This document shows, in pieces, positions 1 to 64,000 of a DNA stretch of 64,000 bases. The stretch spans positions 26,822 to 90,821 of the IMG/VR virus record IMGVR_UViG_3300019776_000365; one strand, given 5' to 3'. The notes below the pieces were generated by a model. It did not search any database. It was not told where the DNA came from and saw nothing but the letters and a program-made list of their open reading frames with translations. The stretch is from a virus. Numbering within the stretch: the first letter of the stretch is position 1; the number at the start of each line of letters is the position of its first letter. The position numbers and the translations under genes are program-made.

Positions 1-1
1 A

Positions 2-3000
2 GCACCCGTTATTAATGCTTTAGCTGTTTTAGGCTTTGATGAAGAGACTATATGTTATTTCATTAATCAGCCTATAATAGAATATTACACAGAATTTATG
101 GCATCTAAGGATTCATCATTAAATGATTTCGATCCAGATGCCGGCGCTAATGTTTTTGATAAAATAGAGAATTTTATAATAGGCAAGTACAATATAACTG
201 ATATTGACAACTCATTAAATAATTCTGGAGTTGATGTTTTAAAAGAACAAATTGCAACTAAAGAACAAAATAGATCTAAAAGTTTTTGGGAAAAACAACT
301 TGGATTGCTTAGAAAATTTGAAGAAATTAACGAAGTTGGCAATTCAGTTCAAGCATTGATGCAAACCGTAAATGCAGAGTCTAAAGGACTCGGTAAGACA
401 TTGTTTGGCTCATTATCAAGAGAAGATAAAATTAATGATATAGATGATGTAACTGAGAGGTATAACTCTGGTAAGTCAGCTACAGGTATTATTAATGCAG
501 GTAGAATTCTATATGAATTTAATGAAGATGGTGAGTATACAACTAATGAGTTTAATGGAAAAATCACAGACTCATTAAATGGTTTTGTAGCAGAGTATGG
601 CACTAAAATATTAAATAATATTGGTTCTCAAATATTCCCATATAGAAAGAAGCCAATTAATGATATATTTGATTATCTAAGAGAGCTATTAGGCAAGAAA
701 GGTTCTTCAATATCTCAAGATGAAGATTTTATGGGTAAAACTTTTACAGCAATGAAGTCGTATTTATTCTCTAATACTAATCTATATGGAGATAAAGTTG
801 ATTTAAAGGCTGAAAGAAAACGTTTATTTCTTGGTGAATATAAACTATTAGATCCAAATAATCCTAACGGAGAAGCTATATTAGTAAACCCATCACTTGC
901 TGACACCATAGAAGCATTAAAAAATGAAAACATAGGTAAGTCTAACATGCTACTCAGGATGCTTACAGTGGACAAAAGAATGACCTCTAGCGCTGTTAAA
1001 CTGGTTAAATATAATGCAGCATCTGGTCAAAATGCAGATGAGTCTGAAATACACCAAGCATTTATAGCTTTATTTAGAGAAAATGTGCCATTAGAGTATA
1101 AAATTGGTGATAAAATTAATAAGATAAACTCAAGAGATCTTGCTTTAGATTTAATTAAATACACTTATTTATCTGGTGGCTCTCAAGAGGCTATACAATT
1201 CACTAGATATATACCTATAGATGTGCTTGAATATATTGGATTTGGCGATAGAATCAATACTATAGCAAAAAATATTAGCTTATCACATTTTGGTACAAGT
1301 GTAGAAAAAAATTCAATTAAAAATTCCAACTTTGTTGAACAGTATTTACAACATAACCCAAGTAAAGTGCCAGTCAAAATTAAAGGTAAACTAAACAAAG
1401 GCAATAAAGATTTAAAAAATGTTCAAATAAAAGATGGTATTGTTTGGAAATTCACTCCAAACTTTACAGTAGATACAACTAAAGGTTCCGCTGATTATAT
1501 GTTAGGTCAAAAATATGTTGTTGGCATGACCGACAATATGAAATATCTAATATATAAATTTAATGGTACTGAGTTTGTAAATATACCTACACTTGGAACA
1601 TTTGGTATGAGTGAATATGACTTTAACCTACCATCAGGAGAAGTTGCTCAATCTGTAATTACATCAAGAAATATAACTCCTTTAAATGAAAACAAACCTA
1701 GTGATATTAGCAATAAATTATCACAACAGGTTAAGCAAGAAGAGTTAGATGTAACAAAAGAATATGACTTATATAAGAATTCATTAGATAATGAAAATCA
1801 AATTAAAGGTATATTAGAGTTAATATCAAAAAATGGTAATGAAGCCAACAGTCGCATTGCTAAAAAGCTATTAGAAAACACTCACCTTTTAAATTCTATT
1901 AGTGATTATAATTTATCTTATGGAGATGTTGGTAGGTCATCTGGTAGGCACAACATGTATGATAAAACTATAACCATATCTAATATTAAAAACAAGTTTA
2001 AATCAAAAGATAAACTTGAAAATACTTTAGTTCATGAAATAGTTCATGCATATACTGTTAGAACGCTTAGATTAATATTTGATGATAAATTCAAATCAGA
2101 AAATATAGAAGAGTTTGAAAATCTAGATCCTAAAATTATTGAATCCGCTCGTAGAATTAGATCTATAAGAAGAGCTTTAGTTTATAAGGCTAAGTCATCT
2201 TCTAAAGAACTTAGCGATAAACTTAAAGACATAGAAGCTTGGTGGGCCAACAACAAAACAACTAAACTTACAGAAGAACATAAATTTGCTTATTCATTGA
2301 GTGATGATTTTGAGTTTGTCTCAATGGCGCTTACAGATAGTAGTTTTAGGTCAGAGATTGATAAACTAGATTCTATAAGTGATAATAATAGCACTCTAAA
2401 GAAGCTATGAGACGCTTTGCTTAAATTCTTAGGTCTTGATAGTGTATCTAATATAGATAAAACATTTATTGAAAACAATATATTTAATTTTATAGATACT
2501 ATTGAAACATCTATTAAAGAACCATCAAAAAAGATTGACAAGAAAGAATTTAAAGATAATGAAGAGTATAGAAACTTATCCAATATACTTGATGAAATAG
2601 AGTCTAAAAAAGAAGTTGAGATAATTAAAGAGCCAGTTAAATATTACGAAGGAAATATAACTCCAGATAAAAATACTATATTTGTTTTTGGTAGTAATCC
2701 AGAAGGTCGTCATGGTGCTGGTGCCGCTAAAATAGCGAGAACACAATTTGGCGCTATTTATGGTCAAGGTGAAGGATTGCAGGGTAATGCATATGCTCTA
2801 CCAACAAAAGATCTCAGGATTACCGAAAATAAAGGATTTAAATATATATCATTTGATCAAATCGTAGAAAACATTAAAAAACTATATGAAGTTGCCAAAC
2901 AAAATCCAGATAAACAATTCAAAATAGCTTATAGAAATACTACGACAACATCTTTAAATGGATATACTGGATTGGAAATGATTGAGATGTTTAAAACTGC

Positions 3001-4870
3001 CGGTGATATTCCATCAAATATTGTATTTAGTAAAGAGTGGATTGAAACTGGCGAATTTAATAAAAAAGAAGAACCAAAAGTTGAAGAGCAAACAAAACAA
3101 GAAGATCCAAAAAGTAAATCATTTTCATATAAAGGTGTATCAATAGACACTGAATTTCAATTAGGTGAAGACCAAGACAAATCACTTAAAGAGTTAATAG
3201 ATTTTATTGATGGCTCATCTGACACAGCAATGACACTACAAGGTGCTGCTGGTACTGGCAAAACAGCTACAATTGGTTATCTTCAGAAATACTTAAACAA
3301 AAAAGGTTATACTCCTTTTGTTTATATGGCTCCAACACATGCAGCAACTGTAGAATTAGCATTTGCTACTGTTAAAACTGGAAATACATCTATGCCATTT
3401 ACTGTAGCTAAGGCTGTAAGATATGATAGTCTAAATAAAAAGAATGTATTTACCATGAGAATAAATGAAATTTTATCTTATGGTGGTGTTATAGTAGTCG
3501 ATGAATCTTCAATGCTTGATGATAATGACGTAAATGCTATAATAGAAGCATCTGAAAATATTGGTGTTAAGGTTGTTTTTATGGGTGATGAGAAGCAGAT
3601 ACCAAAGGTTAGCAAAGAAGGTGGTGATGTAATGTCATTATTTGGTGAAGATTTTGGGACTATTAAAAAAAGAGTATCATCTGCTTTTACGAAACTAAAG
3701 CAAACAAATCTTAGACAAGTTTTTAGACAATCAGACAATGGATTGCTTGCACTTTTATCTAAAATGAGATCTCAAAATAATTTTAAATTATTTAAAGTGA
3801 ATAACAGAAAGTCTGTAAAATTTGTTGATAGAAGTGAGTATAATAAATTATTAAGGGAAGATATATTAAACGATCCTGAAAATACTATTGTTATATCATA
3901 CACAAACGGTTCTGTTCAAGAAGTTAACAAAAATGTTAGATTAATTAGAGGTATGAGTGGTAGTCCAAAAGTGTTTGATGTTATCATTGGATATATAGGG
4001 TATGCCAATAAAAAGATAGATGCTGGGAATATAGCTAATAGTGTTCAATATACTATTGATACAATACAAAGAGATGGCTCAGAACTTAGAATTATAGCAA
4101 ATTCTGATAAACTAAAACAACTAGTTGATTTAGGGATATCTGGTATATCTAAAGTAGCATTTACTAGATATTTGCAGTTATCACAAGGTGATAGTCTTTC
4201 TATTGATGATATGACAAAAGAAGATTATGACAACAACAATGAAACATTATCTAATATATTTAGATCGGTGCATGAATTAAATATGGCTTATGACAGAAAA
4301 CAGATTAAATATTACACATATCTAAATGCATTAGCAGAAAAAACTGCTATTTTAGCTGAATTGTCTGTTGGTGATAGTTATATTTATAATCCAAAAATCG
4401 ATAAAATGGAGCGTTATGATCAAAAGATTCATAAAAACATCAAATCATCTGGTAGTGGGTCTTTGTTGTTTGAGAAGGGCGTTGATTATGGTCATGCTAT
4501 AACAATACATAAATCTCAGGGATCTACTATAAACAATGTTTATTTTGACGCAGATTCAATAAATTCAGCTAGAGATACAAAAATACTTGATGAAAAAGAC
4601 AATCAAGTCACAACTGAAAAAATGGCTTTAGCTTATGTAGCTATGAGTAGAAGTAAGAATAAACTTGTTGTAAATAAAGGTAGTCAAGCTTTTGAACAGA
4701 TAGATGAAAATGAAGTTGAATCATTGCCTGAATTTAACGACTCTAGTTTTTTCGAATTAACAGAGGATGAAAGCAAAACTTTAATTAAAAAGCATGGCGA
4801 CAAAGCTATAGAGATGTATAATAACTTAAATGACGAACAAAAAGAAATAATACTTAAATGTTTAAGATAA
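2..4870 (+). CDS. Giant virion cargo protein: zinc metallopeptidase, macro-like and superfamily 1 helicase domains (5' truncated)
   Basis: The frame is open from the window edge to TAA at 4870, reading one in-frame UGA (2408-2410) as Trp; under the standard code it would split in two. Visible domains in order: a long N-terminal region without recognised motifs; a zincin-like motif HEIVH at nt 2033-2047; a macro/A1pp-like domain from about nt 2675 with FVFGSN and GRHGAGAA; an ATPase with Walker A GAAGTGKT near nt 3242, Walker B VIVVDESSM near 3487, and a C-terminal motif VI-like AMSRSKNKL near 4645, as in RecD/UvrD-type helicases. Crassvirales carry several such multi-domain giants, some known to be packaged in the virion and injected. 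The cargo role is inferred from family knowledge. The stop at 4870 is 1 nt from the next start, so the two giants are cotranslated. Confidence 0.8.
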
Positions 4871-4871
4871 T

Positions 4872-7800
4872 ATGGCTAAATGTATAATACATAATGATAA
4901 ATTTAAAGACCTGGTTGAAAAATCAGGTCTTAACTCTATGCAATTAGAGGCTGAGATGAATCTTTGGATGACTAGAAATAATACAGATATTTGGCCAACT
5001 CTTAGTCAATTGGGTATTGAATTCAAAGATATAACAAAAGAACATAAAGGCATTATAAGAAATAGACTTTCAGATATAATCCCAAACATATCTGAAGATA
5101 AATTTAAAGAGATATATGAAAATTATACTTCATTAATGGGTAGAGGCGGTAGGCCTGGGAAGGAATTGCCTTTTAATAAATTCAAAGCGTTTGTTTCAAA
5201 TGCAAATGTGTATAACTATAAAGATACTTTTATTTTTGGACACTATGATACAATAAATAATGTTTTTATAACTACCATAAGTAGCAGCCCAAGTAGTAAA
5301 GAACTTTTAGCTGAAGCTATACCAAATATAGCTAAGAATTTTGATGTTATAGGATTTGCGCCAAAGGATGTTGTTGGCAAATATAAAAGAAGTGGATACG
5401 TTGTTAGCGATGCATTTTTTAATTATAATTTTAGAGGCGAAGAAATGAATAAATTTCTATATGCATCAAATCCTAATATAACAAAACGTATATATGGTAA
5501 AAATATAGAAGATTTATCTCAGAAGGAAATATTGGATTTAGATAATAGATCGTTGGGGTATATTTCATTTAGAAATCTTCTTGACGAATTAGTTACAAAT
5601 AAAGATAATTATAACTATAATATTGTAAACAATAACCTAAAAGAGCTTAGGGTTCCAGCTCATCAAAGAGAGAGGTTTTTAAAAGAAATAAAAAATGGTA
5701 GATATGAATATACAGAATACTCACTAATACCAGCAATCAAAAAGCTATACGATTTTAAAAAGGTTGATATTGATGAGAAAGACGAAAATGCTCTAAATCA
5801 AATAGTTCCAGATACCGAAAATCAATTAAACAAACTGTTAGTCAATTATCTTTCTAACTTTGGAATAAAAACAGAATACATTGAAGATATACAAAATAAA
5901 CTTGGTATAGATTCACTAGGAACTGTTGATATTCTTAACAAAATTGCATATGTAGATAAAGATAATACTGAAGATTTGCCGGAAATTGCAGGTAAATTTA
6001 TAGCATATATGCTTCAACACAACCCATTGATAACATCCACATATGAACAGCTTAGAAAAATAGGTAAATATAAAAATAGTAATAAGGATGAATTGTTAGA
6101 TATAATAGGCGAACTTATAGCTAAAGAGTTGCACAACAAAACGGATGTTAATTTACCTAAATCTTTAGCAGAAAAAATACAATCTATAATTGCATATTTT
6201 TTTGATTTACTAACAAAGGCCAGAATAAATAAAATCAACAAAGATATTGGAGTTATTGTTGATTCAATCTTATCAAATAATAAATCATTAATAACCGCAA
6301 GTAAATACAAGCCAGGATCTCCTGGTAAACAGGTTTTGCAAGTGTCACTAAAAGAGGCATTAAGATCTGATAGTTTTGCTAACTCTATAGTTAACAAGAT
6401 GGCTGATAAAGGATTTATTCTAACTGGAAGTGTTGTTCTTTCAGAGCAGGGCTCTATATTTAGACCAGAAGAAAATCAAGTTCATGATTTAGATTGGGTA
6501 AATCCTCATAATGAAGAAAAAACTAATGAGATATTAGATGAAATATATCCAAATAGAAAACATATAAGAAATATATATAACGAAGGTGAAGAGTCGTATA
6601 CTCATACATTTTTAATAAGTCCAGAAGGAACTAAAATAACAAACCTAAAACTTGAGGGGTCAAATTCCATAGTTAGATCATACAATATAGTAAATGATAA
6701 TAATGAAATAGTTGGCTCTTATTCCAATGAAAATGGTGTTGAAAGATCTAATGGTATTGAAGGGAAGGCTATAGATCTATTTATGAATGAACGTAACAAA
6801 TTAACTCCAACTCAAACAATATTAGAATCTGGAATAGTTTTAAACATGTCAAATTGAAGAGATATTTTTAAAGCTAAACTAAGATATGCAAGATTAAAAG
6901 ATATCTGAGACTATAATAGATTTATACCAAATGAAAATATAACAATAAAAGAAATTGCAAAATCAGAAATTAAAGGAGAAACTTATAATTCCACAGAAGA
7001 TGCCCCAGATATGACAGAGCCAGATGATATTACCGAAATGGGAACTTTATTTGACATAGAAATACCTGATGAATATAAGCTGTCAGATTTCAACTTAACA
7101 GAAGAAGATGAAGATACTATAAGTCAAAGCTCATACGCTAATCTTACAAGGATGCTTATATATAGACGCAATGATATATATAATGACATGCAAAATACTA
7201 GTACAGCCATTAGAAATGCTAAAGATGAATCTGAAAGAACCAAACTTAGAGAAAAGTACGCTGAGTTAAAAAGCAAAATGGACTCTATCGTTGAACGTAT
7301 AGATAAAGCCAATCAGCTTAAAAACATATCTCAATTAGTTACATTTGGTGAAGAGGATTTATCTGAGGCTATAAAGTTGTTAGAAGATCCTAATTTAACA
7401 GAGCATGGCCTTAGATATGCTAAAAGAATTGTTGATTTTTGGATTAAAGTAGCTGATTTTAATGTAGAGCGTGAGGGCCATGTTTTATTTGGTAAGAGCT
7501 ACGATAAAGTTATATCAGATAAAGAAAAAAATGAGTTTTTAGATTTGGCTAATAGAAAAGAAACTGGTGCTATAGCTTTGAGTCATATAATCAATGGGCT
7601 ATCTAGAGATTATATATCAAAAATGGTTAATAAACAATTAGATGGGACATTTAGTATAAAAGATATATATAAAGCTATAGAAGATATTAACTGGTGGAAA
7701 GCTAATGCATTCTCAATACAAGACTATTCTTCGCCATTATTAACGGCTATGTATAAAACTATGCGTCAAGCCGACATGGATGCTTCTAAAGAGGCTGAAG

Positions 7801-10568
7801 TGCTATCTAAACAGTTGAATGATCTACTTAGTAGGGTTAACAAAAAGCTAACATCAAAAGGAAGTGGTAGATATAGGATATTCTATCAAGAAGAGAATGG
7901 TAAGCTAAATGGTAATCTAGTAAGGATATATACAAAGAAATATCAAGATACAAAAGAAGAGTTACTTAAAAAAGCTCAAAATGCCACTGGTGACAATAAG
8001 GCTAGAGCTTGGGATGATTTTAAAAGATGGTCTAAAGCCAATGAAGATCTAATAGATATTAGATTGTTGTTCCCCACAGAAGAGTTAACTCAAGATCAAC
8101 AAATAGCAGCAGATAAACATAAAGCTCATATACTTAAAATGTTGGGTCAACGACAGTACGATAAAGTTATGAGTGAAATTTCTGAAGCTTTAATTGATTA
8201 TGATATATCAAGAAATCTAAAGAAGAATCAATTAGAATTAGATGATACTTTATCTGAAGATGATAAGTTTTTTAAACTAAAAGAGTGAGAGCATAAGAAA
8301 TCTCCATATATTGAGATGGAGAGACGCTTGGGTAGTTTAGAAGATGATGGTACATACAAGGATTCTAAAGTTATGTTAGGCCCTAATAGAACATTTGCAG
8401 ACAAAGGCGTTAGAGGTCTTAGAACTATTGCAAAAGAGTATTTGAGTGATGGTACAAAAACAGAATGGTATGATCCTAAATTTAAAGAAATATCTAAAGA
8501 TAAGGATTTGTTAGAGCTGTATAACTTCATATACGATACTATGGATTATATGAAGACATTATTACCAGAGCATCAGAGAAATCAAATATCAACTAATACA
8601 CTACCATTTATAGAAAAATCTATTGTTGATATGTTTTCTGAAAACTCCGCTATTGGCATGGCTAATATGTGGAGTGAGATACAGAACTCATTTATGATTA
8701 AAAACTTAGATGAACGCAAATATGATGAAATTGATGTAACAACAGGCAAGGCTATATCAAAGGTAAAAGTTACCACCTTTATGTCTGGAGATAAGAGATT
8801 AAATGATGCTATAAAAATAAAAGAAGCTGAGTTCATAGCTAAGACTGGTAAAAACCCATCAAAAGAAGATGCAGTAAAATTTAGAAAAGAAGCTTTAGAT
8901 GATTTAAATAAAGAAAGATCATTTGATTTGCCATCATTAATAAAGATGTATACAGGCTCGTTATTGGCCTATAAGCATAAATCTAACGTTATAGATATAA
9001 TAGAGATAGCTAGAGATGCCGTTGATGAAATAAGCGAAATATCGACATCTAATGCCGGTAGAGAGCAAATAGATCCATTGACTGGTAAGCCTAGAGTTCA
9101 AGCTGGACTAACACACCTCAAAGAGTCATTAGATTACGCCATGGATGCTTTTAAAGGGCAGCCAATACATACTAGAACGGCTGCATCACAAAATAAAAAA
9201 TACAACCATAAAGACAAAGTAGAATTAAATAAGTTATTATCTACTAAAGCTTTGTTGGATGAAAAATTTAATAAAGGTAAGATTAGCAAAGCAGAGCATG
9301 ATAAGCAAATATCTGTAATAGACAGTAAAATAAACTCATTGGGAGGATATGCTTCTTTTGAAAAAGCTGGTGAAAATGTATTGAAATACATTCAACTTAA
9401 AGGCATGGGATTTAATGCTATAGCAGGTGCTGTCAATCTAACTACAGGCTGGTTAGAGAACTGCATTAGATCTGCTGATGGTAGGTTCTTTGATTCATCT
9501 CAATTAGGAGCTTCATATAGAGATGTTATGTCTACTATATACGACCCTATGAGAAAAAATAGCACTACTAGAAAATTGGTAGGTATAGAAAAGTCCTTAA
9601 GGATATTAAATAATCCAGCTCATGAGTTGTATAAAACCGAGTCTAAGTTTGGAAAAGTAGCTTATATTATAACAGAAAAGACTGAGTTTGTGAACGTTAT
9701 GTCTATGTCTGGTGCTTATCTTAGAAATATTAAAGTTAAAGACGCTAAAGGCAATGATTCTAATCTATATGAAGCATTTAAAGAGGATGGGTCTATTAAA
9801 GATGGCTGGAAGTTAAGCAATACTAAAACTAATGATGAGTTTTTGTTTGATGTAAGCCAAGCTATACAAGCTTTAATTAAAAGATCTCATGGTAACTACA
9901 GAGATTCACTCAAGGGTAAAAAAACTATATTGGGTCAAATGGCCTTTCAGTTTAGGACTTGGATGCCAGAATTGTACAATTCAAGGTGAGGAGCAACTCA
10001 GTATGACTATATACTTAATAAAGAATTTAAGGGTAGATGGAAATCATATGGCACATTAACTGGTAGTGAGTTTAATGGAAATACATTTACAGCAGCAGAC
10101 AATACATTGTATACATTAGGTCAGCTATGTAGAAAGATATTATTTATGAGGACTTCATTTGATGGTAGGATGTCAGAAGTTGATGCTGCTAACATGAAAG
10201 CAAACCTTATGGAGCTTCATTTTGTACTTGGTACTATAGCTTTGATGTTAATGTTAAGAGCAGCCATTCCAGATGAAGATAGAAAGAAAAACTTTACATA
10301 TAATATGTTGATTAATCTTATTACAAGACAGCAGAATGATATATTAGTTTTCGCTAACCCTGGGACATTTGAGCAGATTAATAAAAATGTATTACCAGTA
10401 ACAAGTGTTATATCTGATACTAAAAACTTAATGACGGCTATTAAAAATGAATTTAGCGATGATGATAAACAGCATGGTAAATCATTTGTTAAGGCCGTTA
10501 AGATGGTCCCACTTGGAGGCCAGCTAGTTAGAATTGGTCAATATGGATCTAAAGAAATAGCTCAATAA
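4872..10568 (+). CDS. Giant virion cargo protein (1898 aa) with four in-frame UGA-Trp codons
   Basis: Continuous frame from ATG 4872 to TAA 10568 when UGA codons at 6855, 6906, 8286 and 9987 are read as Trp; all intervening segments are in the same frame and UGA is the only interruption. The N-terminus (FKDLVEKSGL ... AEMNLWM ... WP) resembles the start of large polyvalent phage proteins. Around residues 520-580 the string LTGSVVLS followed by HDLDWV looks like a nucleotidyltransferase fold (G-S then hDhDh); this is tentative. The rest is mostly helical and charged. It precedes the convergent terminator and is the last plus-strand gene of the arm. No RNA polymerase DFDGD-type motif is seen, so it is not assigned as a polymerase subunit. 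Confidence 0.8.
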
Positions 10569-10591
10569 CGTTTTGTTGGATAAAATTTTTT

Positions 10592-10630
10592 ATAGGTGGG
10601 ACTTTTTACATCCCACCTATTTTTGTTTTA
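10592..10630. terminator. Bidirectional terminator between converging arms
   Basis: Perfect 10-bp inverted repeat (ATAGGTGGGA 10592-10601 and its complement 10611-10620) flanked by a T-tract on the plus side and an A-rich run on the other. It lies exactly between the end of the giant protein gene and the end of the last minus-strand gene. Confidence 0.85.
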
Positions 10631-11089
10631 TTTTTTACTATCAATTAAGTCAGTACAAAGATAAACACTTGAAATTACTGGAATTCCTACTTGTTTGCAA
10701 GAATTTTTAATATCATTAATTGAATACATTGGTTTATTATATTTAATATATTCTTCTGCTTTTTCTTTAGTTGAAAAATATTTATAATTCATTAAATCTG
10801 GGTTACATAGAGTATTGCTATAATCAATTCCCATTGAAAATGACTTTAAATTTACATAAAATATATCCGGATGGTTGTTTTTATAAATATCTACACCATC
10901 TTCTGTTGTAAATAATGGTCTTGGTTTTACCAACTCCCAGTATTCTGGATAACTGTTATAAAAATTAGTACCCATCCAATCAGGGTGAGATCTTAAATGC
11001 AATACATCAATACCATCATACCAATGTATTGTATTTAAAGATGGGCTACCAGGATATGTTTTGATTAATTTATACTCTATTTTACTCAT
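10628..11089 (-). CDS. Hypothetical phage protein, 153 aa
   Basis: Function not recognised. Soluble, aromatic-rich, with a central FSTKEKAEEYI segment and NKPMYSINDI that looks like a small helical repeat seen in several Bacteroides phage proteins. Overlaps the upstream 86-aa gene by 8 nt. Distal-most gene of the minus arm. Confidence 0.6.
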   Translation of the reverse strand: MSKIEYKLIKTYPGSPSLNTIHWYDGIDVLHLRSHPDWMGTNFYNSYPEYWELVKPRPLFTTEDGVDIYKNNHPDIFYVNLKSFSMGIDYSNTLCNPDLMNYKYFSTKEKAEEYIKYNKPMYSINDIKNSCKQVGIPVISSVYLCTDLIDSKK

Positions 11090-11342
11090 ACACTTGTGTT
11101 TTTATTAATTGTTTGTTTTTATCGTAAGTTTCTATTACATTTAAATTAAGCTTATTTGCAGCCTGTTTAAGCGCATATCTCAAGTCAAACATGCCATTGC
11201 TTATCAATTGAAATATAACCCGGATTTCGTCAGCGGAAGGCTCTTTAACGCCACATAGGTTGCAATAATATACTATAAACTCAGTTAGTTTATTTTGATC
11301 TACACTATTGTTCTCAAGTGTGTTTTTTATGAAATCTTTCAT
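11082..11342 (-). CDS. Hypothetical protein, 86 aa
   Basis: Small soluble helical protein, function unknown. Contains a single CNLC pair (residues 31-34). Start ATG at 11342; its stop overlaps the next start, implying coupling. Confidence 0.55.
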   Translation of the reverse strand: MKDFIKNTLENNSVDQNKLTEFIVYYCNLCGVKEPSADEIRVIFQLISNGMFDLRYALKQAANKLNLNVIETYDKNKQLIKTQVYE

Positions 11343-11360
11343 AAATACTTATGATTAACT

Positions 11361-11591
11361 TTATTTGATATTATTTATAGTTATAAATGCATCAAACTCT
11401 TTAAATATTTCATTATGCTCAAATACGATTCTATCTTTCACTTCATCTTCAAATTCATCCTCTGGTAGTTTAAATAGGTTTGATTGCATATCATAATATC
11501 CAATATTGCTATGTTTAAACACAAGACCACCAATGTCAATTAATATATCATATTCTACTCTTACTGAAATTTCATCTCTTGGGTCGTGCAT
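11361..11591 (-). CDS. Hypothetical acidic protein, 76 aa
   Basis: Acidic small protein without recognised motifs. Spaced 18 nt from the following gene. The about 140 nt upstream (11592-11730) hold no convincing ORF. Confidence 0.5.
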   Translation of the reverse strand: MHDPRDEISVRVEYDILIDIGGLVFKHSNIGYYDMQSNLFKLPEDEFEDEVKDRIVFEHNEIFKEFDAFITINNIK

Positions 11592-11730
11592 AATATTTAT
11601 TTATTTGTAATCAACCGCAGGGTTACTGGTTTGTAATGTTTAGTGTTAACCATTTTTATTTAGCGTATTACCTAACAGCTCTCCTTCAAGCAATACAATT
11701 GCCGTTTAGTGTGTTTTGGTTGATTGTTTA

Positions 11731-11982
11731 TTATTTTTTAGTTAATTTAGCCCCAATGCCAAGGCCACCACATATAGCTATTACATATCCGCAAGCAGTA
11801 AATAAAACAGGCGACACATGATATGAGTTTTGCAAATCAAAGTATTTATCCATTGCAAGAACTCCAGCATTAGCCACACCTATGGTTATTGCATAGCTTT
11901 TTACTTTTTTAAAAAAGATTGGACTTTCTGCCTTCCACCTAATAAATACTTCTTTTATAAATGATGTTTCTTTAAATTTCAT
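11731..11982 (-). CDS. Predicted small membrane protein, 83 aa
   Basis: A basic N-terminus (FIRWKAESPIFFKKVKSYA) is followed by two hydrophobic stretches (AITIGVANAGVLAM and LFTACGYVIAICGGLGIGA) separated by a polar loop, so probably two membrane helices. The layout resembles phage holin-like proteins, but it sits in the early arm. Overlaps the upstream DUF3310 gene by 11 nt. Confidence 0.6.
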   Translation of the reverse strand: MKFKETSFIKEVFIRWKAESPIFFKKVKSYAITIGVANAGVLAMDKYFDLQNSYHVSPVLFTACGYVIAICGGLGIGAKLTKK

Positions 11983-12205
11983 TTTGTTTTTCCTCTAATA
12001 TTTTTATTAGTTTCTCGATATACCACTTAGCTTTTTTAATATCTTCTAAGCCATTCTTATCTTCATATCTCCATAGGTATTTAATGGCATTCGCTGTACA
12101 TATAGCTTCAATACCAGATTTACCTACTGTTGCACTTTCTAATGCATCAATACATTCTATTTTACCATTTTTATAATGGTTTGGATTAATATTATCTTTA
12201 CTCAT
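11972..12205 (-). CDS. DUF3310 (SaV-like) protein
   Basis: Matches the DUF3310 pattern: N-terminal NPNHYKNG, then ECIDALES, AICTANAIKYLWRYEDKNG and IKKAKWYIEKLI. This 77-aa family is common in phages and sometimes annotated nucleotide kinase-like, without firm proof. Overlaps both neighbours by a few nt. Confidence 0.85.
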   Translation of the reverse strand: MSKDNINPNHYKNGKIECIDALESATVGKSGIEAICTANAIKYLWRYEDKNGLEDIKKAKWYIEKLIKILEEKQNEI

Positions 12206-12806
12206 TTGTTTTGCCTGTAATTAAATTTGACATTGGTAATGTTTCGATAAAGTCACAAAAGTATTGCCATTCATCAAGTTTATGATGTCTTCTTTGCGAA
12301 TAAATTGTTTTTAATTGAAGATAATTCGTAGAAATTCCCATCCATTTTAAATAGCCAGAAGGAATATTTGAAATAATCTTGTTAAAATAATGAGATTTTT
12401 CCTCTTTTGAGTCTACTAGATTATAAGAGTCTATATAATCATTTATTGCAGCAATAAAATCTGGGTCTGTGCTGTCTGTAAAATCATCTAACGTAAGACT
12501 TCTTGATGTAATCTTATGCATTTTAGATTGGCTGCTAATGATGTCAACCCAATGATATCGTTGTAATTGTGGGCTAAAATACTCAGGGTAACACAAATCA
12601 AATTGAATGATTATGCCTTTGAGAAAATTCGAATGGCCTGACCCATTTGGGGCATTGGATAATTGACATGCTCTTTTTATTCTGTTGGTTGTAAGATCTT
12701 CGCTATTAATAAATTCAAGGCTAATAGGCTCTCCTACTTTCATTGGGTATTGGCTGCGAATTATTGACTCATTCAATCCATACACTTCTAAATTCTTAAT
12801 CTGCAT
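12198..12806 (-). CDS. Possible ThyX-like thymidylate synthase relative, 202 aa
   Basis: The segment SGHSNFLKGIIIQFDL followed by QRYHWVDIISS and SKMH resembles flavin-dependent thymidylate synthase relatives found in phages, but the canonical RHRxxSxNxxSxR motif is not clearly present. Nearby nucleotide genes (dUTPase, ribonucleotide reductase) fit. Assignment is tentative. Confidence 0.5.
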   Translation of the reverse strand: MQIKNLEVYGLNESIIRSQYPMKVGEPISLEFINSEDLTTNRIKRACQLSNAPNGSGHSNFLKGIIIQFDLCYPEYFSPQLQRYHWVDIISSQSKMHKITSRSLTLDDFTDSTDPDFIAAINDYIDSYNLVDSKEEKSHYFNKIISNIPSGYLKWMGISTNYLQLKTIYSQRRHHKLDEWQYFCDFIETLPMSNLITGKTNE

Positions 12807-12972
12807 TTTCTTCGTATTCTTTTATTAGTTTATTGCTTTCTTTTTTAACAAAATTTCTAGCCAATTTTGACCATCTTTTTGTTTTGCTATTTTGGGCTTT
12901 TGACCAATGCCTTGGAAGGTAATCATCCATATCCCAGCCAAGTATTTGGATTAATATTCTACGACCAGTCAT
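12796..12972 (-). CDS. Small basic protein, 58 aa
   Basis: ATG at 12972-12970, TAA at 12798-12796. Starts MTGRRILIQILGWDMDDYLP, with W-S-K repeats and a Lys/Arg-rich middle. It fills the gap between the DnaE-like gene and the ThyX-like gene, overlapping the latter's start by 11 nt. Basic charge suggests nucleic-acid contact, but the function is unknown. Confidence 0.6.
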   Translation of the reverse strand: MTGRRILIQILGWDMDDYLPRHWSKAQNSKTKRWSKLARNFVKKESNKLIKEYEENAD

Positions 12973-12974
12973 AT

Positions 12975-13667
12975 TTAATCGTAATTACAATTTAACAACA
13001 TTTTATTACTTTCTCCCCACATAAAATCTTCATAGTTTTCAATAGTACATTTAACCCCAAATTTACCTTTAATAATATCAATCAATTCATAAGTTGGTGA
13101 TATAAATAAGTCTTGATGAAATGTTCTTTGAAAAACCTGCACATTGCCTTTTTGTATAAATACACCAAGATTATCTTCTATCCATTCAATTATATCATTA
13201 GACCATACTTTAGGATCTAAATGTATTACAAAAATAGTTCCTTTCTTAAAATCTACATGTTCTAATAACTTACATTTGTCGAATGTACAAAATTCATTTC
13301 TAACACTCAAATTAAACAAACAGCATTTACCAACTATTAACTGATTTGCAAACTCTTTAAATGTTTTTTCATTGCAATACACTTTTATTGAGCTATAATC
13401 ATCAACTAAATATATCCATAAAAACATATTGCCAGCTTGTGATGTCTTATATTCTATTTTATCTATCACAGCGGCTATCATACAGCCTTTAAGGTCATTT
13501 CTATCAAGTATTTGCTCATTTAAATACGCAATGTTACTTAGATTCCAATTATCTGCTTTAAGCTTATATTCGCCTAATACGGAGGTTAAATTAAACCCTA
13601 AAACTTCTCTTTCTAATGATAGTAATTGTTGTTTAGTTGGATTAACTATTCTTTCTTTTTTTGCCAT
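12975..13667 (-). CDS. Stand-alone DnaE-type DNA polymerase III alpha C-terminal (OB-fold) domain protein
   Basis: The N-terminal EREVLGFNLTSVLGEYK matches the EKExLGFyxSxHPL region before the OB domain of bacterial DnaE. It is followed by an OB-fold pattern (CMIAAVIDKIEYKTSQAG, MFLWIYLVDDYSSIKVYC) like the DnaE C-terminal OB domain. 230 aa, whereas DnaE is about 1100 aa; PHP, palm, fingers and beta-clamp parts are absent here and no polymerase gene is seen in the early arm. It may complement a polymerase encoded outside the window or be a free accessory factor. Confidence 0.65.
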   Translation of the reverse strand: MAKKERIVNPTKQQLLSLEREVLGFNLTSVLGEYKLKADNWNLSNIAYLNEQILDRNDLKGCMIAAVIDKIEYKTSQAGNMFLWIYLVDDYSSIKVYCNEKTFKEFANQLIVGKCCLFNLSVRNEFCTFDKCKLLEHVDFKKGTIFVIHLDPKVWSNDIIEWIEDNLGVFIQKGNVQVFQRTFHQDLFISPTYELIDIIKGKFGVKCTIENYEDFMWGESNKMLLNCNYD

Positions 13668-13953
13668 TAAATATAAACAAATATCCTACATTTTCGTCAT
13701 ATTTGAAGTCAATTATTTCACCCAAATACTCTCTTGAATTAGATTCTGTATTTTTACAGTCTAATTGCATTCCTACATACAATCTAGGACATGTGTGTAT
13801 CTCAATAAATTTCTCACCCTCGTCATTGTAGCCAATATACACAGGATTTGGCCCTGTAATTAATTTAGCAGCCCTAAATGAAGGTCTGCTTTTGATTGGT
13901 ATTAAAAACCTTAAGAACGAATCACTCTTTTTAAATATTTTGTATGTTGCCAT
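13642..13953 (-). CDS. Hypothetical protein, 103 aa
   Basis: The open frame extends to 14001, but the start is placed at MATYKIFK (13953), because the upstream part overlaps the neighbouring gene and looks non-coding. Beta-rich, contains SRPSFRAAKLITGPNPVYIGY; function unknown. It overlaps the DnaE-like gene start by 26 nt. Confidence 0.6.
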   Translation of the reverse strand: MATYKIFKKSDSFLRFLIPIKSRPSFRAAKLITGPNPVYIGYNDEGEKFIEIHTCPRLYVGMQLDCKNTESNSREYLGEIIDFKYDENVGYLFIFNGKKRKNS

Positions 13954-14137
13954 ATTTTTCTTGTAAGAATAAATTAAACAATTCGTATTCGTCAAACCCA
14001 CCTAATCCATTGTTATAGTCGTGGTAGTAATATTTAACTGATTTATCTACATGTCTTATTGCAAAGAAATGCTCACTAGTCCACTTTAAGAACTCAATAG
14101 ATAGGCTTTTAGATTCCTCTTTTACTACATCTACCAT
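13931..14137 (-). CDS. Hypothetical protein, 68 aa
   Basis: No recognised domain; aromatic-rich (KWTSEHFFAIRHVDKSVKYYYHDY). Overlaps the downstream gene's start by 23 nt. Confidence 0.5.
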   Translation of the reverse strand: MVDVVKEESKSLSIEFLKWTSEHFFAIRHVDKSVKYYYHDYNNGLGGFDEYELFNLFLQEKYGNIQNI

Positions 14138-14142
14138 AATTA

Positions 14143-14652
14143 TTACTTTTTAACCCAAACTACCAGTTCATCAAAATCTAAAGACCATTTGTTTTTATTG
14201 AAGAATTGCCCACTTAAAATACCGACGATATTAACACCATACGCATTATTTAGTTGTTCAAATGTATTCAAATTTATAACATCAAAAGAACATTCTTGCT
14301 CTAATACTCCACTAATATTTATGTTGATATAAGTTTCATAAGAATCTACTACAACCTCATGGCCAGTAATCGTGCTTGTTTTACCAGTGTTTTTTAGTAG
14401 ATCTTTATGTTTATCACAAAACGATCTACTAATACAATTATCGCTAGCACCGCTGTCTAAAAGCATATAAACATCTTCGCCAAATATAGTTGCTTTAATA
14501 ATTGGCAGCTTTGTAATATTGAAATTATCTTTAAAGCAAATTGAATACTTATTTTGTTTTTTTATCTTATTACTAAGATCTTTAATTATTAAATATACAC
14601 CAATTGCACATCCAATAATTAGCCCTGAAATATATACATATCCTAAAATCAT
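14143..14652 (-). CDS. Membrane-anchored retropepsin-like aspartyl protease
   Basis: One N-terminal membrane helix (residues about 2-25), then a retropepsin-type domain: LLDSGASDN carries the catalytic D-S/T-G, flanked by hydrophobic strands, and VNIVGILSGQFFNKN plus WSLDF matches the C-terminal psi-loop of single-lobe aspartyl proteases (Asp_protease_2 family). Such enzymes act as dimers. Cytoplasmic or periplasmic topology cannot be set from sequence. Uncommon in phage early regions; the target is unknown. Confidence 0.7.
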   Translation of the reverse strand: MILGYVYISGLIIGCAIGVYLIIKDLSNKIKKQNKYSICFKDNFNITKLPIIKATIFGEDVYMLLDSGASDNCISRSFCDKHKDLLKNTGKTSTITGHEVVVDSYETYININISGVLEQECSFDVINLNTFEQLNNAYGVNIVGILSGQFFNKNKWSLDFDELVVWVKK

Positions 14653-14658
14653 CTATTA

Positions 14659-14904
14659 TTATTTTTCATGTTTATAATCACCAAATGTTATATATCTAAC
14701 AAATGTTTCAAATGGTGTTTTATCATATTCGTAATAATGATACTTACCGTAAACTCTTTTTCCTGTGAACCACTCCCAATTTGACCTTTTTGCTTTAAAA
14801 TCCCATAAGAATCTAATCGTTATATAAAATAAATATACGATTAAATCCATAATCCACAATAAAGTTGCAAATATAATCCACACTGGATATAAAATATATT
14901 TCAT
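14659..14904 (-). CDS. Small membrane protein, 81 aa
   Basis: N-terminal hydrophobic stretch (YPVWIIFATLLWIMDLIVYLFYITI, described by ends) followed by a basic, aromatic, cytoplasmic-looking tail. Follows the membrane-anchored protease gene by 6 nt; the pair may act together, which is inference. Confidence 0.55.
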   Translation of the reverse strand: MKYILYPVWIIFATLLWIMDLIVYLFYITIRFLWDFKAKRSNWEWFTGKRVYGKYHYYEYDKTPFETFVRYITFGDYKHEK

Positions 14905-14907
14905 TTA

Positions 14908-15168
14908 TTATTTGTTTTTGTTAATACCATTCTTATTATCCCAAATAAGCGTTCCATCCCAATCGTAAAATTCTTCAGTTGGATTGCCGTCATTCTCTTC
15001 TACTGAAATATCCTCCATTGAATCATATAGAGATTCAGATTCATAGTTTACATTATAGATCTCGCCATTTTTAATAAGTTCGATAATCTCTTCATCTGAA
15101 ATATCATCGTCAAGCCATTGTCTATCCCAGATAGTAAATTTTCTATCTATATATTTTCTTCTACCCAT
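14908..15168 (-). CDS. Acidic hypothetical protein, 86 aa
   Basis: Strongly acidic (DDISDEEIIELI, EDISVEEND). Might be a DNA-mimic or inhibitor-like protein by charge alone; no homology recognised. Confidence 0.5.
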   Translation of the reverse strand: MGRRKYIDRKFTIWDRQWLDDDISDEEIIELIKNGEIYNVNYESESLYDSMEDISVEENDGNPTEEFYDWDGTLIWDNKNGINKNK

Positions 15169-15171
15169 AAT

Positions 15172-15654
15172 TTATTTATTATATCCACCAGTAGAACCAA
15201 ATCCACCACGAGATTCGTTATTAAAATGTTTTACTTTCTCAAACACCGGCCTGCCAATAAATATATGCCTAATTTTAGCCCACCACGGAGCGTCTTGAGT
15301 GAGTCTAATTTCAAACTGACATATACGTTCATACTTGTTTACTTCAGTCGCTTTAAGAGCAAATAAAGGACATTTCCATATGTCATTATTACCAATATAG
15401 CCTTTATTATAATTATTTGGCCCATCAATTACCCCATAATGGTTTAAAACAACTAGGTGTTTTTTAATACCAAGACTACTCCTGGGTACTATATTTGCTT
15501 GATAATACCTAGGTAGATTCATTGACAATCCTAATGACACTACAGCTTGACCGAATCTTTCAAACTTTATGTGTTCTGCTGATTTAAGATCGTACCAATT
15601 GCCATTCTTTTCAATTTTACACCCATTGTCGTGATATATTACTTGTATTTTCAT
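15172..15654 (-). CDS. dut: dUTPase (deoxyuridine 5'-triphosphate nucleotidohydrolase)
   Basis: All five trimeric dUTPase motifs are visible: motif 1 SAEHIKF/AVVSLGLSMNLP, motif 2 PRSSLG, motif 3 GVIDGPNNYNKGYIGN with the catalytic Asp, motif 4 RICQFEI, motif 5 SRGGFGSTG at the C-terminus. Hydrolyses dUTP to dUMP, limiting uracil incorporation and feeding dTMP synthesis; consistent with the nearby ribonucleotide reductase. 160 aa, normal length with an insertion between motifs 3 and 4. Confidence 0.93.
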   Translation of the reverse strand: MKIQVIYHDNGCKIEKNGNWYDLKSAEHIKFERFGQAVVSLGLSMNLPRYYQANIVPRSSLGIKKHLVVLNHYGVIDGPNNYNKGYIGNNDIWKCPLFALKATEVNKYERICQFEIRLTQDAPWWAKIRHIFIGRPVFEKVKHFNNESRGGFGSTGGYNK

Positions 15655-15666
15655 TTAATTATTATT

Positions 15667-16107
15667 TTATTTCTTAAACTTAAAAATTAGGCCATCTTCT
15701 GATTTTGTATACATTTTATCAATTTTTACTCTTTTGTATATTGTTGCATATGGTATATTAAGAATTATTGATGCTATTGTTATGTTTTTAAATTCAGCGA
15801 TTTTATCCCCATTAAGACTATAACATTCGATTGGGGTATTATCGTACTTGCCTATTCTTATATTTGAGAATTTATCATTAATTATTCTATATAATTTCAC
15901 AATATCATCCCTATATGTTCTTTTTTTTTTGAAAAGAAGCGTATCGTCTGGTAATACATGGATATCATTATTTTTTGAAAACATTGGATATTTACCAATT
16001 GTGTCTGGATAAAATTTATTCCTAGCGTCATTTAAACAATCGAATGATTCTATAAAAGATCCATCATTATTGTATCTAAAAACCTTTATTTTTTGTCTTC
16101 CACTCAT
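15667..16107 (-). CDS. NUMOD1-type DNA-binding protein without nuclease domain
   Basis: Two modules resembling nuclease-associated modular domains: VFRYNNDGSFIESFDCLNDARNK and ECYSLNGDKIAEFKNITIAS followed by AIYK-like helix-turn-helix residues and GLIFKF. Usually fused to GIY-YIG or HNH homing endonucleases; here no catalytic domain is seen. It lies between dUTPase and RNA ligase, so it may be a decayed homing element or a stand-alone DNA-binder. Confidence 0.65.
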   Translation of the reverse strand: MSGRQKIKVFRYNNDGSFIESFDCLNDARNKFYPDTIGKYPMFSKNNDIHVLPDDTLLFKKKRTYRDDIVKLYRIINDKFSNIRIGKYDNTPIECYSLNGDKIAEFKNITIASIILNIPYATIYKRVKIDKMYTKSEDGLIFKFKK

Positions 16108-16124
16108 TTTGATTTATTTGTTTA

Positions 16125-17009
16125 TTAAAATATTTCTGGGCATTTATCTTTTATCTGCTGTGTACAAAAATACGATAACCGTTTAAAATCGATTATAGGG
16201 TTTTTAAATTCTTTAATGAAATTCCAACACTCCTCTTTTACAAGACAATAAAAAACAGTATTTATTAATCGTGGAATAAATTTAGAACTCCAATCTCCGT
16301 TATTATCGTTTTCAATTTTTGACTTTTCTTTGTCAATAAGTGCTTTTGTAATATATTTTTTACAAATTTCTTCCTCAATAATTTTAGCTTCTTTTATTTC
16401 AGTTATTTGCACTTTTTGATGTCTTGCTTTAAAATCATTGGTTACAATTTTAGCCCATATTTGATTTCCAAATCTATTTTTATAGTCGTAGTTTTTTATA
16501 ACAATTCCTTCTCCGACCCCATTGCCATCTTTAATTAAATATCCATTTTTATCTAATTGATTTATGAGTCTTTCATATGTTGGATTTTCAATTTTGCATA
16601 TTGGAGGAATATATTCAATATCAAATTCATCAAGTAACTCTTTATATTCTTCGTATGGTAAATATTCATTTTCATTCATTACATCAAAAGCATAAAACTT
16701 TCTCCAAGCTGAATCTTCATACGTCTTTAAAGAGTGTGGTACTAACCACTCTCCATATAATCGCAAATTAGGATATTTGCAGAAAAACAAATTGATATTA
16801 TCTTGCTCTAAAACCCATTTATAAAAACCGGCATTGTCATATTCCAATGAAAGTTTTCTGTTTCTAGAGCCAGCCATTAGTATGTTATTTTTCCAAATCT
16901 GCGCATTTGTTCCATCGATTTTTGGGAAAATATAGCATATGCCATTTTCTATTCCATTTGTTTCAGTAGTGCCAAATCTCTCTACGTGTTGATATTTTAA
17001 AAAATCCAT
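16125..17009 (-). CDS. RNA ligase (Rnl2-like nucleotidyltransferase)
   Basis: Nucleotidyltransferase motifs are in order: motif I KIDGTN with the adenylated Lys (about residue 30), motif Ia SRNRK, motif III RLYGEWL, motif IV EGIVIKN, motif V IWAKIV. 294 aa; the C-terminal helical extension is typical for RNA ligases. Seals 3'-OH/5'-P RNA ends. With the phage tRNAs and the Thg1-like gene it fits tRNA repair after host anticodon-nuclease attack. Confidence 0.85.
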   Translation of the reverse strand: MDFLKYQHVERFGTTETNGIENGICYIFPKIDGTNAQIWKNNILMAGSRNRKLSLEYDNAGFYKWVLEQDNINLFFCKYPNLRLYGEWLVPHSLKTYEDSAWRKFYAFDVMNENEYLPYEEYKELLDEFDIEYIPPICKIENPTYERLINQLDKNGYLIKDGNGVGEGIVIKNYDYKNRFGNQIWAKIVTNDFKARHQKVQITEIKEAKIIEEEICKKYITKALIDKEKSKIENDNNGDWSSKFIPRLINTVFYCLVKEECWNFIKEFKNPIIDFKRLSYFCTQQIKDKCPEIF

Positions 17010-17028
17010 GTAATCTTTTTTTTAATGA

Positions 17029-18885
17029 TTATTTAATCTCGCAATTTCCACCACTACATGCACCTTCGGCTTGTAGATTTACATTATCATCTAATTCAAT
17101 AACATCATCTAGATTGACTTGATTTACATATTGCATTAGATTGTCATAAACCTCTTTAGTGCATTCCTCAAATGGTGCTTGTTTAAATGTACCACCATTG
17201 TATGGTAAAATACTCAATCCGTTATAAAACTTCTTGTTATTCCACATCCAATCTCTAACAGCATCCCACTCATCATTTTTAATAGATACTGTGGCTGAGA
17301 TGTTATGAGTGTTAGATCCTTTAATATGACCAGGTAATACCCATTCATTATAAACCTTCTTAATACGCTCTAATAAATCAACGGATGTTTCATTTCTAAT
17401 AATACAACCATCTGGAGATTTAACTGGCATACTAATAACTGCAGTGTCTTTAGGATTCATCCAATCATCTTCAACAAGCTGTGGTAGATTATTTTTCAAG
17501 TAAGTGTAAATCTCTTCATTCTTATTTACACGTACTCTACGAATGTAATACTGTGCATAATAAGCATGTATGCCACTAGACGATCCAACAACTAACGAGG
17601 ATGTTCCTGCTGGTTTAATACATGTAGTTCTTGCGGCAGCGTTAATACCAATTTGTTCCGCTACTTTCCTGTTAGTCTCTACAACTAATTTAGCACCTTC
17701 TGATAAATCAACTATATTTAGGTTACCAGATGCTATTCCAGTAATACTAACACCTAGTAAGGAGTCTAACTCTGTATTTTCACGCCATTTATCACGCAAA
17801 TAATAAAAGTCGGTATAACCAGCTTGCAGTGTGCCAATAAACGATGCTGCATAACATCTTTCCAAGAAATCTTCCTGGTTTTCTACTGATGCTAAATTAA
17901 TTTCTGTTAAATTACAATAAGTGTTTTCTTTTAACGATGCTTCACAACACGGATTATAACCCATATTTTTGTCATTACTAAAGATAAAAGCAGGATCACC
18001 CTTACCTTCCTTAACTTTCTCCCAAAAGTAGTTAAAGTCTTCACGTTTGATTTTATGTCTAATAACCATAGCTGAATTATTAGCCATAGCTCTTTGACTA
18101 TTCAATTCCCACCAATTACCATACTTGCATGTAGTCATAAGCTCATCATCAATACTAAAGATTGATATGATAGAGCTACGTCTAATACCACCAGCCAATA
18201 CAGCCTGAGCAATAAAACACATAATATCATGGCATTCCAATGTTGTTAGCTTGGAAAAATCATCTTTAGAATCTAAAATGCCTTGAATTTTAAGAATGCA
18301 TTCCTTTAATGGTTGTGGTCCTGGAGCTACACCACCTGATGTTAATAGCTTGGCTCCTTTCTTTCTAATTTGACTATAATCGAATTTAATAGTATATCCA
18401 CCATTAACATATGATTTCATCAACACCTTAATTGCATCAGACCAGCCTTGAATATCATCACTTACTACAAATCTTTTTGTTTTCTTTGGGTTTGGTTTAT
18501 GAATTTCTGGTAATTTATCTACATGATGCTTTTGCACAGATATACCTTGACCAGCCCCAGATAATAAGTTAAACATTGCTTCCGAAAATGCTTTAATATT
18601 ATCAACTGGCATATAAGCACAGTTAAACAAACGAGTATTATTTACTTCAATAGCCTTACCTCCAAACTGAAGAGATCGCATCGAGGGTAATACTTTTTTA
18701 TCTAACACATATTTAGAAAACACTCTGTAAATTTCATCTGCTATATGAGGGTATTTCTTTGCGTGCATATCTGCACATCTCATAACAATTTCCGTCCAAT
18801 TCTCACGTCTATTCAATTTTGGAATATAGCGTGCATACTTCATGTAAACAACTAAATCGCTTAATACCTTCTGACTTTTATCCAT
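17029..18885 (-). CDS. nrdJ: Adenosylcobalamin-dependent (class II) ribonucleoside-triphosphate reductase
   Basis: 618 aa. Radical-site region YCNLTEINLASV (active-site Cys, Asn, Glu), reductase pair Cys in FNCAYMP, FNLLSGAGQG loop, PAGTSS phosphate loop, and a C-terminal redox tail ACSGGNCEIK. Length and motifs resemble the monomeric RTPR/NrdJ family. Reduces NTPs to dNTPs using B12 from the anaerobic host. No small subunit or NrdD/NrdG is visible nearby, as expected for class II. Surrounded by DNA metabolism genes on the same strand. Confidence 0.92.
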   Translation of the reverse strand: MDKSQKVLSDLVVYMKYARYIPKLNRRENWTEIVMRCADMHAKKYPHIADEIYRVFSKYVLDKKVLPSMRSLQFGGKAIEVNNTRLFNCAYMPVDNIKAFSEAMFNLLSGAGQGISVQKHHVDKLPEIHKPNPKKTKRFVVSDDIQGWSDAIKVLMKSYVNGGYTIKFDYSQIRKKGAKLLTSGGVAPGPQPLKECILKIQGILDSKDDFSKLTTLECHDIMCFIAQAVLAGGIRRSSIISIFSIDDELMTTCKYGNWWELNSQRAMANNSAMVIRHKIKREDFNYFWEKVKEGKGDPAFIFSNDKNMGYNPCCEASLKENTYCNLTEINLASVENQEDFLERCYAASFIGTLQAGYTDFYYLRDKWRENTELDSLLGVSITGIASGNLNIVDLSEGAKLVVETNRKVAEQIGINAAARTTCIKPAGTSSLVVGSSSGIHAYYAQYYIRRVRVNKNEEIYTYLKNNLPQLVEDDWMNPKDTAVISMPVKSPDGCIIRNETSVDLLERIKKVYNEWVLPGHIKGSNTHNISATVSIKNDEWDAVRDWMWNNKKFYNGLSILPYNGGTFKQAPFEECTKEVYDNLMQYVNQVNLDDVIELDDNVNLQAEGACSGGNCEIK

Positions 18886-18915
18886 AATAATTTATTTGTG
18901 TTTTATTTATAACTT

Positions 18916-19596
18916 TTAAATTTCAATTTTAATAGGCCCATGTTTTTCCAAACAATCACAAAATAGTACTTCTGCATTTTTGGTTGTATGTTGTTTTGGC
19001 TTATCTACTGGTGTATGTCCTACTATTTGCTTAAATCCTTGCAATGGCTTTTTAAGTTCTTGCCTATCACACCAGAATATACCACCTACATTACATCTCA
19101 TACCACCCCTTAAATAACCTACATCATGTAGGGTGATTTCTTGCCATTTATCTTTTGGCTTATTTAATTGGTCTGCAATATTCTTATCTATATCACCTTT
19201 ATATCTTTCTACAAACCAATTGTGCTGAATCCCCGCATGAGTAAAAATTACGTCTTCTATTTGATAAGCGTTTTGAAATAAATTCTTATTTGGATGTAAA
19301 ATATCATAAATATCGTATTGTATTTCAGGTCTTAGGCCACTACATTTAAATTCATTTGTATGCGGATATAAATAATTAAATTCATGATTACCGTAAAGTA
19401 ATACAACTTTATCTAAATTGTCTAACTTAAATTGTATAATATCTTTTAAGTTATTTATCATTTGCTCATTGCTATAAATATATGAATCAACATAATCACC
19501 TAAAAAGACAATTTTATCACAACTTAGATCAATATATTTCTTCCATATATCAGAGCAATGAATATCGCCAAAAACTTGTGTATTTATTTTACTCAC
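18916..19596 (-). CDS. Metallophosphoesterase (calcineurin-like)
   Basis: Dimetal phosphoesterase motifs: GDIHCSD, GDYVDSY, GNHEFNY, FTHAGIQ, and a C-terminal VGHTP. 226 aa. Could be a PPP-type protein phosphatase or Ap4A-ase-like; substrate not inferable. Confidence 0.88.
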   Translation of the reverse strand: MSKINTQVFGDIHCSDIWKKYIDLSCDKIVFLGDYVDSYIYSNEQMINNLKDIIQFKLDNLDKVVLLYGNHEFNYLYPHTNEFKCSGLRPEIQYDIYDILHPNKNLFQNAYQIEDVIFTHAGIQHNWFVERYKGDIDKNIADQLNKPKDKWQEITLHDVGYLRGGMRCNVGGIFWCDRQELKKPLQGFKQIVGHTPVDKPKQHTTKNAEVLFCDCLEKHGPIKIEI

Positions 19597-19599
19597 ATT

Positions 19600-19830
19600 C
19601 TATAATTTTTCAATTTCTTGTTTGACTTGTTGCCAATATTCTTTTGCTCCATAAGTTACTGGCAAATAAAATGTTTTTATTATTTCATCAACTGCAATTA
19701 ATGCACATTGTTTAGCATCACTATCTGTTAAAGAATATTCTTTTTCCCATAATCCATCAACCAATATGGTTTCACTATTTACTAATGAAAATTTATTTAT
19801 TAATTCTATTGCTTTTTCTTTTGCTGTCAT
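19600..19830 (-). CDS. Small phage protein, paralogue of 40121-40357
   Basis: 76 aa with the family pattern KEKAIELINKF ... AKQCALIAVDEII ... YWQQVKQEIEKL. A very similar protein is encoded at 40121-40357 in the same arm. Function unknown; ends with TAG. The pattern occurs repeatedly in Bacteroides phages. Confidence 0.7.
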   Translation of the reverse strand: MTAKEKAIELINKFSLVNSETILVDGLWEKEYSLTDSDAKQCALIAVDEIIKTFYLPVTYGAKEYWQQVKQEIEKL

Positions 19831-19831
19831 C

Positions 19832-20860
19832 TTATAAATGATTTAAATCAATAATACAATCACCATTTTGTTTTACCACTTTGACTGGATAATCAAAATA
19901 GTCATTTTTAATATGCCAATGAGCATTTTGAGCTAATGTCATCCAATTAACACCGAATTTATCCATAGACCAATTATTCACGCTGGCAGCACTTGGTATA
20001 GTCCAGCACATAGGCATTTTATTACGCCTATTTACTACAATGAATTTAAATGGTAATATTTTGTAATCAGAGTATTCGGTATCAGCTATAATGCTCTCGA
20101 TTAAATAAGTATACTGTGGGCTTTGTATCCAATAATTCCATTCAACAAATGATTTCTCAAAATCCCACTCATTCTTACCTGTGGTTTTTAAGTCAATAGG
20201 TTGTATTGTTTTAGCTTCATTATCAACAATAATCTTGTCAAGCATACCTCTAATCGGAACATCACCATAAAATGACTTAAATTTAAGCTGATAATAATGT
20301 TCTACTAGATAATCAAATGGATCTTCGTTGAAATATTCTTTAGTAAATGAGTTTGTCTTTAAAGCATCAACACATTCTAAAGCGTCGGTATAATCATATT
20401 GAGATACTTTTATTTTACCAATAGATTCCTTTAGGATGTTAAAATATTCAGATCCTTCTTTGATTATTTTATCATATCTAGTTTGATCTTTCCAGTTTGA
20501 TTGATAACCAACTGCATCAGCTAGTACTATAACTGATTCCATAGGAATTTCATTTAGTGGTATTTTATCAAACCCTTCAACATTAAATTCAAAATTAATA
20601 TTTTCAACTATCTTCCTAATAGAATCACTTGGAATCTTATCATTTCTAGCTATATAAAACCTATCATTTAATGTTTCTGGCTCTGTAATTAAACAGTCAA
20701 CCAAACTGCCAAATCTCAAAGAATCAGTATCTTTCTTTTCTTTAGATATTAGCGACTTTGGCCCACTTCTATAAAACTCACTCAATCCTGAGTATGACAG
20801 AGAGGAGTCTTGTCTGTACTCCTCTTCTGTTACATTCCATGCTAAATCTTTAAATATCAT
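19832..20860 (-). CDS. PD-(D/E)XK exonuclease, RecE/DUF3799-like
   Basis: SLSYSGLSEFYRSGPKSLI start and FGSLVDCLITEP are hallmarks of RecE-type/DUF3799 nucleases. The catalytic core is IRGMLDKIIVD followed by QPIDLKTTG (D ... D-x-K). 342 aa. Likely 5'-3' exonuclease for recombination together with the Sak4-like ATPase and SSB further along the arm. Confidence 0.85.
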   Translation of the reverse strand: MIFKDLAWNVTEEEYRQDSSLSYSGLSEFYRSGPKSLISKEKKDTDSLRFGSLVDCLITEPETLNDRFYIARNDKIPSDSIRKIVENINFEFNVEGFDKIPLNEIPMESVIVLADAVGYQSNWKDQTRYDKIIKEGSEYFNILKESIGKIKVSQYDYTDALECVDALKTNSFTKEYFNEDPFDYLVEHYYQLKFKSFYGDVPIRGMLDKIIVDNEAKTIQPIDLKTTGKNEWDFEKSFVEWNYWIQSPQYTYLIESIIADTEYSDYKILPFKFIVVNRRNKMPMCWTIPSAASVNNWSMDKFGVNWMTLAQNAHWHIKNDYFDYPVKVVKQNGDCIIDLNHL

Positions 20861-21119
20861 ATTCGTTTAAAATAAAATTATTCTCACCTTCATAATAGAA
20901 ATTTACATCATTAACCAATGATTTCATTGACATGAGATTGCAATATCTTTCTGTCATTTCTTCAGGATTGCATTTTTTATACTCTTTTTTAATCTCAGAT
21001 TCTACAATCTCACTTATACTTTGGAAATCTCTTTTATCAATAAATCTATTTACAATGATGTTATCTTTAAATGATAGATTATTAATAGAATATTCTTTTA
21101 GCTTATCTAGCTTTTTCAT
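20850..21119 (-). CDS. Hypothetical protein, 89 aa
   Basis: Charged helical protein, no recognised motif. Its stop overlaps the exonuclease start by 11 nt and its own start overlaps the upstream gene by 17 nt, so it belongs to the same translational string. Confidence 0.55.
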   Translation of the reverse strand: MKKLDKLKEYSINNLSFKDNIIVNRFIDKRDFQSISEIVESEIKKEYKKCNPEEMTERYCNLMSMKSLVNDVNFYYEGENNFILNEYDI

Positions 21120-21519
21120 TTTCTTTTATTATTTCTATTGCTTTTAAGATTGCTTGTTCTTTGGTATGATCTAAATTGTCATAAAATTTATTCCTAAATT
21201 TACCCCTTGAATCAAATCCTGAATCAATCATATCTAAATTTCTAACAGTAAAATACATTCTTCGAATTTTTCCAAATATATCTAAATGATCAAATTCGAT
21301 ATTAATAATAATAAGATGTTTTTCTCTGAACCAATCAATTACTTGTTGCCAAAGAGGTGCATCAATAATATAATCATTTGACTCCACAATATTTGAGTGT
21401 GAATAATTCGTTTTATTAAACTTTTTATTTTCTATATAATAAAGTCCCATACATGGTTCATTAAAACATAATTCTTTCAGCTTCAATGCTATTTCATAAG
21501 TTACAAATTGCTCCTTCAT
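21103..21519 (-). CDS. WREKH-family phage protein, paralogue 1
   Basis: 138 aa. Shares with 21717-22121 and 22566-22898 the start MKEQFV/LIS-Y/FE-A-L-K and APLWQQVIDWFREKH, then a C-terminal AILKAIEIIK helix. This family is frequent and multicopy in Bacteroidales phages and islands; function unknown. Confidence 0.7.
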   Translation of the reverse strand: MKEQFVTYEIALKLKELCFNEPCMGLYYIENKKFNKTNYSHSNIVESNDYIIDAPLWQQVIDWFREKHLIIINIEFDHLDIFGKIRRMYFTVRNLDMIDSGFDSRGKFRNKFYDNLDHTKEQAILKAIEIIKENEKAR

Positions 21520-21525
21520 TTATTT

Positions 21526-21717
21526 TTACTTTTTAATTTCATTAAACATACTATTTAAATCGTCTAGGTTGTACTCGAAATCATCAACCAATGATTGTAT
21601 AGACTCAACTATTTGATCTCCATCAAAGCCATTATATAAATACTTATTACACTCTGATTTGATTGAAGCAATTCTTAACTTAAGCTCTTCAACTATAGAA
21701 TTAAATGATCTTTTCAT
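21526..21717 (-). CDS. Small helical protein, 63 aa
   Basis: Coiled-coil-like with regular hydrophobic spacing (LKLRIASIKSECNKYLY ... LVDDFEYNLDDLNSMF). Abuts the next paralogue by a 1-nt overlap. Confidence 0.55.
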   Translation of the reverse strand: MKRSFNSIVEELKLRIASIKSECNKYLYNGFDGDQIVESIQSLVDDFEYNLDDLNSMFNEIKK

Positions 21718-22121
21718 TATTGTTTGTTTTTAATGATTTCTATTGCTTTTAGAATTGCAGCTTCACGGGCTTCTTCATATGAATCAATTAATTCATCAGT
21801 AGCGCCTAAATCGATTTCGTTGCATAGAATACCATATAGCTCTTCAGAGTCTTCAACTATCGAATAATACCAGCATAATTCAATATTATCTTCATTATTT
21901 CTATATGGCAGTATTGCAGTATATATCGAATGTTTTTCTCTAAACCAATCTATAGTTTGCTGCCAAAGCGGAGCTTTTATTACCGGGATATCTTTAGAGC
22001 TATAAACAGAATCGCTAGTAATTAATAAGTCACCACACACAAATACACCTAAGCATTCTTCATCAAACTCTAATTTTTTTAAAGCTAGAGCAATTCTATA
22101 ACTTACAAATTGTTCTTTCAT
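21717..22121 (-). CDS. WREKH-family phage protein, paralogue 2
   Basis: 134 aa; MKEQFVSYRIALALKKL, APLWQQTIDWFREKHSI and AILKAIEIIK identify it as a paralogue of the 21103-21519 product. The middle section diverges, as if binding different partners. Starts and stops overlap both neighbours by 1 nt. Confidence 0.7.
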   Translation of the reverse strand: MKEQFVSYRIALALKKLEFDEECLGVFVCGDLLITSDSVYSSKDIPVIKAPLWQQTIDWFREKHSIYTAILPYRNNEDNIELCWYYSIVEDSEELYGILCNEIDLGATDELIDSYEEAREAAILKAIEIIKNKQ

Positions 22122-22576
22122 TATTTTAGTGATTTAATTATATCAATACACTCATTTATATGTTTTTGACTATGAGGCTCTAAAAACACTGGTTTTTCTG
22201 GTAATAGTGGGTAATTGTCTTCAATCCATTTAATGAACATCTTCCTTACTAATGGATATGTATCATTACCTCTACCTTTACATTCCACAAAGATAACATA
22301 ATTATCTTTCCTAACAACAAAATCTGGTGTATAAACTTTCTTTTGTGCATTTTTACGCTCTTTTAACGTCTTGGTATCTACACCAGTGTCATTTGGTCTT
22401 ACTACCAATGCTTCGACTATATCATATTTGGGTATTAATTCAAAAGACTCTTTGTTATAAGTGAAGGAGAGATTACTCTCCTTCAACTTTTTATAACAAT
22501 ATAGCTCTAATTTACTATCAAAATTAACACCATCAAAGCTTACTTTTGTTGCATTTCTTACTTTTTTATTTATCAT
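22121..22576 (-). CDS. PD-(D/E)XK endonuclease (DUF1064 / T7 endonuclease I-like)
   Basis: Motifs FDSKLELYCYKKL (Glu), YTPDFVV (Asp) and IFVECKGR (E-x-K) form a compact PD-(D/E)XK nuclease core in 151 aa. Such phage proteins are proposed Holliday-junction or branched-DNA nucleases; exact substrate not inferable. Confidence 0.75.
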   Translation of the reverse strand: MINKKVRNATKVSFDGVNFDSKLELYCYKKLKESNLSFTYNKESFELIPKYDIVEALVVRPNDTGVDTKTLKERKNAQKKVYTPDFVVRKDNYVIFVECKGRGNDTYPLVRKMFIKWIEDNYPLLPEKPVFLEPHSQKHINECIDIIKSLK

Positions 22577-22898
22577 TAGTTTTTATTAAATTAAGTCCAA
22601 CAACCAATGCTGCTTCTAGTGCATCTTCATATGAATCGAATATTTTTTGCTCATTTATATAGCCGTAAATCCACCCATAAGAGTTTATAAACGCAACATA
22701 TTTACCTTTTATTCCAGCGGTATCTACCAATAGATTAACATCATGCACTTCTCTCAACCATTTTTGCAATAAAGATTGGGTTGGATTTAAATTGTCACAG
22801 ATGCATTCTGGAAATCCACCACATTTACATACTTTAATATCAAGCCCCTTCTCTTTAGCTAATTCAGCTGTTTCAAAACTTATTAATTGTTCCTTCAT
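22566..22898 (-). CDS. WREKH-family phage protein, paralogue 3 with Cys/His cluster
   Basis: 110 aa; starts MKEQLISFETAELAKEKG, then a CKCGGFPECIC cluster that could bind Zn, then LLQKWLREVHDVN and EDALEAALVVGL corresponding to the other paralogues. Function unknown. Confidence 0.65.
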   Translation of the reverse strand: MKEQLISFETAELAKEKGLDIKVCKCGGFPECICDNLNPTQSLLQKWLREVHDVNLLVDTAGIKGKYVAFINSYGWIYGYINEQKIFDSYEDALEAALVVGLNLIKTNDK

Positions 22899-22899
22899 A

Positions 22900-24318
22900 T
22901 TAATACAGTATTAATGGCGTTTTAAATATTTGTTTTGAGTCTTCTATTAGATCAAAATATCCATAGTTATCATTAAATAGATTGTTGCATCTAGTAAAAT
23001 AAGTAGATCTTTCATTTATATAATCTAATAAATAAACAGATTCTTGCCCATTTGTTACAAGAATAATGTCTTCTAACGATGTTTTAACTCCTTGCTTATA
23101 CTCAACCTCTTCTGCATATTTTAAAATACTCATGCAAATAAACAACCAGTTAATAATTTTATATTTATTCAAAGTAGCATTATGCATTCTAAATTCAACA
23201 GTTTTACCGCCATTACCAAACAACAAATTGATAAAATTAATTGCATAATATCTGCGATTTATCTCCCATTTGCGATTTCTATCTGGATCTGATGGGTGAG
23301 GGTCATAAAATCCATTGAATTCAAAACCATCTTCTCCAGATAAATATTCATACAGCTTATCAAATTCTTCAAATTGAAGATCATCTGGCAATCTTTTGCA
23401 GTAATCCTTACCATGGCTTTTATATTCAGCGGTGTTAAAAATAGATCTTGGCATAATTGAAGATAAATCATCTTGAATGTCCACTAGAATATTATAAAGA
23501 TTCATAATTTTACACTTATCTAATGGGAATCCACCTAAATGCAAATGCACCGAGCATTCTTTGTCAATAAGACATTTATCATTAAGCTCGTCCAATTGGT
23601 TTAATAATAGATTTACACCATCTTTACCTTGCATTGGAATAGTTGTATACTCATGGCCATTAATAGAGCCATCCCTAAGTGGAATCAACCCTAATTGTTT
23701 GCATGTAAACTCTGGAATTAACCCACTAGATGTCTCAAACTCAAAGCCAAATGAATATTTATCTAGCAAATCAAACCAATTATTATAATCGAACTTAGCT
23801 TTTGTATATTTAGAATTGTTAATATCTTTAAATAAACTTATAATCTTATCAGAATTATACACCCTTTCAAAAGAATAATAATATTTATTATGGTAGGTTT
23901 TTCTTGATAAGTCATACCCAGAATACATTGCAGCTTTATAGTCAAAATACTCGCCCCTATTGCCAATATAAATCTTTGGAATAGAATCAAACACATTCAT
24001 ATTTATAACAGAAACATTTCCATTTCCATATGTTTGTATTTTAATATCAATTGATTTATCTTTCTCAAATCTACCAAATACATATTTATTATAGTCTTGT
24101 TTATATTCAACAATACCTATAGTTGTATTCTCTGTAGTCTTTAAATATCTTTGCAGTTCATTGTTGAAATAAATTTTTGGATTACCTTTTCTATACCACT
24201 TGCCATCAATATTAAAACAGTCAACATTCTTTTCAAAGAAATAATCGCCAATTTTAATACAGTCTTTTCTTAAAACCTCTTTACCTGATATTGTTGTTAC
24301 AAAATTTACTTGTGCCAT
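22900..24318 (-). CDS. Amidoligase (glutamine-synthetase-fold COOH-NH2 ligase)
   Basis: 472 aa. The central domain shows amidoligase features: FGFEFETSSG (metal-binding E-x-E), LIPLRDGSI with GHEYTT, CSVHLHLGG, then MPRSIFN, NRRYYAIN and TVEFRMHNAT (E-F-R). N-terminal ~180 residues contain tyrosine-rich beta segments. The family forms amide bonds using ATP. First of a cluster with two amidotransferases, a second ligase and an ATP-grasp protein. The family is recognised; substrates are unknown. Confidence 0.82.
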   Translation of the reverse strand: MAQVNFVTTISGKEVLRKDCIKIGDYFFEKNVDCFNIDGKWYRKGNPKIYFNNELQRYLKTTENTTIGIVEYKQDYNKYVFGRFEKDKSIDIKIQTYGNGNVSVINMNVFDSIPKIYIGNRGEYFDYKAAMYSGYDLSRKTYHNKYYYSFERVYNSDKIISLFKDINNSKYTKAKFDYNNWFDLLDKYSFGFEFETSSGLIPEFTCKQLGLIPLRDGSINGHEYTTIPMQGKDGVNLLLNQLDELNDKCLIDKECSVHLHLGGFPLDKCKIMNLYNILVDIQDDLSSIMPRSIFNTAEYKSHGKDYCKRLPDDLQFEEFDKLYEYLSGEDGFEFNGFYDPHPSDPDRNRKWEINRRYYAINFINLLFGNGGKTVEFRMHNATLNKYKIINWLFICMSILKYAEEVEYKQGVKTSLEDIILVTNGQESVYLLDYINERSTYFTRCNNLFNDNYGYFDLIEDSKQIFKTPLILY

Positions 24319-24341
24319 TTTATTATTTGTAATTTAATTAA

Positions 24342-25805
24342 TTATAGAAATCTTACTATCTCATCTGCTATCATTTCTTCTAGCATTTCATCGCTAATCA
24401 TACCCATTCTAATTCTAGAGTCAAGTAAAAGTGAATCTTTAGTTTGCTCATAAGATGGAATTCCAGCAGTTTTAAATTTATTAAACTCTGTAATTTCACC
24501 ATTACTGTTGCATTTATAAATCTCTTTGTCTAATGTGAAATATACCTGAAAAACACCACAGAATGGTAATATTGATTTAGTTGATGTATCAAAATGGTAC
24601 ATCTGATAGTCATTAGCACTGATTTCAAATGGTACTGGATGTACAGCAAATGGAGCTAAAAACACATCAATAAAATCATCGTCAGATTCTTGCTCTAATG
24701 CACTAATATATGCGTTTGCGCATAAATAGTCAAAATAGCTTTTAATCATAACTCCATCAATAAAGTAATAAGTAGATCCATAGGTTTCTGAATTAATTTC
24801 GTAACCACTATTGCTTAGCTTATACTCACCATTAGCTTTTTTATTATTAATGTAATAATACCCATCTGAAGATATTCCCATTTTTTTATTAACAAAAAGC
24901 TTTTGAGCTCGTATTTTATTTACAAATTCTTTCTCTGTTGGCTGGTTTGTACTGTGTTTGCTATTATAATACCCACCATAATCATAATCATCATAATCTT
25001 CATAAGAACCAAATGGCAGATATCTTTGACCAACAGTGCTTTTATAAGACAATTGTTTTGTTTGTTTTCTTTTAGATCTATCAATCTCTATTGTAGATTC
25101 AATATTACCGTTTTTAATTTTATAAAGAGTGTTACACTCCATGTCAACAATAGTATCATTGTCGTCCATTATGAATTCTAATGAGTTTTCCATTGATGAA
25201 AACCAAAATGAATTCTTATGATTAATAAAATATAACGGTCTTTCTTCATATAGTTTATCATCATTTTTATAAAACAATGACGCACCCTTGAAGATAAATA
25301 CTGTATTTAGATCTACACGACTATCCCAAAAAACAAAAGCACCAGCACCTTCATATTCTGATAATACCTTAAAGCCAGCTTTATAAACTATTTTACAAAA
25401 TATTTGAGAGTCAGTTTCGTGATTGCTATATGCAACATCATATGTATTTGCAAGTTCTTCATAGTTAATTAAAGTGCCATTATGAATCATAGCAAATACA
25501 GGCTTGTCGTTCTCATATATAACCACTGGTTGAGCTTGTTGTAGTCCTATAGCGCCTACTGATGCTTTTCTACAATGACCTAGAGCTATTGTTGGTTTAC
25601 CTATTTTTGCATCAATAAATAAACCATTTTCTACAAAATCTTTGAATTTTTTGTTTTTATCAGCACCATAAGCTACATCTGTTTTTAATTTACCGTGATG
25701 AAACACCCCACATGAATCACCACCTCTAGCGTCATTGTACAACCCTAATACTTTGAATTTATTTTTATCGTAATTTGTTCCAATATGTCCAAAAATTCCA
25801 CACAT
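24342..25805 (-). CDS. Class II glutamine amidotransferase-like protein
   Basis: 487 aa. Ntn-type N-terminus MCGIFGHIG with catalytic Cys2, then GDSCGVFHHGK, LGHCRKASVG, MIHNGTL-NYEEL and SNHETDSQIF, all standard GATase II strands. Would release ammonia from glutamine or hydrolyse gamma-glutamyl amides. The C-terminal half lacks asparagine synthetase or GlmS domains and contains tyrosine repeats (DDYDYGGYY). Neighbours are amidoligases, indicating a shared pathway. Confidence 0.85.
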   Translation of the reverse strand: MCGIFGHIGTNYDKNKFKVLGLYNDARGGDSCGVFHHGKLKTDVAYGADKNKKFKDFVENGLFIDAKIGKPTIALGHCRKASVGAIGLQQAQPVVIYENDKPVFAMIHNGTLINYEELANTYDVAYSNHETDSQIFCKIVYKAGFKVLSEYEGAGAFVFWDSRVDLNTVFIFKGASLFYKNDDKLYEERPLYFINHKNSFWFSSMENSLEFIMDDNDTIVDMECNTLYKIKNGNIESTIEIDRSKRKQTKQLSYKSTVGQRYLPFGSYEDYDDYDYGGYYNSKHSTNQPTEKEFVNKIRAQKLFVNKKMGISSDGYYYINNKKANGEYKLSNSGYEINSETYGSTYYFIDGVMIKSYFDYLCANAYISALEQESDDDFIDVFLAPFAVHPVPFEISANDYQMYHFDTSTKSILPFCGVFQVYFTLDKEIYKCNSNGEITEFNKFKTAGIPSYEQTKDSLLLDSRIRMGMISDEMLEEMIADEIVRFL

Positions 25806-25841
25806 AAGTTAATTGTTGTTAATTTATAATACTTAATAGTT

Positions 25842-25879
25842 TAAAAAAAAAGAAACGCCTAGTTTTTACGCTAGGCGTT
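25842..25879 (-). terminator. Intrinsic terminator upstream of the GATase II gene
   Basis: 9-bp inverted repeat (AACGCCTAG 25854-25862 and complement 25871-25879) followed on the minus strand by a long T-tract. It lies just after the ligase gene at 25887-26705 and may split the amidoligase cluster into two levels of expression. Confidence 0.8.
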
Positions 25880-25886
25880 ATTGCAA

Positions 25887-26705
25887 TTACATAATAGCTT
25901 CTTCTTGATAGATTTTGAATTTACTTATAATTGATTTAGCTAAATCCCTATCACCAGTATTAATACACTGAATAATATCGTTTTTAGCTTCATTAATGGC
26001 ATCGAGTCCAAACTCATTAAGATATTCAATAGCCATTAAAGTTCTGTCTAACGACCATTTAAACAGTTCTCTTGAGCTGATAAAATGACCAGAAAGAACT
26101 CTATATTCGCATCCGAATGGAGTTAGCCTGAAGCATCCAGCCTTACCATACAATCTACGTCTATTCATGTCACCATCAAGAAGCGCAGATGGCACCCCAA
26201 CGAATAAATCCATTGCTTTAATTAGGTTTAAAGATGCATTTGGGTTAAAATCATCATATCCAACATGGATGTGACATCCCGCCGATCTAAGGTTTGTATT
26301 TTGACCGTTCGGCTTTTCGTTTTTGTTTGCAGTCCATGCATTATAGTCTGGATCACAACCGAACATTTTAGATTCATCTGATTGTAGCTGGTCATCAGCA
26401 AACACACCAGAAGCCGCATATACTGGTTTTAAATTAAATGAGCTAAGATATTCAGTAATATACGATTTCATTAGCTCTACATTATCCGCCACAACTGATG
26501 GGCTACTATGTGGTGGTACATTAAACTCACCTAACACATTATCTACCTGAATTGCATATCCTTTGCCTAGTGATAATATGTGAGATGGTTCATCTTTAGT
26601 TCCTTGAATAATACCAATAGAACTAATTAGTTTGCCATTATTGTCTGAAATGAAAAACTCTGGATCTGTGCCTAATGTTACGTTTTTATATTGAAATGGT
26701 TTCAT
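25887..26705 (-). CDS. COOH-NH2 ligase, phage type (amidoligase family)
   Basis: 272 aa. LGTDPEFF (first metal site), AIQVDNVLGEFNVPP (D-x-x-x-E), RSAGCHIHVGYD, MNRRRLYGKAG, FRLTPFGCEYRVLSG are diagnostic of the phage COOH-NH2 ligase type. Predicted to ligate a carboxylate to an amine with ATP. Follows the short GG-ending ORF by 34 nt. Confidence 0.85.
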   Translation of the reverse strand: MKPFQYKNVTLGTDPEFFISDNNGKLISSIGIIQGTKDEPSHILSLGKGYAIQVDNVLGEFNVPPHSSPSVVADNVELMKSYITEYLSSFNLKPVYAASGVFADDQLQSDESKMFGCDPDYNAWTANKNEKPNGQNTNLRSAGCHIHVGYDDFNPNASLNLIKAMDLFVGVPSALLDGDMNRRRLYGKAGCFRLTPFGCEYRVLSGHFISSRELFKWSLDRTLMAIEYLNEFGLDAINEAKNDIIQCINTGDRDLAKSIISKFKIYQEEAIM

Positions 26706-26739
26706 TTTATTTTATTTTAATAATTAATAAATAACTGTT

Positions 26740-26925
26740 TTAAATTCTTCCACCAATAATATCGCCATTATTTCTTACAGCTATATATAATTGATCTGGA
26801 ATAAAAGCATTTTCCCATATTGGATCTATACCCATTGGTTGTCCTTGTAATTTAATATGTTTTCTAACATTTCCCAAGGCAGCCATCATTTTCTCTGCGT
26901 CAAATTTTACATCTTTTACTTCCAC
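26740..26925 (-). CDS. 61-aa peptide ending GGRI; candidate substrate in amidoligase cluster
   Basis: Small soluble protein starting MEVKDVKFDAEKMMAALG and ending DIIGGRI. It sits between the glutamine amidotransferase (10-nt overlap, coupled) and the COOH-NH2 ligase. A short, flexible product with a near-terminal GG embedded between peptide-modifying enzymes could be their substrate, but it could equally be a small accessory protein. No homology recognised. Confidence 0.55.
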   Translation of the reverse strand: MEVKDVKFDAEKMMAALGNVRKHIKLQGQPMGIDPIWENAFIPDQLYIAVRNNGDIIGGRI

Positions 26926-27602
26926 TTCTTTTTGTGGTTTAGCTGGCTTTTAGGCTGTTCTTTTTTAACCACATCATCAAGAAGTTCATTTACCAACATA
27001 TTGATAAACTTAACAGCTTCTGACTTTTTAGGCATATATTCAGGATGACCTTGAATACACAAGCAATTTGTTTTATTATAATAAACAATCTCTGGTTCTA
27101 CGAAATTATCCGGCAATTTTTTCTCGTTATCCCATCCATCTAAATATGTTTTAGATAGATTTTTTGAAGATTTTGCAATAATCGTATAGTCAGATGGATT
27201 CATATCAAATGGATACATCATTTGATGATGTGTACTAGTGATATTAAATTTAATATTAGCACCCAACACTTCAATTTCGTGGTCGCCATTGCAATGCCCA
27301 GTAGTGTGTTGCACTAATTTACCCCCAGATTTAGCTGTGCAAAATTGACTTCCACGGCATATTCCAACTATTATTTTCCCCAAATTAACAGCTTTTTCAA
27401 ATTCTTCAATTTCATGAAGATCTCTAGATGTGTTATAATACGTTTGTTTACCTTTTGGTTCGTCATATAATGATGGATGTACATCTTCTCCGCCTGTAAA
27501 TATAACTAAATCAGCCAACTCCATGTCGTCAACCAATTCAAATTTACATGTTAGAAAATTAGCATAATTTGTTGCACCACTTACTACATATACTTTTATC
27601 AT
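26916..27602 (-). CDS. Class I glutamine amidotransferase / gamma-glutamyl hydrolase-like (peptidase C26)
   Basis: 228 aa. Nucleophile elbow GICRGSQ, upstream FTGGEDVHPSLY, and QGHPEYM carrying the catalytic His-x-Glu. These match PuuD/C26-type enzymes that cleave gamma-glutamyl amides. A C-terminal Lys-rich tail follows. Start ATG overlaps the TGA stop of the upstream gene (ATGA). Confidence 0.88.
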   Translation of the reverse strand: MIKVYVVSGATNYANFLTCKFELVDDMELADLVIFTGGEDVHPSLYDEPKGKQTYYNTSRDLHEIEEFEKAVNLGKIIVGICRGSQFCTAKSGGKLVQHTTGHCNGDHEIEVLGANIKFNITSTHHQMMYPFDMNPSDYTIIAKSSKNLSKTYLDGWDNEKKLPDNFVEPEIVYYNKTNCLCIQGHPEYMPKKSEAVKFINMLVNELLDDVVKKEQPKSQLNHKKKWK

Positions 27603-28366
27603 AATCCAATAATTTTTTTATTATTTTTTAATAGTTTTAATGTCTTTTTATCTATTGTGTTTGTTTTCATTAAATCTACAAACTGGTCGCTTTCTTCATA
27701 GTCACGAAACACCTCAAGTTTACCTCTATAGCTATCATCTAGTTGAATAGATTTTCCCACTTTATTAACATCCTTGTCGTTTATATTCTTGATTATATCT
27801 ATATCAGTAATTGTTGATTTCGCTCCAAAAGAAGTGCATTCGTGAATACCTGAATTAAAACCTGGCATAATACTATTAGCCAATACGTATCTTTTAGATA
27901 AACTCAATCTTTTAAATCCACAGGTATTTTTCATAGCAAAAGCAAGTTTAACTGGGGCTAATACTTTCATCTCATATAGATTCCTAACCATAGTTAATGC
28001 TAGTTTAATCTTATAATGAGACATATTCTCAAAATCAGAATGTACCACTATGAATTTACCATGAACACCATCACTAGGAAAATTATCTTTAATTTCAAAT
28101 TTGAATTTAGTTAATTTAGTTACCCATTGTAGATATTCTTTTATTTCGTCCATAGTTAATGGGCAATAGTTGTTTAGATTTTCATCTAAATCACTTTCAT
28201 CTAATCTAACTAAAACCCCAAAATAACCATTATTGTTTTTTGGTTTAAAAGAATCACCCCCACTAAACGCTCTACTAAAACATGCTGAATTTACAAATAT
28301 TTTTTCTTCACCACCATTTACTTTGTAGTAATATGTAGTTGAATATGACAGAAATTTAATATTCAT
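27599..28366 (-). CDS. Hypothetical protein of the amidoligase cluster, 255 aa
   Basis: No fold recognised. Contains FSGGDSFKP, HGKFIVVHSDF and PGFNSGIHECTSFGAKS. The codon after Leu255 is TGA followed directly by TAA, and the TGA overlaps the ATG of the amidotransferase gene; as early genes elsewhere use TGA to stop, the end is placed at the TGA. Located between ATP-grasp and amidotransferase genes, 2 nt from the former. Confidence 0.65.
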   Translation of the reverse strand: MNIKFLSYSTTYYYKVNGGEEKIFVNSACFSRAFSGGDSFKPKNNNGYFGVLVRLDESDLDENLNNYCPLTMDEIKEYLQWVTKLTKFKFEIKDNFPSDGVHGKFIVVHSDFENMSHYKIKLALTMVRNLYEMKVLAPVKLAFAMKNTCGFKRLSLSKRYVLANSIMPGFNSGIHECTSFGAKSTITDIDIIKNINDKDVNKVGKSIQLDDSYRGKLEVFRDYEESDQFVDLMKTNTIDKKTLKLLKNNKKIIGL

Positions 28367-28368
28367 CT

Positions 28369-29145
28369 TTAAACCATTTTTTTAAGTTGTTCAATATATT
28401 TTTCTAATGTTATATCTCCAAGTGAGCTTGCGGAGTTTGTTTCTAAAATAATAAAGTAAGGTTCAAAATCATCTTTTTTGTTTTTTTCTGTTTGAACCTT
28501 AACATCACATGAGCAAATATCTAAACCTACCGCTTGCATAGCTTTAACGCATTCTTCAACTATTTTATCCCAGTTTTTAGGTTTTTCAAATAAATCATTG
28601 TCTTCAAGAATCCATACTGAATTCATGTCGTGTCTATGCCATCTAACTTCTGCATCATTTTTAAGCATTTTACGACATGTGTAAAAGCAACCATCTTTAG
28701 TTACGTGCAAACGATACTCTTTAGTGCAATTATAATATTTTTCAATAATATAATTTCCTACATTATGATTAGCTACAAATTCAGATAATTTTTCTTGATT
28801 TTCTATATAGAAAATACCATTACCTTTTGAGCTATTCTTATGTTTGATGATTGCTGGGAATATATCCCAATTAAATTCAGCATTATTGAAATATAATGGA
28901 GACCATTCTGCTGACTTTATTTTATGATAATCAAACCATCCCTTCATTATAATCTTATCACCACTTTTTGCACAAGCTTCTGCTGTGTTTATCTCACGAA
29001 TTGGCTTACCTAACTTAACTCCTTTTGGGAATATCTTTTCAGTTGGTGTTGTTGAGCCCATTCGTAATACAGTTCTAACATCGCAATCTATTAGATTCTT
29101 CAGTGGCTTTGCTGAGTAATTTCTACTTCTAATTTGTAATTTCAT
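28369..29145 (-). CDS. ATP-grasp ligase-like protein
   Basis: Start placed at ATG 29145 (MKLQIRSRNY): the open frame reaches TTG 29184, but that part lies inside a terminator hairpin. 258 aa. ATP-grasp signs: FPAIIKHKNSSKGNGIFYI (ATP-binding Lys and Gly-rich loop), NYIIEKYYNCTKEYRLHV, FYTCRKM, CSCDVKVQ and FIILETNSASSL (metal-binding E-x-N). Similar to phage RimK/YheC-type amino acid ligases. Acts with the amidoligases by context. Confidence 0.82.
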   Translation of the reverse strand: MKLQIRSRNYSAKPLKNLIDCDVRTVLRMGSTTPTEKIFPKGVKLGKPIREINTAEACAKSGDKIIMKGWFDYHKIKSAEWSPLYFNNAEFNWDIFPAIIKHKNSSKGNGIFYIENQEKLSEFVANHNVGNYIIEKYYNCTKEYRLHVTKDGCFYTCRKMLKNDAEVRWHRHDMNSVWILEDNDLFEKPKNWDKIVEECVKAMQAVGLDICSCDVKVQTEKNKKDDFEPYFIILETNSASSLGDITLEKYIEQLKKMV

Positions 29146-29149
29146 TTTA

Positions 29150-29182
29150 TCATAAAAATAAAGGGCTATATTTCTATAGCCC
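29150..29182 (-). terminator. Intrinsic terminator after the 72-aa gene
   Basis: Perfect 8-bp stem GGGCTATA/TATAGCCC (29163-29170, 29175-29182) with a TTTATTTTTAT tract on the minus strand. Supports the downstream ATG at 29145 for the ATP-grasp gene. Confidence 0.75.
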
Positions 29183-29193
29183 AATTAATAATT

Positions 29194-29412
29194 TCAATAC
29201 AATTCTTTAACTTTGTTATATACTAGATTAGCTAAATCCTTTGTAGATAACCTCATATACATACCAAATTGGTTACAACCTTTGGCTGCATTTGTTGATT
29301 TTATGATCCAATACAATTCCCATCTGCTAAGAGATGAAAATCTTCTAGCACTTAAATTAGAAAGAAATGGAAATCTTTGAATTAACTTATTAAACAAAAC
29401 TGCTTTTTTCAT
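29194..29412 (-). CDS. Hypothetical basic protein, 72 aa, TGA stop
   Basis: Basic, starts MKKAVLFNKLIQRFPFLSNL; W and Y in a helical centre. Ends in TGA (29194-29196); if UGA were Trp it would gain only three residues before TAA. One of the early genes apparently using UGA as stop. Confidence 0.55.
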   Translation of the reverse strand: MKKAVLFNKLIQRFPFLSNLSARRFSSLSRWELYWIIKSTNAAKGCNQFGMYMRLSTKDLANLVYNKVKELY

Positions 29413-29414
29413 AA

Positions 29415-30422
29415 TTATTTTATTAAATTAAAAATTGTTTCTTTGAATATCTTTTCACCATGATTTCTATAAAGATCAAATGAATCTTTTGATAGTAATT
29501 TAGTTGGTATTTCTATTTGAGGTAACTTAAACTCATTTGCTATTTTAGCACCATAAATTCTACCGTGATTTTCATCTTTATCAAAATCATTGTCATATAA
29601 TACAAAAATGTTTTTAAATCTACTTTTTAGTTCATCTACTACTTGTTTTTTAGGAAATCCACTTTCTGACTGTAATGATGTGCATGGTATCCCAGCATGT
29701 TTCCATATAGTTAATGCGTCTTTTCTTGATTTGGTTATAATCAACACATCACCAGTAGATGGTAGCTGCTGCCATAAGTCCCATACGCCATCCTTGTGAG
29801 ATGTAAGCCATTTAAAACACTTGCTGTATGGTTGATATGTCTTTATAGTTTGAATATTATCCTTAGCTTCTAAATAAGCATACGCCAATCTATCCGCTGG
29901 TATAATTGATTCTTTTAAATCACCAAATCTATCTATTCTTTTATAGAATATATGAGTTATTGGATATACATTGCCAAATCTAAGAAAATCCTCATCTAAA
30001 CCACCTTGCATCCAAAACTCATTGTCATAGCTTCTGAATTTTCTAATTTTAACATTAAGTTCTACGTTTGAACTATATACTTTGTGTTGTGATTTTTGCT
30101 TTTTGATTTTATCTGGTTTTTCATCTAATGATTCTATGATATCTTTATGAATTTTCTCAACACACGATTGAAATGGAAGCTTCCATGTTTTAATAAAAAT
30201 ATCAATTAATCCGCCATACTCGTCTGTGCTAAAATCATGAAATATTATTCTATTAGATGAATTGTAGTATAGCCCAAAGGAAGGACTTTTATCCTCCCTA
30301 AATGGGCTATTGATTACAACAGGTATTCTATCTATATCAAAGTAAAAAGACAATATATCAAATTCTGTTTTGTAGTCAAATATATCACTTAATGATATTG
30401 TTTTACTTCCTTTAGATATCAT
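29415..30422 (-). CDS. DNA primase (DnaG-type TOPRIM)
   Basis: 335 aa. N-terminal domain (VINSPFREDKSPSFGLYYN ... FHDFSTDEYGGLIDIF) is the CHC2-like primase fold without the zinc-ligand cysteines. TOPRIM core: VLIITKSRKDALTIW, SLQSESGFP, IFVLYDNDFDKDENHGR with the acidic triad. Compact size matches primases of crAss-like phages. Makes RNA primers for replication; lies next to SSB. Confidence 0.88.
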   Translation of the reverse strand: MISKGSKTISLSDIFDYKTEFDILSFYFDIDRIPVVINSPFREDKSPSFGLYYNSSNRIIFHDFSTDEYGGLIDIFIKTWKLPFQSCVEKIHKDIIESLDEKPDKIKKQKSQHKVYSSNVELNVKIRKFRSYDNEFWMQGGLDEDFLRFGNVYPITHIFYKRIDRFGDLKESIIPADRLAYAYLEAKDNIQTIKTYQPYSKCFKWLTSHKDGVWDLWQQLPSTGDVLIITKSRKDALTIWKHAGIPCTSLQSESGFPKKQVVDELKSRFKNIFVLYDNDFDKDENHGRIYGAKIANEFKLPQIEIPTKLLSKDSFDLYRNHGEKIFKETIFNLIK

Positions 30423-30425
30423 TTA

Positions 30426-31382
30426 TTAAAATGGTAAATCATCTTTATTTACTGGCCATGCATTAACTTCTTGCCTTACTTCTTTTGCTGGTTCTTGAGC
30501 GCCTCCCCATACATCCTCTGATGCGTCTTGTTTAACAAAATCAGTCGCCTTAAGCTCGTATTGCTTAAAATCTGTAGTTTTACCAAAGTCTACGTTAGGA
30601 TATGAACCATTATCTTGTTTTTCTTTGATTTGCTTCATGGTATAGTCATACTTTTTAGTAGCAAATCTCATTGGGAATTCTTTGGCAAATTGCTGATAAA
30701 GCTTATTGTCGTCTGTTGATTTAACTCCACATACAAGCTTAACCCTGTTGTCTGGGTTAATACCAATAGCATCTTTTACACACTTAATATTACCCTTAAG
30801 TAATTCTTTAATTTCCGCAGCCTCAAATTGACATTCAGCATCTTCTGGTTTGTCAATTTCTACTCTAGACCAAGAACCATCGTCATTCTTTTTAGGTCTC
30901 ATACGGTCTGGAATTGATAGAAATGCTTTAATAAAGTTAGTAAAATCAACTTCTCCAACAAAAGCGGGGCGCATACCCTTGGTTGGAAACCAACTCATAT
31001 TTTCAGGCATCTTACCAGATTTTGCATTATCTACTGGTATATAAGAAGATTCGCCATATGCATTAATTACTTGAATTTTAAGACCATCATTACTGTATTT
31101 TACCTTATTGCTTATGAAATACATAATACGATCTTTCATCTGAATTTTCTCATCATCACCTGCATATTCAAGAATAAATTTAATCTCCGCTTGATCTACA
31201 CCATCTTTGTTTTTAATATATTCTGGTTCATTTTCGATCTCACGACCATAAATATCAGACATTTCTTTTGCTGTAGGATTAATTGAAATTACTTTAAATG
31301 GAGCTACACCTGTATAGCGAGCAAAGTTGTTTCCTGTTGTTGATTCTGCGTTGTTTGTTTGATTACCTTTAGAAAATGCCAT
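30426..31382 (-). CDS. ssb: Single-stranded DNA-binding protein
   Basis: 318 aa, ending in an acidic tip KDDLPF after a flexible linker, the SSB C-terminal signature that recruits replication partners. The central region is beta-rich and consistent with an OB fold (KVISINPTAKE, EIKFILEYAG, DRIMYFISNKVKY). Longer than bacterial SSB, like phage gp32-type proteins. Flanked by primase and, further upstream, the Sak4-like ATPase. Confidence 0.75.
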   Translation of the reverse strand: MAFSKGNQTNNAESTTGNNFARYTGVAPFKVISINPTAKEMSDIYGREIENEPEYIKNKDGVDQAEIKFILEYAGDDEKIQMKDRIMYFISNKVKYSNDGLKIQVINAYGESSYIPVDNAKSGKMPENMSWFPTKGMRPAFVGEVDFTNFIKAFLSIPDRMRPKKNDDGSWSRVEIDKPEDAECQFEAAEIKELLKGNIKCVKDAIGINPDNRVKLVCGVKSTDDNKLYQQFAKEFPMRFATKKYDYTMKQIKEKQDNGSYPNVDFGKTTDFKQYELKATDFVKQDASEDVWGGAQEPAKEVRQEVNAWPVNKDDLPF

Positions 31383-31387
31383 AATTT

Positions 31388-31567
31388 TTATTTTTTAATT
31401 TGGTTAATTGTTTTGTTTATTTCTAAAATTTGATTCTGTAAATCTTTAATTTGTTTGTCCATTTCCCCTACTATCTTGCTTCTTTTTACTTGCAAGCAAA
31501 CTACTTTTGCATATAGCTTTTGTTTTGATTTTTCAAGTAATATCTCTTGAGTTTTTACTATAGACAT
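31388..31567 (-). CDS. Small coiled-coil protein, 59 aa
   Basis: ATG 31567, TAA 31388-31390. Lys-rich helix with heptad spacing (MDKQIKDLQNQILEINKTI). Fits tightly between SSB and the Thg1-like locus; function unknown. Confidence 0.65.
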   Translation of the reverse strand: MSIVKTQEILLEKSKQKLYAKVVCLQVKRSKIVGEMDKQIKDLQNQILEINKTINQIKK

Positions 31568-31573
31568 AATTGT

Positions 31574-32360
31574 TTATTGATAAATATATTGATCAATGTA
31601 ATCTCTGTTTTGTGTAAAAATTGGAATTTCTGTGTCAATAAACCATTTATTTCTAACAACACCATTTGCTTCAATTTCTTTTTTAATAACACAAGAGCCT
31701 CTTTTATAATGTGTTTTAAAATCGTTAAAATTGATATCTTTTTCTATAAAAAGTTTTTCTTGAATTTGATTACAATTTTTATTTTCTAAACTTTTATGTG
31801 AAAAATTAGTTCTCCCAACCATTTGGATTGCATTTCTTGTTGCATCTTGTTGTCTCCAAATAAAACAATTACAAACTTCTTCTTTTGGTAAATTAAATAC
31901 ACGTGAATCGAATACAGCTTTATTAAATCTGTTTAACATAGTGTTTTTTTTAAGTTTATCATCTAATTCATTATTGTCAATACAATTATTCACGTTTTCA
32001 ATAAAATACTTATTGAAAGCTAATGTCGCTAATGAAGCTGAAATAGAACACATTTTTTTTTGGATGTTTTTTATCAAACCAAGATTGGGTTGTGATATTT
32101 TCATAATCAGTTAGAACTAATGTTATTTCATCTGATTGTGTATAAGCAATTTTACAACTTTGGATATTTTCACAAAGGAACTTTGCTGTTTCTTGCATTG
32201 TTTTAATTAAAACATCGTCAAATGGTTTTTTAAACCCTCTTGTGAATGTGTGAAATGCTTTACCATCCAATCTTATAATTGTTGGACTTCTTCTCATTAG
32301 AAAACGTCTTTCGATATTTTCATACTGTTTCATCCTATCGCCTAAACTATCTTTTTTCAT
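31574..32360 (-). pseudogene. Thg1-like tRNA(His) guanylyltransferase / 3'-5' polymerase, frameshifted
   Basis: Two frames together encode a Thg1-family protein: start MKKDSLGDRMKQYE (ATG 32360), IIRLDGKAFHTFTRGF (metal Asp), YTQSDEITLVLTDY (second Asp-Glu), then QKKMCSISASLATLAFN and WRQQDATRNAIQM in the other frame. The family normally reads TQ-WFD-N-QKM(C/V)SxSAS without a break; here A-runs (6 and 9 A) around 32050-32070 carry a one-base shift. The intact enzyme adds nucleotides 3'-5' to tRNA ends or repairs 5'-truncated tRNA. Decay, an assembly indel or programmed slippage are all possible. Confidence 0.8.
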
Positions 32361-32362
32361 AA

Positions 32363-32461
32363 TTATTTCTTTCTTTTTTTTGGTTGAGCTCCACTGATAT
32401 AATGGGTTACATAGATTAACTGACCTTCGCAAGATCCAATACAATATTTTACCTCATGCAT
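32363..32461 (-). CDS. Possible 32-aa peptide
   Basis: ATG 32461, TAA 32363-32365. Sequence MHEVKYCIGSCEGQ... ending in PKKRKK. It fills the 105-nt gap between the Sak4-like ATPase and Thg1-like genes. Supported by tight packing only. Confidence 0.4.
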   Translation of the reverse strand: MHEVKYCIGSCEGQLIYVTHYISGAQPKKRKK

Positions 32462-32465
32462 ATTA

Positions 32466-33179
32466 TTATTTATAAAATTCGTTAATCCTATCCACCACAT
32501 ACCCTAGGTCATTTGGTATGTATAGTTCTTCAAACATACCAAATGGACTTTTAGGAGAGCTACAGAATTCATCTTCATTTGTAATAAACTCTTTTACTAC
32601 TTTTTTAGCACCAGCATCAAACCTACTTTTACCAACTAGTGTTATATCAAACAAACCTTCTGGCGTGGAGTATTCGTCCACCATTTTGCCGGTGGTTTTA
32701 AATTTCACATAAACCCTACCATCTTGGCTAGGCACATCTTCACCATGAGCTAAAACAAATACATTTCTATCTAATGTGCTGTATTTATCGATAGCAGAAA
32801 AAAATTTACCCATGAAATAACCAATTTTTTTCGGTGCTTCCCAACCCGACTTTAAAGCATTATCCATATACCAGTCTTGCATCATATAGTTAGAATCATC
32901 TACAATAACATTTGTAAATGGACTATTTGGTGATGCCAATTTATCTAACACGGTTGCAACAACCTCTGGATTGTTGGATATAATACGATTACCTTTCGCT
33001 AATTGATCTGGTGTAGTTAAAATATAATCTTTCGCATTAGCAAATGGCAGCGGCTTACCTTTTACGCTAATTACAAAAGTTTTTTTAGGATCTAATCCTT
33101 TAATATTTAATTGTGGAATTGAACCAAAACTTGATGATTTTCCAAAACCGCTTTTTGCTAATACTAGAATTCTGCTCAT
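32466..33179 (-). CDS. Sak4-like RecA-fold ATPase (recombination)
   Basis: 237 aa. Walker A AKSGFGKSSS right after the start (Sak4 pattern), Walker B FTNVIVDDSNYM, then VFVLAHGED and KFKTTGKMVDEY typical for phage AAA/RecA-core Sak4 proteins. Works with SSB in single-strand annealing or strand exchange. Its first 80 nt overlap the helicase gene end. Confidence 0.82.
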   Translation of the reverse strand: MSRILVLAKSGFGKSSSFGSIPQLNIKGLDPKKTFVISVKGKPLPFANAKDYILTTPDQLAKGNRIISNNPEVVATVLDKLASPNSPFTNVIVDDSNYMMQDWYMDNALKSGWEAPKKIGYFMGKFFSAIDKYSTLDRNVFVLAHGEDVPSQDGRVYVKFKTTGKMVDEYSTPEGLFDITLVGKSRFDAGAKKVVKEFITNEDEFCSSPKSPFGMFEELYIPNDLGYVVDRINEFYK

Positions 33180-34344
33180 TTCTTTTTGTTTTAAATAAAA
33201 AATTAATAGTTTTAAATTTCTCTGCTTCGTTTATTTTGTTTTTATGCATTAGATTGTAGAACCTCTCTAACTCTGGTTGATTGTTAGATAATGGTAACTC
33301 CATAAAGAAATTAACCTTACCATCAAAGTACAATGGGCATGTCATACCATTACCACCTTCACGAGAAATCATAATTTCCATAAATCTAATGTTATCCCTA
33401 AACTTATCTATAGAATAACCCATATATTCATGAATATCATGTCTAAATGGGCTAAAGATTCCTAACATAATGTTACAATCTCTTGAGGTCAACTTATTAT
33501 CACCGAGATCCGCTACAGACGGTTTAAGTTTATTAAGCTTTACATTTTCAGTAGATTCACCAGCTAATGCCTGTTGCTGTATTGCCACTGGAATATACTT
33601 ATAATCATCTTTTAGCTCAAGAAAATACTTTGAAGATAGTCTGCTCATAGATTTGTGCAAGTCCTCACCACCCTCTGGTGTTATTAAACCTATGTGGTCT
33701 GTTATAACCAAAACATATTCATCTGGATCATTAGGTTCATAATAGTCATTAACCACAGTGGGGGTAATTTCTCCTGTAGCTTTATCAACTATATTAATAG
33801 TCTTTTTATGCCACTTACCATTAGCTTCTGCATATTTTTTCATGAACTTCATAATACCAGTTGGATTCCTAATATCAGATATAATAGTAATACATTCCTC
33901 AAAGAAATCGTAATACTTTTGATATTCTGGCGAATCCATAATGTCAATTATTTCTTGGCTTAAAGGCTTACCTTTTGTAACTGAGTTTAGTTCTCGCTGA
34001 TCTATTCTAATTTTGCCATGAGATAATTTATATAATAAATGACATAAAAACTGTTTGTATTTTTCTTCTGCTGATATTTCTAAGCTAAAATAAAATATCT
34101 TTAATCTTATCTTATCTGGATTATTAAATGCATAAAAGAATGGGTCATATAAAAACATCTTATCTGCTAATTGAGTCTTACCAACTTTTTGCTGTGCCGT
34201 GACAATTATGTACTTACCCTTCTCTATACCAGGCCATTCTTGACTAAACCTAGGAAAGCTACATGGTATGCAGTTGATCTTACCAGATAAAACTCTTTCT
34301 CTACGCCTAATTAAGTCATCCCTAGTTCTTTCATATAGTGTCAT
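33100..34344 (-). CDS. DnaB-like replicative helicase (RecA domain only)
   Basis: 414 aa. Walker A AQQKVGKTQLAD, Walker B YVLVITDHIGLI, QQQA motif (AIQQQALAG) and arginine-finger region (CNIMLGIFSPFRHD), as in DnaB/KaiC-type helicases; it lacks the DnaB N-terminal helical domain. Start ATG overlaps the preceding TGA stop (ATGA). The basic last ~25 residues overlap the Sak4-like gene in a different frame. Confidence 0.85.
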   Translation of the reverse strand: MTLYERTRDDLIRRRERVLSGKINCIPCSFPRFSQEWPGIEKGKYIIVTAQQKVGKTQLADKMFLYDPFFYAFNNPDKIRLKIFYFSLEISAEEKYKQFLCHLLYKLSHGKIRIDQRELNSVTKGKPLSQEIIDIMDSPEYQKYYDFFEECITIISDIRNPTGIMKFMKKYAEANGKWHKKTINIVDKATGEITPTVVNDYYEPNDPDEYVLVITDHIGLITPEGGEDLHKSMSRLSSKYFLELKDDYKYIPVAIQQQALAGESTENVKLNKLKPSVADLGDNKLTSRDCNIMLGIFSPFRHDIHEYMGYSIDKFRDNIRFMEIMISREGGNGMTCPLYFDGKVNFFMELPLSNNQPELERFYNLMHKNKINEAEKFKTINFLFKTKRNEQNSSISKKRFWKIIKFWFNSTIKY

Positions 34345-34529
34345 TTGTTTCTAGTTATAGGTGTTTCATCTATCTCAAGAAGATCTTTATCTGTGCGCAT
34401 TCCATCATTTTCAAATAATGTCCATGTTGAGTCAATAGAAGAATACCACGCAGGTTCCCATGTTGTATATTCTAATTCTCTAATCCAATAATAACCAGAC
34501 TCTCTTTTTATACTATTTGACTCGTCCAT
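34341..34529 (-). CDS. Hypothetical protein, 62 aa, TGA stop
   Basis: Pattern GYYWIRELEYTTWEPAWY ... W-T-L is common in phage proteins of unknown role. Stop TGA overlaps the helicase ATG by 4 nt, so UGA acts as stop with translational coupling here. Confidence 0.65.
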   Translation of the reverse strand: MDESNSIKRESGYYWIRELEYTTWEPAWYSSIDSTWTLFENDGMRTDKDLLEIDETPITRNK

Positions 34530-35083
34530 AATTGATTATTCTCCTCATCTTTAATGTTGTCTATATTTTCAATACTTGTTAATAACTCAGAATTACCATC
34601 TTTTATAATAAAATATGGTAGTATCCTCATTAATTGTTTATCATCACCAAAGCTTTTTACATACTTTTCTGTAGCTTTAATTACAATATCGTCATCAAAT
34701 CTACCATAAGCTTTAAAGAATGTATTTAGCTTGTTAATAACACTAGGCTTATTATCACGCCAGTATTTATTAGTGCCATTCTTCTTACCTTGGGGATATA
34801 TATCTTGCAGGCATTTAGCAAGTTCATCTAAAGATTTATTTTTATCTGTATTTTCATCTATAGATTTAATTTCAATATCTTTGATGAATTTAATACCATC
34901 ACCAGTTATATAATATGACTTATCGTATTGTCTCACAAAACCGAGCTTCAATGAATTAGACATATCTAAGTCTGTATTTATATTGGGCTTTAACATTAAA
35001 ATTCTCATAAATAAAAACTCAGATAAATTTACACCACTATCTTTGATTAGTTTTGTGTCAAACTTGAATATATTTTTATCCAT
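34508..35083 (-). CDS. Hypothetical replication-associated protein, 191 aa
   Basis: No firm homology. Resembles phage replisome-organiser proteins in layout: N-terminal winged-helix-like region (VNLSEFLFMRILML ... LGFVRQYDKSYYIT) followed by a helical domain. Location directly upstream of the helicase supports a helicase-loading or initiation role (inference). Confidence 0.55.
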   Translation of the reverse strand: MDKNIFKFDTKLIKDSGVNLSEFLFMRILMLKPNINTDLDMSNSLKLGFVRQYDKSYYITGDGIKFIKDIEIKSIDENTDKNKSLDELAKCLQDIYPQGKKNGTNKYWRDNKPSVINKLNTFFKAYGRFDDDIVIKATEKYVKSFGDDKQLMRILPYFIIKDGNSELLTSIENIDNIKDEENNQLWTSQIV

Positions 35084-35116
35084 TTATGTCATAATTATTT
35101 TATTTATAGTTAGTCT

Positions 35117-35269
35117 TTAGTTCTCTGTAAGATCACGCAACTCTTCCATATATACTTCTGGTATAATATGACTAATTGCCCCTTCGCAAACATCATATAG
35201 ATTGCAACTATCACATGATTTATCACAATGTAATGATATGTTTTCTGCGTTTTGATATAAATCTTCCAT
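35117..35269 (-). CDS. Small Cys-rich protein, 50 aa
   Basis: Start placed at MEDLYQNAEN (35269) rather than 35320, because the upstream part overlaps another small gene. HCDKSCDSCNLYDVC could bind a metal. Confidence 0.6.
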   Translation of the reverse strand: MEDLYQNAENISLHCDKSCDSCNLYDVCEGAISHIIPEVYMEELRDLTEN

Positions 35270-35285
35270 AATTATTTTATATTTT

Positions 35286-35441
35286 TTAAATAAATTTCCA
35301 ATGCTTAGCGTGATATCCACATTTTTTGCACCTCATATATACTTTTGTTCCGTTTTTAAATTCATATTCGCAATGTTTTTCTTTATAAATCCATTCATGT
35401 TTGCAAAAAATTTGTCTAATGTAATTTACTATTGTTCTCAT
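35286..35441 (-). CDS. Small zinc-binding-like protein, 51 aa
   Basis: ATG 35441, TAA 35286-35288. MRTIVNYIRQIFCKHEW ... YMRCKKCGYHAKHW: C-x-H ... C-x-x-C-x-x-H form a plausible zinc site. Similar small proteins occur in many Bacteroidales phages. Too short for an automatic ORF call. Confidence 0.7.
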   Translation of the reverse strand: MRTIVNYIRQIFCKHEWIYKEKHCEYEFKNGTKVYMRCKKCGYHAKHWKFI

Positions 35442-35444
35442 TGT

Positions 35445-35537
35445 TTATTTAATTTGATTAATAGTATTAAGAATTGAGTTTTTATTTACAGTAGTCCAAT
35501 TTTCATCAAATGATTTTTTAACTTTTTTGATATTCAT
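35445..35537 (-). CDS. Possible 30-aa peptide
   Basis: ATG 35537, TAA 35445-35447; MNIKKVKKSFDENWTTVN... Packed 3 nt from the next gene. Basic N-terminal half; low support. Confidence 0.4.
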   Translation of the reverse strand: MNIKKVKKSFDENWTTVNKNSILNTINQIK

Positions 35538-35542
35538 AAAAA

Positions 35543-35808
35543 TTATTCAATAACTTTTAATAATTGTAATGATGTTTTTAATGGTAAATTCAAAACACCA
35601 ATTAAACAACCATCATATAACCCGAAATCTAACTCAGCGTTCTGAATAATTTTTAAAACATCTTTTTTATCATTTGTGATATTATTTCGTTTATAAAGAT
35701 TATTAATAACTTTAAAAGAATGAATTACATAATCAATTTCAACACCATCTCAATATTTATGGAACTCAATTTGCTTTCAAGTATTTCTTCTAAATTAATT
35801 TCTTTCAT
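35543..35808 (-). pseudogene. Frameshifted small gene with an in-frame TGA
   Basis: Starts MKEINLEEILESK (ATG 35808, ATGA-coupled to the upstream gene) and then needs a one-base shift near nt 35770 to continue as QIEFHKY-[TGA]-DGVEIDYVIHSFK ... LDFGLYDGCLIGVLNLPLKTSLQLLKVIE to TAA at 35543. The downstream protein is clearly coding in character. The TGA (35750-35752) falls where Trp would fit. Confidence 0.65.
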
Positions 35809-36365
35809 AATTTTTTAAACTCAATATATTTACAAATCCAACCAATTAATATACTAAAATTATCAGAACTTAAACTTCTATTTACTTCAGAAGTTAAATT
35901 AAGTTCTTTGTCAATTAATCCTGAATGATATAAAAGATAATGAGATAAAAATTCAATTTGAAAATAATCTTTTTTACAATCATCAACATTGTCCCATTCT
36001 CCATCTATATATTCAATTAGTACTGGCTCTCCACACCAACTTCTAGATATAAACCAATTATTTCTTTCTATAATTGGATATATTAAATTATTAAAAGAAT
36101 TATATAGTGATTTTGATATCTGTTCATTTAAAATTGTAGTAATATTATCAATTGCTTTTTGATCAAACTCATTATAAAAACAATAAGGAATTCCATTAAT
36201 TAAATATATTTCAGCATATTTAAATTTTTTCTTTATTACATTTACAATTTCATAAACTGTTTTACAATTAGAAATATCTGGCACATCTTTCTGATAAGAT
36301 ACATATAATTTTGTTAACTCTAAAACATTCATATCTTTGTCGGAATATAATTCATAATATTGCAA
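35805..36365 (-). CDS. Hypothetical protein, 186 aa, TGA stop
   Basis: Soluble alpha/beta protein, function unknown; contains W-F-I-S-R-S-W-C-G-E-P and LSHYLLYHSGLI. An internal Met (MNVLELTK, 36332) could be the real start. Ends in TGA overlapping the ATG of the following broken gene (ATGA). Confidence 0.6.
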   Translation of the reverse strand: MQYYELYSDKDMNVLELTKLYVSYQKDVPDISNCKTVYEIVNVIKKKFKYAEIYLINGIPYCFYNEFDQKAIDNITTILNEQISKSLYNSFNNLIYPIIERNNWFISRSWCGEPVLIEYIDGEWDNVDDCKKDYFQIEFLSHYLLYHSGLIDKELNLTSEVNRSLSSDNFSILIGWICKYIEFKKL

Positions 36366-36408
36366 AATACCAGAAGCTGAAAATCTTATAGTTATTTTAT
36401 TGGTTTTT

Positions 36409-36900
36409 TCATTTCACAAATTGTTTTAGTTTTTCAACATATTTCTTATCACTTGCATATCTCAATCTGAGTCTTTCATAATATTCTTCATTAGTAAGAT
36501 TCTTATAATGACTCATTTGAAGTAATGCATAATCAATTAACGATTCTCTCCAGTTAGCATAATAGGCATAACCATTTAATACTTGATTAGATGTTGTAGC
36601 TCTTTGACCACAACATTTCATTCCAAACATATTATGATTTGTTTTGAATAGATTGCTTCTTAAGCTATCCGTCTCATGTAACACTTGGCTATATACAATT
36701 TCAGGATGTTCAATCTCTAATTTCAAAATTTCATTATAAATTGAATCATATAAAGATTGTTGTATTACGGTTTGTTGTTTAATTTGTTTTGGTTGTTGTT
36801 TTTCTGTTTTTGTTGTCCAATCGTATTCAACAATAAATGGTACCGAAAAACACCACATTATAAAAATAATCATTAACCAATTCTTTTTAATCCAATTCAT
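36409..36900 (-). CDS. Glucosaminidase-type muramidase (GH73-like) with N-terminal membrane anchor
   Basis: Start placed at MNWIKKNWLM (36900); the longer frame to 36942 runs into a terminator hairpin. 163 aa: one membrane helix (LMIIFIMWCFSVPFIV), spacer, then GH73 core: IVYSQVLHETDSLRSNLFKTN (catalytic Glu), NMFGMKC, YYANWRESLIDYALLQ. Cleaves the N-acetylglucosaminyl link in peptidoglycan. In the early arm, unlike the lysis genes at 59-61 kb; it may act in wall remodelling or superinfection effects. Confidence 0.82.
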   Translation of the reverse strand: MNWIKKNWLMIIFIMWCFSVPFIVEYDWTTKTEKQQPKQIKQQTVIQQSLYDSIYNEILKLEIEHPEIVYSQVLHETDSLRSNLFKTNHNMFGMKCCGQRATTSNQVLNGYAYYANWRESLIDYALLQMSHYKNLTNEEYYERLRLRYASDKKYVEKLKQFVK

Positions 36901-36924
36901 AAATAAATAATTTAATTTAAAATA

Positions 36925-36954
36925 AATAAGTGTGTAAATCAATACACACTTATT
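36925..36954 (-). terminator. Terminator-like hairpin
   Basis: 12-bp stem AATAAGTGTGTA/TACACACTTATT followed by TTTAAATT on the minus strand, between the 75-aa gene and the muramidase gene. Confidence 0.65.
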
Positions 36955-36966
36955 TTAGTTATTGTT

Positions 36967-37194
36967 TTAAAATTGTTTTTCAATTGTGTTTGTAATTTCA
37001 GAATTTATTTCTGACATATCTTTTACTAATCTATCAATTGGTAAATAAAACTCATCACCAACTTTATGAAATGAGTTTTCGGTTCTTACTTGGCAATAAA
37101 TTTCATTATCGCCAAAGTAGTCAAAATACACATCAGTAAAGCAATTCCTTCGATGTTCTACAACTCCAATATATGGAAATATTCTTTCTTTCAT
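36967..37194 (-). CDS. Hypothetical protein, 75 aa
   Basis: Beta-rich small protein (VYFDYFGDNEIYCQVRTEN, DEFYLPIDRL). Function unknown. Confidence 0.55.
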   Translation of the reverse strand: MKERIFPYIGVVEHRRNCFTDVYFDYFGDNEIYCQVRTENSFHKVGDEFYLPIDRLVKDMSEINSEITNTIEKQF

Positions 37195-37212
37195 GATTGT
37201 ATTTTATTTAAT

Positions 37213-37455
37213 CTACCAATAAGCAATTGATATAAACATTATTCCTATAATAAATAATAATATAACAAGTGATACCCAAATATTAGTATAATTAATTGTT
37301 GTAGTATTAGAAAATACTGTAGCATAAAGGTAAGTTAAAAACGACACATTATGAAAAGAAGGATTATTTTTCTTGTTAAGTATTATTTCTTTTATTGAGT
37401 AATAACTCCATGCAATAAAAATTAAGACGAATAATGGTATTATTATGTACCTCAT
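37213..37455 (-). CDS. Two-helix membrane protein, 80 aa
   Basis: Hydrophobic segments YIIIPLFVLIFIAWSYY and IWVSLVILLFIIGIMFISIA flank a polar loop. Start ATG overlaps the TGA stop of the upstream broken gene. Confidence 0.6.
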   Translation of the reverse strand: MRYIIIPLFVLIFIAWSYYSIKEIILNKKNNPSFHNVSFLTYLYATVFSNTTTINYTNIWVSLVILLFIIGIMFISIAYW

Positions 37456-37708
37456 AACTCTTTTGTTTTTTGTAAATTGTTTTTAATGTTAGGCTTAAAC
37501 TCGCCATCACCTTCTAAGGTAAATAGTCTTTTTCCATACCTAATCCTACCTAGTTGTGTTAGCTTGTTATACCATGATTGCAGCATATTCTCGGCCTTTC
37601 TATTAACAAGCTGTTTTTCTGCTTTTCTAAAAGCATGTCTTATGTTATCTGGGTTTCTTTTATTAAAGTCAATATAACTTTAATTTCATTTTCTGAATAT
37701 TTTGCCAT
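37452..37708 (-). pseudogene. Frameshifted small phage gene
   Basis: MAKYSENEIK (ATG 37708) followed, after a one-base loss in the A-run near 37680, by SYIDFNKRNPDNIRHAFRKAEKQ and YNKLTQLGRIRYGKRLFTLEGDG. The joined protein (about 84 aa) reads as a normal winged-helix-like phage protein. It ends with TGA overlapping the next ATG. Confidence 0.65.
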
Positions 37709-37712
37709 GATT

Positions 37713-37847
37713 TTAATTGTTTAAAATAAAATATTTACTACCATTTTTGCATTCTTTTATCGTGGAATTGTCTAAAATTTCTTTTAACAAATCTTCTTCT
37801 CCCGAATTATACAATAATGCGAGAGTTTGTTCCATATAAATAATCAT
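37713..37847 (-). CDS. Small protein, 44 aa
   Basis: ATG 37847, TAA 37713-37715; MEQTLALLYNSGEEDLLKEIL may be the true start (Met5). Function unknown. Confidence 0.5.
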   Translation of the reverse strand: MIIYMEQTLALLYNSGEEDLLKEILDNSTIKECKNGSKYFILNN

Positions 37848-37860
37848 AATTTAATTTGTT

Positions 37861-38250
37861 TTATAATGTTAGGTCAAATCGTTTATTACCAATATTGTCA
37901 ATCACTGAGGTGCATTGAATTAATCCACATAATTTCCCAATAGCTCTTTCTATAGGTAATTCATCATCATTTATAATTCCTTTATAAAAAGAAGCAAAGA
38001 ATATTTCTTTTAATTGACCATTATCATCAGCCCAATTATCTTTTATTTTTAGCTGAATATCAAGTAATTTATTAAATACTCCTCTTAAATAATCATGATA
38101 ATTATTATTTTCGTCAGGATTCCATCCATATATTTCTGTAAATAACGATTTTAAAGTTTCAACCCATTTGCCTTTATATGGATATTTTTCTTGCAATTGA
38201 CCTTTTATTAAAAGAATCCATTGTTTTTCATATTTGTCCAATTGTATCAT
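37861..38250 (-). CDS. Hypothetical protein, 129 aa
   Basis: Helical soluble protein; KYPYKGKWVETLKSLFTEIYGWNP is distinctive. Preceded by a terminator hairpin, so it may start a new transcript. Confidence 0.6.
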   Translation of the reverse strand: MIQLDKYEKQWILLIKGQLQEKYPYKGKWVETLKSLFTEIYGWNPDENNNYHDYLRGVFNKLLDIQLKIKDNWADDNGQLKEIFFASFYKGIINDDELPIERAIGKLCGLIQCTSVIDNIGNKRFDLTL

Positions 38251-38269
38251 AATTTTAATCTGTTTTTAA

Positions 38270-38297
38270 ATAGGTGGTGAAGTTAATCACCACCTAT
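38270..38297 (-). terminator. Strong inverted repeat, terminator-like
   Basis: 11-bp stem ATAGGTGGTGA/TCACCACCTAT with 6-nt loop between the HNH and 129-aa genes. The flanking T-tract on the minus strand is short. Confidence 0.55.
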
Positions 38298-38321
38298 AAT
38301 TTGTAATCCTTAACAGTGTTT

Positions 38322-38636
38322 TTATTTATTATTAAATTTCATTATACCAAAATAAAGATTATTTATATCTTCTATAGATAGATTTGACTTTAAACTATTA
38401 AATTTTTTATCACAAGCAACAATATTGCCTGATATATAACCTTTTGAGTTGTCAACTCTATCAATTGAAAAATTACCATTTCCACCATGTTGCAACTTTT
38501 TGTTTGTATAAAGACATCTTTTTTGATTATATACTTTTTTAAACTCTGCAAAAGATACGTCAAATTCAAGCTTTCTTGTTAAAGCTGAGGTCATGATGGC
38601 TTGATATTTTTTGATTATATCTACGTCTGAATGCAT
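38322..38636 (-). CDS. HNH-type endonuclease, small
   Basis: 104 aa; CLYTNKKLQHGG ... SIDRVDNSKGYISGNIVACDKKFNSLKSNLS is the HNH-type beta-beta-alpha pattern seen in phage HNH proteins (D-R-V-D ... N-I-V). The N-terminal zinc pair is missing. Probable free-standing homing-type nuclease. Confidence 0.72.
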   Translation of the reverse strand: MHSDVDIIKKYQAIMTSALTRKLEFDVSFAEFKKVYNQKRCLYTNKKLQHGGNGNFSIDRVDNSKGYISGNIVACDKKFNSLKSNLSIEDINNLYFGIMKFNNK

Positions 38637-38638
38637 AG

Positions 38639-38944
38639 TTATAACTCTTCAAATGTTACACCATATCCTTCATCAAAGCGATTTAGATACGATTTAAGCC
38701 TGTCTTGTTTGCTCATTTTAGACCAAACAAACTTTTTCTCCCAAAATGGGCATTCGTTTGATTGCCAATGATTAATAATATCAGCTTTAATTACTGTTTT
38801 AACACAGCAGTTAAAGTCTTTGGTAGTCTCATAAGTTTTACCACCTGCATAAAAACCATTATGGTTTAAATACATCTCTGTGTGTCTCAATGCGCCTTTT
38901 TTGTTTACTGTTAGAATAATACCTTCAGTCATAATACTTTCCAT
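38639..38944 (-). CDS. Hypothetical protein, 101 aa
   Basis: Contains GALRHTEMYLNHNGFYAGGKTYE and ECPFWEKKFVWSKMSKQDRLKSYL; start could be Met5 (MTEGIILT). 2 nt upstream of the HNH gene. Function unknown. Confidence 0.6.
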   Translation of the reverse strand: MESIMTEGIILTVNKKGALRHTEMYLNHNGFYAGGKTYETTKDFNCCVKTVIKADIINHWQSNECPFWEKKFVWSKMSKQDRLKSYLNRFDEGYGVTFEEL

Positions 38945-39407
38945 GCCCTTGGATTATTAAAGTGGCAAATTCAGTTATTTATCCTGCAATCATATAATTT
39001 TCATGAGACAATTACTGTACTTCATTTCTACTAAGAAAATTATAAAAACAATAATATTTTAATAAATTGATTTAAAAAATTAATAGGCTTAACTTACCTA
39101 TTATGAATAGCTGTTGAGCTATAAAGACTGATTTGTTATTCAAGATCCCATTGTATCAGTAAACGCCTTAAACTTGGCAACACATTCTATTGGTTTGTGT
39201 TTTTGAGATACTTTGTTTATACAAAACAAAGAAAGGTAGATGTTAACTTTAAGTTCATTTCCTTAAAGATCAGATTTATTAACTATAATAATAATCTCAA
39301 CGGCTGTATTTAAACTTGCCTCGATTTTGAATCATCTCAGATATTCCGATATAAATTATAGTATTGTGACTAATAGATATATTCTCTACGATCTATTAGT
39401 CTTAAAG
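38945..39407 (-). other. 463-nt gene-free stretch with hairpins
   Basis: No convincing ORF on either strand. Contains a small hairpin AATAGG/CCTATT (39082-39102) and an 11-bp inverted repeat GACTAATAGAT/ATCTATTAGTC (39368-39401) just after the stop of the 90-aa gene. Probably a leader or noncoding RNA. Confidence 0.5.
39368..39401. repeat. Inverted repeat GACTAATAGAT, copy 1
   Basis: Stem 39368-39378 / 39391-39401. The inner 8 bp (CTAATAGA/TCTATTAG) recurs as a second hairpin at 43322-43350. Confidence 0.65.
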
Positions 39408-39680
39408 TTATTTCTTTTTGTTTTGTTCAAACCAATCATCAAACTTAGTTCCACAAATAATTGAATTTGTACACAACTCGCCTATAGCTTTTGCTATAAG
39501 CAATTTAACTTCTTTTCTTGAATACATACCTTGAGTATGATATTCTTTAGCAAAATCGGATTTAATTGAGTCTTTGGCTAATTGTAATAACTCATATTTT
39601 TTAACATCTTCGTAAGGGTCATACATATCATTAACCAATTTTTCAGCAGCTTTCTCAATATTTTCTAATAACTTTTCCAT
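39408..39680 (-). CDS. Hypothetical helical protein, 90 aa
   Basis: Charged coiled-coil N-terminus (LLENIEKAAEKLVND), then MYSRKEVKLLIAKAIGEL. Function unknown; common type in Bacteroidales phages. Confidence 0.6.
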   Translation of the reverse strand: MEKLLENIEKAAEKLVNDMYDPYEDVKKYELLQLAKDSIKSDFAKEYHTQGMYSRKEVKLLIAKAIGELCTNSIICGTKFDDWFEQNKKK

Positions 39681-39703
39681 AATTATTTAATTTAAAAATT
39701 AGT

Positions 39704-39737
39704 GCCTATAACACATATTCACTACGGTGTTATAGGC
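39704..39737 (-). terminator. Terminator hairpin
   Basis: 11-bp stem GCCTATAACAC/GTGTTATAGGC followed by a TTTTTAAATT tract on the minus strand; lies after the secreted-protein gene. Confidence 0.75.
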
Positions 39738-39744
39738 TTGTTTT

Positions 39745-40110
39745 TTACTGCACAATATTACATTCAAATGTTATAATAGTATTACCATCTGACAAGATAA
39801 GATAAGTTTGATTATCAATAACCACTATAATCATAGTCAATGGTATTCCAATAATTTTAAAATGATAATAGATGTTGCCTTGATTATCTTCTGTGGTGTT
39901 AGTAAGTTGTATTTGATATACATTGCTACAACCAGGAGATATCCAAGTCATTTTATTACCCTTGAAACTAAAGAAATTAGTTTCATGTTTATCAAATGAT
40001 TCTCCATTTCTTTCAACTACAGATAAGCTGCTCTTATAGTTATATACAGTTTGAGCATAAGTTCCTAATGATAAAATTAATGCAATTACCAAGAATAAAT
40101 ACTTTTTCAT
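39745..40110 (-). CDS. Predicted secreted protein, 121 aa
   Basis: Typical Bacteroidota signal peptide MKKYLFLVIALILSLGTYAQ with cleavage before Q or T. The mature part is beta-rich (FFSFKGNKMTWISPG, YQIQLTNTTEDNQGNIYYHFKIIG). A phage early gene exporting a protein suggests host envelope modification or superinfection exclusion (inference). Confidence 0.7.
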   Translation of the reverse strand: MKKYLFLVIALILSLGTYAQTVYNYKSSLSVVERNGESFDKHETNFFSFKGNKMTWISPGCSNVYQIQLTNTTEDNQGNIYYHFKIIGIPLTMIIVVIDNQTYLILSDGNTIITFECNIVQ

Positions 40111-40120
40111 TTTGTTTGTT

Positions 40121-40357
40121 TTAATCTAACTTTTCAATTTCTTTTTTAACTTCTTGCCAGTAATTTTTCTCTTCATAAGAACCAGACTCCATATACTCCC
40201 AATATGCAATATCAATTATCTCATTAACTGCTATTAATGCACATTGTTTGGATATATGGATTTCATCTTCTGATACATTGTAATCATACTTATCAGCAAT
40301 TCTGATGTAAGTCCTATATTTATTAACTAACTCTACTGCTTTTTCTTTTGGTGTCAT
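40121..40357 (-). CDS. Small phage protein, paralogue of 19600-19830
   Basis: 78 aa; KEKAVELVNKY, KQCALIAVNEII and YWQEVKKEIEKL align with the 19600-19830 product. Function unknown. Confidence 0.7.
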   Translation of the reverse strand: MTPKEKAVELVNKYRTYIRIADKYDYNVSEDEIHISKQCALIAVNEIIDIAYWEYMESGSYEEKNYWQEVKKEIEKLD

Positions 40358-40359
40358 AA

Positions 40360-40507
40360 TTATTCGTTATAATGGTTATAATGCGGATTATTAGGTTGAT
40401 TCCTACCATAATCATTTATTGTTATTATCCTCAATAGACTGCATTGCTAAAGATATTTGATTATCAATAGTAATACATTCTATTTCTGGTTTAATATACT
40501 TTTTTAT
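40360..40507 (-). pseudogene. Remnant of an MKKYIKPEI-type small protein (ATA start, frameshift)
   Basis: The peptide KKYIKPEIECITIDNQISLAMQS is preceded by ATA where the family has ATG, and a one-base shift near 40420 is needed to reach the tail DYGRNQPNNPHYNHYNE and its TAA. Similar KKYIKPEI peptides are widespread in Bacteroidales genomes. Confidence 0.5.
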
Positions 40508-40510
40508 TTG

Positions 40511-40684
40511 TTAAAAGTCATTGTCATCTTTGTTTAATTCATCGCAAATATTGTTTTTCCACCATTTAGGGAATTTGCGTTTAATCCATTCAAATATTGA
40601 TGGAATTATTGGAGTAAAAACCAATAACGCTATAATAATTGTAAGAATCAAACCAATAACTATATCGTAATTAATTGTTTCCAT
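40511..40684 (-). CDS. Small membrane protein, 57 aa
   Basis: ATG 40684, TAA 40511-40513. One membrane helix (IVIGLILTIIIALLVFTPII), then basic/aromatic EWIKRKFPKWW and an acidic end. Confidence 0.6.
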   Translation of the reverse strand: METINYDIVIGLILTIIIALLVFTPIIPSIFEWIKRKFPKWWKNNICDELNKDDNDF

Positions 40685-40689
40685 GTTTA

Positions 40690-41157
40690 TTATAATAAAG
40701 GTTTTGCAATTTCAATTAAATCTCTAAAATTATTAAGAAATTCATCTTTTAATTCCCGTGTTTTGAATGTTAGTACTCGACTATGGCAAAATTCTTCATT
40801 TTTATCAATTCTATTTCTATTATTGATTATAGAGTACTTCGCATCAACACAAGTCCAATCAGGTTGCCAACCATCGTTATATGCTTCTCTCAATTGAAGT
40901 AATTGAGACAATGCTAATGATGCTTCAGCTAACTCTTTTGTTGGTAATGTATTTTTATTTGTATAAAGTGGCTTAAAATGGTATTCTTTTATTTCACAAA
41001 AGTTATTTATATAATAACCATTAATTATTTCTAAATCTTCCCATCTTTTAGGTAATGATTTAACAATAGGTTTAAATACTATATTCTCAAAAGTTGACTT
41101 TTCTTTGTCAATTTCATACCCTTCTGGTATTTCTATTTGAATAGTCCTTGTTTTCAT
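40690..41157 (-). CDS. Conserved phage protein, 155 aa
   Basis: Start KTRTIQIEIPEGYEIDKEKSTFENIVFK is a pattern seen repeatedly in Bacteroidales phages; also ELAEASLALSQLLQLREAYN. Function unknown. 5' end overlaps a short upstream ORF. Confidence 0.7.
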   Translation of the reverse strand: MKTRTIQIEIPEGYEIDKEKSTFENIVFKPIVKSLPKRWEDLEIINGYYINNFCEIKEYHFKPLYTNKNTLPTKELAEASLALSQLLQLREAYNDGWQPDWTCVDAKYSIINNRNRIDKNEEFCHSRVLTFKTRELKDEFLNNFRDLIEIAKPLL

Positions 41158-41284
41158 AAATTTGTTGTTTTAAAATTAATAATGTCTGATCTTTAGTAAT
41201 AAACACTTTCTTAGTTAAATGGTATTCATTCCAATTGGGAAGTCTATAACCATTTGATGTCTTAATTAAATCAACGTGCAGCAT
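41114..41284 (-). CDS. Possible 56-aa protein, TGA stop
   Basis: ATG 41284; MLHVDLIKTSNGYRLPNWNEYHLTKKV... ends TGA at 41114-41116, overlapping the 155-aa gene start by 44 nt. Would add only a few residues if UGA were Trp. Confidence 0.5.
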   Translation of the reverse strand: MLHVDLIKTSNGYRLPNWNEYHLTKKVFITKDQTLLILKQQIYENKDYSNRNTRRV

Positions 41285-41285
41285 A

Positions 41286-41513
41286 TTACTCTTGAGTTAA
41301 TGTAATACTTTCACCTTTTAATAATTTCCTGCCTATAATATCAACGTCATGAGTCCAAACTTTAATTGGTTCTGATAATGATACAAATCTATCATATGTT
41401 TTTAATATTACATGGATTTCTTTGTTTAATTCAATCTCCATCATTTCACCAATTTTTAATTTCGTAGAACTAAATTTTTCTTCTAAATTGTAATTTCTTT
41501 CAAGTATTGACAT
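41286..41513 (-). CDS. Hypothetical protein, 75 aa
   Basis: Acidic/hydrophobic alternating segment (KEIHVILKTYDRFVSLSEPIKVWTHDVDII). A TACCTTTG-like -7 box lies about 20 nt upstream (41539-41548 region), without a clear -33 element. Confidence 0.55.
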   Translation of the reverse strand: MSILERNYNLEEKFSSTKLKIGEMMEIELNKEIHVILKTYDRFVSLSEPIKVWTHDVDIIGRKLLKGESITLTQE

Positions 41514-41598
41514 AATATATATTGTTTTAAATTAATAATTCAAAGGTAAGAGATAATTACATCTATATAATGGGTTTCAACCATTACCTTGGCTTCTC

Positions 41599-41710
41599 GG
41601 CATATAAATGTAATTACCTGATTAGTAGAATAACTGTTTCACAACAGTAGTAGATTGGCATATAAATATACCTAAGTAGAATAACTCTTCACAGAGTAAT
41701 GTAGATTAAG
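41599..41710. repeat. Tandem repeat with internal hairpins (two units)
   Basis: Unit A 41599-41656 and unit B 41657-41710 both read GGCATATAAAT ... AGTAGAATAACT-[hairpin]-GTAGATT. The hairpins differ in sequence but keep pairing: ACTGTT/AACAGT and ACTCT/AGAGT around a TCAC loop. A hairpin-less third copy (AGTAGAATAATCGTAGATTAAG) is at 44705-44726. Confidence 0.75.
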
Positions 41711-41777
41711 TTTGCGCTTACCTCGAACTACGACGTTCAACAATAGGCCTTAAAACCTAACCAGATAAGCATTGTTT

Positions 41778-42005
41778 TTACTCTTCAATACATAAAATAC
41801 TAAAGCATTTTGTATTGTCTTTAGTTACACCTGATTGAAAGAATTCATTTTCAGTTCTTTTCACGCCAGATGTTCCAGCAGCATGTAAGTTGCCCCAGCC
41901 ACCAAGTTCTTTTTCAATTGTTTTGTCAATTGTATCAACATTTCTTTCTAAGTGGTGAATTGTGTTTGTAGTTCTTTCCACGATTGTAACATAATACTTT
42001 ACCAT
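41778..42005 (-). CDS. Hypothetical protein, 75 aa
   Basis: Starts VKYYVTIVERTTNTIHHLERN and ends TKCFSILCIEE; contains GGWGNLHAAGTSG. Function unknown. Lies next to the repeat/RNA region. Confidence 0.55.
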   Translation of the reverse strand: MVKYYVTIVERTTNTIHHLERNVDTIDKTIEKELGGWGNLHAAGTSGVKRTENEFFQSGVTKDNTKCFSILCIEE

Positions 42006-42037
42006 GATTTTAAGGTTTTAAATTTAAATTAAGTTTG

Positions 42038-42195
42038 TGTAGATGACAGGATTCGAACCTGTAACTAAGAGTTGCGTGGGCTATACCTTTAAAGAGGTTT
42101 TCAGGATTGACTATTGAGCCAGTACATTCCCGTACTACAACTATTCCCTACTTTTTAATTACTACCGCTGCGTCTACCAATTTCGCCACATCTAC
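42038..42195 (-). tRNA. tRNA-Leu-like gene with a roughly 70-nt insertion
   Basis: Acceptor stem GTAGATG/CATCTAC, Leu-type D-arm (GGCGAAATTGGTAGACGC) and T-arm ACAGG-TTCGAAT-CCTGT with variable arm AACTCTTAGTT are all present, but the span is 158 nt instead of about 85. The extra bases lie at the anticodon arm, whose stem cannot be formed cleanly. May be a disrupted tRNA or carry an unknown intervening sequence. Confidence 0.6.
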
Positions 42196-42203
42196 ATTTA
42201 AAA

Positions 42204-42289
42204 AACAATCCCAACAAGGTTGCACCTTGCAAAATATTGCGTTCCCAATTAGTTTGACAATATAATCCTACAATTGGATTGGAATTGTT
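42204..42289 (-). ncRNA. 86-nt structured element, tRNA-sized
   Basis: Ends pair over 11 bp (AACAATTCCAA/TTGGGATTGTT on the minus strand, one G-U). Inside are ATATTG/CAATAT and a CAAGG-TGCAA-CCTTG hairpin at the T-arm position. No canonical T-loop, so not called a tRNA. Confidence 0.45.
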
Positions 42290-42292
42290 TTG

Positions 42293-42367
42293 TGCCACAA
42301 TACAGAATCGAACTGTTTAACTCATATTATTTAGAGTCGTCATGCTGTTAAGCCCAACTATTGTGGC
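42293..42367 (-). tRNA. tRNA-like gene with abnormal anticodon loop
   Basis: Acceptor GCCACAA/TTGTGGC (7 bp) and T-arm with TTCGATT loop are good. The anticodon stem GACTC/GAGTT closes a 10-nt loop (TAAATAATAT) instead of 7, and the D-arm is irregular, so the identity cannot be given. Possibly degenerate. Confidence 0.45.
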
Positions 42368-42374
42368 AAATAAA

Positions 42375-42626
42375 TTAATACTTCAATACTCTTATAATTT
42401 TAATACTATCATATTGTACTTCACAATCCTTATAAGCCACATCTAACGCCATAGCTTCAGAACAACTGTCTTTATCAGTCTCTAAACTACAGTGATGTTT
42501 AATGACTTCAGGATTTCCATAATAGTTAGTTGAATAACTATTGTATTCAACCATATAATCAGTATAAGTAGGTGTGCAACTAGCCATTCCTAGAACAACT
42601 AATGCAATTAATATCAAATTTTTCAT
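42375..42626 (-). CDS. Predicted lipoprotein, 83 aa
   Basis: Signal MKNLILIALVVLGMASC with lipobox GMAS-C. Short mature domain with four further Cys. An exported early product like the 39745-40110 protein; possible superinfection-exclusion role is inference. Confidence 0.68.
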   Translation of the reverse strand: MKNLILIALVVLGMASCTPTYTDYMVEYNSYSTNYYGNPEVIKHHCSLETDKDSCSEAMALDVAYKDCEVQYDSIKIIRVLKY

Positions 42627-42780
42627 ATAAAATTGTATTTAACAAAACAAATTCAAACAAATATAACCCAAAAATAAAAATAAAGCAACACAAAAACCAC
42701 CTGAACAATCGTCTAAGGTTGGTCTGATTTTAAATAACCACATAATATTTAGTGTTAAAAATGTTATTGACTAAAGTTAA

Positions 42781-42894
42781 TTATAGCTCAAATTGAGCAA
42801 ATGGTTTGAGGGTGGATAATCTCCCTCTCATAATAACAGCAAAACGTAGACGATAAGCCGCTGTTTTATAGTGTTTTACATTAGAACGTCTCAT
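42781..42894 (-). CDS. Possible basic 37-aa peptide
   Basis: ATG 42894, TAA 42781-42783; MRRSNVKHYKTAAYRLRFAVIMRGRLSTL... Strongly basic. A GCTCAA-A-TTGAGC inverted repeat covers its 3' end. Coding status uncertain. Confidence 0.4.
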   Translation of the reverse strand: MRRSNVKHYKTAAYRLRFAVIMRGRLSTLKPFAQFEL

Positions 42895-42968
42895 ATTTAT
42901 TTAGAATTAGTTATAAATAAGTTTAAAATAAAAACCTCTGTATAACATACAGATTTGCTTTTGTTTTG

Positions 42969-43005
42969 CTGTATAATATATGTACGCGTACATTATATAT
43001 AGCAG
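42969..43005. promoter_or_regulatory. 37-bp near-perfect palindrome
   Basis: Perfect core ATGTACGCGTACAT (42980-42993) extended by TATAAT/ATATTA-like arms to CTG...CAG ends. Candidate protein operator, replication site or cruciform in the early leader region. Confidence 0.65.
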
Positions 43006-43031
43006 TAGTGGTATGTATCATATAGAAAAGA

Positions 43032-43165
43032 AGTGTCAATCCTTATCGAAGGGATTGAGGTTGTAATAAATGGTTTTATAGCTTCGGACTTATTATTATA
43101 GTTTAACCATTAAAAATCATCTATAATTGCTTACCTATTGTCTTCTAAGCACTAATACTGACACT
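43032..43165. ncRNA. Structured RNA candidate, 134 nt
   Basis: Terminal stem AGTGTCA (43032-43038) / TGACACT (43159-43165) can enclose the stem AATGGTT (43069-43075) / AACCATT (43105-43111); a competing local hairpin CAATCC/GGATTG (43037-43057) overlaps the terminal stem by 2 nt. No ORF. Either strand could be the RNA. Confidence 0.5.
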
Positions 43166-43411
43166 GTTTGTTGCTATATATTTTACAACTCTAAGATTTT
43201 AATTTACGATATAACAAAATATTGTTTTAATTACTCTCTACGTTTATAGTAGGTGAGCCTATTCGGCATATCTTGCAATTAAAATTACTCAGCACTTCTT
43301 TTATATGACATATATATGTATCTAATAGAATATTATTAGTTATCTATTAGAACACAAACAAAACAAAAAAAATAAAAGCAGTTTATACACTTGCTTAGGT
43401 GTTGAAAGATC
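43166..43411. other. Gene-free remainder of early leader
   Basis: No supported ORF. Holds the hairpin CTAATAGA/TCTATTAG (43322-43350), the second copy of the stem found at 39368, and an AGG-TGAG-CCT hairpin near 43251. Confidence 0.45.
43322..43350. repeat. Inverted repeat CTAATAGA, copy 2
   Basis: Stem 43322-43329 / 43343-43350; same stem sequence as the 39368-39401 hairpin. Confidence 0.6.
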
Positions 43412-43696
43412 TTAAAATAAAGAGCCTTCGGATTGTTTTTTGCCATCACCCTCGTTATGTAGTACATAGTAAGGCTGACCTTCGTCGTTTTTGAATTCGC
43501 TAATGACTGGTTTTGTTACGTCATTAAATGAGTGAATCTTAGTTGACACGAAACACACAGGCACATGAGGTGCATCGGCTTCAGCGCAATACATAGACTC
43601 GCCTGACTTAGATTTAAATAAGTCGAGAGATGTGATTTTCATCTTTTTAACGAACTCTTTAACACTGTAGGTGTTGATAGGATTGAAATCTGACAT
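43412..43696 (-). CDS. Hypothetical protein, first gene of the early arm, 94 aa
   Basis: Starts MSDFNPINTYSVKEFVKKMK; contains GESMYCAEADAPHVPVCFVS. It is the promoter-proximal minus-strand gene after the strand switch and thus probably among the first expressed. Base composition is less AT-rich than neighbours. Function unknown. Confidence 0.65.
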   Translation of the reverse strand: MSDFNPINTYSVKEFVKKMKITSLDLFKSKSGESMYCAEADAPHVPVCFVSTKIHSFNDVTKPVISEFKNDEGQPYYVLHNEGDGKKQSEGSLF

Positions 43697-43955
43697 ATTA
43701 TACTACGGTTTCCACACTTGAGCAACCGAAAAGCTTTAAATTATTGATTTTGAAAACACTAAACGTCTGAAACCCAAGGGGGTACAACAGCCGCTCCAAA
43801 ATTAGTGGGGGAGTTAATACGGGGGTATCTCACTCTCAAAAGAATTTACAGTAAAAATTTTTACGATAAAAAATATTTTTGTTGTATTTTTTTTTATATC
43901 ACAGTAAACACTCTTATCTTATTGAATAACAGGTATATATTTTTTTGTAATAGTA
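43697..43955. other. Divergent intergenic region
   Basis: Separates the minus early arm from plus transcripts. G-runs (AAGGGGGTAC, AGTGGGGGAG, ACGGGGGTAT) at 43777-43827 stand out from the AT-rich background. No clean Bacteroidales -33/-7 pair is seen for the minus direction. Confidence 0.5.
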
Positions 43956-43987
43956 TTTGGATATGTCAAATATTTTTATTATATTTG
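43956..43987 (+). promoter_or_regulatory. Bacteroidales-type promoter
   Basis: TTTG (43956-43959), 20-nt spacer, TATATTTG (43980-43987): full match to the Bacteroides -33/-7 consensus. Drives the 44.0 kb leader RNA. Confidence 0.8.
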
Positions 43988-43993
43988 TACCAC

Positions 43994-44306
43994 TTGAATA
44001 ACTAATCACAGTTATTATCACCCTAGAGGGCAGAAATGTAGTTATAGGGTCAGAAGTTGGGTTGTATAATTTAGTATTTTAATTAGAGATGTCCCCAATA
44101 CAAGTAAAAATTGCCTATATATAAGTAGTCTTGATGAGCCAAGTGATTGAGATAATTGGTAGAGGATAAAATCATCCATTAGGGGTATAACCAAGACGCA
44201 GACTATGAAGTTATAGGTTAATATAGCACTATAGTAATATAGATGTTTTTAGTCATTTGGTTGGCTAGGACCTATTATGTTTAATAATTAATAAGATAAA
44301 AACAAT
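43994..44306 (+). ncRNA. Structured leader or noncoding RNA, about 300 nt
   Basis: Begins at the expected start of the promoter at 43956. Hairpin AATAACT-AATCAC-AGTTATT (43997-44016) at the 5' end, CCCT-AGA-GGG next, and a 12-bp long-range stem 44137-44148 / 44251-44262 enclosing smaller hairpins. No ORF until a 30-aa peptide at 44307. Confidence 0.55.
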
Positions 44307-44399
44307 ATGATACAAATAGCTTCTTCAATAGTTATTGTAGTGATAATACTCTGTATTGAATGTATATATAATAAGTGGTATAATCATAGGAAGAAATAA
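44307..44399 (+). CDS. 30-aa membrane peptide
   Basis: ATG 44307, TAA 44397. MIQIASSIVIVVIILCIECIY then a basic polar tail NKWYNHRKK: a single-helix micro-protein. Follows the structured leader. Confidence 0.55.
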   Translation: MIQIASSIVIVVIILCIECIYNKWYNHRKK

Positions 44400-44427
44400 T
44401 TTAACAAAAAAAATAATTAGTAAAATA

Positions 44428-44459
44428 TTTGTTTATTTGAATTATTTGATTTACCTTTG
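44428..44459 (+). promoter_or_regulatory. Bacteroidales-type promoter
   Basis: TTTG (44428-44431), 20-nt spacer, TACCTTTG (44452-44459), just upstream of the 62-aa gene. Confidence 0.8.
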
Positions 44460-44479
44460 TATTATAAATAAAAACAGAT

Positions 44480-44668
44480 ATGAAAAGAAAGACTTGCAAA
44501 GAAAGTATTAAGAGTAATCAGATTGGTGAGGATTTTGATAAGTTTGATTTCATTGAAGATGAAGAATCAAAAGTATTCGTAGATAAACTAGGCATTCAAT
44601 TCGATTCTAAAAATTGGGCAACTATCTTTTATTGTAGTCAGACTATGGATAACTTTAATTTATTTTAA
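44480..44668 (+). CDS. Hypothetical protein, 62 aa
   Basis: Acidic protein (EDFDKFDFIEDEESKVF), immediately downstream of a consensus promoter with a ~14-nt leader. First plus-strand protein gene after the strand switch besides the micro-peptide. Function unknown. Confidence 0.65.
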   Translation: MKRKTCKESIKSNQIGEDFDKFDFIEDEESKVFVDKLGIQFDSKNWATIFYCSQTMDNFNLF

Positions 44669-44669
44669 C

Positions 44670-44700
44670 TTGCGTATTTAATTTGTTTTGTTTACTTTTG
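44670..44700 (+). promoter_or_regulatory. Bacteroidales-type promoter of the tRNA operon
   Basis: TTG (44670-44672), 20-nt spacer, TACTTTTG (44693-44700). Transcription would start about 44707, at the AGTAGAATAATCG repeat, and run into the tRNA genes. Confidence 0.75.
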
Positions 44701-44704
44701 TGTC

Positions 44705-44830
44705 AGTAGAATAATCGTAGATTAAGTAGATATTTTAAAACCCTTCGAGTTAAAGGAAAGCCACGCTTGCCTCTGTAAAGAAAGAGAAAAACTTTAGTGG
44801 ACATGATGAGGAGTGGGAGCTCATCAAACT
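44705..44830 (+). other. tRNA operon leader with hairpins
   Basis: Starts with the third copy of the AGTAGAATAA/GTAGATTAAG element. Contains CCAC...TAAAG/CTTTA..GTGG and GATGAG/CTCATC hairpins ahead of the first tRNA. No ORF supported. Confidence 0.5.
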
Positions 44831-44901
44831 AGGAGTATCGTTTAACGGTAAGACATCAGACTTCAACTCTGATTTTGTGGGTTCGAAACCTGCTGCTCCT
44901 G
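44831..44901 (+). tRNA. Suppressor tRNA, anticodon UCA (reads UGA as Trp)
   Basis: Acceptor AGGAGTA/TGCTCCT, anticodon stem TCAGA/TCTGA with loop CTTCAAC giving anticodon TCA at 44863-44865, T-arm GTGGG-TTCGAAA-CCTGC, discriminator G as in Trp tRNAs. D-arm GTTTAACGGTAAGAC is Trp/Gln-like. Explains in-frame UGAs in the plus-strand genes; Trp charging is inferred from the residues needed at conserved sites. Confidence 0.92.
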
Positions 44902-44907
44902 CCGATA

Positions 44908-44980
44908 TGTGGAGTGCAAGTAATGGTAACTGGTAGGTCTCATAAGCCTTACGATGGTAGTTCGACTCTACCCTCCGCAA
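44908..44980 (+). tRNA. tRNA-Met (CAU)
   Basis: Acceptor TGTGGAG/CTCCGCA, T-arm GGTAG-TTCGACT-CTACC, anticodon loop CTCATAA with CAT at 44941-44943. D-stem is weak. Could be a CAU tRNA modified to read AUA. Confidence 0.75.
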
Positions 44981-45141
44981 CATAAGCTCTAAGTACACGA
45001 GATCGAAATCAGCGAAAGCCTATCGCAGCTATATGTAAGTGATATTGATTAACAATATTATCTGCTGATGCTAAAATGTCGCTCTGAATCGTTAGTCAGC
45101 GCAGTTTTGTAGTTCTGGGGTTATTTCAAAAACTACAACTT
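44981..45141 (+). ncRNA. Structured spacer between tRNAs
   Basis: Contains GC-GAAA-GC and GATATTG/CAATATT hairpins, a bulged stem CTGCTGA..CTAA/TTAG..TCAGCGCAG (about 45051-45106) and an 8-bp hairpin TTGTAGTT/AACTACAA next to tRNA-Leu. Too large for a plain tRNA spacer; no ORF. Confidence 0.45.
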
Positions 45142-45223
45142 ACTCCAATGGCGAAATTGGTAGACGCAACAGATTTAAGTTCTGTCGGTTTTTATCGTGA
45201 GAGTTCGAGTCTCTCTTGGAGTA
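45142..45223 (+). tRNA. tRNA-Leu (UAA)
   Basis: Acceptor ACTCCAA/TTGGAGT, Leu D-arm GGCGAAATTGGTAGACGC, anticodon stem ACAGA/TCTGT with loop TTTAAGT (anticodon TAA), long variable arm, T-arm GAGAG-TTCGAGT-CTCTC. Decodes UUA, the commonest Leu codon in this AT-rich phage. Confidence 0.93.
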
Positions 45224-45232
45224 CTATAAACT

Positions 45233-45306
45233 GCTCAGGTAGCATAATTGGTAAATGCCTATGGCTTATATCCATAAGATAGTGTGTTCGATCCACACCC
45301 TGAGTA
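45233..45306 (+). tRNA. tRNA-Ile (UAU)
   Basis: Acceptor GCTCAGG/CCTGAGT, anticodon stem TATGG/CCATA with loop CTTATAT (anticodon TAT, 45267-45269), T-arm GTGTG-TTCGATC-CACAC. Reads AUA, which is heavily used in the phage genes and rare in many hosts. Confidence 0.9.
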
Positions 45307-45337
45307 CTAAAAATAATAATATAATAAATAAAACAGC

Positions 45338-45745
45338 ATGATTATAGCTATAGATTTTGATGGAACATGCGTAACTCATGATTTTCCAAATGTAGGTAAA
45401 GATATAAATGCGGTTCCAGTCTTAAAAAGACTTCAAAATGAGGGGCATTTGTTTGTATTAAATACGATGAGAAGTGGCGAGTATTTGGAATTCGCTGTTA
45501 ATTGGTTTAAAACAAATGGATTAAATCTTTTTGGAATTAATGAAAATCCAACTCAAAGTAAATGGACTTCTTCGCCTAAGGTTTATGCACATATCTATAT
45601 TGATGATGCAGCATTAGGTTGTCCATTAATTTATGATAAACATGATAGACCTTATGTAGATTGGAGTAAAGTAGAAGATTATTTTTTCAATTCAAACTCA
45701 GCAAACTTAACAGCTAATAGTCAATCAATTCACACAAATGATTAA
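45338..45745 (+). CDS. HAD-superfamily phosphatase
   Basis: 135 aa. Motif I AIDFDGTCV, motif II NTMRSGE, motif III/IV SPKVYAHIYIDDAALG. Compact capless HAD fold, as in many phages; substrate may be a nucleotide or sugar phosphate. First gene after the tRNAs; overlaps the next by 8 nt. Confidence 0.85.
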   Translation: MIIAIDFDGTCVTHDFPNVGKDINAVPVLKRLQNEGHLFVLNTMRSGEYLEFAVNWFKTNGLNLFGINENPTQSKWTSSPKVYAHIYIDDAALGCPLIYDKHDRPYVDWSKVEDYFFNSNSANLTANSQSIHTND

Positions 45746-45944
45746 ACTAGAAATTACTCTATTTGATGATACGCAACTAAATCCCAACATTAGGGTTGTG
45801 AATAACATCATTAGAGCGGTAGGTAAAAACAATGGTTATTGCCCATGTGTAATAGCAGGATTACAAACAGAAGATACTAAGTGCCCATGTAGGGCTTATA
45901 TTCAAAACAGAGATTGTAAGTGTACTTTATATATTAAAAAATAA
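45738..45944 (+). CDS. Ferredoxin-thioredoxin reductase catalytic-chain-like protein
   Basis: 68 aa with three Cys pairs: GYCPC, KCPCRAY and DCKCTLYIKK, the CPC/CPC/C-x-C layout of FTR beta chains that hold a 4Fe-4S cluster next to a redox disulfide. The family reduces thioredoxin-like proteins; here it could regenerate the reductant for ribonucleotide reductase (inference). Confidence 0.8.
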   Translation: MIKLEITLFDDTQLNPNIRVVNNIIRAVGKNNGYCPCVIAGLQTEDTKCPCRAYIQNRDCKCTLYIKK

Positions 45945-45948
45945 ACTT

Positions 45949-46161
45949 ATGAAAGAAAAACTTACTAACGTTATAACAACTTACGGTGTTGATAATATTG
46001 ATGCACTACTTGTAAATGATGAGACTTATGGTAAGATTGCTAAAGAGCTTTTTTACTTTAGTAGTGACTATATGAAATCTAGACTGTATTACATGGATAT
46101 TTCTATAGAAAGAGATGATTCAGTGCCAACTGGCGATGTTTATATTAGAGATAAAAACTAA
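45949..46161 (+). CDS. Hypothetical protein, 70 aa
   Basis: No motif recognised; SDYMKSRLYYMDISIERDD. Stop overlaps next start by 1 nt. Confidence 0.55.
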   Translation: MKEKLTNVITTYGVDNIDALLVNDETYGKIAKELFYFSSDYMKSRLYYMDISIERDDSVPTGDVYIRDKN

Positions 46162-46391
46162 TGAAGTATATATATCACTATTTTAATCAGTTAAACTCTA
46201 ATGATGTGTGGCGTACACAAAAAGGATATGCAGGCTGGTATGATAAATCTGTTATATCTGATAGCGGTACACCTGTAACTCACATGTACTACTGTAGAGA
46301 GGATAATGACGAACCATTAAGAATAACACCATCTATGGAATATAAAGATGAATGGACTTTAGGTGATGATGATATAATTTTTATGTATTAA
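46161..46391 (+). CDS. Hypothetical protein, 76 aa
   Basis: Aromatic beta-rich small protein (YIYHYFNQL, VWRTQKGYAGWYD). Function unknown. Confidence 0.55.
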   Translation: MKYIYHYFNQLNSNDVWRTQKGYAGWYDKSVISDSGTPVTHMYYCREDNDEPLRITPSMEYKDEWTLGDDDIIFMY

Positions 46392-46393
46392 TT

Positions 46394-46714
46394 ATGGGTA
46401 TACTAGATAAATATATAGAAGAGTTTAATAGACTTGATAAACCAAAGAATTTTCCATACAAACTAACATGTGATCTATCTACAATAAATAGATTGTGTGG
46501 ATATGGGGTTGAAAAATATATTGTAGAAAAGCATTTAAATATTAATCTTATAAAAGATATATCCGAGAATTTTACTACATATGTAAAACTTTTTACTATA
46601 GTTGATGAAATTTGCACTGATGATGTTGTAAATTATGAGGATGAATTAGACAAAAATCTTATAAAAACATTTGAGAAAATTAAATTTCAGGATACATTGA
46701 GAAATCTATTTTAA
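46394..46714 (+). CDS. Hypothetical protein, 106 aa
   Basis: Helical soluble protein (GILDKYIEEFNRLDKP ... KYIVEKHLNINLIKDI). Function unknown. Confidence 0.55.
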   Translation: MGILDKYIEEFNRLDKPKNFPYKLTCDLSTINRLCGYGVEKYIVEKHLNINLIKDISENFTTYVKLFTIVDEICTDDVVNYEDELDKNLIKTFEKIKFQDTLRNLF

Positions 46715-46716
46715 AT

Positions 46717-46923
46717 ATGAACGAAGATTATAATGAAGAAAAAGTAGCATACTGTAAATCATGTTTATCGTTGCGTATAGTCAACTTGGGAGATGACGAT
46801 ATAGTACCATACTACTGTGACGATAAAGGCTGTGGTAGCACTGATATTGGCTACACAGATATACATACATGAGAATTGCTGTATGAAAAAAGATATAACA
46901 AAAAGTATATAACCAAAAAGTAA
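46717..46923 (+). CDS. Zinc-ribbon protein with in-frame UGA-Trp, 68 aa
   Basis: ATG 46717, TAA 46921. C-x-x-C (YCKSC) and C-x4-C (YCDDKGCGS) make a zinc ribbon, followed by TDIHT-W(UGA 46870)-ELLYEKRY. Under the standard code it would end at the UGA. Related small zinc ribbons are common in Bacteroidales phages. Confidence 0.72.
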
Positions 46924-46931
46924 ATAACAAA

Positions 46932-47186
46932 ATGGGAGAAGTTAAAGAAAAAAAAGAACTTACTTACGAAGAGCTAAAAACAGTCGCAGATCAATTGCAC
47001 CAACAAAATCAAATGTTGATTAAAGAGGTCAATCAACGTGGCAATGCAGACTTTCATAAACGAGTAGAATATCTATTCAAGGTAATTGAAAATAAATCTG
47101 TATTTAATGAAGGATTTGTTTCTAACTGTGCTAAAGAAATTCAATCTATTATTACAATACCAGAACAAGTAGAAGAACAAAAATAA
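46932..47186 (+). CDS. Coiled-coil protein, 84 aa
   Basis: ELTYEELKTVADQLHQQNQMLIKEV then FHKRVEYLFKVIEN; conserved type upstream of the terminase in crAss-like phages. Function unknown. Confidence 0.65.
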   Translation: MGEVKEKKELTYEELKTVADQLHQQNQMLIKEVNQRGNADFHKRVEYLFKVIENKSVFNEGFVSNCAKEIQSIITIPEQVEEQK

Positions 47187-47187
47187 T

Positions 47188-47592
47188 ATGGCGACACCAG
47201 CAATATCAAAAAACTCAAATATTGCAAAAGTCCCAGCTAAGTTAGATATTGATTTTTTCTATAAATGGTTATCATTTTTACAACCATTTCATAAGTTATC
47301 AAATAAAGAAATGGAAGTTCTGTCTGCATTTTTAAAAAAACGACACGAATTGGTTCAGTTAGTTAGAGATGAAAATGTACTTGATAACCTTTTAAAATCA
47401 ATAGATGTTAGAAAAGAAATACGAGAGTCAATTGGTATGAATATATCGCAGTTTAACATATTATGCACTAAACTCAGGAAAACTGGGGCTTTAACTGAGA
47501 ATAAAATAAACAAAAGATACATACCTAATATTGAATTTGACTCAAAAGAGTATAGATTGATTATTATATTTGATTTAAATGACAAAAATTAA
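47188..47592 (+). CDS. Hypothetical protein, 134 aa
   Basis: Possible winged-helix DNA-binder: LSNKEMEVLSAFLKKRHEL and SQFNILCTKLRKTGALTENKIN. Follows the coiled-coil gene by 1 nt. Function unknown; may regulate late genes (inference). Confidence 0.6.
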   Translation: MATPAISKNSNIAKVPAKLDIDFFYKWLSFLQPFHKLSNKEMEVLSAFLKKRHELVQLVRDENVLDNLLKSIDVRKEIRESIGMNISQFNILCTKLRKTGALTENKINKRYIPNIEFDSKEYRLIIIFDLNDKN

Positions 47593-47917
47593 ATCTATAT
47601 ATTTAAATAAAGACTTAATCAAGATGGCTAAGATAACGTCTGAAAAACTAGGTATAGAACTTCACTTAGTTATATTGGCATACAAGTCTTATTTTGATTG
47701 TATAAAAGAAACTTTTGAGAGTATAGATTATAGTAGCATAAAGTCAGAAGATGATTTAAAAACTATAAACTCATCATTTAATGTAAATGGTATTGGAAAA
47801 TTCTATACATCATTTAAAATAATAGATAAGTTAAATAACAGAAAATTTAAAAATGAAGATTCTAAATATAAAGAAAGCAACACCAATGTTTACACGGTTG
47901 ATCACAACCGCAGATAG
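47579..47917 (+). CDS. Hypothetical protein, 112 aa
   Basis: Contains LGIELHLVILAYKSYFDCIKE and NVNGIGKFYTSFKII. Overlaps both neighbours (14 nt and 65 nt); ends in TAG. Function unknown. Confidence 0.6.
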   Translation: MTKIKSIYLNKDLIKMAKITSEKLGIELHLVILAYKSYFDCIKETFESIDYSSIKSEDDLKTINSSFNVNGIGKFYTSFKIIDKLNNRKFKNEDSKYKESNTNVYTVDHNRR

Positions 47918-48308
47918 ATATACAGAGAAAGAAGCAACACATAATGGTATTATTGACAGCTCAAAGGTAAATGTTATTAAAGATCTGCAAACTATTGTGT
48001 CAGTATCAGAGCAAGCTACTGCTAGGGATTTAAAAGTAGGTGATACAATCTTGCTAGATTTTGGTAGATATGCTCAAATGAAGCAGAAGAAAGACTCATT
48101 GAAGGCTACCACAGATGAATTCTATAATAATGTGGCATCATATAATATTCCAATTATTATGATTAATCTAGAAGAGCATTTATTTGTAGATATTTCAGAC
48201 GTTCAACTAGTGGTAGAAGAGCATGAGTTCATCGATGAGGGTGAAGGCTTTATTACTGGTGGCCCTAAAGATATTATTAATACAGATAAAAAACTAATTT
48301 TACTATAA
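47853..48308 (+). CDS. GroES-like/small beta-barrel protein, 151 aa
   Basis: ILNIKKATPMFTRLITTADRY, KDLQTIVSVSEQATARDLKVGDTILLDFGRYA resembles the co-chaperonin GroES barrel (VGxxVxDIKxGDxV) found in Bacteroidales phages. Could help capsid folding; assignment by pattern only. Confidence 0.55.
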   Translation: MKILNIKKATPMFTRLITTADRYTEKEATHNGIIDSSKVNVIKDLQTIVSVSEQATARDLKVGDTILLDFGRYAQMKQKKDSLKATTDEFYNNVASYNIPIIMINLEEHLFVDISDVQLVVEEHEFIDEGEGFITGGPKDIINTDKKLILL

Positions 48309-48309
48309 T

Positions 48310-48597
48310 ATGGATTTTGGAGAAGCAATTAAAGAATTAAAAAGAGGTAATCTAGTTTCAAGAACCGGATGGAATGGTAGTGGAATGTTTATTATGAAAC
48401 AAATCCCAGCAGAGATTGGTTTAGATATCATCCCCAAAATGCAAAGTGTTCAACAGTCTGCAAAAGATGTTTTAATTGATCGAAATACAACTTTAAAATA
48501 CAATAACCAAATGCTGATTATCAAACAAGATGGAACTGCTGATTCATGGGTTCCAAGTTCTAGCGATGTATTTGCAGAAGATTGGATTATACTATAA
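48310..48597 (+). CDS. DUF2829 protein
   Basis: 95 aa; MDFGEAIKELKRGNLVSRTGWNGSGMFI and SSDVFAEDWIIL match DUF2829. Function unknown. Confidence 0.85.
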   Translation: MDFGEAIKELKRGNLVSRTGWNGSGMFIMKQIPAEIGLDIIPKMQSVQQSAKDVLIDRNTTLKYNNQMLIIKQDGTADSWVPSSSDVFAEDWIIL

Positions 48598-48623
48598 TAC
48601 CCTAGTGGGTACAATATTAACTA

Positions 48624-48650
48624 AGCCCATGTAATAATGGGCTTTTATTG
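48624..48650 (+). terminator. Intrinsic terminator
   Basis: AAGCCCAT/ATGGGCTT stem followed by TTTATTG, preceded by a TACCC/GGGTA hairpin. Closes the small-gene operon before the packaging genes. Confidence 0.8.
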
Positions 48651-48659
48651 TTTAAATAC

Positions 48660-49199
48660 ATGAGATTATTTGAATATTCAAATTATAAATTAAATATAGC
48701 ACCAGAGGTATATACAGTAAAAGCATTTAAGGATCTTGTTAAACGAGATAGAACTGTAGAAAAAACACAAGCAGAACAAGCGTTTTCTTTCATTTATTTC
48801 GTATATGACCCAAGGAGTGACTTGCAGTATATAACTGATGAAGATGAGCGTATATCAAGAGCAATAGAGCTTTTAGGTATAAATGACAAGTTTAAGGTAG
48901 ATGAAGTTATATCAAAAGCTATAGAGGTGTATAAGAGTCTTACAAAGACAACATCTTCTATGCTACTTGATGACATTAAAATGAGTGTTGACAAGATTAG
49001 GGAATACCTTAGAGATGCCTCTGTTAACGATGACACCTTTGATAGATACACTAGGGCTGTAGAACGATTAATACCACTTACAGAGAAGGTTACTAATGCA
49101 GAGAAAGTTGTAGTTAAAGAAGTAGAAGAACTGTCTAAGATGCGTGGTGATAAGCAACAAACCTTGTTAGACGGAGGTTTTAGTAACTTTATGAAATAA
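48660..49199 (+). CDS. Conserved crAss-like protein upstream of TerL (possible small terminase)
   Basis: Start moved to ATG 48660 from TTG 48648. MRLFEYSNYKLN, helical throughout; ends overlapping TerL by 1 nt (TAATG). Position suggests a packaging role such as small terminase, but no HTH is evident. Confidence 0.65.
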   Translation: MRLFEYSNYKLNIAPEVYTVKAFKDLVKRDRTVEKTQAEQAFSFIYFVYDPRSDLQYITDEDERISRAIELLGINDKFKVDEVISKAIEVYKSLTKTTSSMLLDDIKMSVDKIREYLRDASVNDDTFDRYTRAVERLIPLTEKVTNAEKVVVKEVEELSKMRGDKQQTLLDGGFSNFMK

Positions 49200-51487
49200 T
49201 GAGTAATATAATTATACCAACAAACAAATATCAAACACAGATAACCGACGATCTTTTAAACGGTCTAAAAGATGAGGTTAAAAGTGAGTTGTTTGATATT
49301 ATAAATAATGTAGAATTTGTTAGACGAATTATATCACCAGATAGAAAGTATGCAAAAGATTGTGATAAAGATTCATCAGGTAGACTAATTGTCGATCTTT
49401 GCAATCCTCACATACTTGAAAATATGGATTACTTTAGGGAGTCAGCTATACACTTTCAAAAGCACGGAGTATATACTAAATTAAGACCAAACCCAAACCC
49501 ACAATCTGAGTATGGTCAATGGCTTAAAAGAGAGCTACTTAGGTGTTGGAATGGCATGGTAAGACAATCAGATGGGGAGTGGATTACTGGCGATATGTAC
49601 TTCTATTTAAATTACTTCCCAATTATTCAAACTAAAATTAGGAAGGGTACTAAAATTGGAGACCGTATAACAGATTTACCAGAAGTCTGAGAAGGAGTAT
49701 ATTGAAGATTTCATTATATGGAGCAAGCTAAATATGGTGGAATATATAACGATTTTAAAGGTGCAAATCATGGTTGTGAAATAGCTCGAAGGGGGGCTAG
49801 CAAGTCGTATACGATAGCATCTATATTATCTAAGCATTTTATATTAGGCGACAATGAGATATCAAATAGCAAGGTTAAATGTTTAATTAGCGCATATCAA
49901 AAAGAATTTCTAGTTAAAGATGGCACTTTAAATAAATTCTCAGATGGGTTGGCTCATTGCTCTAAATATACTCAATTTCCATCTAAAAAGCTAAAACAAT
50001 CATGGTCTGATTTAACATGAAGGGCTGGGTATATAGATACAGATAGAGATGTAGAGGCTGGTACTCTAAATGAAGTTATAGGCGTAGCAGTAAAAGATGA
50101 TGAAACAAAACTAAATGGAAAACGTAGTGTAAAAATGTTTTACGAAGAGTTTGGTATGTATCCTAAGTTTCTGGATGTATGACAGTTAGGTCTTCCAAAT
50201 GTTCAAGAAGGTGAAGTTGCATTTGGTTTTGCATACTCAATTGGCACGGGCGGGGCAGAGGGGTCTGACTTTATGGGAGCTTTAGAAATGCTTAACCACC
50301 CAGAAGGATACAATGTTTATTCATTACCTAATTTTTGGGATAAAAATTCTCAAGGTAAAAAGAAAACTATATTTTTCTTTCCAGGATATATTAATTCAAA
50401 GGGTTATTACAATAATGATGGAGTATCAGATGTTATAGGCGCTCTTATATCCGAGATTGAATTCAGGGTTAACCTGAAATACAACTCATCAGATCCAATG
50501 CAGTTGACTAGAAGAAAGGCTAATACAGCTTTTACTATACAAGATGCTATCATGAGACGAGATGGGTCGTTATATCCATCAGATAAACTAAATGACGTTA
50601 TTAATCAAATATCATTAGATCCAACATATACTGATGATATGTGGATTGGTAGATTAAGGATATCTAAAAATGGTGATGTTGAATATAAGCCAGACAATGA
50701 CGTTAAATATATAACAGAGTTTCCACATAAAGATAACAAACATAATGGTGCTATATGTATAAAGCACATGCCAGTTAGAGATAGCTCTGGCAGAGTTCCA
50801 TGAGGTAGATATATAGCTGGCATTGACACATTTGACGATGATGGTTCAGATACATTATCGTTGTTTAGCTTATTTATATTAGATTTGTTTACCGATGAAT
50901 TAGTATTTGAATATACTGGTCGTGAGATGTTTGCTGATGATTCTTATGAGGTAGCTCGTATGGCATTATTAATGTATAATGCTGAATGCAACTATGAAAA
51001 TAACAAGAAGGGGTTTTTTACTTATATGTCTAAACACAATTGTTTATACTTACTGTCTGATACATTGGATTTTCTTAAAGATAAAGAAATTGTTAAAGGC
51101 GGTATGTATGGCAATAAAGCCAAAGGTACTGGCAATTATGGTAGTGTAGCGCCATATGCTAGAAGATGTATTAGAGATTACCTATTAAAAACATCAGAAA
51201 ATATTCAAGTAAAAGAAGTTGATGGTAAGCTAGAATCATTATCAACTACCAATATATTTAATTACCAAAAGATATGGTCAAAAGCATTACTGCAGGAGTT
51301 AGCTTCATGAACTCCAGATGGTAACTATGATAGGCATGATGCTATAGCAATGCTTATGTTGCTTAGAGAAGACAAACTTAGACTTCTTGGTAACACATCA
51401 GCAAAGGATGCTATAAACAATAGAGATGTTAATTACGCTGGTAATGACGAATTTTTTAAGAAGAATTATAAAAGAAATAAATCATAA
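49199..51487 (+). CDS. terL: Large terminase subunit (six in-frame UGA-Trp)
   Basis: 762 aa when UGA at 49688, 49703, 50018, 50180, 50801 and 51308 are read as Trp; standard translation gives five fragments in the same frame. ATPase Walker A ARRGASKSYT; nuclease motif I AGIDTFDDD after the UGA at 50801; motif III DRHDAIAML after the UGA at 51308. Packages DNA into the prohead. Recoding density is the highest in the window, so packaging depends on the suppressor tRNA. Confidence 0.93.
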
Positions 51488-51495
51488 CAAATTTA

Positions 51496-51555
51496 ACCAA
51501 CATATATAGGGTATTACTTTTTTTGTGCAATACTTTTATATGTTGGTTATTTTGT
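51496..51555 (+). terminator. Long hairpin terminator after TerL
   Basis: 12-bp stem AACCAACATATA/TATATGTTGGTT with inner GTATT/AATAC pairing, followed by TATTTTGTTTAT. Confidence 0.7.
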
Positions 51556-51556
51556 T

Positions 51557-51564
51557 TATATTTG
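51557..51564 (+). promoter_or_regulatory. -7 promoter box before portal
   Basis: TATATTTG matches the Bacteroides -7 element; the -33 position reads TTTT rather than TTTG. Lies between the TerL terminator and the portal start. Confidence 0.5.
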
Positions 51565-51598
51565 GTAACAAAATAAAATAAATTAATAACACTAATAT

Positions 51599-53980
51599 AT
51601 GCAGTGATTAAGTACATTTCCACAGCAAAAGCTTCCATTCAATAAAAAAAATAGAGAGTGGAGAATGAAGCACTGCGACTGAGCAGACAAAAAGATTTAC
51701 TTTTATGACAACTCCGTTAGAAAGTCATTCATTCGTAAAAGAGTAAACTACAATCTTGTAAATGGCTATTTGGATTTAACTGATATGACAATGGTTTTAA
51801 ATCCAGATAATATAGATGCCAGTTATATTCCAGAGAACATAATGCACTACAATATAATGCAATCTTATTTGAATGTTCTTAAGGGCGAAGAAGCAAAGCG
51901 TAGTTTTGATTGAAAACTTATAGTAACAAATCCAAATGCTATATCTGAGATTGAAGAAAATCGCAAGAATGAATTTATGCAAAAACTTCAAGAATCTATC
52001 CAATCGGAATATCCAGATGAAGAGTCTTTTAATAAAGAGATTCAAGATATGCAATACTTTTTTAATTATGAATGGCAAGACATTAGAGAAGAACGTGGTA
52101 ATCTACTATTAAATCACTATATAAAAGAACTTGATATTAAACTTAAGTTTAATCAAGGGTTTGGTGATGCTATGTATGTTGGAGAAGAGATTTACCAATG
52201 TGACATAGTAGGAGGAGAGCCGACTTTTGAAAGGATGAATCCACTCAAAATTCATATGTTTAAGAATGGATATTCTAATAGATTTGAAGATGCTGACATT
52301 TTGGTATATATAGATTTCTGGCAACCAGGTCGTATTATAGATACATTCTATGATGTATTAACTGATAAAGATATTGAGTTTATTGACAATATGCCTCAAA
52401 TATACTACTCAGATAATAATGCAAATATAGATGAAAGAAACTCATTCTTGAATCTATCTGATATGAATGGATTTGAGAATGGGGAAGGCTCTGTTATTGA
52501 AAACTATAGTATATTTGCGCAGAATGTAGGCGCAGCAGCAACAACTAATTATTATGATAATAACGGTAATATCCGTGTTATACGTGTATATTGGAAGTCT
52601 AAGCGTAAGATTAAGCAAGTTAAATGGTTCGACCCAGAGACTGGCGATGAAAGATTTGACTTTTATCCAGAGACTTATAAATGCGATAAAGATTTAGGTC
52701 AAGAAGAGTCTGTATTTTGGATTAACGAAGCATGGGAGGGTACTAAAATAGGTAGAGATATTTATGTTAATATGCGTCCTAGGATTGTGCAATACAATAG
52801 GATGTCAAATCCATCAAGATGTCACTTTGGCATAGTAGGATCTGTTTACAACCTGAATGATAACAAGCCATTATCGATGGTTGATATAATGAAACCATAC
52901 GCTTATTTATATGATGTTATACATGATAGATTAAATAAAGCAATAGCTGCCAACTGGGGTAAATTAGTTAAACTAGACTTAGCTATGATACCGAAAGGCT
53001 GGGAGGTTGACAAATGGCTGTATTATGCAAAGATAAATCATATAGCTGTAGTAGATAGTTTTAAAGAAGGTAATATTGGAGCAGCTACTGGGAAGTTGTC
53101 AGGTATGCTAAATAATCAATCATCTGGTGTTATTGACGCTGAAACTGGTAATTATATACAACAGCATATAAATCTACTACAGTTTGTTAAAAATGAAATG
53201 GCAGATGCTTGTGGTATATCAGATCAACGGAAGGGGCAAATATCAGCATCAGAGACCGTAGGAGGCGTAGAAAGGGCGACATTGCAATCTTCTCATATAA
53301 CTGAGTGGTTATTCCTAACACATGATAACGTCAAAAAGAGAGCCTTAGAATGCTTTCTAGAAACTGCTAAGATTGCATTAAAAGGTCAGAATAAAAAGTT
53401 TCAATATATACTAAGTGATGGATCGTCTAAATTTATTGACATAGATGGTGATGAATTTAATGAGTGTGATTATGGGTTGGTATTAGATAATTCAATAGAG
53501 TCTAAAAACCTTAAGGAAAATCTTAATCAGTTAGCACACGCAGCATTGCAAAATCAAACGTTATCATTCTCTTCTATAATGAAAATTTACTCATCTCCAT
53601 CATTGTCTGAAATACAAAGAATTATTGAGAAAGACGAAAAAAATATTCAAGAAAGAAAGTCTCAAGAACAACAGCAAGTGCAACAAATGCAACAACAGCA
53701 ACTTCAATCAAATATGCAAATAACTCAAGCTAAAATAGATCATGAGACTCTGTTAAACAACAATGATAACGAGACTAAAATCCTTATTGCAGAAATACAG
53801 GCTGGATCTAATAACGAAGAATCCACCAGAGAGGATCTAATGGAAAAAATCAGACAATTTGATGAAAAAATGAATTTACAAAAAGAACAGTTAAGTCATC
53901 AAATAAATCATGACAACGAGGTTAATCGCATGAAAGAAAAGTCGCTTGAAATGCAAAAACAAAATAAAAATAGAAAATAA
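51599..53980 (+). CDS. Portal protein (three in-frame UGA-Trp)
   Basis: 793 aa from ATG 51599; UGA at 51605 (codon 3), 51680 and 51911 are in frame before the long open part. N-terminus MQWLSTFPQQKLPFNKK with EW and DWADKKI matches the pattern of crAss-like portals. C-terminal ~120 residues are Gln-rich and coiled coil. Forms the DNA entry vertex. Gene order after TerL supports it. Confidence 0.85.
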
Positions 53981-54270
53981 TGAATTCTACATCAAGAGGA
54001 GTTAATAATAAATACTCTACTGCACAAATAGGAACTCCAAAAATAACAAAATCTTTGTTAGTTGGAGTTTATAATGAATTTAGTGATTGTTTTGTTAGCG
54101 TGTACAATCCAAATGAAACATACTCAAAATTATTTGTATATAACACAAGTAAAGATCCAATTGATATTGGTAAAACATTTCCACCTGGGTACAATGAGTT
54201 CATATATATACCTAATGGGTGAACTTTAGAAGTTGCTACAAACACATTAGAAGTTACAGTTCAGGTTTAG
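53980..54270 (+). CDS. Hypothetical structural protein, 96 aa
   Basis: Beta-rich (LLVGVYNEFSDCFVSVYNP); UGA at 54220 read as Trp gives the C-terminal W-TLEVATNTLEVTVQV before TAG. Start overlaps the portal stop by 1 nt. Confidence 0.68.
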
Positions 54271-54279
54271 AATTGACAT

Positions 54280-54513
54280 ATGGAATGAACTGATGACAAA
54301 ATATTACACTACCGTATTGGATATAAATTTGGAAGATATGGTAGTGTTTTTGGATTATTAATTATATCAATTATACTGGCACATGTAAAAGAAATATGTG
54401 ATTTAATTAGAAATAAAATATTTAATAAAAAATATTATTTTGAAATTAATGATTATATTTCTAGTGTAATTGGAGCATTTTATGGAATGTTGTTTGAAAA
54501 GAAAAAATACTAA
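54280..54513 (+). CDS. Membrane protein with UGA at codon 3, 77 aa
   Basis: ATG-GAA-UGA start (MEW...), then YRIGYKFGRYG, a membrane helix GSVFGLLIISIILAHV, and a basic tail ending FEKKKY to TAA 54511. Invisible under the standard code because the UGA is at codon 3. Holin-like or tail-associated membrane protein; function unknown. Confidence 0.7.
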
Positions 54514-54526
54514 AATAAAATAATAA

Positions 54527-57397
54527 ATGGCTAATAAAAAATTAAGCGAATCGCCAGATCTATTAGCTGGCGATATTGGATCAACAACCAAGATAGTTGC
54601 TTTATCTGGTGTTGTAAGCCAAAATGTAAACATACCAATAGATGAGTTTGTTAATGATAGTTTAACATCTACTAACAAATATCAAGCATTAAGTGCAAAT
54701 CAAGGTAAAACACTTGATAATAAAAAGATAGATAAAACGTCAATAGAAAATTCTCTAATATCAACAGATAGTACAAAAGTATTATCAGCAAATCAAGGTA
54801 AATCGCTAAAAGATTCATTTGATACTTTGTCTACAAATTTATCATCACATACGCATAATGGAACTAATGCACAAAAAGTAGATCATGTTAACCTATTAAA
54901 TAAAGGAATTCTTACACACGAGCAACTAGATACTGCGTTTAATATCAACACTGGACACAAACATGATGGATCTGATAGTAGAAAGATAAGCCATATAGAT
55001 CTATTAAATATTGGTACTAATACACATAATCAAATTGACAATACATTAATAGATTTACAAACACAAATACAAGATATTGAAGGTGGTATATTAGGTGGTA
55101 TTGCTTATAATGATCCAGCCCCTACACCTGGCAAATCTGGTAAATATTCCTTTACTTCCGCTGGTGTATGTAGTTGAATTACGGGTACACCTACTGTAAA
55201 GATAGGGGATGAAGTGTTGGTTACTTTTACTGCTCCAAGTACTTATGCTTATAAGTGGTTAGATACAGGGAGTAACTATGCTATAAAGTCAATAGTAGAC
55301 AGCGATCAAAGAATTAAAAATGCAGTTTTACAATTGAGGAATACAATCGATTTGTCTGAAGTCATATGGTCTAATATAATATTTGCGAACAATGGTTATA
55401 ATATGGGTAATGCAGATTACACGGCAAGCACTAATTATATTGCAATCCCTCCGGGAGAATATTATATTAGAATAAAAGAAGGTTATAGATTTAGTTGTGT
55501 TGAACAGGATGCCGGTAATATTGGTGCTGCTGCGGATAATTTATTGGTTAGTACGTATGGAAAAAGCCAAACAATAACTGTGACGAAAAGTTATATTCGA
55601 TTGCAGATAGTAAAATGGACTAATGACGCAATTGATGAATCTATTGTATTTGACATTTCTGATTTGACTGATATTATCGAAACTATTCAGGTATTAGAAA
55701 AAAAAGATAGAATATCTAATATAGAAGATACCGTCAAAATAAAACAAGATGTACTAACGGACGGTAGTGTAACAGACAGTTTATTAAAGTCATCATTTAT
55801 TAAACAGCAACAAAAATCTTTTGCTGTATCTAAATTAGAACTGATACCTAGCGACAACATCAATTTACTATCAACGTCTTCAAATACCGCATATGTTAGA
55901 GGGAAGAACTTTTGCGCAAATTCATTTGGTTCTGGTGATGGCGTCACATTGGTATCTCAAACAGCATCTCATACAGATATACTGGTTTCATCAGGGTTAT
56001 ATAGGGCATTTTATATGCCGTATCAGCAGTATCCAGCCGGTATGTTTACGGCTTCTACGGAAATCGAAATTTTGTCTGGAGTGGTAACTGAGCAAATGTA
56101 CTTATATTTTGATGATACTGCGGTTGCATTAACATTAGACCAAAATGATAACAAATACAAAGGACACATCTCTAAAGAAATATTAACCCAGAACTTGAAA
56201 AGACCATTTATCCAATTTTCAATGGGTAATGCTACTAACGAGCTTACTTGCCGTGTCAGGATACAAGTTGAGTCAGGTTCATATGTAAGTTTTATTGAGG
56301 ATTATGTAGGGCAAGACGTTATATTATCACCTAATGTTGCAAGCAAGTTAGATGCTGATAATTATATATGGATATTTGGCAATGGATATAACTTATCTTA
56401 CTATAGTGATATTATTTATAATACGACAAATAGGGTGGTATGTTGGGGTGACTCATTGACCGCTGGGGCTGGTAGTAATATTTTAAAACCTGTTTCAGAT
56501 ATAAATACAGATACAAGCTACCCAGCAGTTTTAGGGAGACTGTTGACTAATAAAAAACAGGTGGTGAATATGGGTGTCGGTGGTGAAACATCTTGGATGA
56601 TAGCCGCAAGACACGGTGCAATTCCAGTTAGTGTATTACCAACAACGATTCCATCTTCAACTAATGCTGTTAGAGTATATTTGAAAGGCAAGGAGCAGGA
56701 TTTCTATTATGTTAATGGTGATTGGACATATTTAAAAGACAATTTGTCGTATAATATAGATACAACAGGAGTAAATCCGTGTTATATAAACGGAATAAAA
56801 GGAAATTTAAGTCGTATGTTGTTGTCAGTTGGAGAGCCTGATCCAGAAACAGGAGAAACCGTTCAGTCATCTACATACGCTTACTATTTTACAAGGGAAG
56901 AAGCAGGAGATATTTCAGCATTTACATATCCAAAACAGTTAGTGACATTTGCGTCATCAGAATACAGAAATGATATTCAAGTAATTTGGATGGGTCAAAA
57001 TGATGCTCCAAATCATGACGGTCAGTATGTATTGCAGGTTGGATCTTATAATAGAGCGAGAGCTATGGCAGACCACTGTATTGCGAATGATAAGAGATTT
57101 ATCGTTATGAATGCACCTGCTGGGGATGATTTAAATAACGCTGTCATTGATCAGCAATACGCTTTAGAATTTGGGAATCACTTCATAAATATACGTAAAT
57201 ATATTTGTGAGTTTGGGGTGGATATAGCAAATAGTATGGGCGCCGGAATAACATTAGATGCTAACGATCTTGCATTGGTGGAGGCTGGATCTATTCCATA
57301 TGCATTTCGTATTGATGGAGTACATGGCAACTATTGGTATTATCAAATTGTAGCTAAGGCTGTATTTGAAAAAGGGAACGATTTGGGGTATTGGTAA
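54527..57397 (+). CDS. Tail fibre with C-terminal SGNH/GDSL hydrolase domain
   Basis: 956 aa with one in-frame UGA (55175). N-terminus has tail-fibre repeats (LSANQGKTL, LSANQGKSL; HTHNG..VDHVNLLNKG and HKHDG..ISHIDLLNIG). The C-terminus carries SGNH blocks: VCWGDSLTAGAG (block I Ser), MGVGGETSW (block II Gly), WMGQNDAP (block III Asn), RIDGVHGNYW (block V Asp-x-x-His). Likely removes O-acetyl groups from capsule or O-antigen during adsorption. Confidence 0.85.
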
Positions 57398-57515
57398 TAA
57401 TATTATATTATATTATATAATGTTACAAAACACTCTATATTTTAAAGAAGATTAATGCTATTACATACGCAATTATATTTCGGAACTATAAAATAAATTT
57501 AATACATATGAATAA

Positions 57516-57776
57516 ATGATTTTAATAAATAAAATGCTACCAGACTCACAATGTGGCATCTGTCTTAAAAATAAATATGAATATTATACGTACAATCAGA
57601 CAAGTTCTGATTGTATATGTAATAATATAGCTGGTTATACAATAGGATATTTAAATAATGGTACTTATATATTGCCATATATGAATACCAATAATAATTA
57701 CATCATTAACACTGCCAATGAAAGTATTTGTTTGATGACAAACGTTCTAATGACTTATCGTATTAATACTTTTTAA
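57516..57776 (+). CDS. Cys-containing small protein, 86 aa
   Basis: SQCGICLKNKY and SSDCICNN, then Tyr/Asn-rich repeats ending in SICLMTNVLMTYR. Possibly fibre-associated. Upstream 57398-57515 holds AT-rich repeats and no ORF. Confidence 0.5.
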   Translation: MILINKMLPDSQCGICLKNKYEYYTYNQTSSDCICNNIAGYTIGYLNNGTYILPYMNTNNNYIINTANESICLMTNVLMTYRINTF

Positions 57777-57791
57777 TTTAAATTTCATAAA

Positions 57792-57899
57792 ATGGCATTA
57801 GAAATAACAAATGAAGTCCAATGATAATTAGATTCATTGTAAAATGAATTAAAAACATTTGTGTACACTAATGATATATCAAAAATAATAGATAGATAA
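57792..57899 (+). pseudogene. Micro-ORF with one UGA and two ochre codons
   Basis: MALEITNEVQ-W(UGA 57822)-TAA-LDSL-TAA-NELKTFVYTNDISKIIDR-TAA. The peptide stays coherent (coiled-coil-like) across both TAA codons and each is one C-to-T change from CAA (Gln). Confidence 0.45.
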
Positions 57900-57920
57900 A
57901 TATATAATAATCAATATAAT

Positions 57921-58058
57921 ATGCAATTTATAAGATTTGGACATTTATTGTCTAGTATAAAAAACAAAATAGATATTGACTCATTAATATGGATACTGAC
58001 AACTGGGTTTTGGGATGACATTGGAGTTTGAGATGATGATGATACTTGGATAGATTAA
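57921..58058 (+). CDS. Small Trp-rich tail-region protein, 45 aa, with UGA
   Basis: ATG 57921, UGA 58029, TAA 58056. Ends FWDDIGVW(UGA)DDDDTWID, a repeat W-D-D found at the ends of several tail or fibre proteins. The UGA lies exactly at a repeat Trp position. Confidence 0.65.
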
Positions 58059-58078
58059 AAATAATATAAAAATAATAC

Positions 58079-59476
58079 ATGGCAAGGCAAGAAATATTAA
58101 ACGGACAAACAGGTGCGTCAGTTAGAGATTCATTGAACAGTATGACAGATGAACTATATAGAACTAAAGTAGATGTTGTAGATTTACCAGTATCTAATGA
58201 TATAGTAATACTAAGCGAAAACGGTGGTATAAGTGATTCTGGGAAATCATTTTCCACAGATGGCTCTTTGTCAAATAATAGTGATTTTGAAATTCCAACC
58301 GTAAGGGCTGTAAAAACATATTCAGACACAAAGGTGACTGCAAATTTATCCATTGTTGGAGCAACAAAAACAAAGGTTTCTTATGATTCAAAAGGTCTTA
58401 TCACCAATGGTTCTGATGCAACAACAGCTGATATTGCGGATTCAACTAATAAAAGATATGTGACTGATAACAATTTGGCTGTTATTGTCAACACAAGTGG
58501 CGTAAATTCAGGCGACGAAACAAATAGTTCTATCATTACAAAGATTGGTTATACACCGGTTAATAAAGCTGGAGATACAATGTCAGGTGCTTTGATTGCT
58601 CCATCCATAAATGTGACTGGTCAATCAGTAACACAATCTGCATTTAATATTTTGGCAGGATCTCAAAAATATATACCAACATCTGGTGATTTTGAGAATA
58701 ATGGCAGAGCGTTATTGTATACAAAATCAGGCGCAACGAAAACTACAATCCCAGGAGTGTTGTATACAGCAAATGCAGCACAAGTTATTGCAAACACAAC
58801 TACAGAAACAACATTATTTGCACCTAAAACCGCAACTGGTATTGTAGGAATTTCAAATAGTACAACCGTGACTGGTACTAATACTTTATTTACTACTGAA
58901 TTACAAGTAGGCGCATTAATTAGAGTAGGCACCGAAAGGCGCATAGTTACTTCAATTGTATCAAACACTTCATTGACGGTAGGTACAGCATTTACACAAG
59001 GTTCTTTGTCTGGTCAAACATTGACTTATAAATCAACTGTTATTAGAGCAAATGATTTATACAGTGGTGCTCAGATTAGAATTAAAATGAGCGGTATTGT
59101 TTCAACTGGCTCACCAACGTCATCTGCTACATTATATTTGAAATTAATCAAAGGAGATGGTACTGAAACTGCATTAAACACTGTAAGTGAGGGATTGGCT
59201 AATAACATGACTAATTATTACTTTGATAAAGATATTGTATTAACCTGTAGGACAACTGGAGAAACTGGTACTATAATCCATCAAGGAAGAAGTCAACTGT
59301 GTAAATCAGATGGTGCTAACTTCTCAATGTTACCATTGACCGCAACAACACCAACTACAGTTGATACAACGGTAGATCAATTTGTAGAATTATCGTTCAA
59401 ATGGGCTGCAGCAAATGCGTCAAATACTATTACAGTAAGTAATTCAAGTATTGAAATGATTGGAGGGGTATTGTAA
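58079..59476 (+). CDS. Tail or head fibre protein, 465 aa
   Basis: N-terminus GQTGASVRDSLNSMTDEL, fibre-like repeats (GYTPVNKAGDTMSGALIAP), Thr/Ser-rich beta C-terminal domain. Typical of trimeric fibres. Receptor not inferable. Confidence 0.75.
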   Translation: MARQEILNGQTGASVRDSLNSMTDELYRTKVDVVDLPVSNDIVILSENGGISDSGKSFSTDGSLSNNSDFEIPTVRAVKTYSDTKVTANLSIVGATKTKVSYDSKGLITNGSDATTADIADSTNKRYVTDNNLAVIVNTSGVNSGDETNSSIITKIGYTPVNKAGDTMSGALIAPSINVTGQSVTQSAFNILAGSQKYIPTSGDFENNGRALLYTKSGATKTTIPGVLYTANAAQVIANTTTETTLFAPKTATGIVGISNSTTVTGTNTLFTTELQVGALIRVGTERRIVTSIVSNTSLTVGTAFTQGSLSGQTLTYKSTVIRANDLYSGAQIRIKMSGIVSTGSPTSSATLYLKLIKGDGTETALNTVSEGLANNMTNYYFDKDIVLTCRTTGETGTIIHQGRSQLCKSDGANFSMLPLTATTPTTVDTTVDQFVELSFKWAAANASNTITVSNSSIEMIGGVL

Positions 59477-59490
59477 TAAAAAACATTATT

Positions 59491-60078
59491 ATGACAAAAT
59501 ATTTATATATATCTATTATAGTTGTTATTTGCTTATTGGCTTCAACACTGTTTTATCAGTATGTTAAGATTAAAGACTTAAATGTAAAATATATTACAGA
59601 AGCAAATAACTATAAAGCATCTATTGACAATTCAATAAAACTGAAACTAACAATAGACCAGCTGGAATTACAGAATGATTCTATATCAAAAAAAATAGAT
59701 TCAGTAATTTTATCTAATAAGATTAAATCAAAAACAATATCTAGTGTATCATATATAAAACAAAAAGTATCAAAAAAAGATACATTAATAATAAGTGATA
59801 CTATATTTGTAAAAAATCTAAACCTTGACACAGTTATTGTTGATAAATGGAGTCGTATTAAAATAGTTCTTAAATACCCATCTATAATCGCTTTAGAACA
59901 ACAATTTACCAATGAGCAATACATTGTTTCATCTGTAAAAAAAGAGACCGTAAAACCAAAAAAGATATGACCATTGTGTATATTTCAAAAGAAGCAATTA
60001 ATAGAAAGAGTTTCAATATTCAATTCTAACCCATATGTCACAAATAAAGAGCAAAGATATATAAATATAATTAAATAA
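59491..60078 (+). CDS. Rz-like i-spanin/DUF6549-type lysis protein, UGA-Trp
   Basis: 195 aa: N-terminal membrane helix (YLYISIIVVICLLASTLFY), periplasmic coiled coil, then DKWSRIKIVLKYPSI and, after UGA at 59968, W-PLCIFQKKQLIERVSIFNSNPYV. This arrangement matches spanin-like proteins of Bacteroidales phages. Reading stops before the conserved end without recoding. Confidence 0.75.
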
Positions 60079-60084
60079 AAATAC

Positions 60085-60483
60085 ATGATTACAACAGCGT
60101 TTCTAACACAATTTATTTTACCAGCATTACTTATGATAGCAACATCGTGGGTAACTTGATTTTTTAGCAAAAAAAAAACAAAAGAAGAAGTTGAAGTCCA
60201 AGAGTTAGATACAGAGTCTAAAGAAATAGATAATCTAAAAAAATTGATAGAAACACTTCAGGGGGAAATCACCAGACTAAATGGAGTGCAAACAAATTTA
60301 GTTGAAAGAATAGAAACATTAGAGAAAAAGTTAGAACAAAAAGATATAACTATTGATTCTAAAGATAAACTAATTCAAAGAAAAAAGTTAGTTATATCTC
60401 AATCTTATAAATGTAAATATTCAGAAGAGTGTCCTGTTTTAAAAAAGCATATAGAGCTAGGGGGTAATAATGAGTTATTTTAG
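60085..60483 (+). CDS. Holin-like protein with UGA-Trp
   Basis: 132 aa from ATG 60085; hydrophobic FLTQFILPALLMIATSWVT-W(UGA 60157)-FFSKKK, then coiled coil ETLQGEITRLNGVQTNLVERIETLEKKL (described) and KCKYSEECPVLKKH. Located between spanin-like and peptidase genes, as in lysis cassettes. Confidence 0.75.
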
Positions 60484-60865
60484 CATAAAAGAATTAGAGC
60501 ATAGCGATAAAGCAATTAAATTAGGTATAGATAATTCTATACCTAATGAGCTTTTATCAAATGTAAATAAACTGATAAATACTCTTGATATAATAAGAGA
60601 AAAGTATGGTAAGCCAATAACTGTTACATCTGGATATAGATGTAGCAAATTAAATAAAGCTGTTGGTGGTGAAAAGACATCGGCTCATATGATGGCTAAT
60701 GCCGCTGATATAACTTGCGATGACAATAAAAAGTTATACAATACTATAATATTGTTGCGTAAAATTGGCAAGATAAAATACGACCAAAATATAAATGAAA
60801 AGAATTATGCATGAATTCATATTAGCACGGATGGTAGATTTAGATCACAGGATTTTTCTTTATAA
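60470..60865 (+). CDS. Peptidase M15 endolysin, UGA-Trp before catalytic His
   Basis: 131 aa. SIKELEHSDKA start, VTSGYRCSKLNKAVGG, SAHMMANAADI (His and Asp of the M15 zinc site), then YA-W(UGA 60812)-IHIS giving the conserved W-x-H. Standard-code translation would lose the third zinc ligand. Cleaves peptidoglycan cross-links at lysis. 14-nt overlap with the holin-like gene. Confidence 0.9.
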
Positions 60866-60931
60866 CGATAGGTGAAATGATTATTTAGTTATTACGCATA
60901 ACTCAATTGCAATATATCGAAATTAATAAAT

Positions 60932-60962
60932 TTTGATTTTTAAATATCATTTTATACCTTTG
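60932..60962 (+). promoter_or_regulatory. Bacteroidales-type promoter of capsid operon
   Basis: TTTG (60932-60935), 19-nt spacer, TACCTTTG (60955-60962), 35 nt upstream of the scaffold start. Confidence 0.8.
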
Positions 60963-60997
60963 CAGAAATTATAAACTTAATAAGGGAGAAGTTTTAA

Positions 60998-62188
60998 ATG
61001 GAGAATTATATTAAAGTATGTTTTTTAACTTTTGATGCAGATGATGGACTGTCAATGGATAATATCTTTGATGATTCAGCATCTGATAGTGTTTTTGGTG
61101 AGGATACACCAGAAGAATCAAATGATCAAAACGATCTATTTGATAATAATGAAGAAAATAAATCAGCCGATGTGGAGGTAGATGCGGATAAGATATTCGA
61201 TGAAAATAATCCACAGGGGAACGTAGGCGAAGAAGATAGTCAAGAAGAGGTAGAAAAGCCAGAATCTAATAAAACAGATGAAGGTTCTTCTCCCAAAAGT
61301 ACATTTTATTCTTCCGCCTTGAAAGCCCTAAAGGATGATGGCGTTCTACCAGACCTTGACGATGATTTTATCAAAACAGCAGACTCTCCAGAAAAGATGG
61401 CTGAAGCTATTGAAAAACAAGTAGAAGCTAGACTATCTGAAGCAGACAGGCGAATTAAACAAGCATTAGACTATGGTGTAGAACCTGACGAGATTAGTTA
61501 TTATGAAGGAATAATTTCTAAACTTAGTGGTATTAATGAAGAGACAATTTCTGGTGAAGATGACAAATCCATGGATATTAGAAGACAGATTATATATCAG
61601 GATTACATCAATAAGGGCTTTTCAGAACAGAAGGCTAAACGAGAAGTTGAGAAATCATTTAACGCAGGTACTGATATAGATGATGCTCAAGAAGCTCTTG
61701 AAAGCAACAAGCAATTCTTTCAAGAGTCATATAATAACTTAATAAATAAAAACAAAGAACAGACGGAGGAATTAAAAAGAATCAGAGACAATCAAATTAA
61801 CGAATACAAAAAGAAAGTATTAGAGAATGAATCTCCATTTGGAGTTAAGGTCGATAAAAATTCTAGGCAGAAAATATTAGATATTTCTACTAAACCTACA
61901 TACAAAGCAGAAGACGGTAGGTTAATCACAGAACTGCAGAAATATCGGTCAGAAAATCCAATTGATTCAGAGTATTATTTTAGCTTATTTTACACAATGA
62001 CTGACGGATTTAAAAATATTGATAAATTCGTTGGACAAAAGGTTACACAAAAAACAAAATCTAGTCTAAAAGACTTAGAGAATAAATTAAAGAATATTCC
62101 ACTTAATGGAGATGGTTCTGTTGATTTTGGGTTTGGTTCTGATGATGACCAGTCGTTCTTTGGCAAAGGTCTTAAATTGAACATATAA
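60998..62188 (+). CDS. Capsid scaffold/assembly protein, 396 aa
   Basis: Acidic, disordered N-terminus (FDDSASDSVFGEDTPEESND), long coiled coil, immediately upstream of the capsid gene: typical of scaffolds. ATG 60998 follows AGGGAGAAG, an unusually good Shine-Dalgarno for this host group. Confidence 0.7.
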   Translation: MENYIKVCFLTFDADDGLSMDNIFDDSASDSVFGEDTPEESNDQNDLFDNNEENKSADVEVDADKIFDENNPQGNVGEEDSQEEVEKPESNKTDEGSSPKSTFYSSALKALKDDGVLPDLDDDFIKTADSPEKMAEAIEKQVEARLSEADRRIKQALDYGVEPDEISYYEGIISKLSGINEETISGEDDKSMDIRRQIIYQDYINKGFSEQKAKREVEKSFNAGTDIDDAQEALESNKQFFQESYNNLINKNKEQTEELKRIRDNQINEYKKKVLENESPFGVKVDKNSRQKILDISTKPTYKAEDGRLITELQKYRSENPIDSEYYFSLFYTMTDGFKNIDKFVGQKVTQKTKSSLKDLENKLKNIPLNGDGSVDFGFGSDDDQSFFGKGLKLNI

Positions 62189-62207
62189 CCAATTAATATA
62201 AAAAGAA

Positions 62208-63206
62208 ATGGCAGGACAATTAGGTAAATTTCAAATGTTGGGGTTTCAATCTTGGAAGGGATTGACAAAAAACAACCACATTGGAGCGATTTACAATGCA
62301 CAACCACAGAGAGCTACAAACCTTATGGTTCAATTGCTAGCTACTCATCGTGGTAAAACTCTTGAAGATTATTTAAAACAATTCCCAACTAAATATTTCG
62401 ACACAGATGACGATTATTTTTGGGAGATCATCGGTAGTTCTCGTCGTAACTACCCACTTGTAGAAGCTCGTCACGCAGATGGCTCTGTAGTTGATGGTAA
62501 TGAATTTGCAGGTGTAGCTGGAGCTCCGTTTTACTTGGTATTTTCAGAAGACTGGGTGGCTGACGGAGAAACTATTGTTGGAGAAAAAAATGAAGTATAC
62601 CCTATTAGAAATCTTGGTGAAGCAAGAATGGAGGGTACAAATGCGGTATATAAAGTAGAACTGATGGGTGGAGTACTTGATGGTATTCCAGCAGAAGAAT
62701 TGGCTATGGGTAAACGATTCTCTTGGGAATATGCTCCTGTAGAATCTACTCGCTCTAAAGGCGTTGGTGGTGTTCGTTATACTAGCCCTGTGGCAATGCG
62801 TAATGAGTGGACTACACTTCGTATTATGGAGCGTGTGCCTGGCAATATGCTTAACAAAAAGCTAGCAGTAGGTATACCAGTTATTGATAACGAAGGTAAA
62901 AAACTCGTACATAGTATGTGGATGCACCACGTCGAATTCAAGGTTGAAGAAACCTTCTCAGAATACAAATGCAACGCTATTATGTACGGTAAATCAAACC
63001 GTAACTCTAATGGTGAATACCTAAACTTTGGTAAATCAGGTGAAGTTATTAAGATGGGTGATGGTATTAGAGCTCAAATGGAAGTGGCTAATACAATCTT
63101 CTATAATGATAACACTGATATTTTAAAACTTATTGAAGACGCTTTGTACGAACTGTCTGAAAGCAAACTTGGATTTTCAGATCGTAAGTTTGTGCTTCGT
63201 ACTGGT
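62208..63206 (+). CDS. Major capsid protein, exon 1
   Basis: HK97-fold crAss-type capsid protein: AGQLGKFQMLGFQSWKGLTK, RNYPLVEAR, ...SDRKFVLRTG. The open frame reads to TAG 63227, but the last codons (GVRQVA) are intronic: the exon is placed to end after T63206, where CTGGT pairs with GCCAG (63214-63218) to form a group I P1 with the required U-G pair. 333 aa visible; the rest of the gene lies beyond the window. Codon use is less AT-rich (CGT, GGT), as for a highly expressed gene. Confidence 0.85.
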
Positions 63207-64000
63207 GGAGTTCGCCAGGTAGCATAGAAATATGTTATATACAATTGGGAAATATCGGTGAAGGCCACCAATAAAAAGGCTAATACCGAGATGGATTTGA
63301 AAAATATAAAATGAAAAGTCATGAACTTGAAAGAAATTATAAAAACTCAAATTGATGCTGAATCAGCTATAATTGGAACTTTAATCGCAGATGGAAGTAT
63401 ATCATATAGCAGAAGAAACAGCAAAGGTAGTGTTGAAATTACACATACATCAAGAAATTTAGATTACTTAAAATTTAAAAAAGAAATATTTGAAATTATT
63501 GATGGCGTAAAATGTAACATAAAACCTAAAAATAAAATTACAGAAAATAAAACATATGAACTATTTAGATTAACAACAAATAATCACGATTTGTTTTCTA
63601 CATATAGAGATAAAATGTATGTAAAAGAATCTGATAAAAGAAGAAAGTTGTTAATAAAAGATCATTTAGAAAAGATGTCAGACCTTGGTTTATTTTTGTT
63701 GTATTTAGATGATGGCACAATGAGAGTTAGGTATTATGATGGAACTGATAGAATACGAGAAATAAAACTACTATTATGTTTAGATTCATTTAAACTAGAA
63801 GAATTAGTTATGATGAAGAATTGGTTTGTAGAAAGATATAATATACAACCAAACATAAACAAACATGGCAATGGGTATAGACTTGTATTTAGCACTCAAA
63901 AAACAAAAGATTTTTTGAATATAATTTCAAAATATCAAGATTTTGTTCCATCAATGAAATATAAATTTCTTGAATATTATAATCTATCGTAACGCATAGG
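63207..64000 (+). other. Group I intron (5' part) in the capsid gene
   Basis: P1 as above; then the core AATTGGGAAATATCGGTGAAGGCC ... GGCTAATACCGAG (63242-63290) carries the P/Q (P3-P4-P6) sequence typical of phage group I introns. An ORF for a homing endonuclease follows. The 3' part (R, S, 3' exon) is beyond the window. Confidence 0.85.
63321..63992 (+). CDS. LAGLIDADG homing endonuclease (intron-encoded)
   Basis: 223 aa. Two LAGLIDADG helices: IIGTLIADGSIS and LGLFLLYLDDGTM; repeated beta-sheet pattern with SRNLDYLKFKKEIF and GYRLVFSTQKTKDF. Lies inside the capsid intron; would cut intron-less alleles at the exon junction. ATG 63321 chosen. Confidence 0.88.
   Translation: MNLKEIIKTQIDAESAIIGTLIADGSISYSRRNSKGSVEITHTSRNLDYLKFKKEIFEIIDGVKCNIKPKNKITENKTYELFRLTTNNHDLFSTYRDKMYVKESDKRRKLLIKDHLEKMSDLGLFLLYLDDGTMRVRYYDGTDRIREIKLLLCLDSFKLEELVMMKNWFVERYNIQPNINKHGNGYRLVFSTQKTKDFLNIISKYQDFVPSMKYKFLEYYNLS

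Follow-up and report, generated by a model that had tools for sequence, protein, structure and literature searches.

The window, a 64,000-nucleotide stretch of a 90,821-base virus record, carries on its minus strand (22900–29145) a cluster of ligase and amidotransferase genes, which we confirm to be of the known phage 'peptidoglycan modification cassette' kind. Judged by sequence, it has two GCS-like amidoligases and an ATP-grasp ligase, amidotransferases together with a predicted gamma-glutamyl release enzyme, and the corresponding catalytic residues, all in adjacent genes. New here are the patchy occurrence of the cassette in crAss-like phages, an uncharacterised family (UNK) as a recognised component, and membrane helices on some of its class II glutamine amidotransferases. 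The best reading, which we favour tentatively, is that the cassette uses glutamine to make an amidated peptide of gamma-glutamyl type on a precursor of the envelope. Sequenced lytic phages with this six- to seven-part biosynthetic pathway, which is almost exclusive to phages, number in the hundreds and infect E. coli, Pseudomonas and Vibrio; some crAss-like phages have it as well.

Gene content and active sites

The cluster described in the earlier note, with an amidoligase, a class II GATase, a COOH-NH2 ligase, a class I GATase-like hydrolase, an unknown protein and an ATP-grasp enzyme, was found at its coordinates, with Pfam and PHROG matches. All seven open reading frames are present:

22900..24318, minus strand: AML, glutamate-cysteine-ligase-like amidoligase (PF12224); its N-terminal ~190 aa have no assigned function
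24342..25805, minus strand: GT2, class II (Ntn) glutamine amidotransferase; its C-terminal ~270 aa have no known relatives
25854..25879, minus strand: terminator-like hairpin in the CNL/GT2 gap, 9 bp stem and T-run
25887..26705, minus strand: CNL, phiEco32-type COOH-NH2 ligase (PF14395)
26740..26925, minus strand: 61-aa ORF with a GTG start and a 10 nt overlap with GT1; may or may not be a gene
26916..27602, minus strand: GT1, class I GATase-fold / Peptidase_C26 gamma-glutamyl hydrolase
27599..28366, minus strand: UNK, uncharacterised module-linked family, 255 aa
28369..29145, minus strand: ATG, RimK/cyanophycin-synthetase-like ATP-grasp ligase
29163..29182, minus strand: terminator-like hairpin upstream of ATG, 8 bp stem

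The gene order of this crAss-like form is ATG–UNK–GT1–CNL–GT2–AML, with tight packing (gaps of −10 to +81 nt). Terminator-like hairpins sit in the 48-nt gap (29182–29163) and the 81-nt gap (25879–25854), making a single unbroken transcript uncertain, and a promoter scan gave a match count not above that of shuffled sequences. By similarity of its portal protein, which has 63% identity to that of cr108_1 and is near those of cr128_1, cr111_1 and Bacteroides phage DAC15, the source is a crAss-like phage of Steigviridae/Asinivirinae-like type. The cassette is placed in the early/replication block of this phage, as had been proposed: it adjoins replication genes (a primase at 29415–30422, Sak4 and a helicase), and UGA readthrough, required by the late genes only, is not needed for its expression.

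Four enzymes matched Pfam families above the curated cut-offs, namely AML (Amidoligase_2, PF12224, 1.2e-10), GT2 (GATase_6, PF13522, 5e-13), CNL (COOH-NH2_lig, PF14395, 6e-9) and GT1 (Peptidase_C26, PF07722, 6e-17). ATG remained under the Pfam cut-offs, yet it matched PHROG 2599, 'ribosomal protein S6 glutaminyl transferase', at 1.3e-25. It is similar to the RimK family, its family profile matches solved ATP-grasp enzymes, and Pfam does not assign it to the R2K ATP-grasp clade (R2K_2, 14.4 bits versus a cut-off of 26.2). Its start was set at 29145, not at the TTG at 29184, because relatives begin at the equivalent of MKLQIR. The active-site residues, which the earlier note expected to be kept, appear intact at the level of sequence motifs, which is not a structure of each enzyme: AML has GFEFE, HLHLGG and EFR; CNL has the invariant residues D14, E16, H145, H147, R182, E200 and R202; GT1 has a C82-H186-E188 motif; and GT2 begins with MCGIFG, containing the catalytic Cys2, with in-frame stops upstream.

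GT1 resembles solved 'probable glutamine amidotransferases' (7d4r/7d50/7d53), which we take to be SpuA, a gamma-glutamyl-polyamine hydrolase. GT1 also matched a gamma-glutamyl-CDP-amidate hydrolase model and GT2 an N-acetylglutaminylglutamine amidotransferase model, both weakly and far under the curated cut-offs. The C-terminal region of GT2 showed no homology to the N-terminal region of AML or to the podovirus gene between CNL and AML, and homology between that podovirus gene and the AML N-terminal ~190 aa was likewise rejected for want of signal. None of the six cassette proteins matched PADLOC models of anti-phage defence.

The 61-aa peptide had been counted as a cluster member. The ORF exists, but it has no relative in any locus searched and is therefore not a conserved cassette part. 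A conserved carrier or tag peptide (LysW/Pup-like acceptor) was rejected on the same ground and because a 72-aa upstream ORF occurs in five loci only.

Conservation of the cassette and the UNK family

CNL relatives occur in 312 of 50,697 phage records. An IMG/VR profile scan yielded 80 loci and a scan with the crAss-type ATP-grasp 25, on partly shared contigs; loci were picked by CNL or ATG, and the locus counts are conditional on that choice. HMM mapping located ATG, AML and GT2 in the CNL loci not truncated by a contig end, and the CNL, AML, GT2 and ATG core stands together in 67 non-redundant loci, a grouping beyond chance. AML adjoins GT2 in 65 of these 67, as expected for a synthetase–glutaminase pair. 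Gamma-glutamyl cyclotransferase (GGCT) was not found in the window; GT1 and/or GGCT are present in 61 of the core loci (both in 19, GT1 only in 31, GGCT only in 11) and neither in 6. Mutual exclusion of the two was considered and rejected, the trend being weak (Fisher p = 0.09). Regardless of how the cassette is ordered internally, a primase, helicase or DNA polymerase lies beside it in at least 62 of 82 loci.

Relatives that align with most of AML occur in cr108_1, Cellulophaga phage phi14:2 and Leptolyngbya phage Lbo-JY46, each with the same gene set. In Lbo-JY46 and in LAh_9, NAD-salvage genes adjoin the cassette. Against 141 phage records matched by the portal protein, AML matches only two crAss-like phages, cr108_1 and phi14:2. 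The co-occurrence anticipated in the earlier note thus holds wherever the cassette exists (67 loci), but most crAss-like phages are without it, so that it is accessory in Crassvirales. Outside phage collections, CNL matched only 12 contigs among 84,980 genomes, seven of them with the full core, and those of the larger contigs that were tested have genes for phage DNA polymerase, primase, helicase or lysis proteins. Bacterial chromosomes almost never carry the cassette, the CNL contigs examined being phage-like. A profile search of the window's record with PF14395 missed even its own CNL, so negatives of that search are uninformative for divergent families. Named bacterial hosts are all Gram-negative in two even samples of ~60 records each, a bias that could reflect phage lineage, not wall chemistry.

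The protein encoded at 27599–28366 had no match in a sequence-only search of phages and viral contigs. Its family was recovered by iterative search of the module loci, with C29 and R128 invariant and F30 and E132 nearly so; the C[FHWY] motif occurs in 21% of background ORFs and is weak evidence on its own. UNK lies immediately before GT1 in 18 of 21 non-redundant copies, and in two contigs (L044 and L104) an extra UNK copy is fused behind GT1. This coupling suggests that UNK aids the release step. Structure prediction, which the earlier note had proposed, gave an AlphaFold2 model with a confident core (residues 7–170) and relatives in cassette phages, but no PDB match at E ≤ 0.001; weak matches to a KH-like fold in the PDB were not trusted. 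In a Foldseek search of BFVD, the model matched proteins of cr108_1 and ctelJ1 (E < 1e-4), followed by one from Aeromonas phage 4_4572 (probability 0.99). By length and organism, the latter is the product of a 284-aa gene that shares 97.9% identity with gp052 of LAh_9, encoded beside that phage's cassette. A second model, of the protein preceding CNL in another locus group (pTM 0.81), matched proteins of CVT22 (442 aa, the same size as gp67), CW02, GAP52 (two), RIO-1, LAh_6, LAh_8 and 4_4572, as well as A0A516LHE9, and the phages matched carry the cassette. The two independent searches have two targets in common. Their convergence on cassette-phage proteins indicates a cassette-wide family that sequence searches missed; profile–profile comparison of UNK with the podovirus candidates was not significant, and the two are joined by the structure searches only. 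On the strength of these models, UNK is a real, fast-evolving and previously unrecognised family travelling with the cassette in many unrelated phages.

Sixteen GT2s of crAss-like and related loci, including phi14:2, carry an N-terminal membrane helix of ~20 hydrophobic residues, followed by Lys/Arg and, within a few residues, the catalytic Cys. These proteins have no Met before that Cys, and translation must therefore begin upstream. ATG, GT1, GGCT and UNK showed nothing comparable, and the window's own GT2 has no such helix. The predicted helix would put the amidation step at the membrane, and it would be cut off if maturation exposes the catalytic Cys. For part of the family, the helix favours a substrate linked to the membrane.

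Proposed pathway and alternatives

We infer the following order of steps. Early in infection, CNL and ATG, as ATP-dependent carboxylate–amine ligases, would form an (iso)peptide bond of gamma-glutamyl type on an acceptor. AML, supplied with ammonia by its neighbour GT2, would amidate or extend the product, and GT1 (GGCT in other phages), perhaps aided by UNK, would strip a gamma-glutamyl activating or protecting group. The acceptor may be a membrane-linked envelope precursor, the peptidoglycan peptide stem, and the altered wall of the infected cell might act, for example, against superinfecting phages or suit the phage's own lysis. Of the parts of this scheme, the class of chemistry, ATP- and glutamine-dependent amide ligation plus gamma-glutamyl release, is held with high confidence; the gamma-glutamyl on/off logic is probable; and an envelope precursor as acceptor is a tentative assignment. 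Ligation and gamma-glutamyl hydrolysis acting on a peptide-like conjugate, as put forward in the earlier note, is still the best reading, but since GT1 and GGCT often replace each other, albeit as a weak statistical trend, its 'trimming' more probably means that a gamma-glutamyl group is taken off. Its list of targets (host protein, envelope, phage DNA) can be narrowed and is not settled.

In favour of the pathway with an envelope acceptor we count the intact motifs, the linkage of the four core enzymes with AML beside GT2, a gamma-glutamyl release enzyme in 61 of 67 loci, the UNK–GT1 coupling, the GT2 helices, the Gram-negative hosts, the early placement here and the immediate expression in PSA-HP1, and the rarity in bacterial chromosomes. 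Against it, the helix is missing from the window's GT2 and would be lost elsewhere if maturation exposes the Cys, the replication-gene neighbours also fit a DNA-related role, the Gram-negative bias could come from phage lineage, and six of 67 loci have neither GT1 nor GGCT. In a rival reading, nucleobases or nucleotide precursors would receive an amino-acid or peptide group from the ligases as protection against restriction, and the cassette would then sit with replication genes because it acts on phage DNA. Primase, helicase and polymerase genes flank it widely enough to agree with this, and E. coli Gordonclarkvirinae, which carry the cassette, were reported in the BASEL paper to be restriction-resistant with no known modification pathway; the main text of that paper does not mention amidoligase or connect cassette and resistance. 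We nevertheless regard DNA or nucleotide modification as unlikely. DNA of cassette phage tf is cut by RsaI, HpaI, EcoRV, SmaI and HaeIII, and that of cassette phage U17 by 11 of 16 enzymes; the dCTP deaminase and nucleotidyltransferase of Gordonclarkvirinae could explain their resistance; the LUZ24 annotation contains no base transferase or hydroxymethylase; no thymidylate synthase was found in the window's record; and the GT2 membrane helices do not fit. The stronger version, an unrecognised anti-restriction pathway placing a glutamyl- or peptide-amide on phage DNA or nucleotides, with UNK as a nucleobase- or nucleotide-specific enzyme, seems improbable, although, if true, it would account for the restriction resistance of E. 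coli Gordonclarkvirinae, for which there has so far been no explanation. UNK conserves Cys, Arg and Glu residues, and its predicted fold matches nothing in the PDB.

A soluble product, a free gamma-glutamyl or amidated peptide metabolite that is made or recycled, is unlikely. Candidates would be a polyamine conjugate, an osmolyte like N-acetylglutaminylglutamine amide or an anti-defence molecule, in keeping with GT1 being nearest to gamma-glutamyl-amine hydrolases, with the weak GT2 model match and with the NAD-salvage neighbours in LAh_9 and Lbo-JY46. However, the model matches are far under their cut-offs, and none of the oxidases, dehydrogenases, acetyltransferases or transporters that belong to known pathways occurs in the cluster; ten proteins in or beside it gave no Pfam or PHROG match to a PuuA-type GS-fold ligase, an oxidase or an aldehyde dehydrogenase. 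Protein tagging, in which RimK-like ATG and the two amidoligases would redirect the host by attaching glutamate, glutamine or short isopeptides to one of its proteins, for example a ribosomal protein or a subunit of RNA polymerase, is also unlikely. The PHROG 2599 annotation, the RimK-family similarity and immediate expression in PSA-HP1 (PMC7082346) are consistent with it, but three ligases, two amidotransferases and gamma-glutamyl removal exceed the needs of a single tag, the crAss-like form has no conserved small tag protein, and GT2 can bear a membrane helix. Concrete handles on the cassette come from UNK as a common component, from its fusion to GT1 and from GT2s tethered to the membrane, and some BASEL phages that have the cassette grow on E. 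coli K-12 derivatives, which opens it to deletion, muropeptide and nucleoside work.

Relation to known systems

Partners of phage amidoligases had been noted before, as the earlier note stated, and the cassette already bears a name. A seven-gene 'peptidoglycan modification cassette' was described in RIO-1-like podoviruses, with phiEco32, LUZ24, PaP3, tf, PA11 and CW02 as further carriers and superinfection exclusion as a hypothesis (PMC5498523). Phage U17 has it too, and wall weakening or new endolysin target sites were added as ideas (PMC11945000); the phiEco32 cassette idea is also cited elsewhere (PMC10580990). The cassette is credited to Iyer et al. and Hardies et al. 2013 (PMC5498523; PMC11945000), and in PSA-HP1 its genes are expressed immediately post-infection (PMC7082346). 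In these reports a change of host peptidoglycan is a hypothesis only (PMC5498523; PMC11945000; PMC10580990), and our literature search found no product, substrate or phenotype shown for any cassette member. Nor did it turn up an earlier report for crAss-like phages, although one may exist.

Like the window, the cassettes of RIO-1-, phiEco32-, LUZ24- and PA11-like podoviruses combine two GCS-like amidoligases, an ATP-grasp enzyme, and GATases and/or GGCT in an early/replication block; UNK-like proteins are present too, although the literature found does not name UNK as a cassette part. They differ from the window in its ATG–UNK–GT1–CNL–GT2–AML order and its lack of GGCT, and they have a separate ~190–216-aa gene between CNL and AML where the window's AML instead has its ~190-aa N-terminal region. 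Among Steigviridae (Asinivirinae), cr108_1 shares the window's gene order and all six proteins, with two UNK copies. Phage phi14:2 shares the order as well, but GGCT replaces GT1/UNK and its GT2 has the membrane helix.

Puu/Spu gamma-glutamyl-polyamine pathways and butirosin-type protection follow a related logic, in which an ATP-dependent ligase adds a gamma-glutamyl group and a C26 hydrolase or GGCT-fold enzyme removes it. Unlike in those systems, the window's ligases are GCS-like and ATP-grasp, and its cluster has no oxidase/dehydrogenase or carrier protein. Peptidoglycan amidation by MurT–GatD differs in that the window's cluster has no Mur-ligase domain, with the class II GT2 as the more probable source of ammonia; the two systems share glutamine-dependent amidation with a class I GATase-fold protein, and the wall target of MurT–GatD is the target proposed for the window's cassette (PMC3267633).

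Gene content and inserts in related cassettes

A second class II GATase (GT2)-like gene, with the start MCI, MCL or MCV, lies directly 3' of the amidoligase (AML) gene in the cassette loci L016, L020, L023, L026, L030, L038, L024, L037, L050, L052 and L059 of other phages and viral contigs. Among the 67 non-redundant core-complete loci, six lack both gamma-glutamyl-releasing enzymes, the class I GATase-like hydrolase (GT1) and the gamma-glutamyl cyclotransferase; the second GT2-like copy was found in five of these, where it might stand in for them.

The GT1 genes of L012, L015, L034, L036 and L053 are split by an insert of ~1 kb, at or adjoining the codon that specifies the catalytic Cys of GICRG. 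Against Rfam, L012 (E = 8e-5) and L034 (E = 4e-8) gave matches to group I introns, both below the gathering score. The AML gene of L080 is also split, and its insert codes for a protein judged by eye to be LAGLIDADG-like.

L012 8068-9947, split GT1 gene
L015 8360-9983, split GT1 gene
L034 8406-9995, split GT1 gene
L080 12493-14936, split AML gene

Between GT2 and the ATP-grasp (ATG) gene, LUZ24, ES17 and LAh_9 encode ~73-aa proteins that are similar to each other and may be regulators or acceptors; the crAss-like loci have none at this position. NAD salvage genes (nicotinate/nicotinamide phosphoribosyltransferase, PRPP synthetase) adjoin the cassette in Lbo-JY46 and LAh_9.

L007 11047-11268; L009 12626-12859; L011 13294-13515, ~73-aa protein genes
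L002 1464-5673 (Lbo-JY46); L011 15009-16798 (LAh_9), NAD salvage genes

Transcription of the window cassette

Two terminator-like hairpins with T-runs accompany the cassette of the window, possibly reflecting attenuation or separate transcripts.

25854-25879, minus, gap between the COOH-NH2 ligase gene and GT2
29163-29182, minus, upstream of ATG

Elsewhere in the window, an endolysin-like gene (PHROG 21890; 36409-36942, minus) shares its strand with the early replication genes.

Probable UGA readthrough in late genes

Reading TGA as an amino acid joins late genes of the window into long ORFs, each with one to six in-frame TGAs.

98-4870; 4872-10568; 49199-51487; 51599-53980; 54527-57397, plus, long late ORFs
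44831-44903, tRNA with anticodon TCA

The early minus-strand genes require no such recoding. Together with the TCA-anticodon tRNA, these observations indicate that the late genes are likely expressed by UGA readthrough, as is known for some crAss-like phages.
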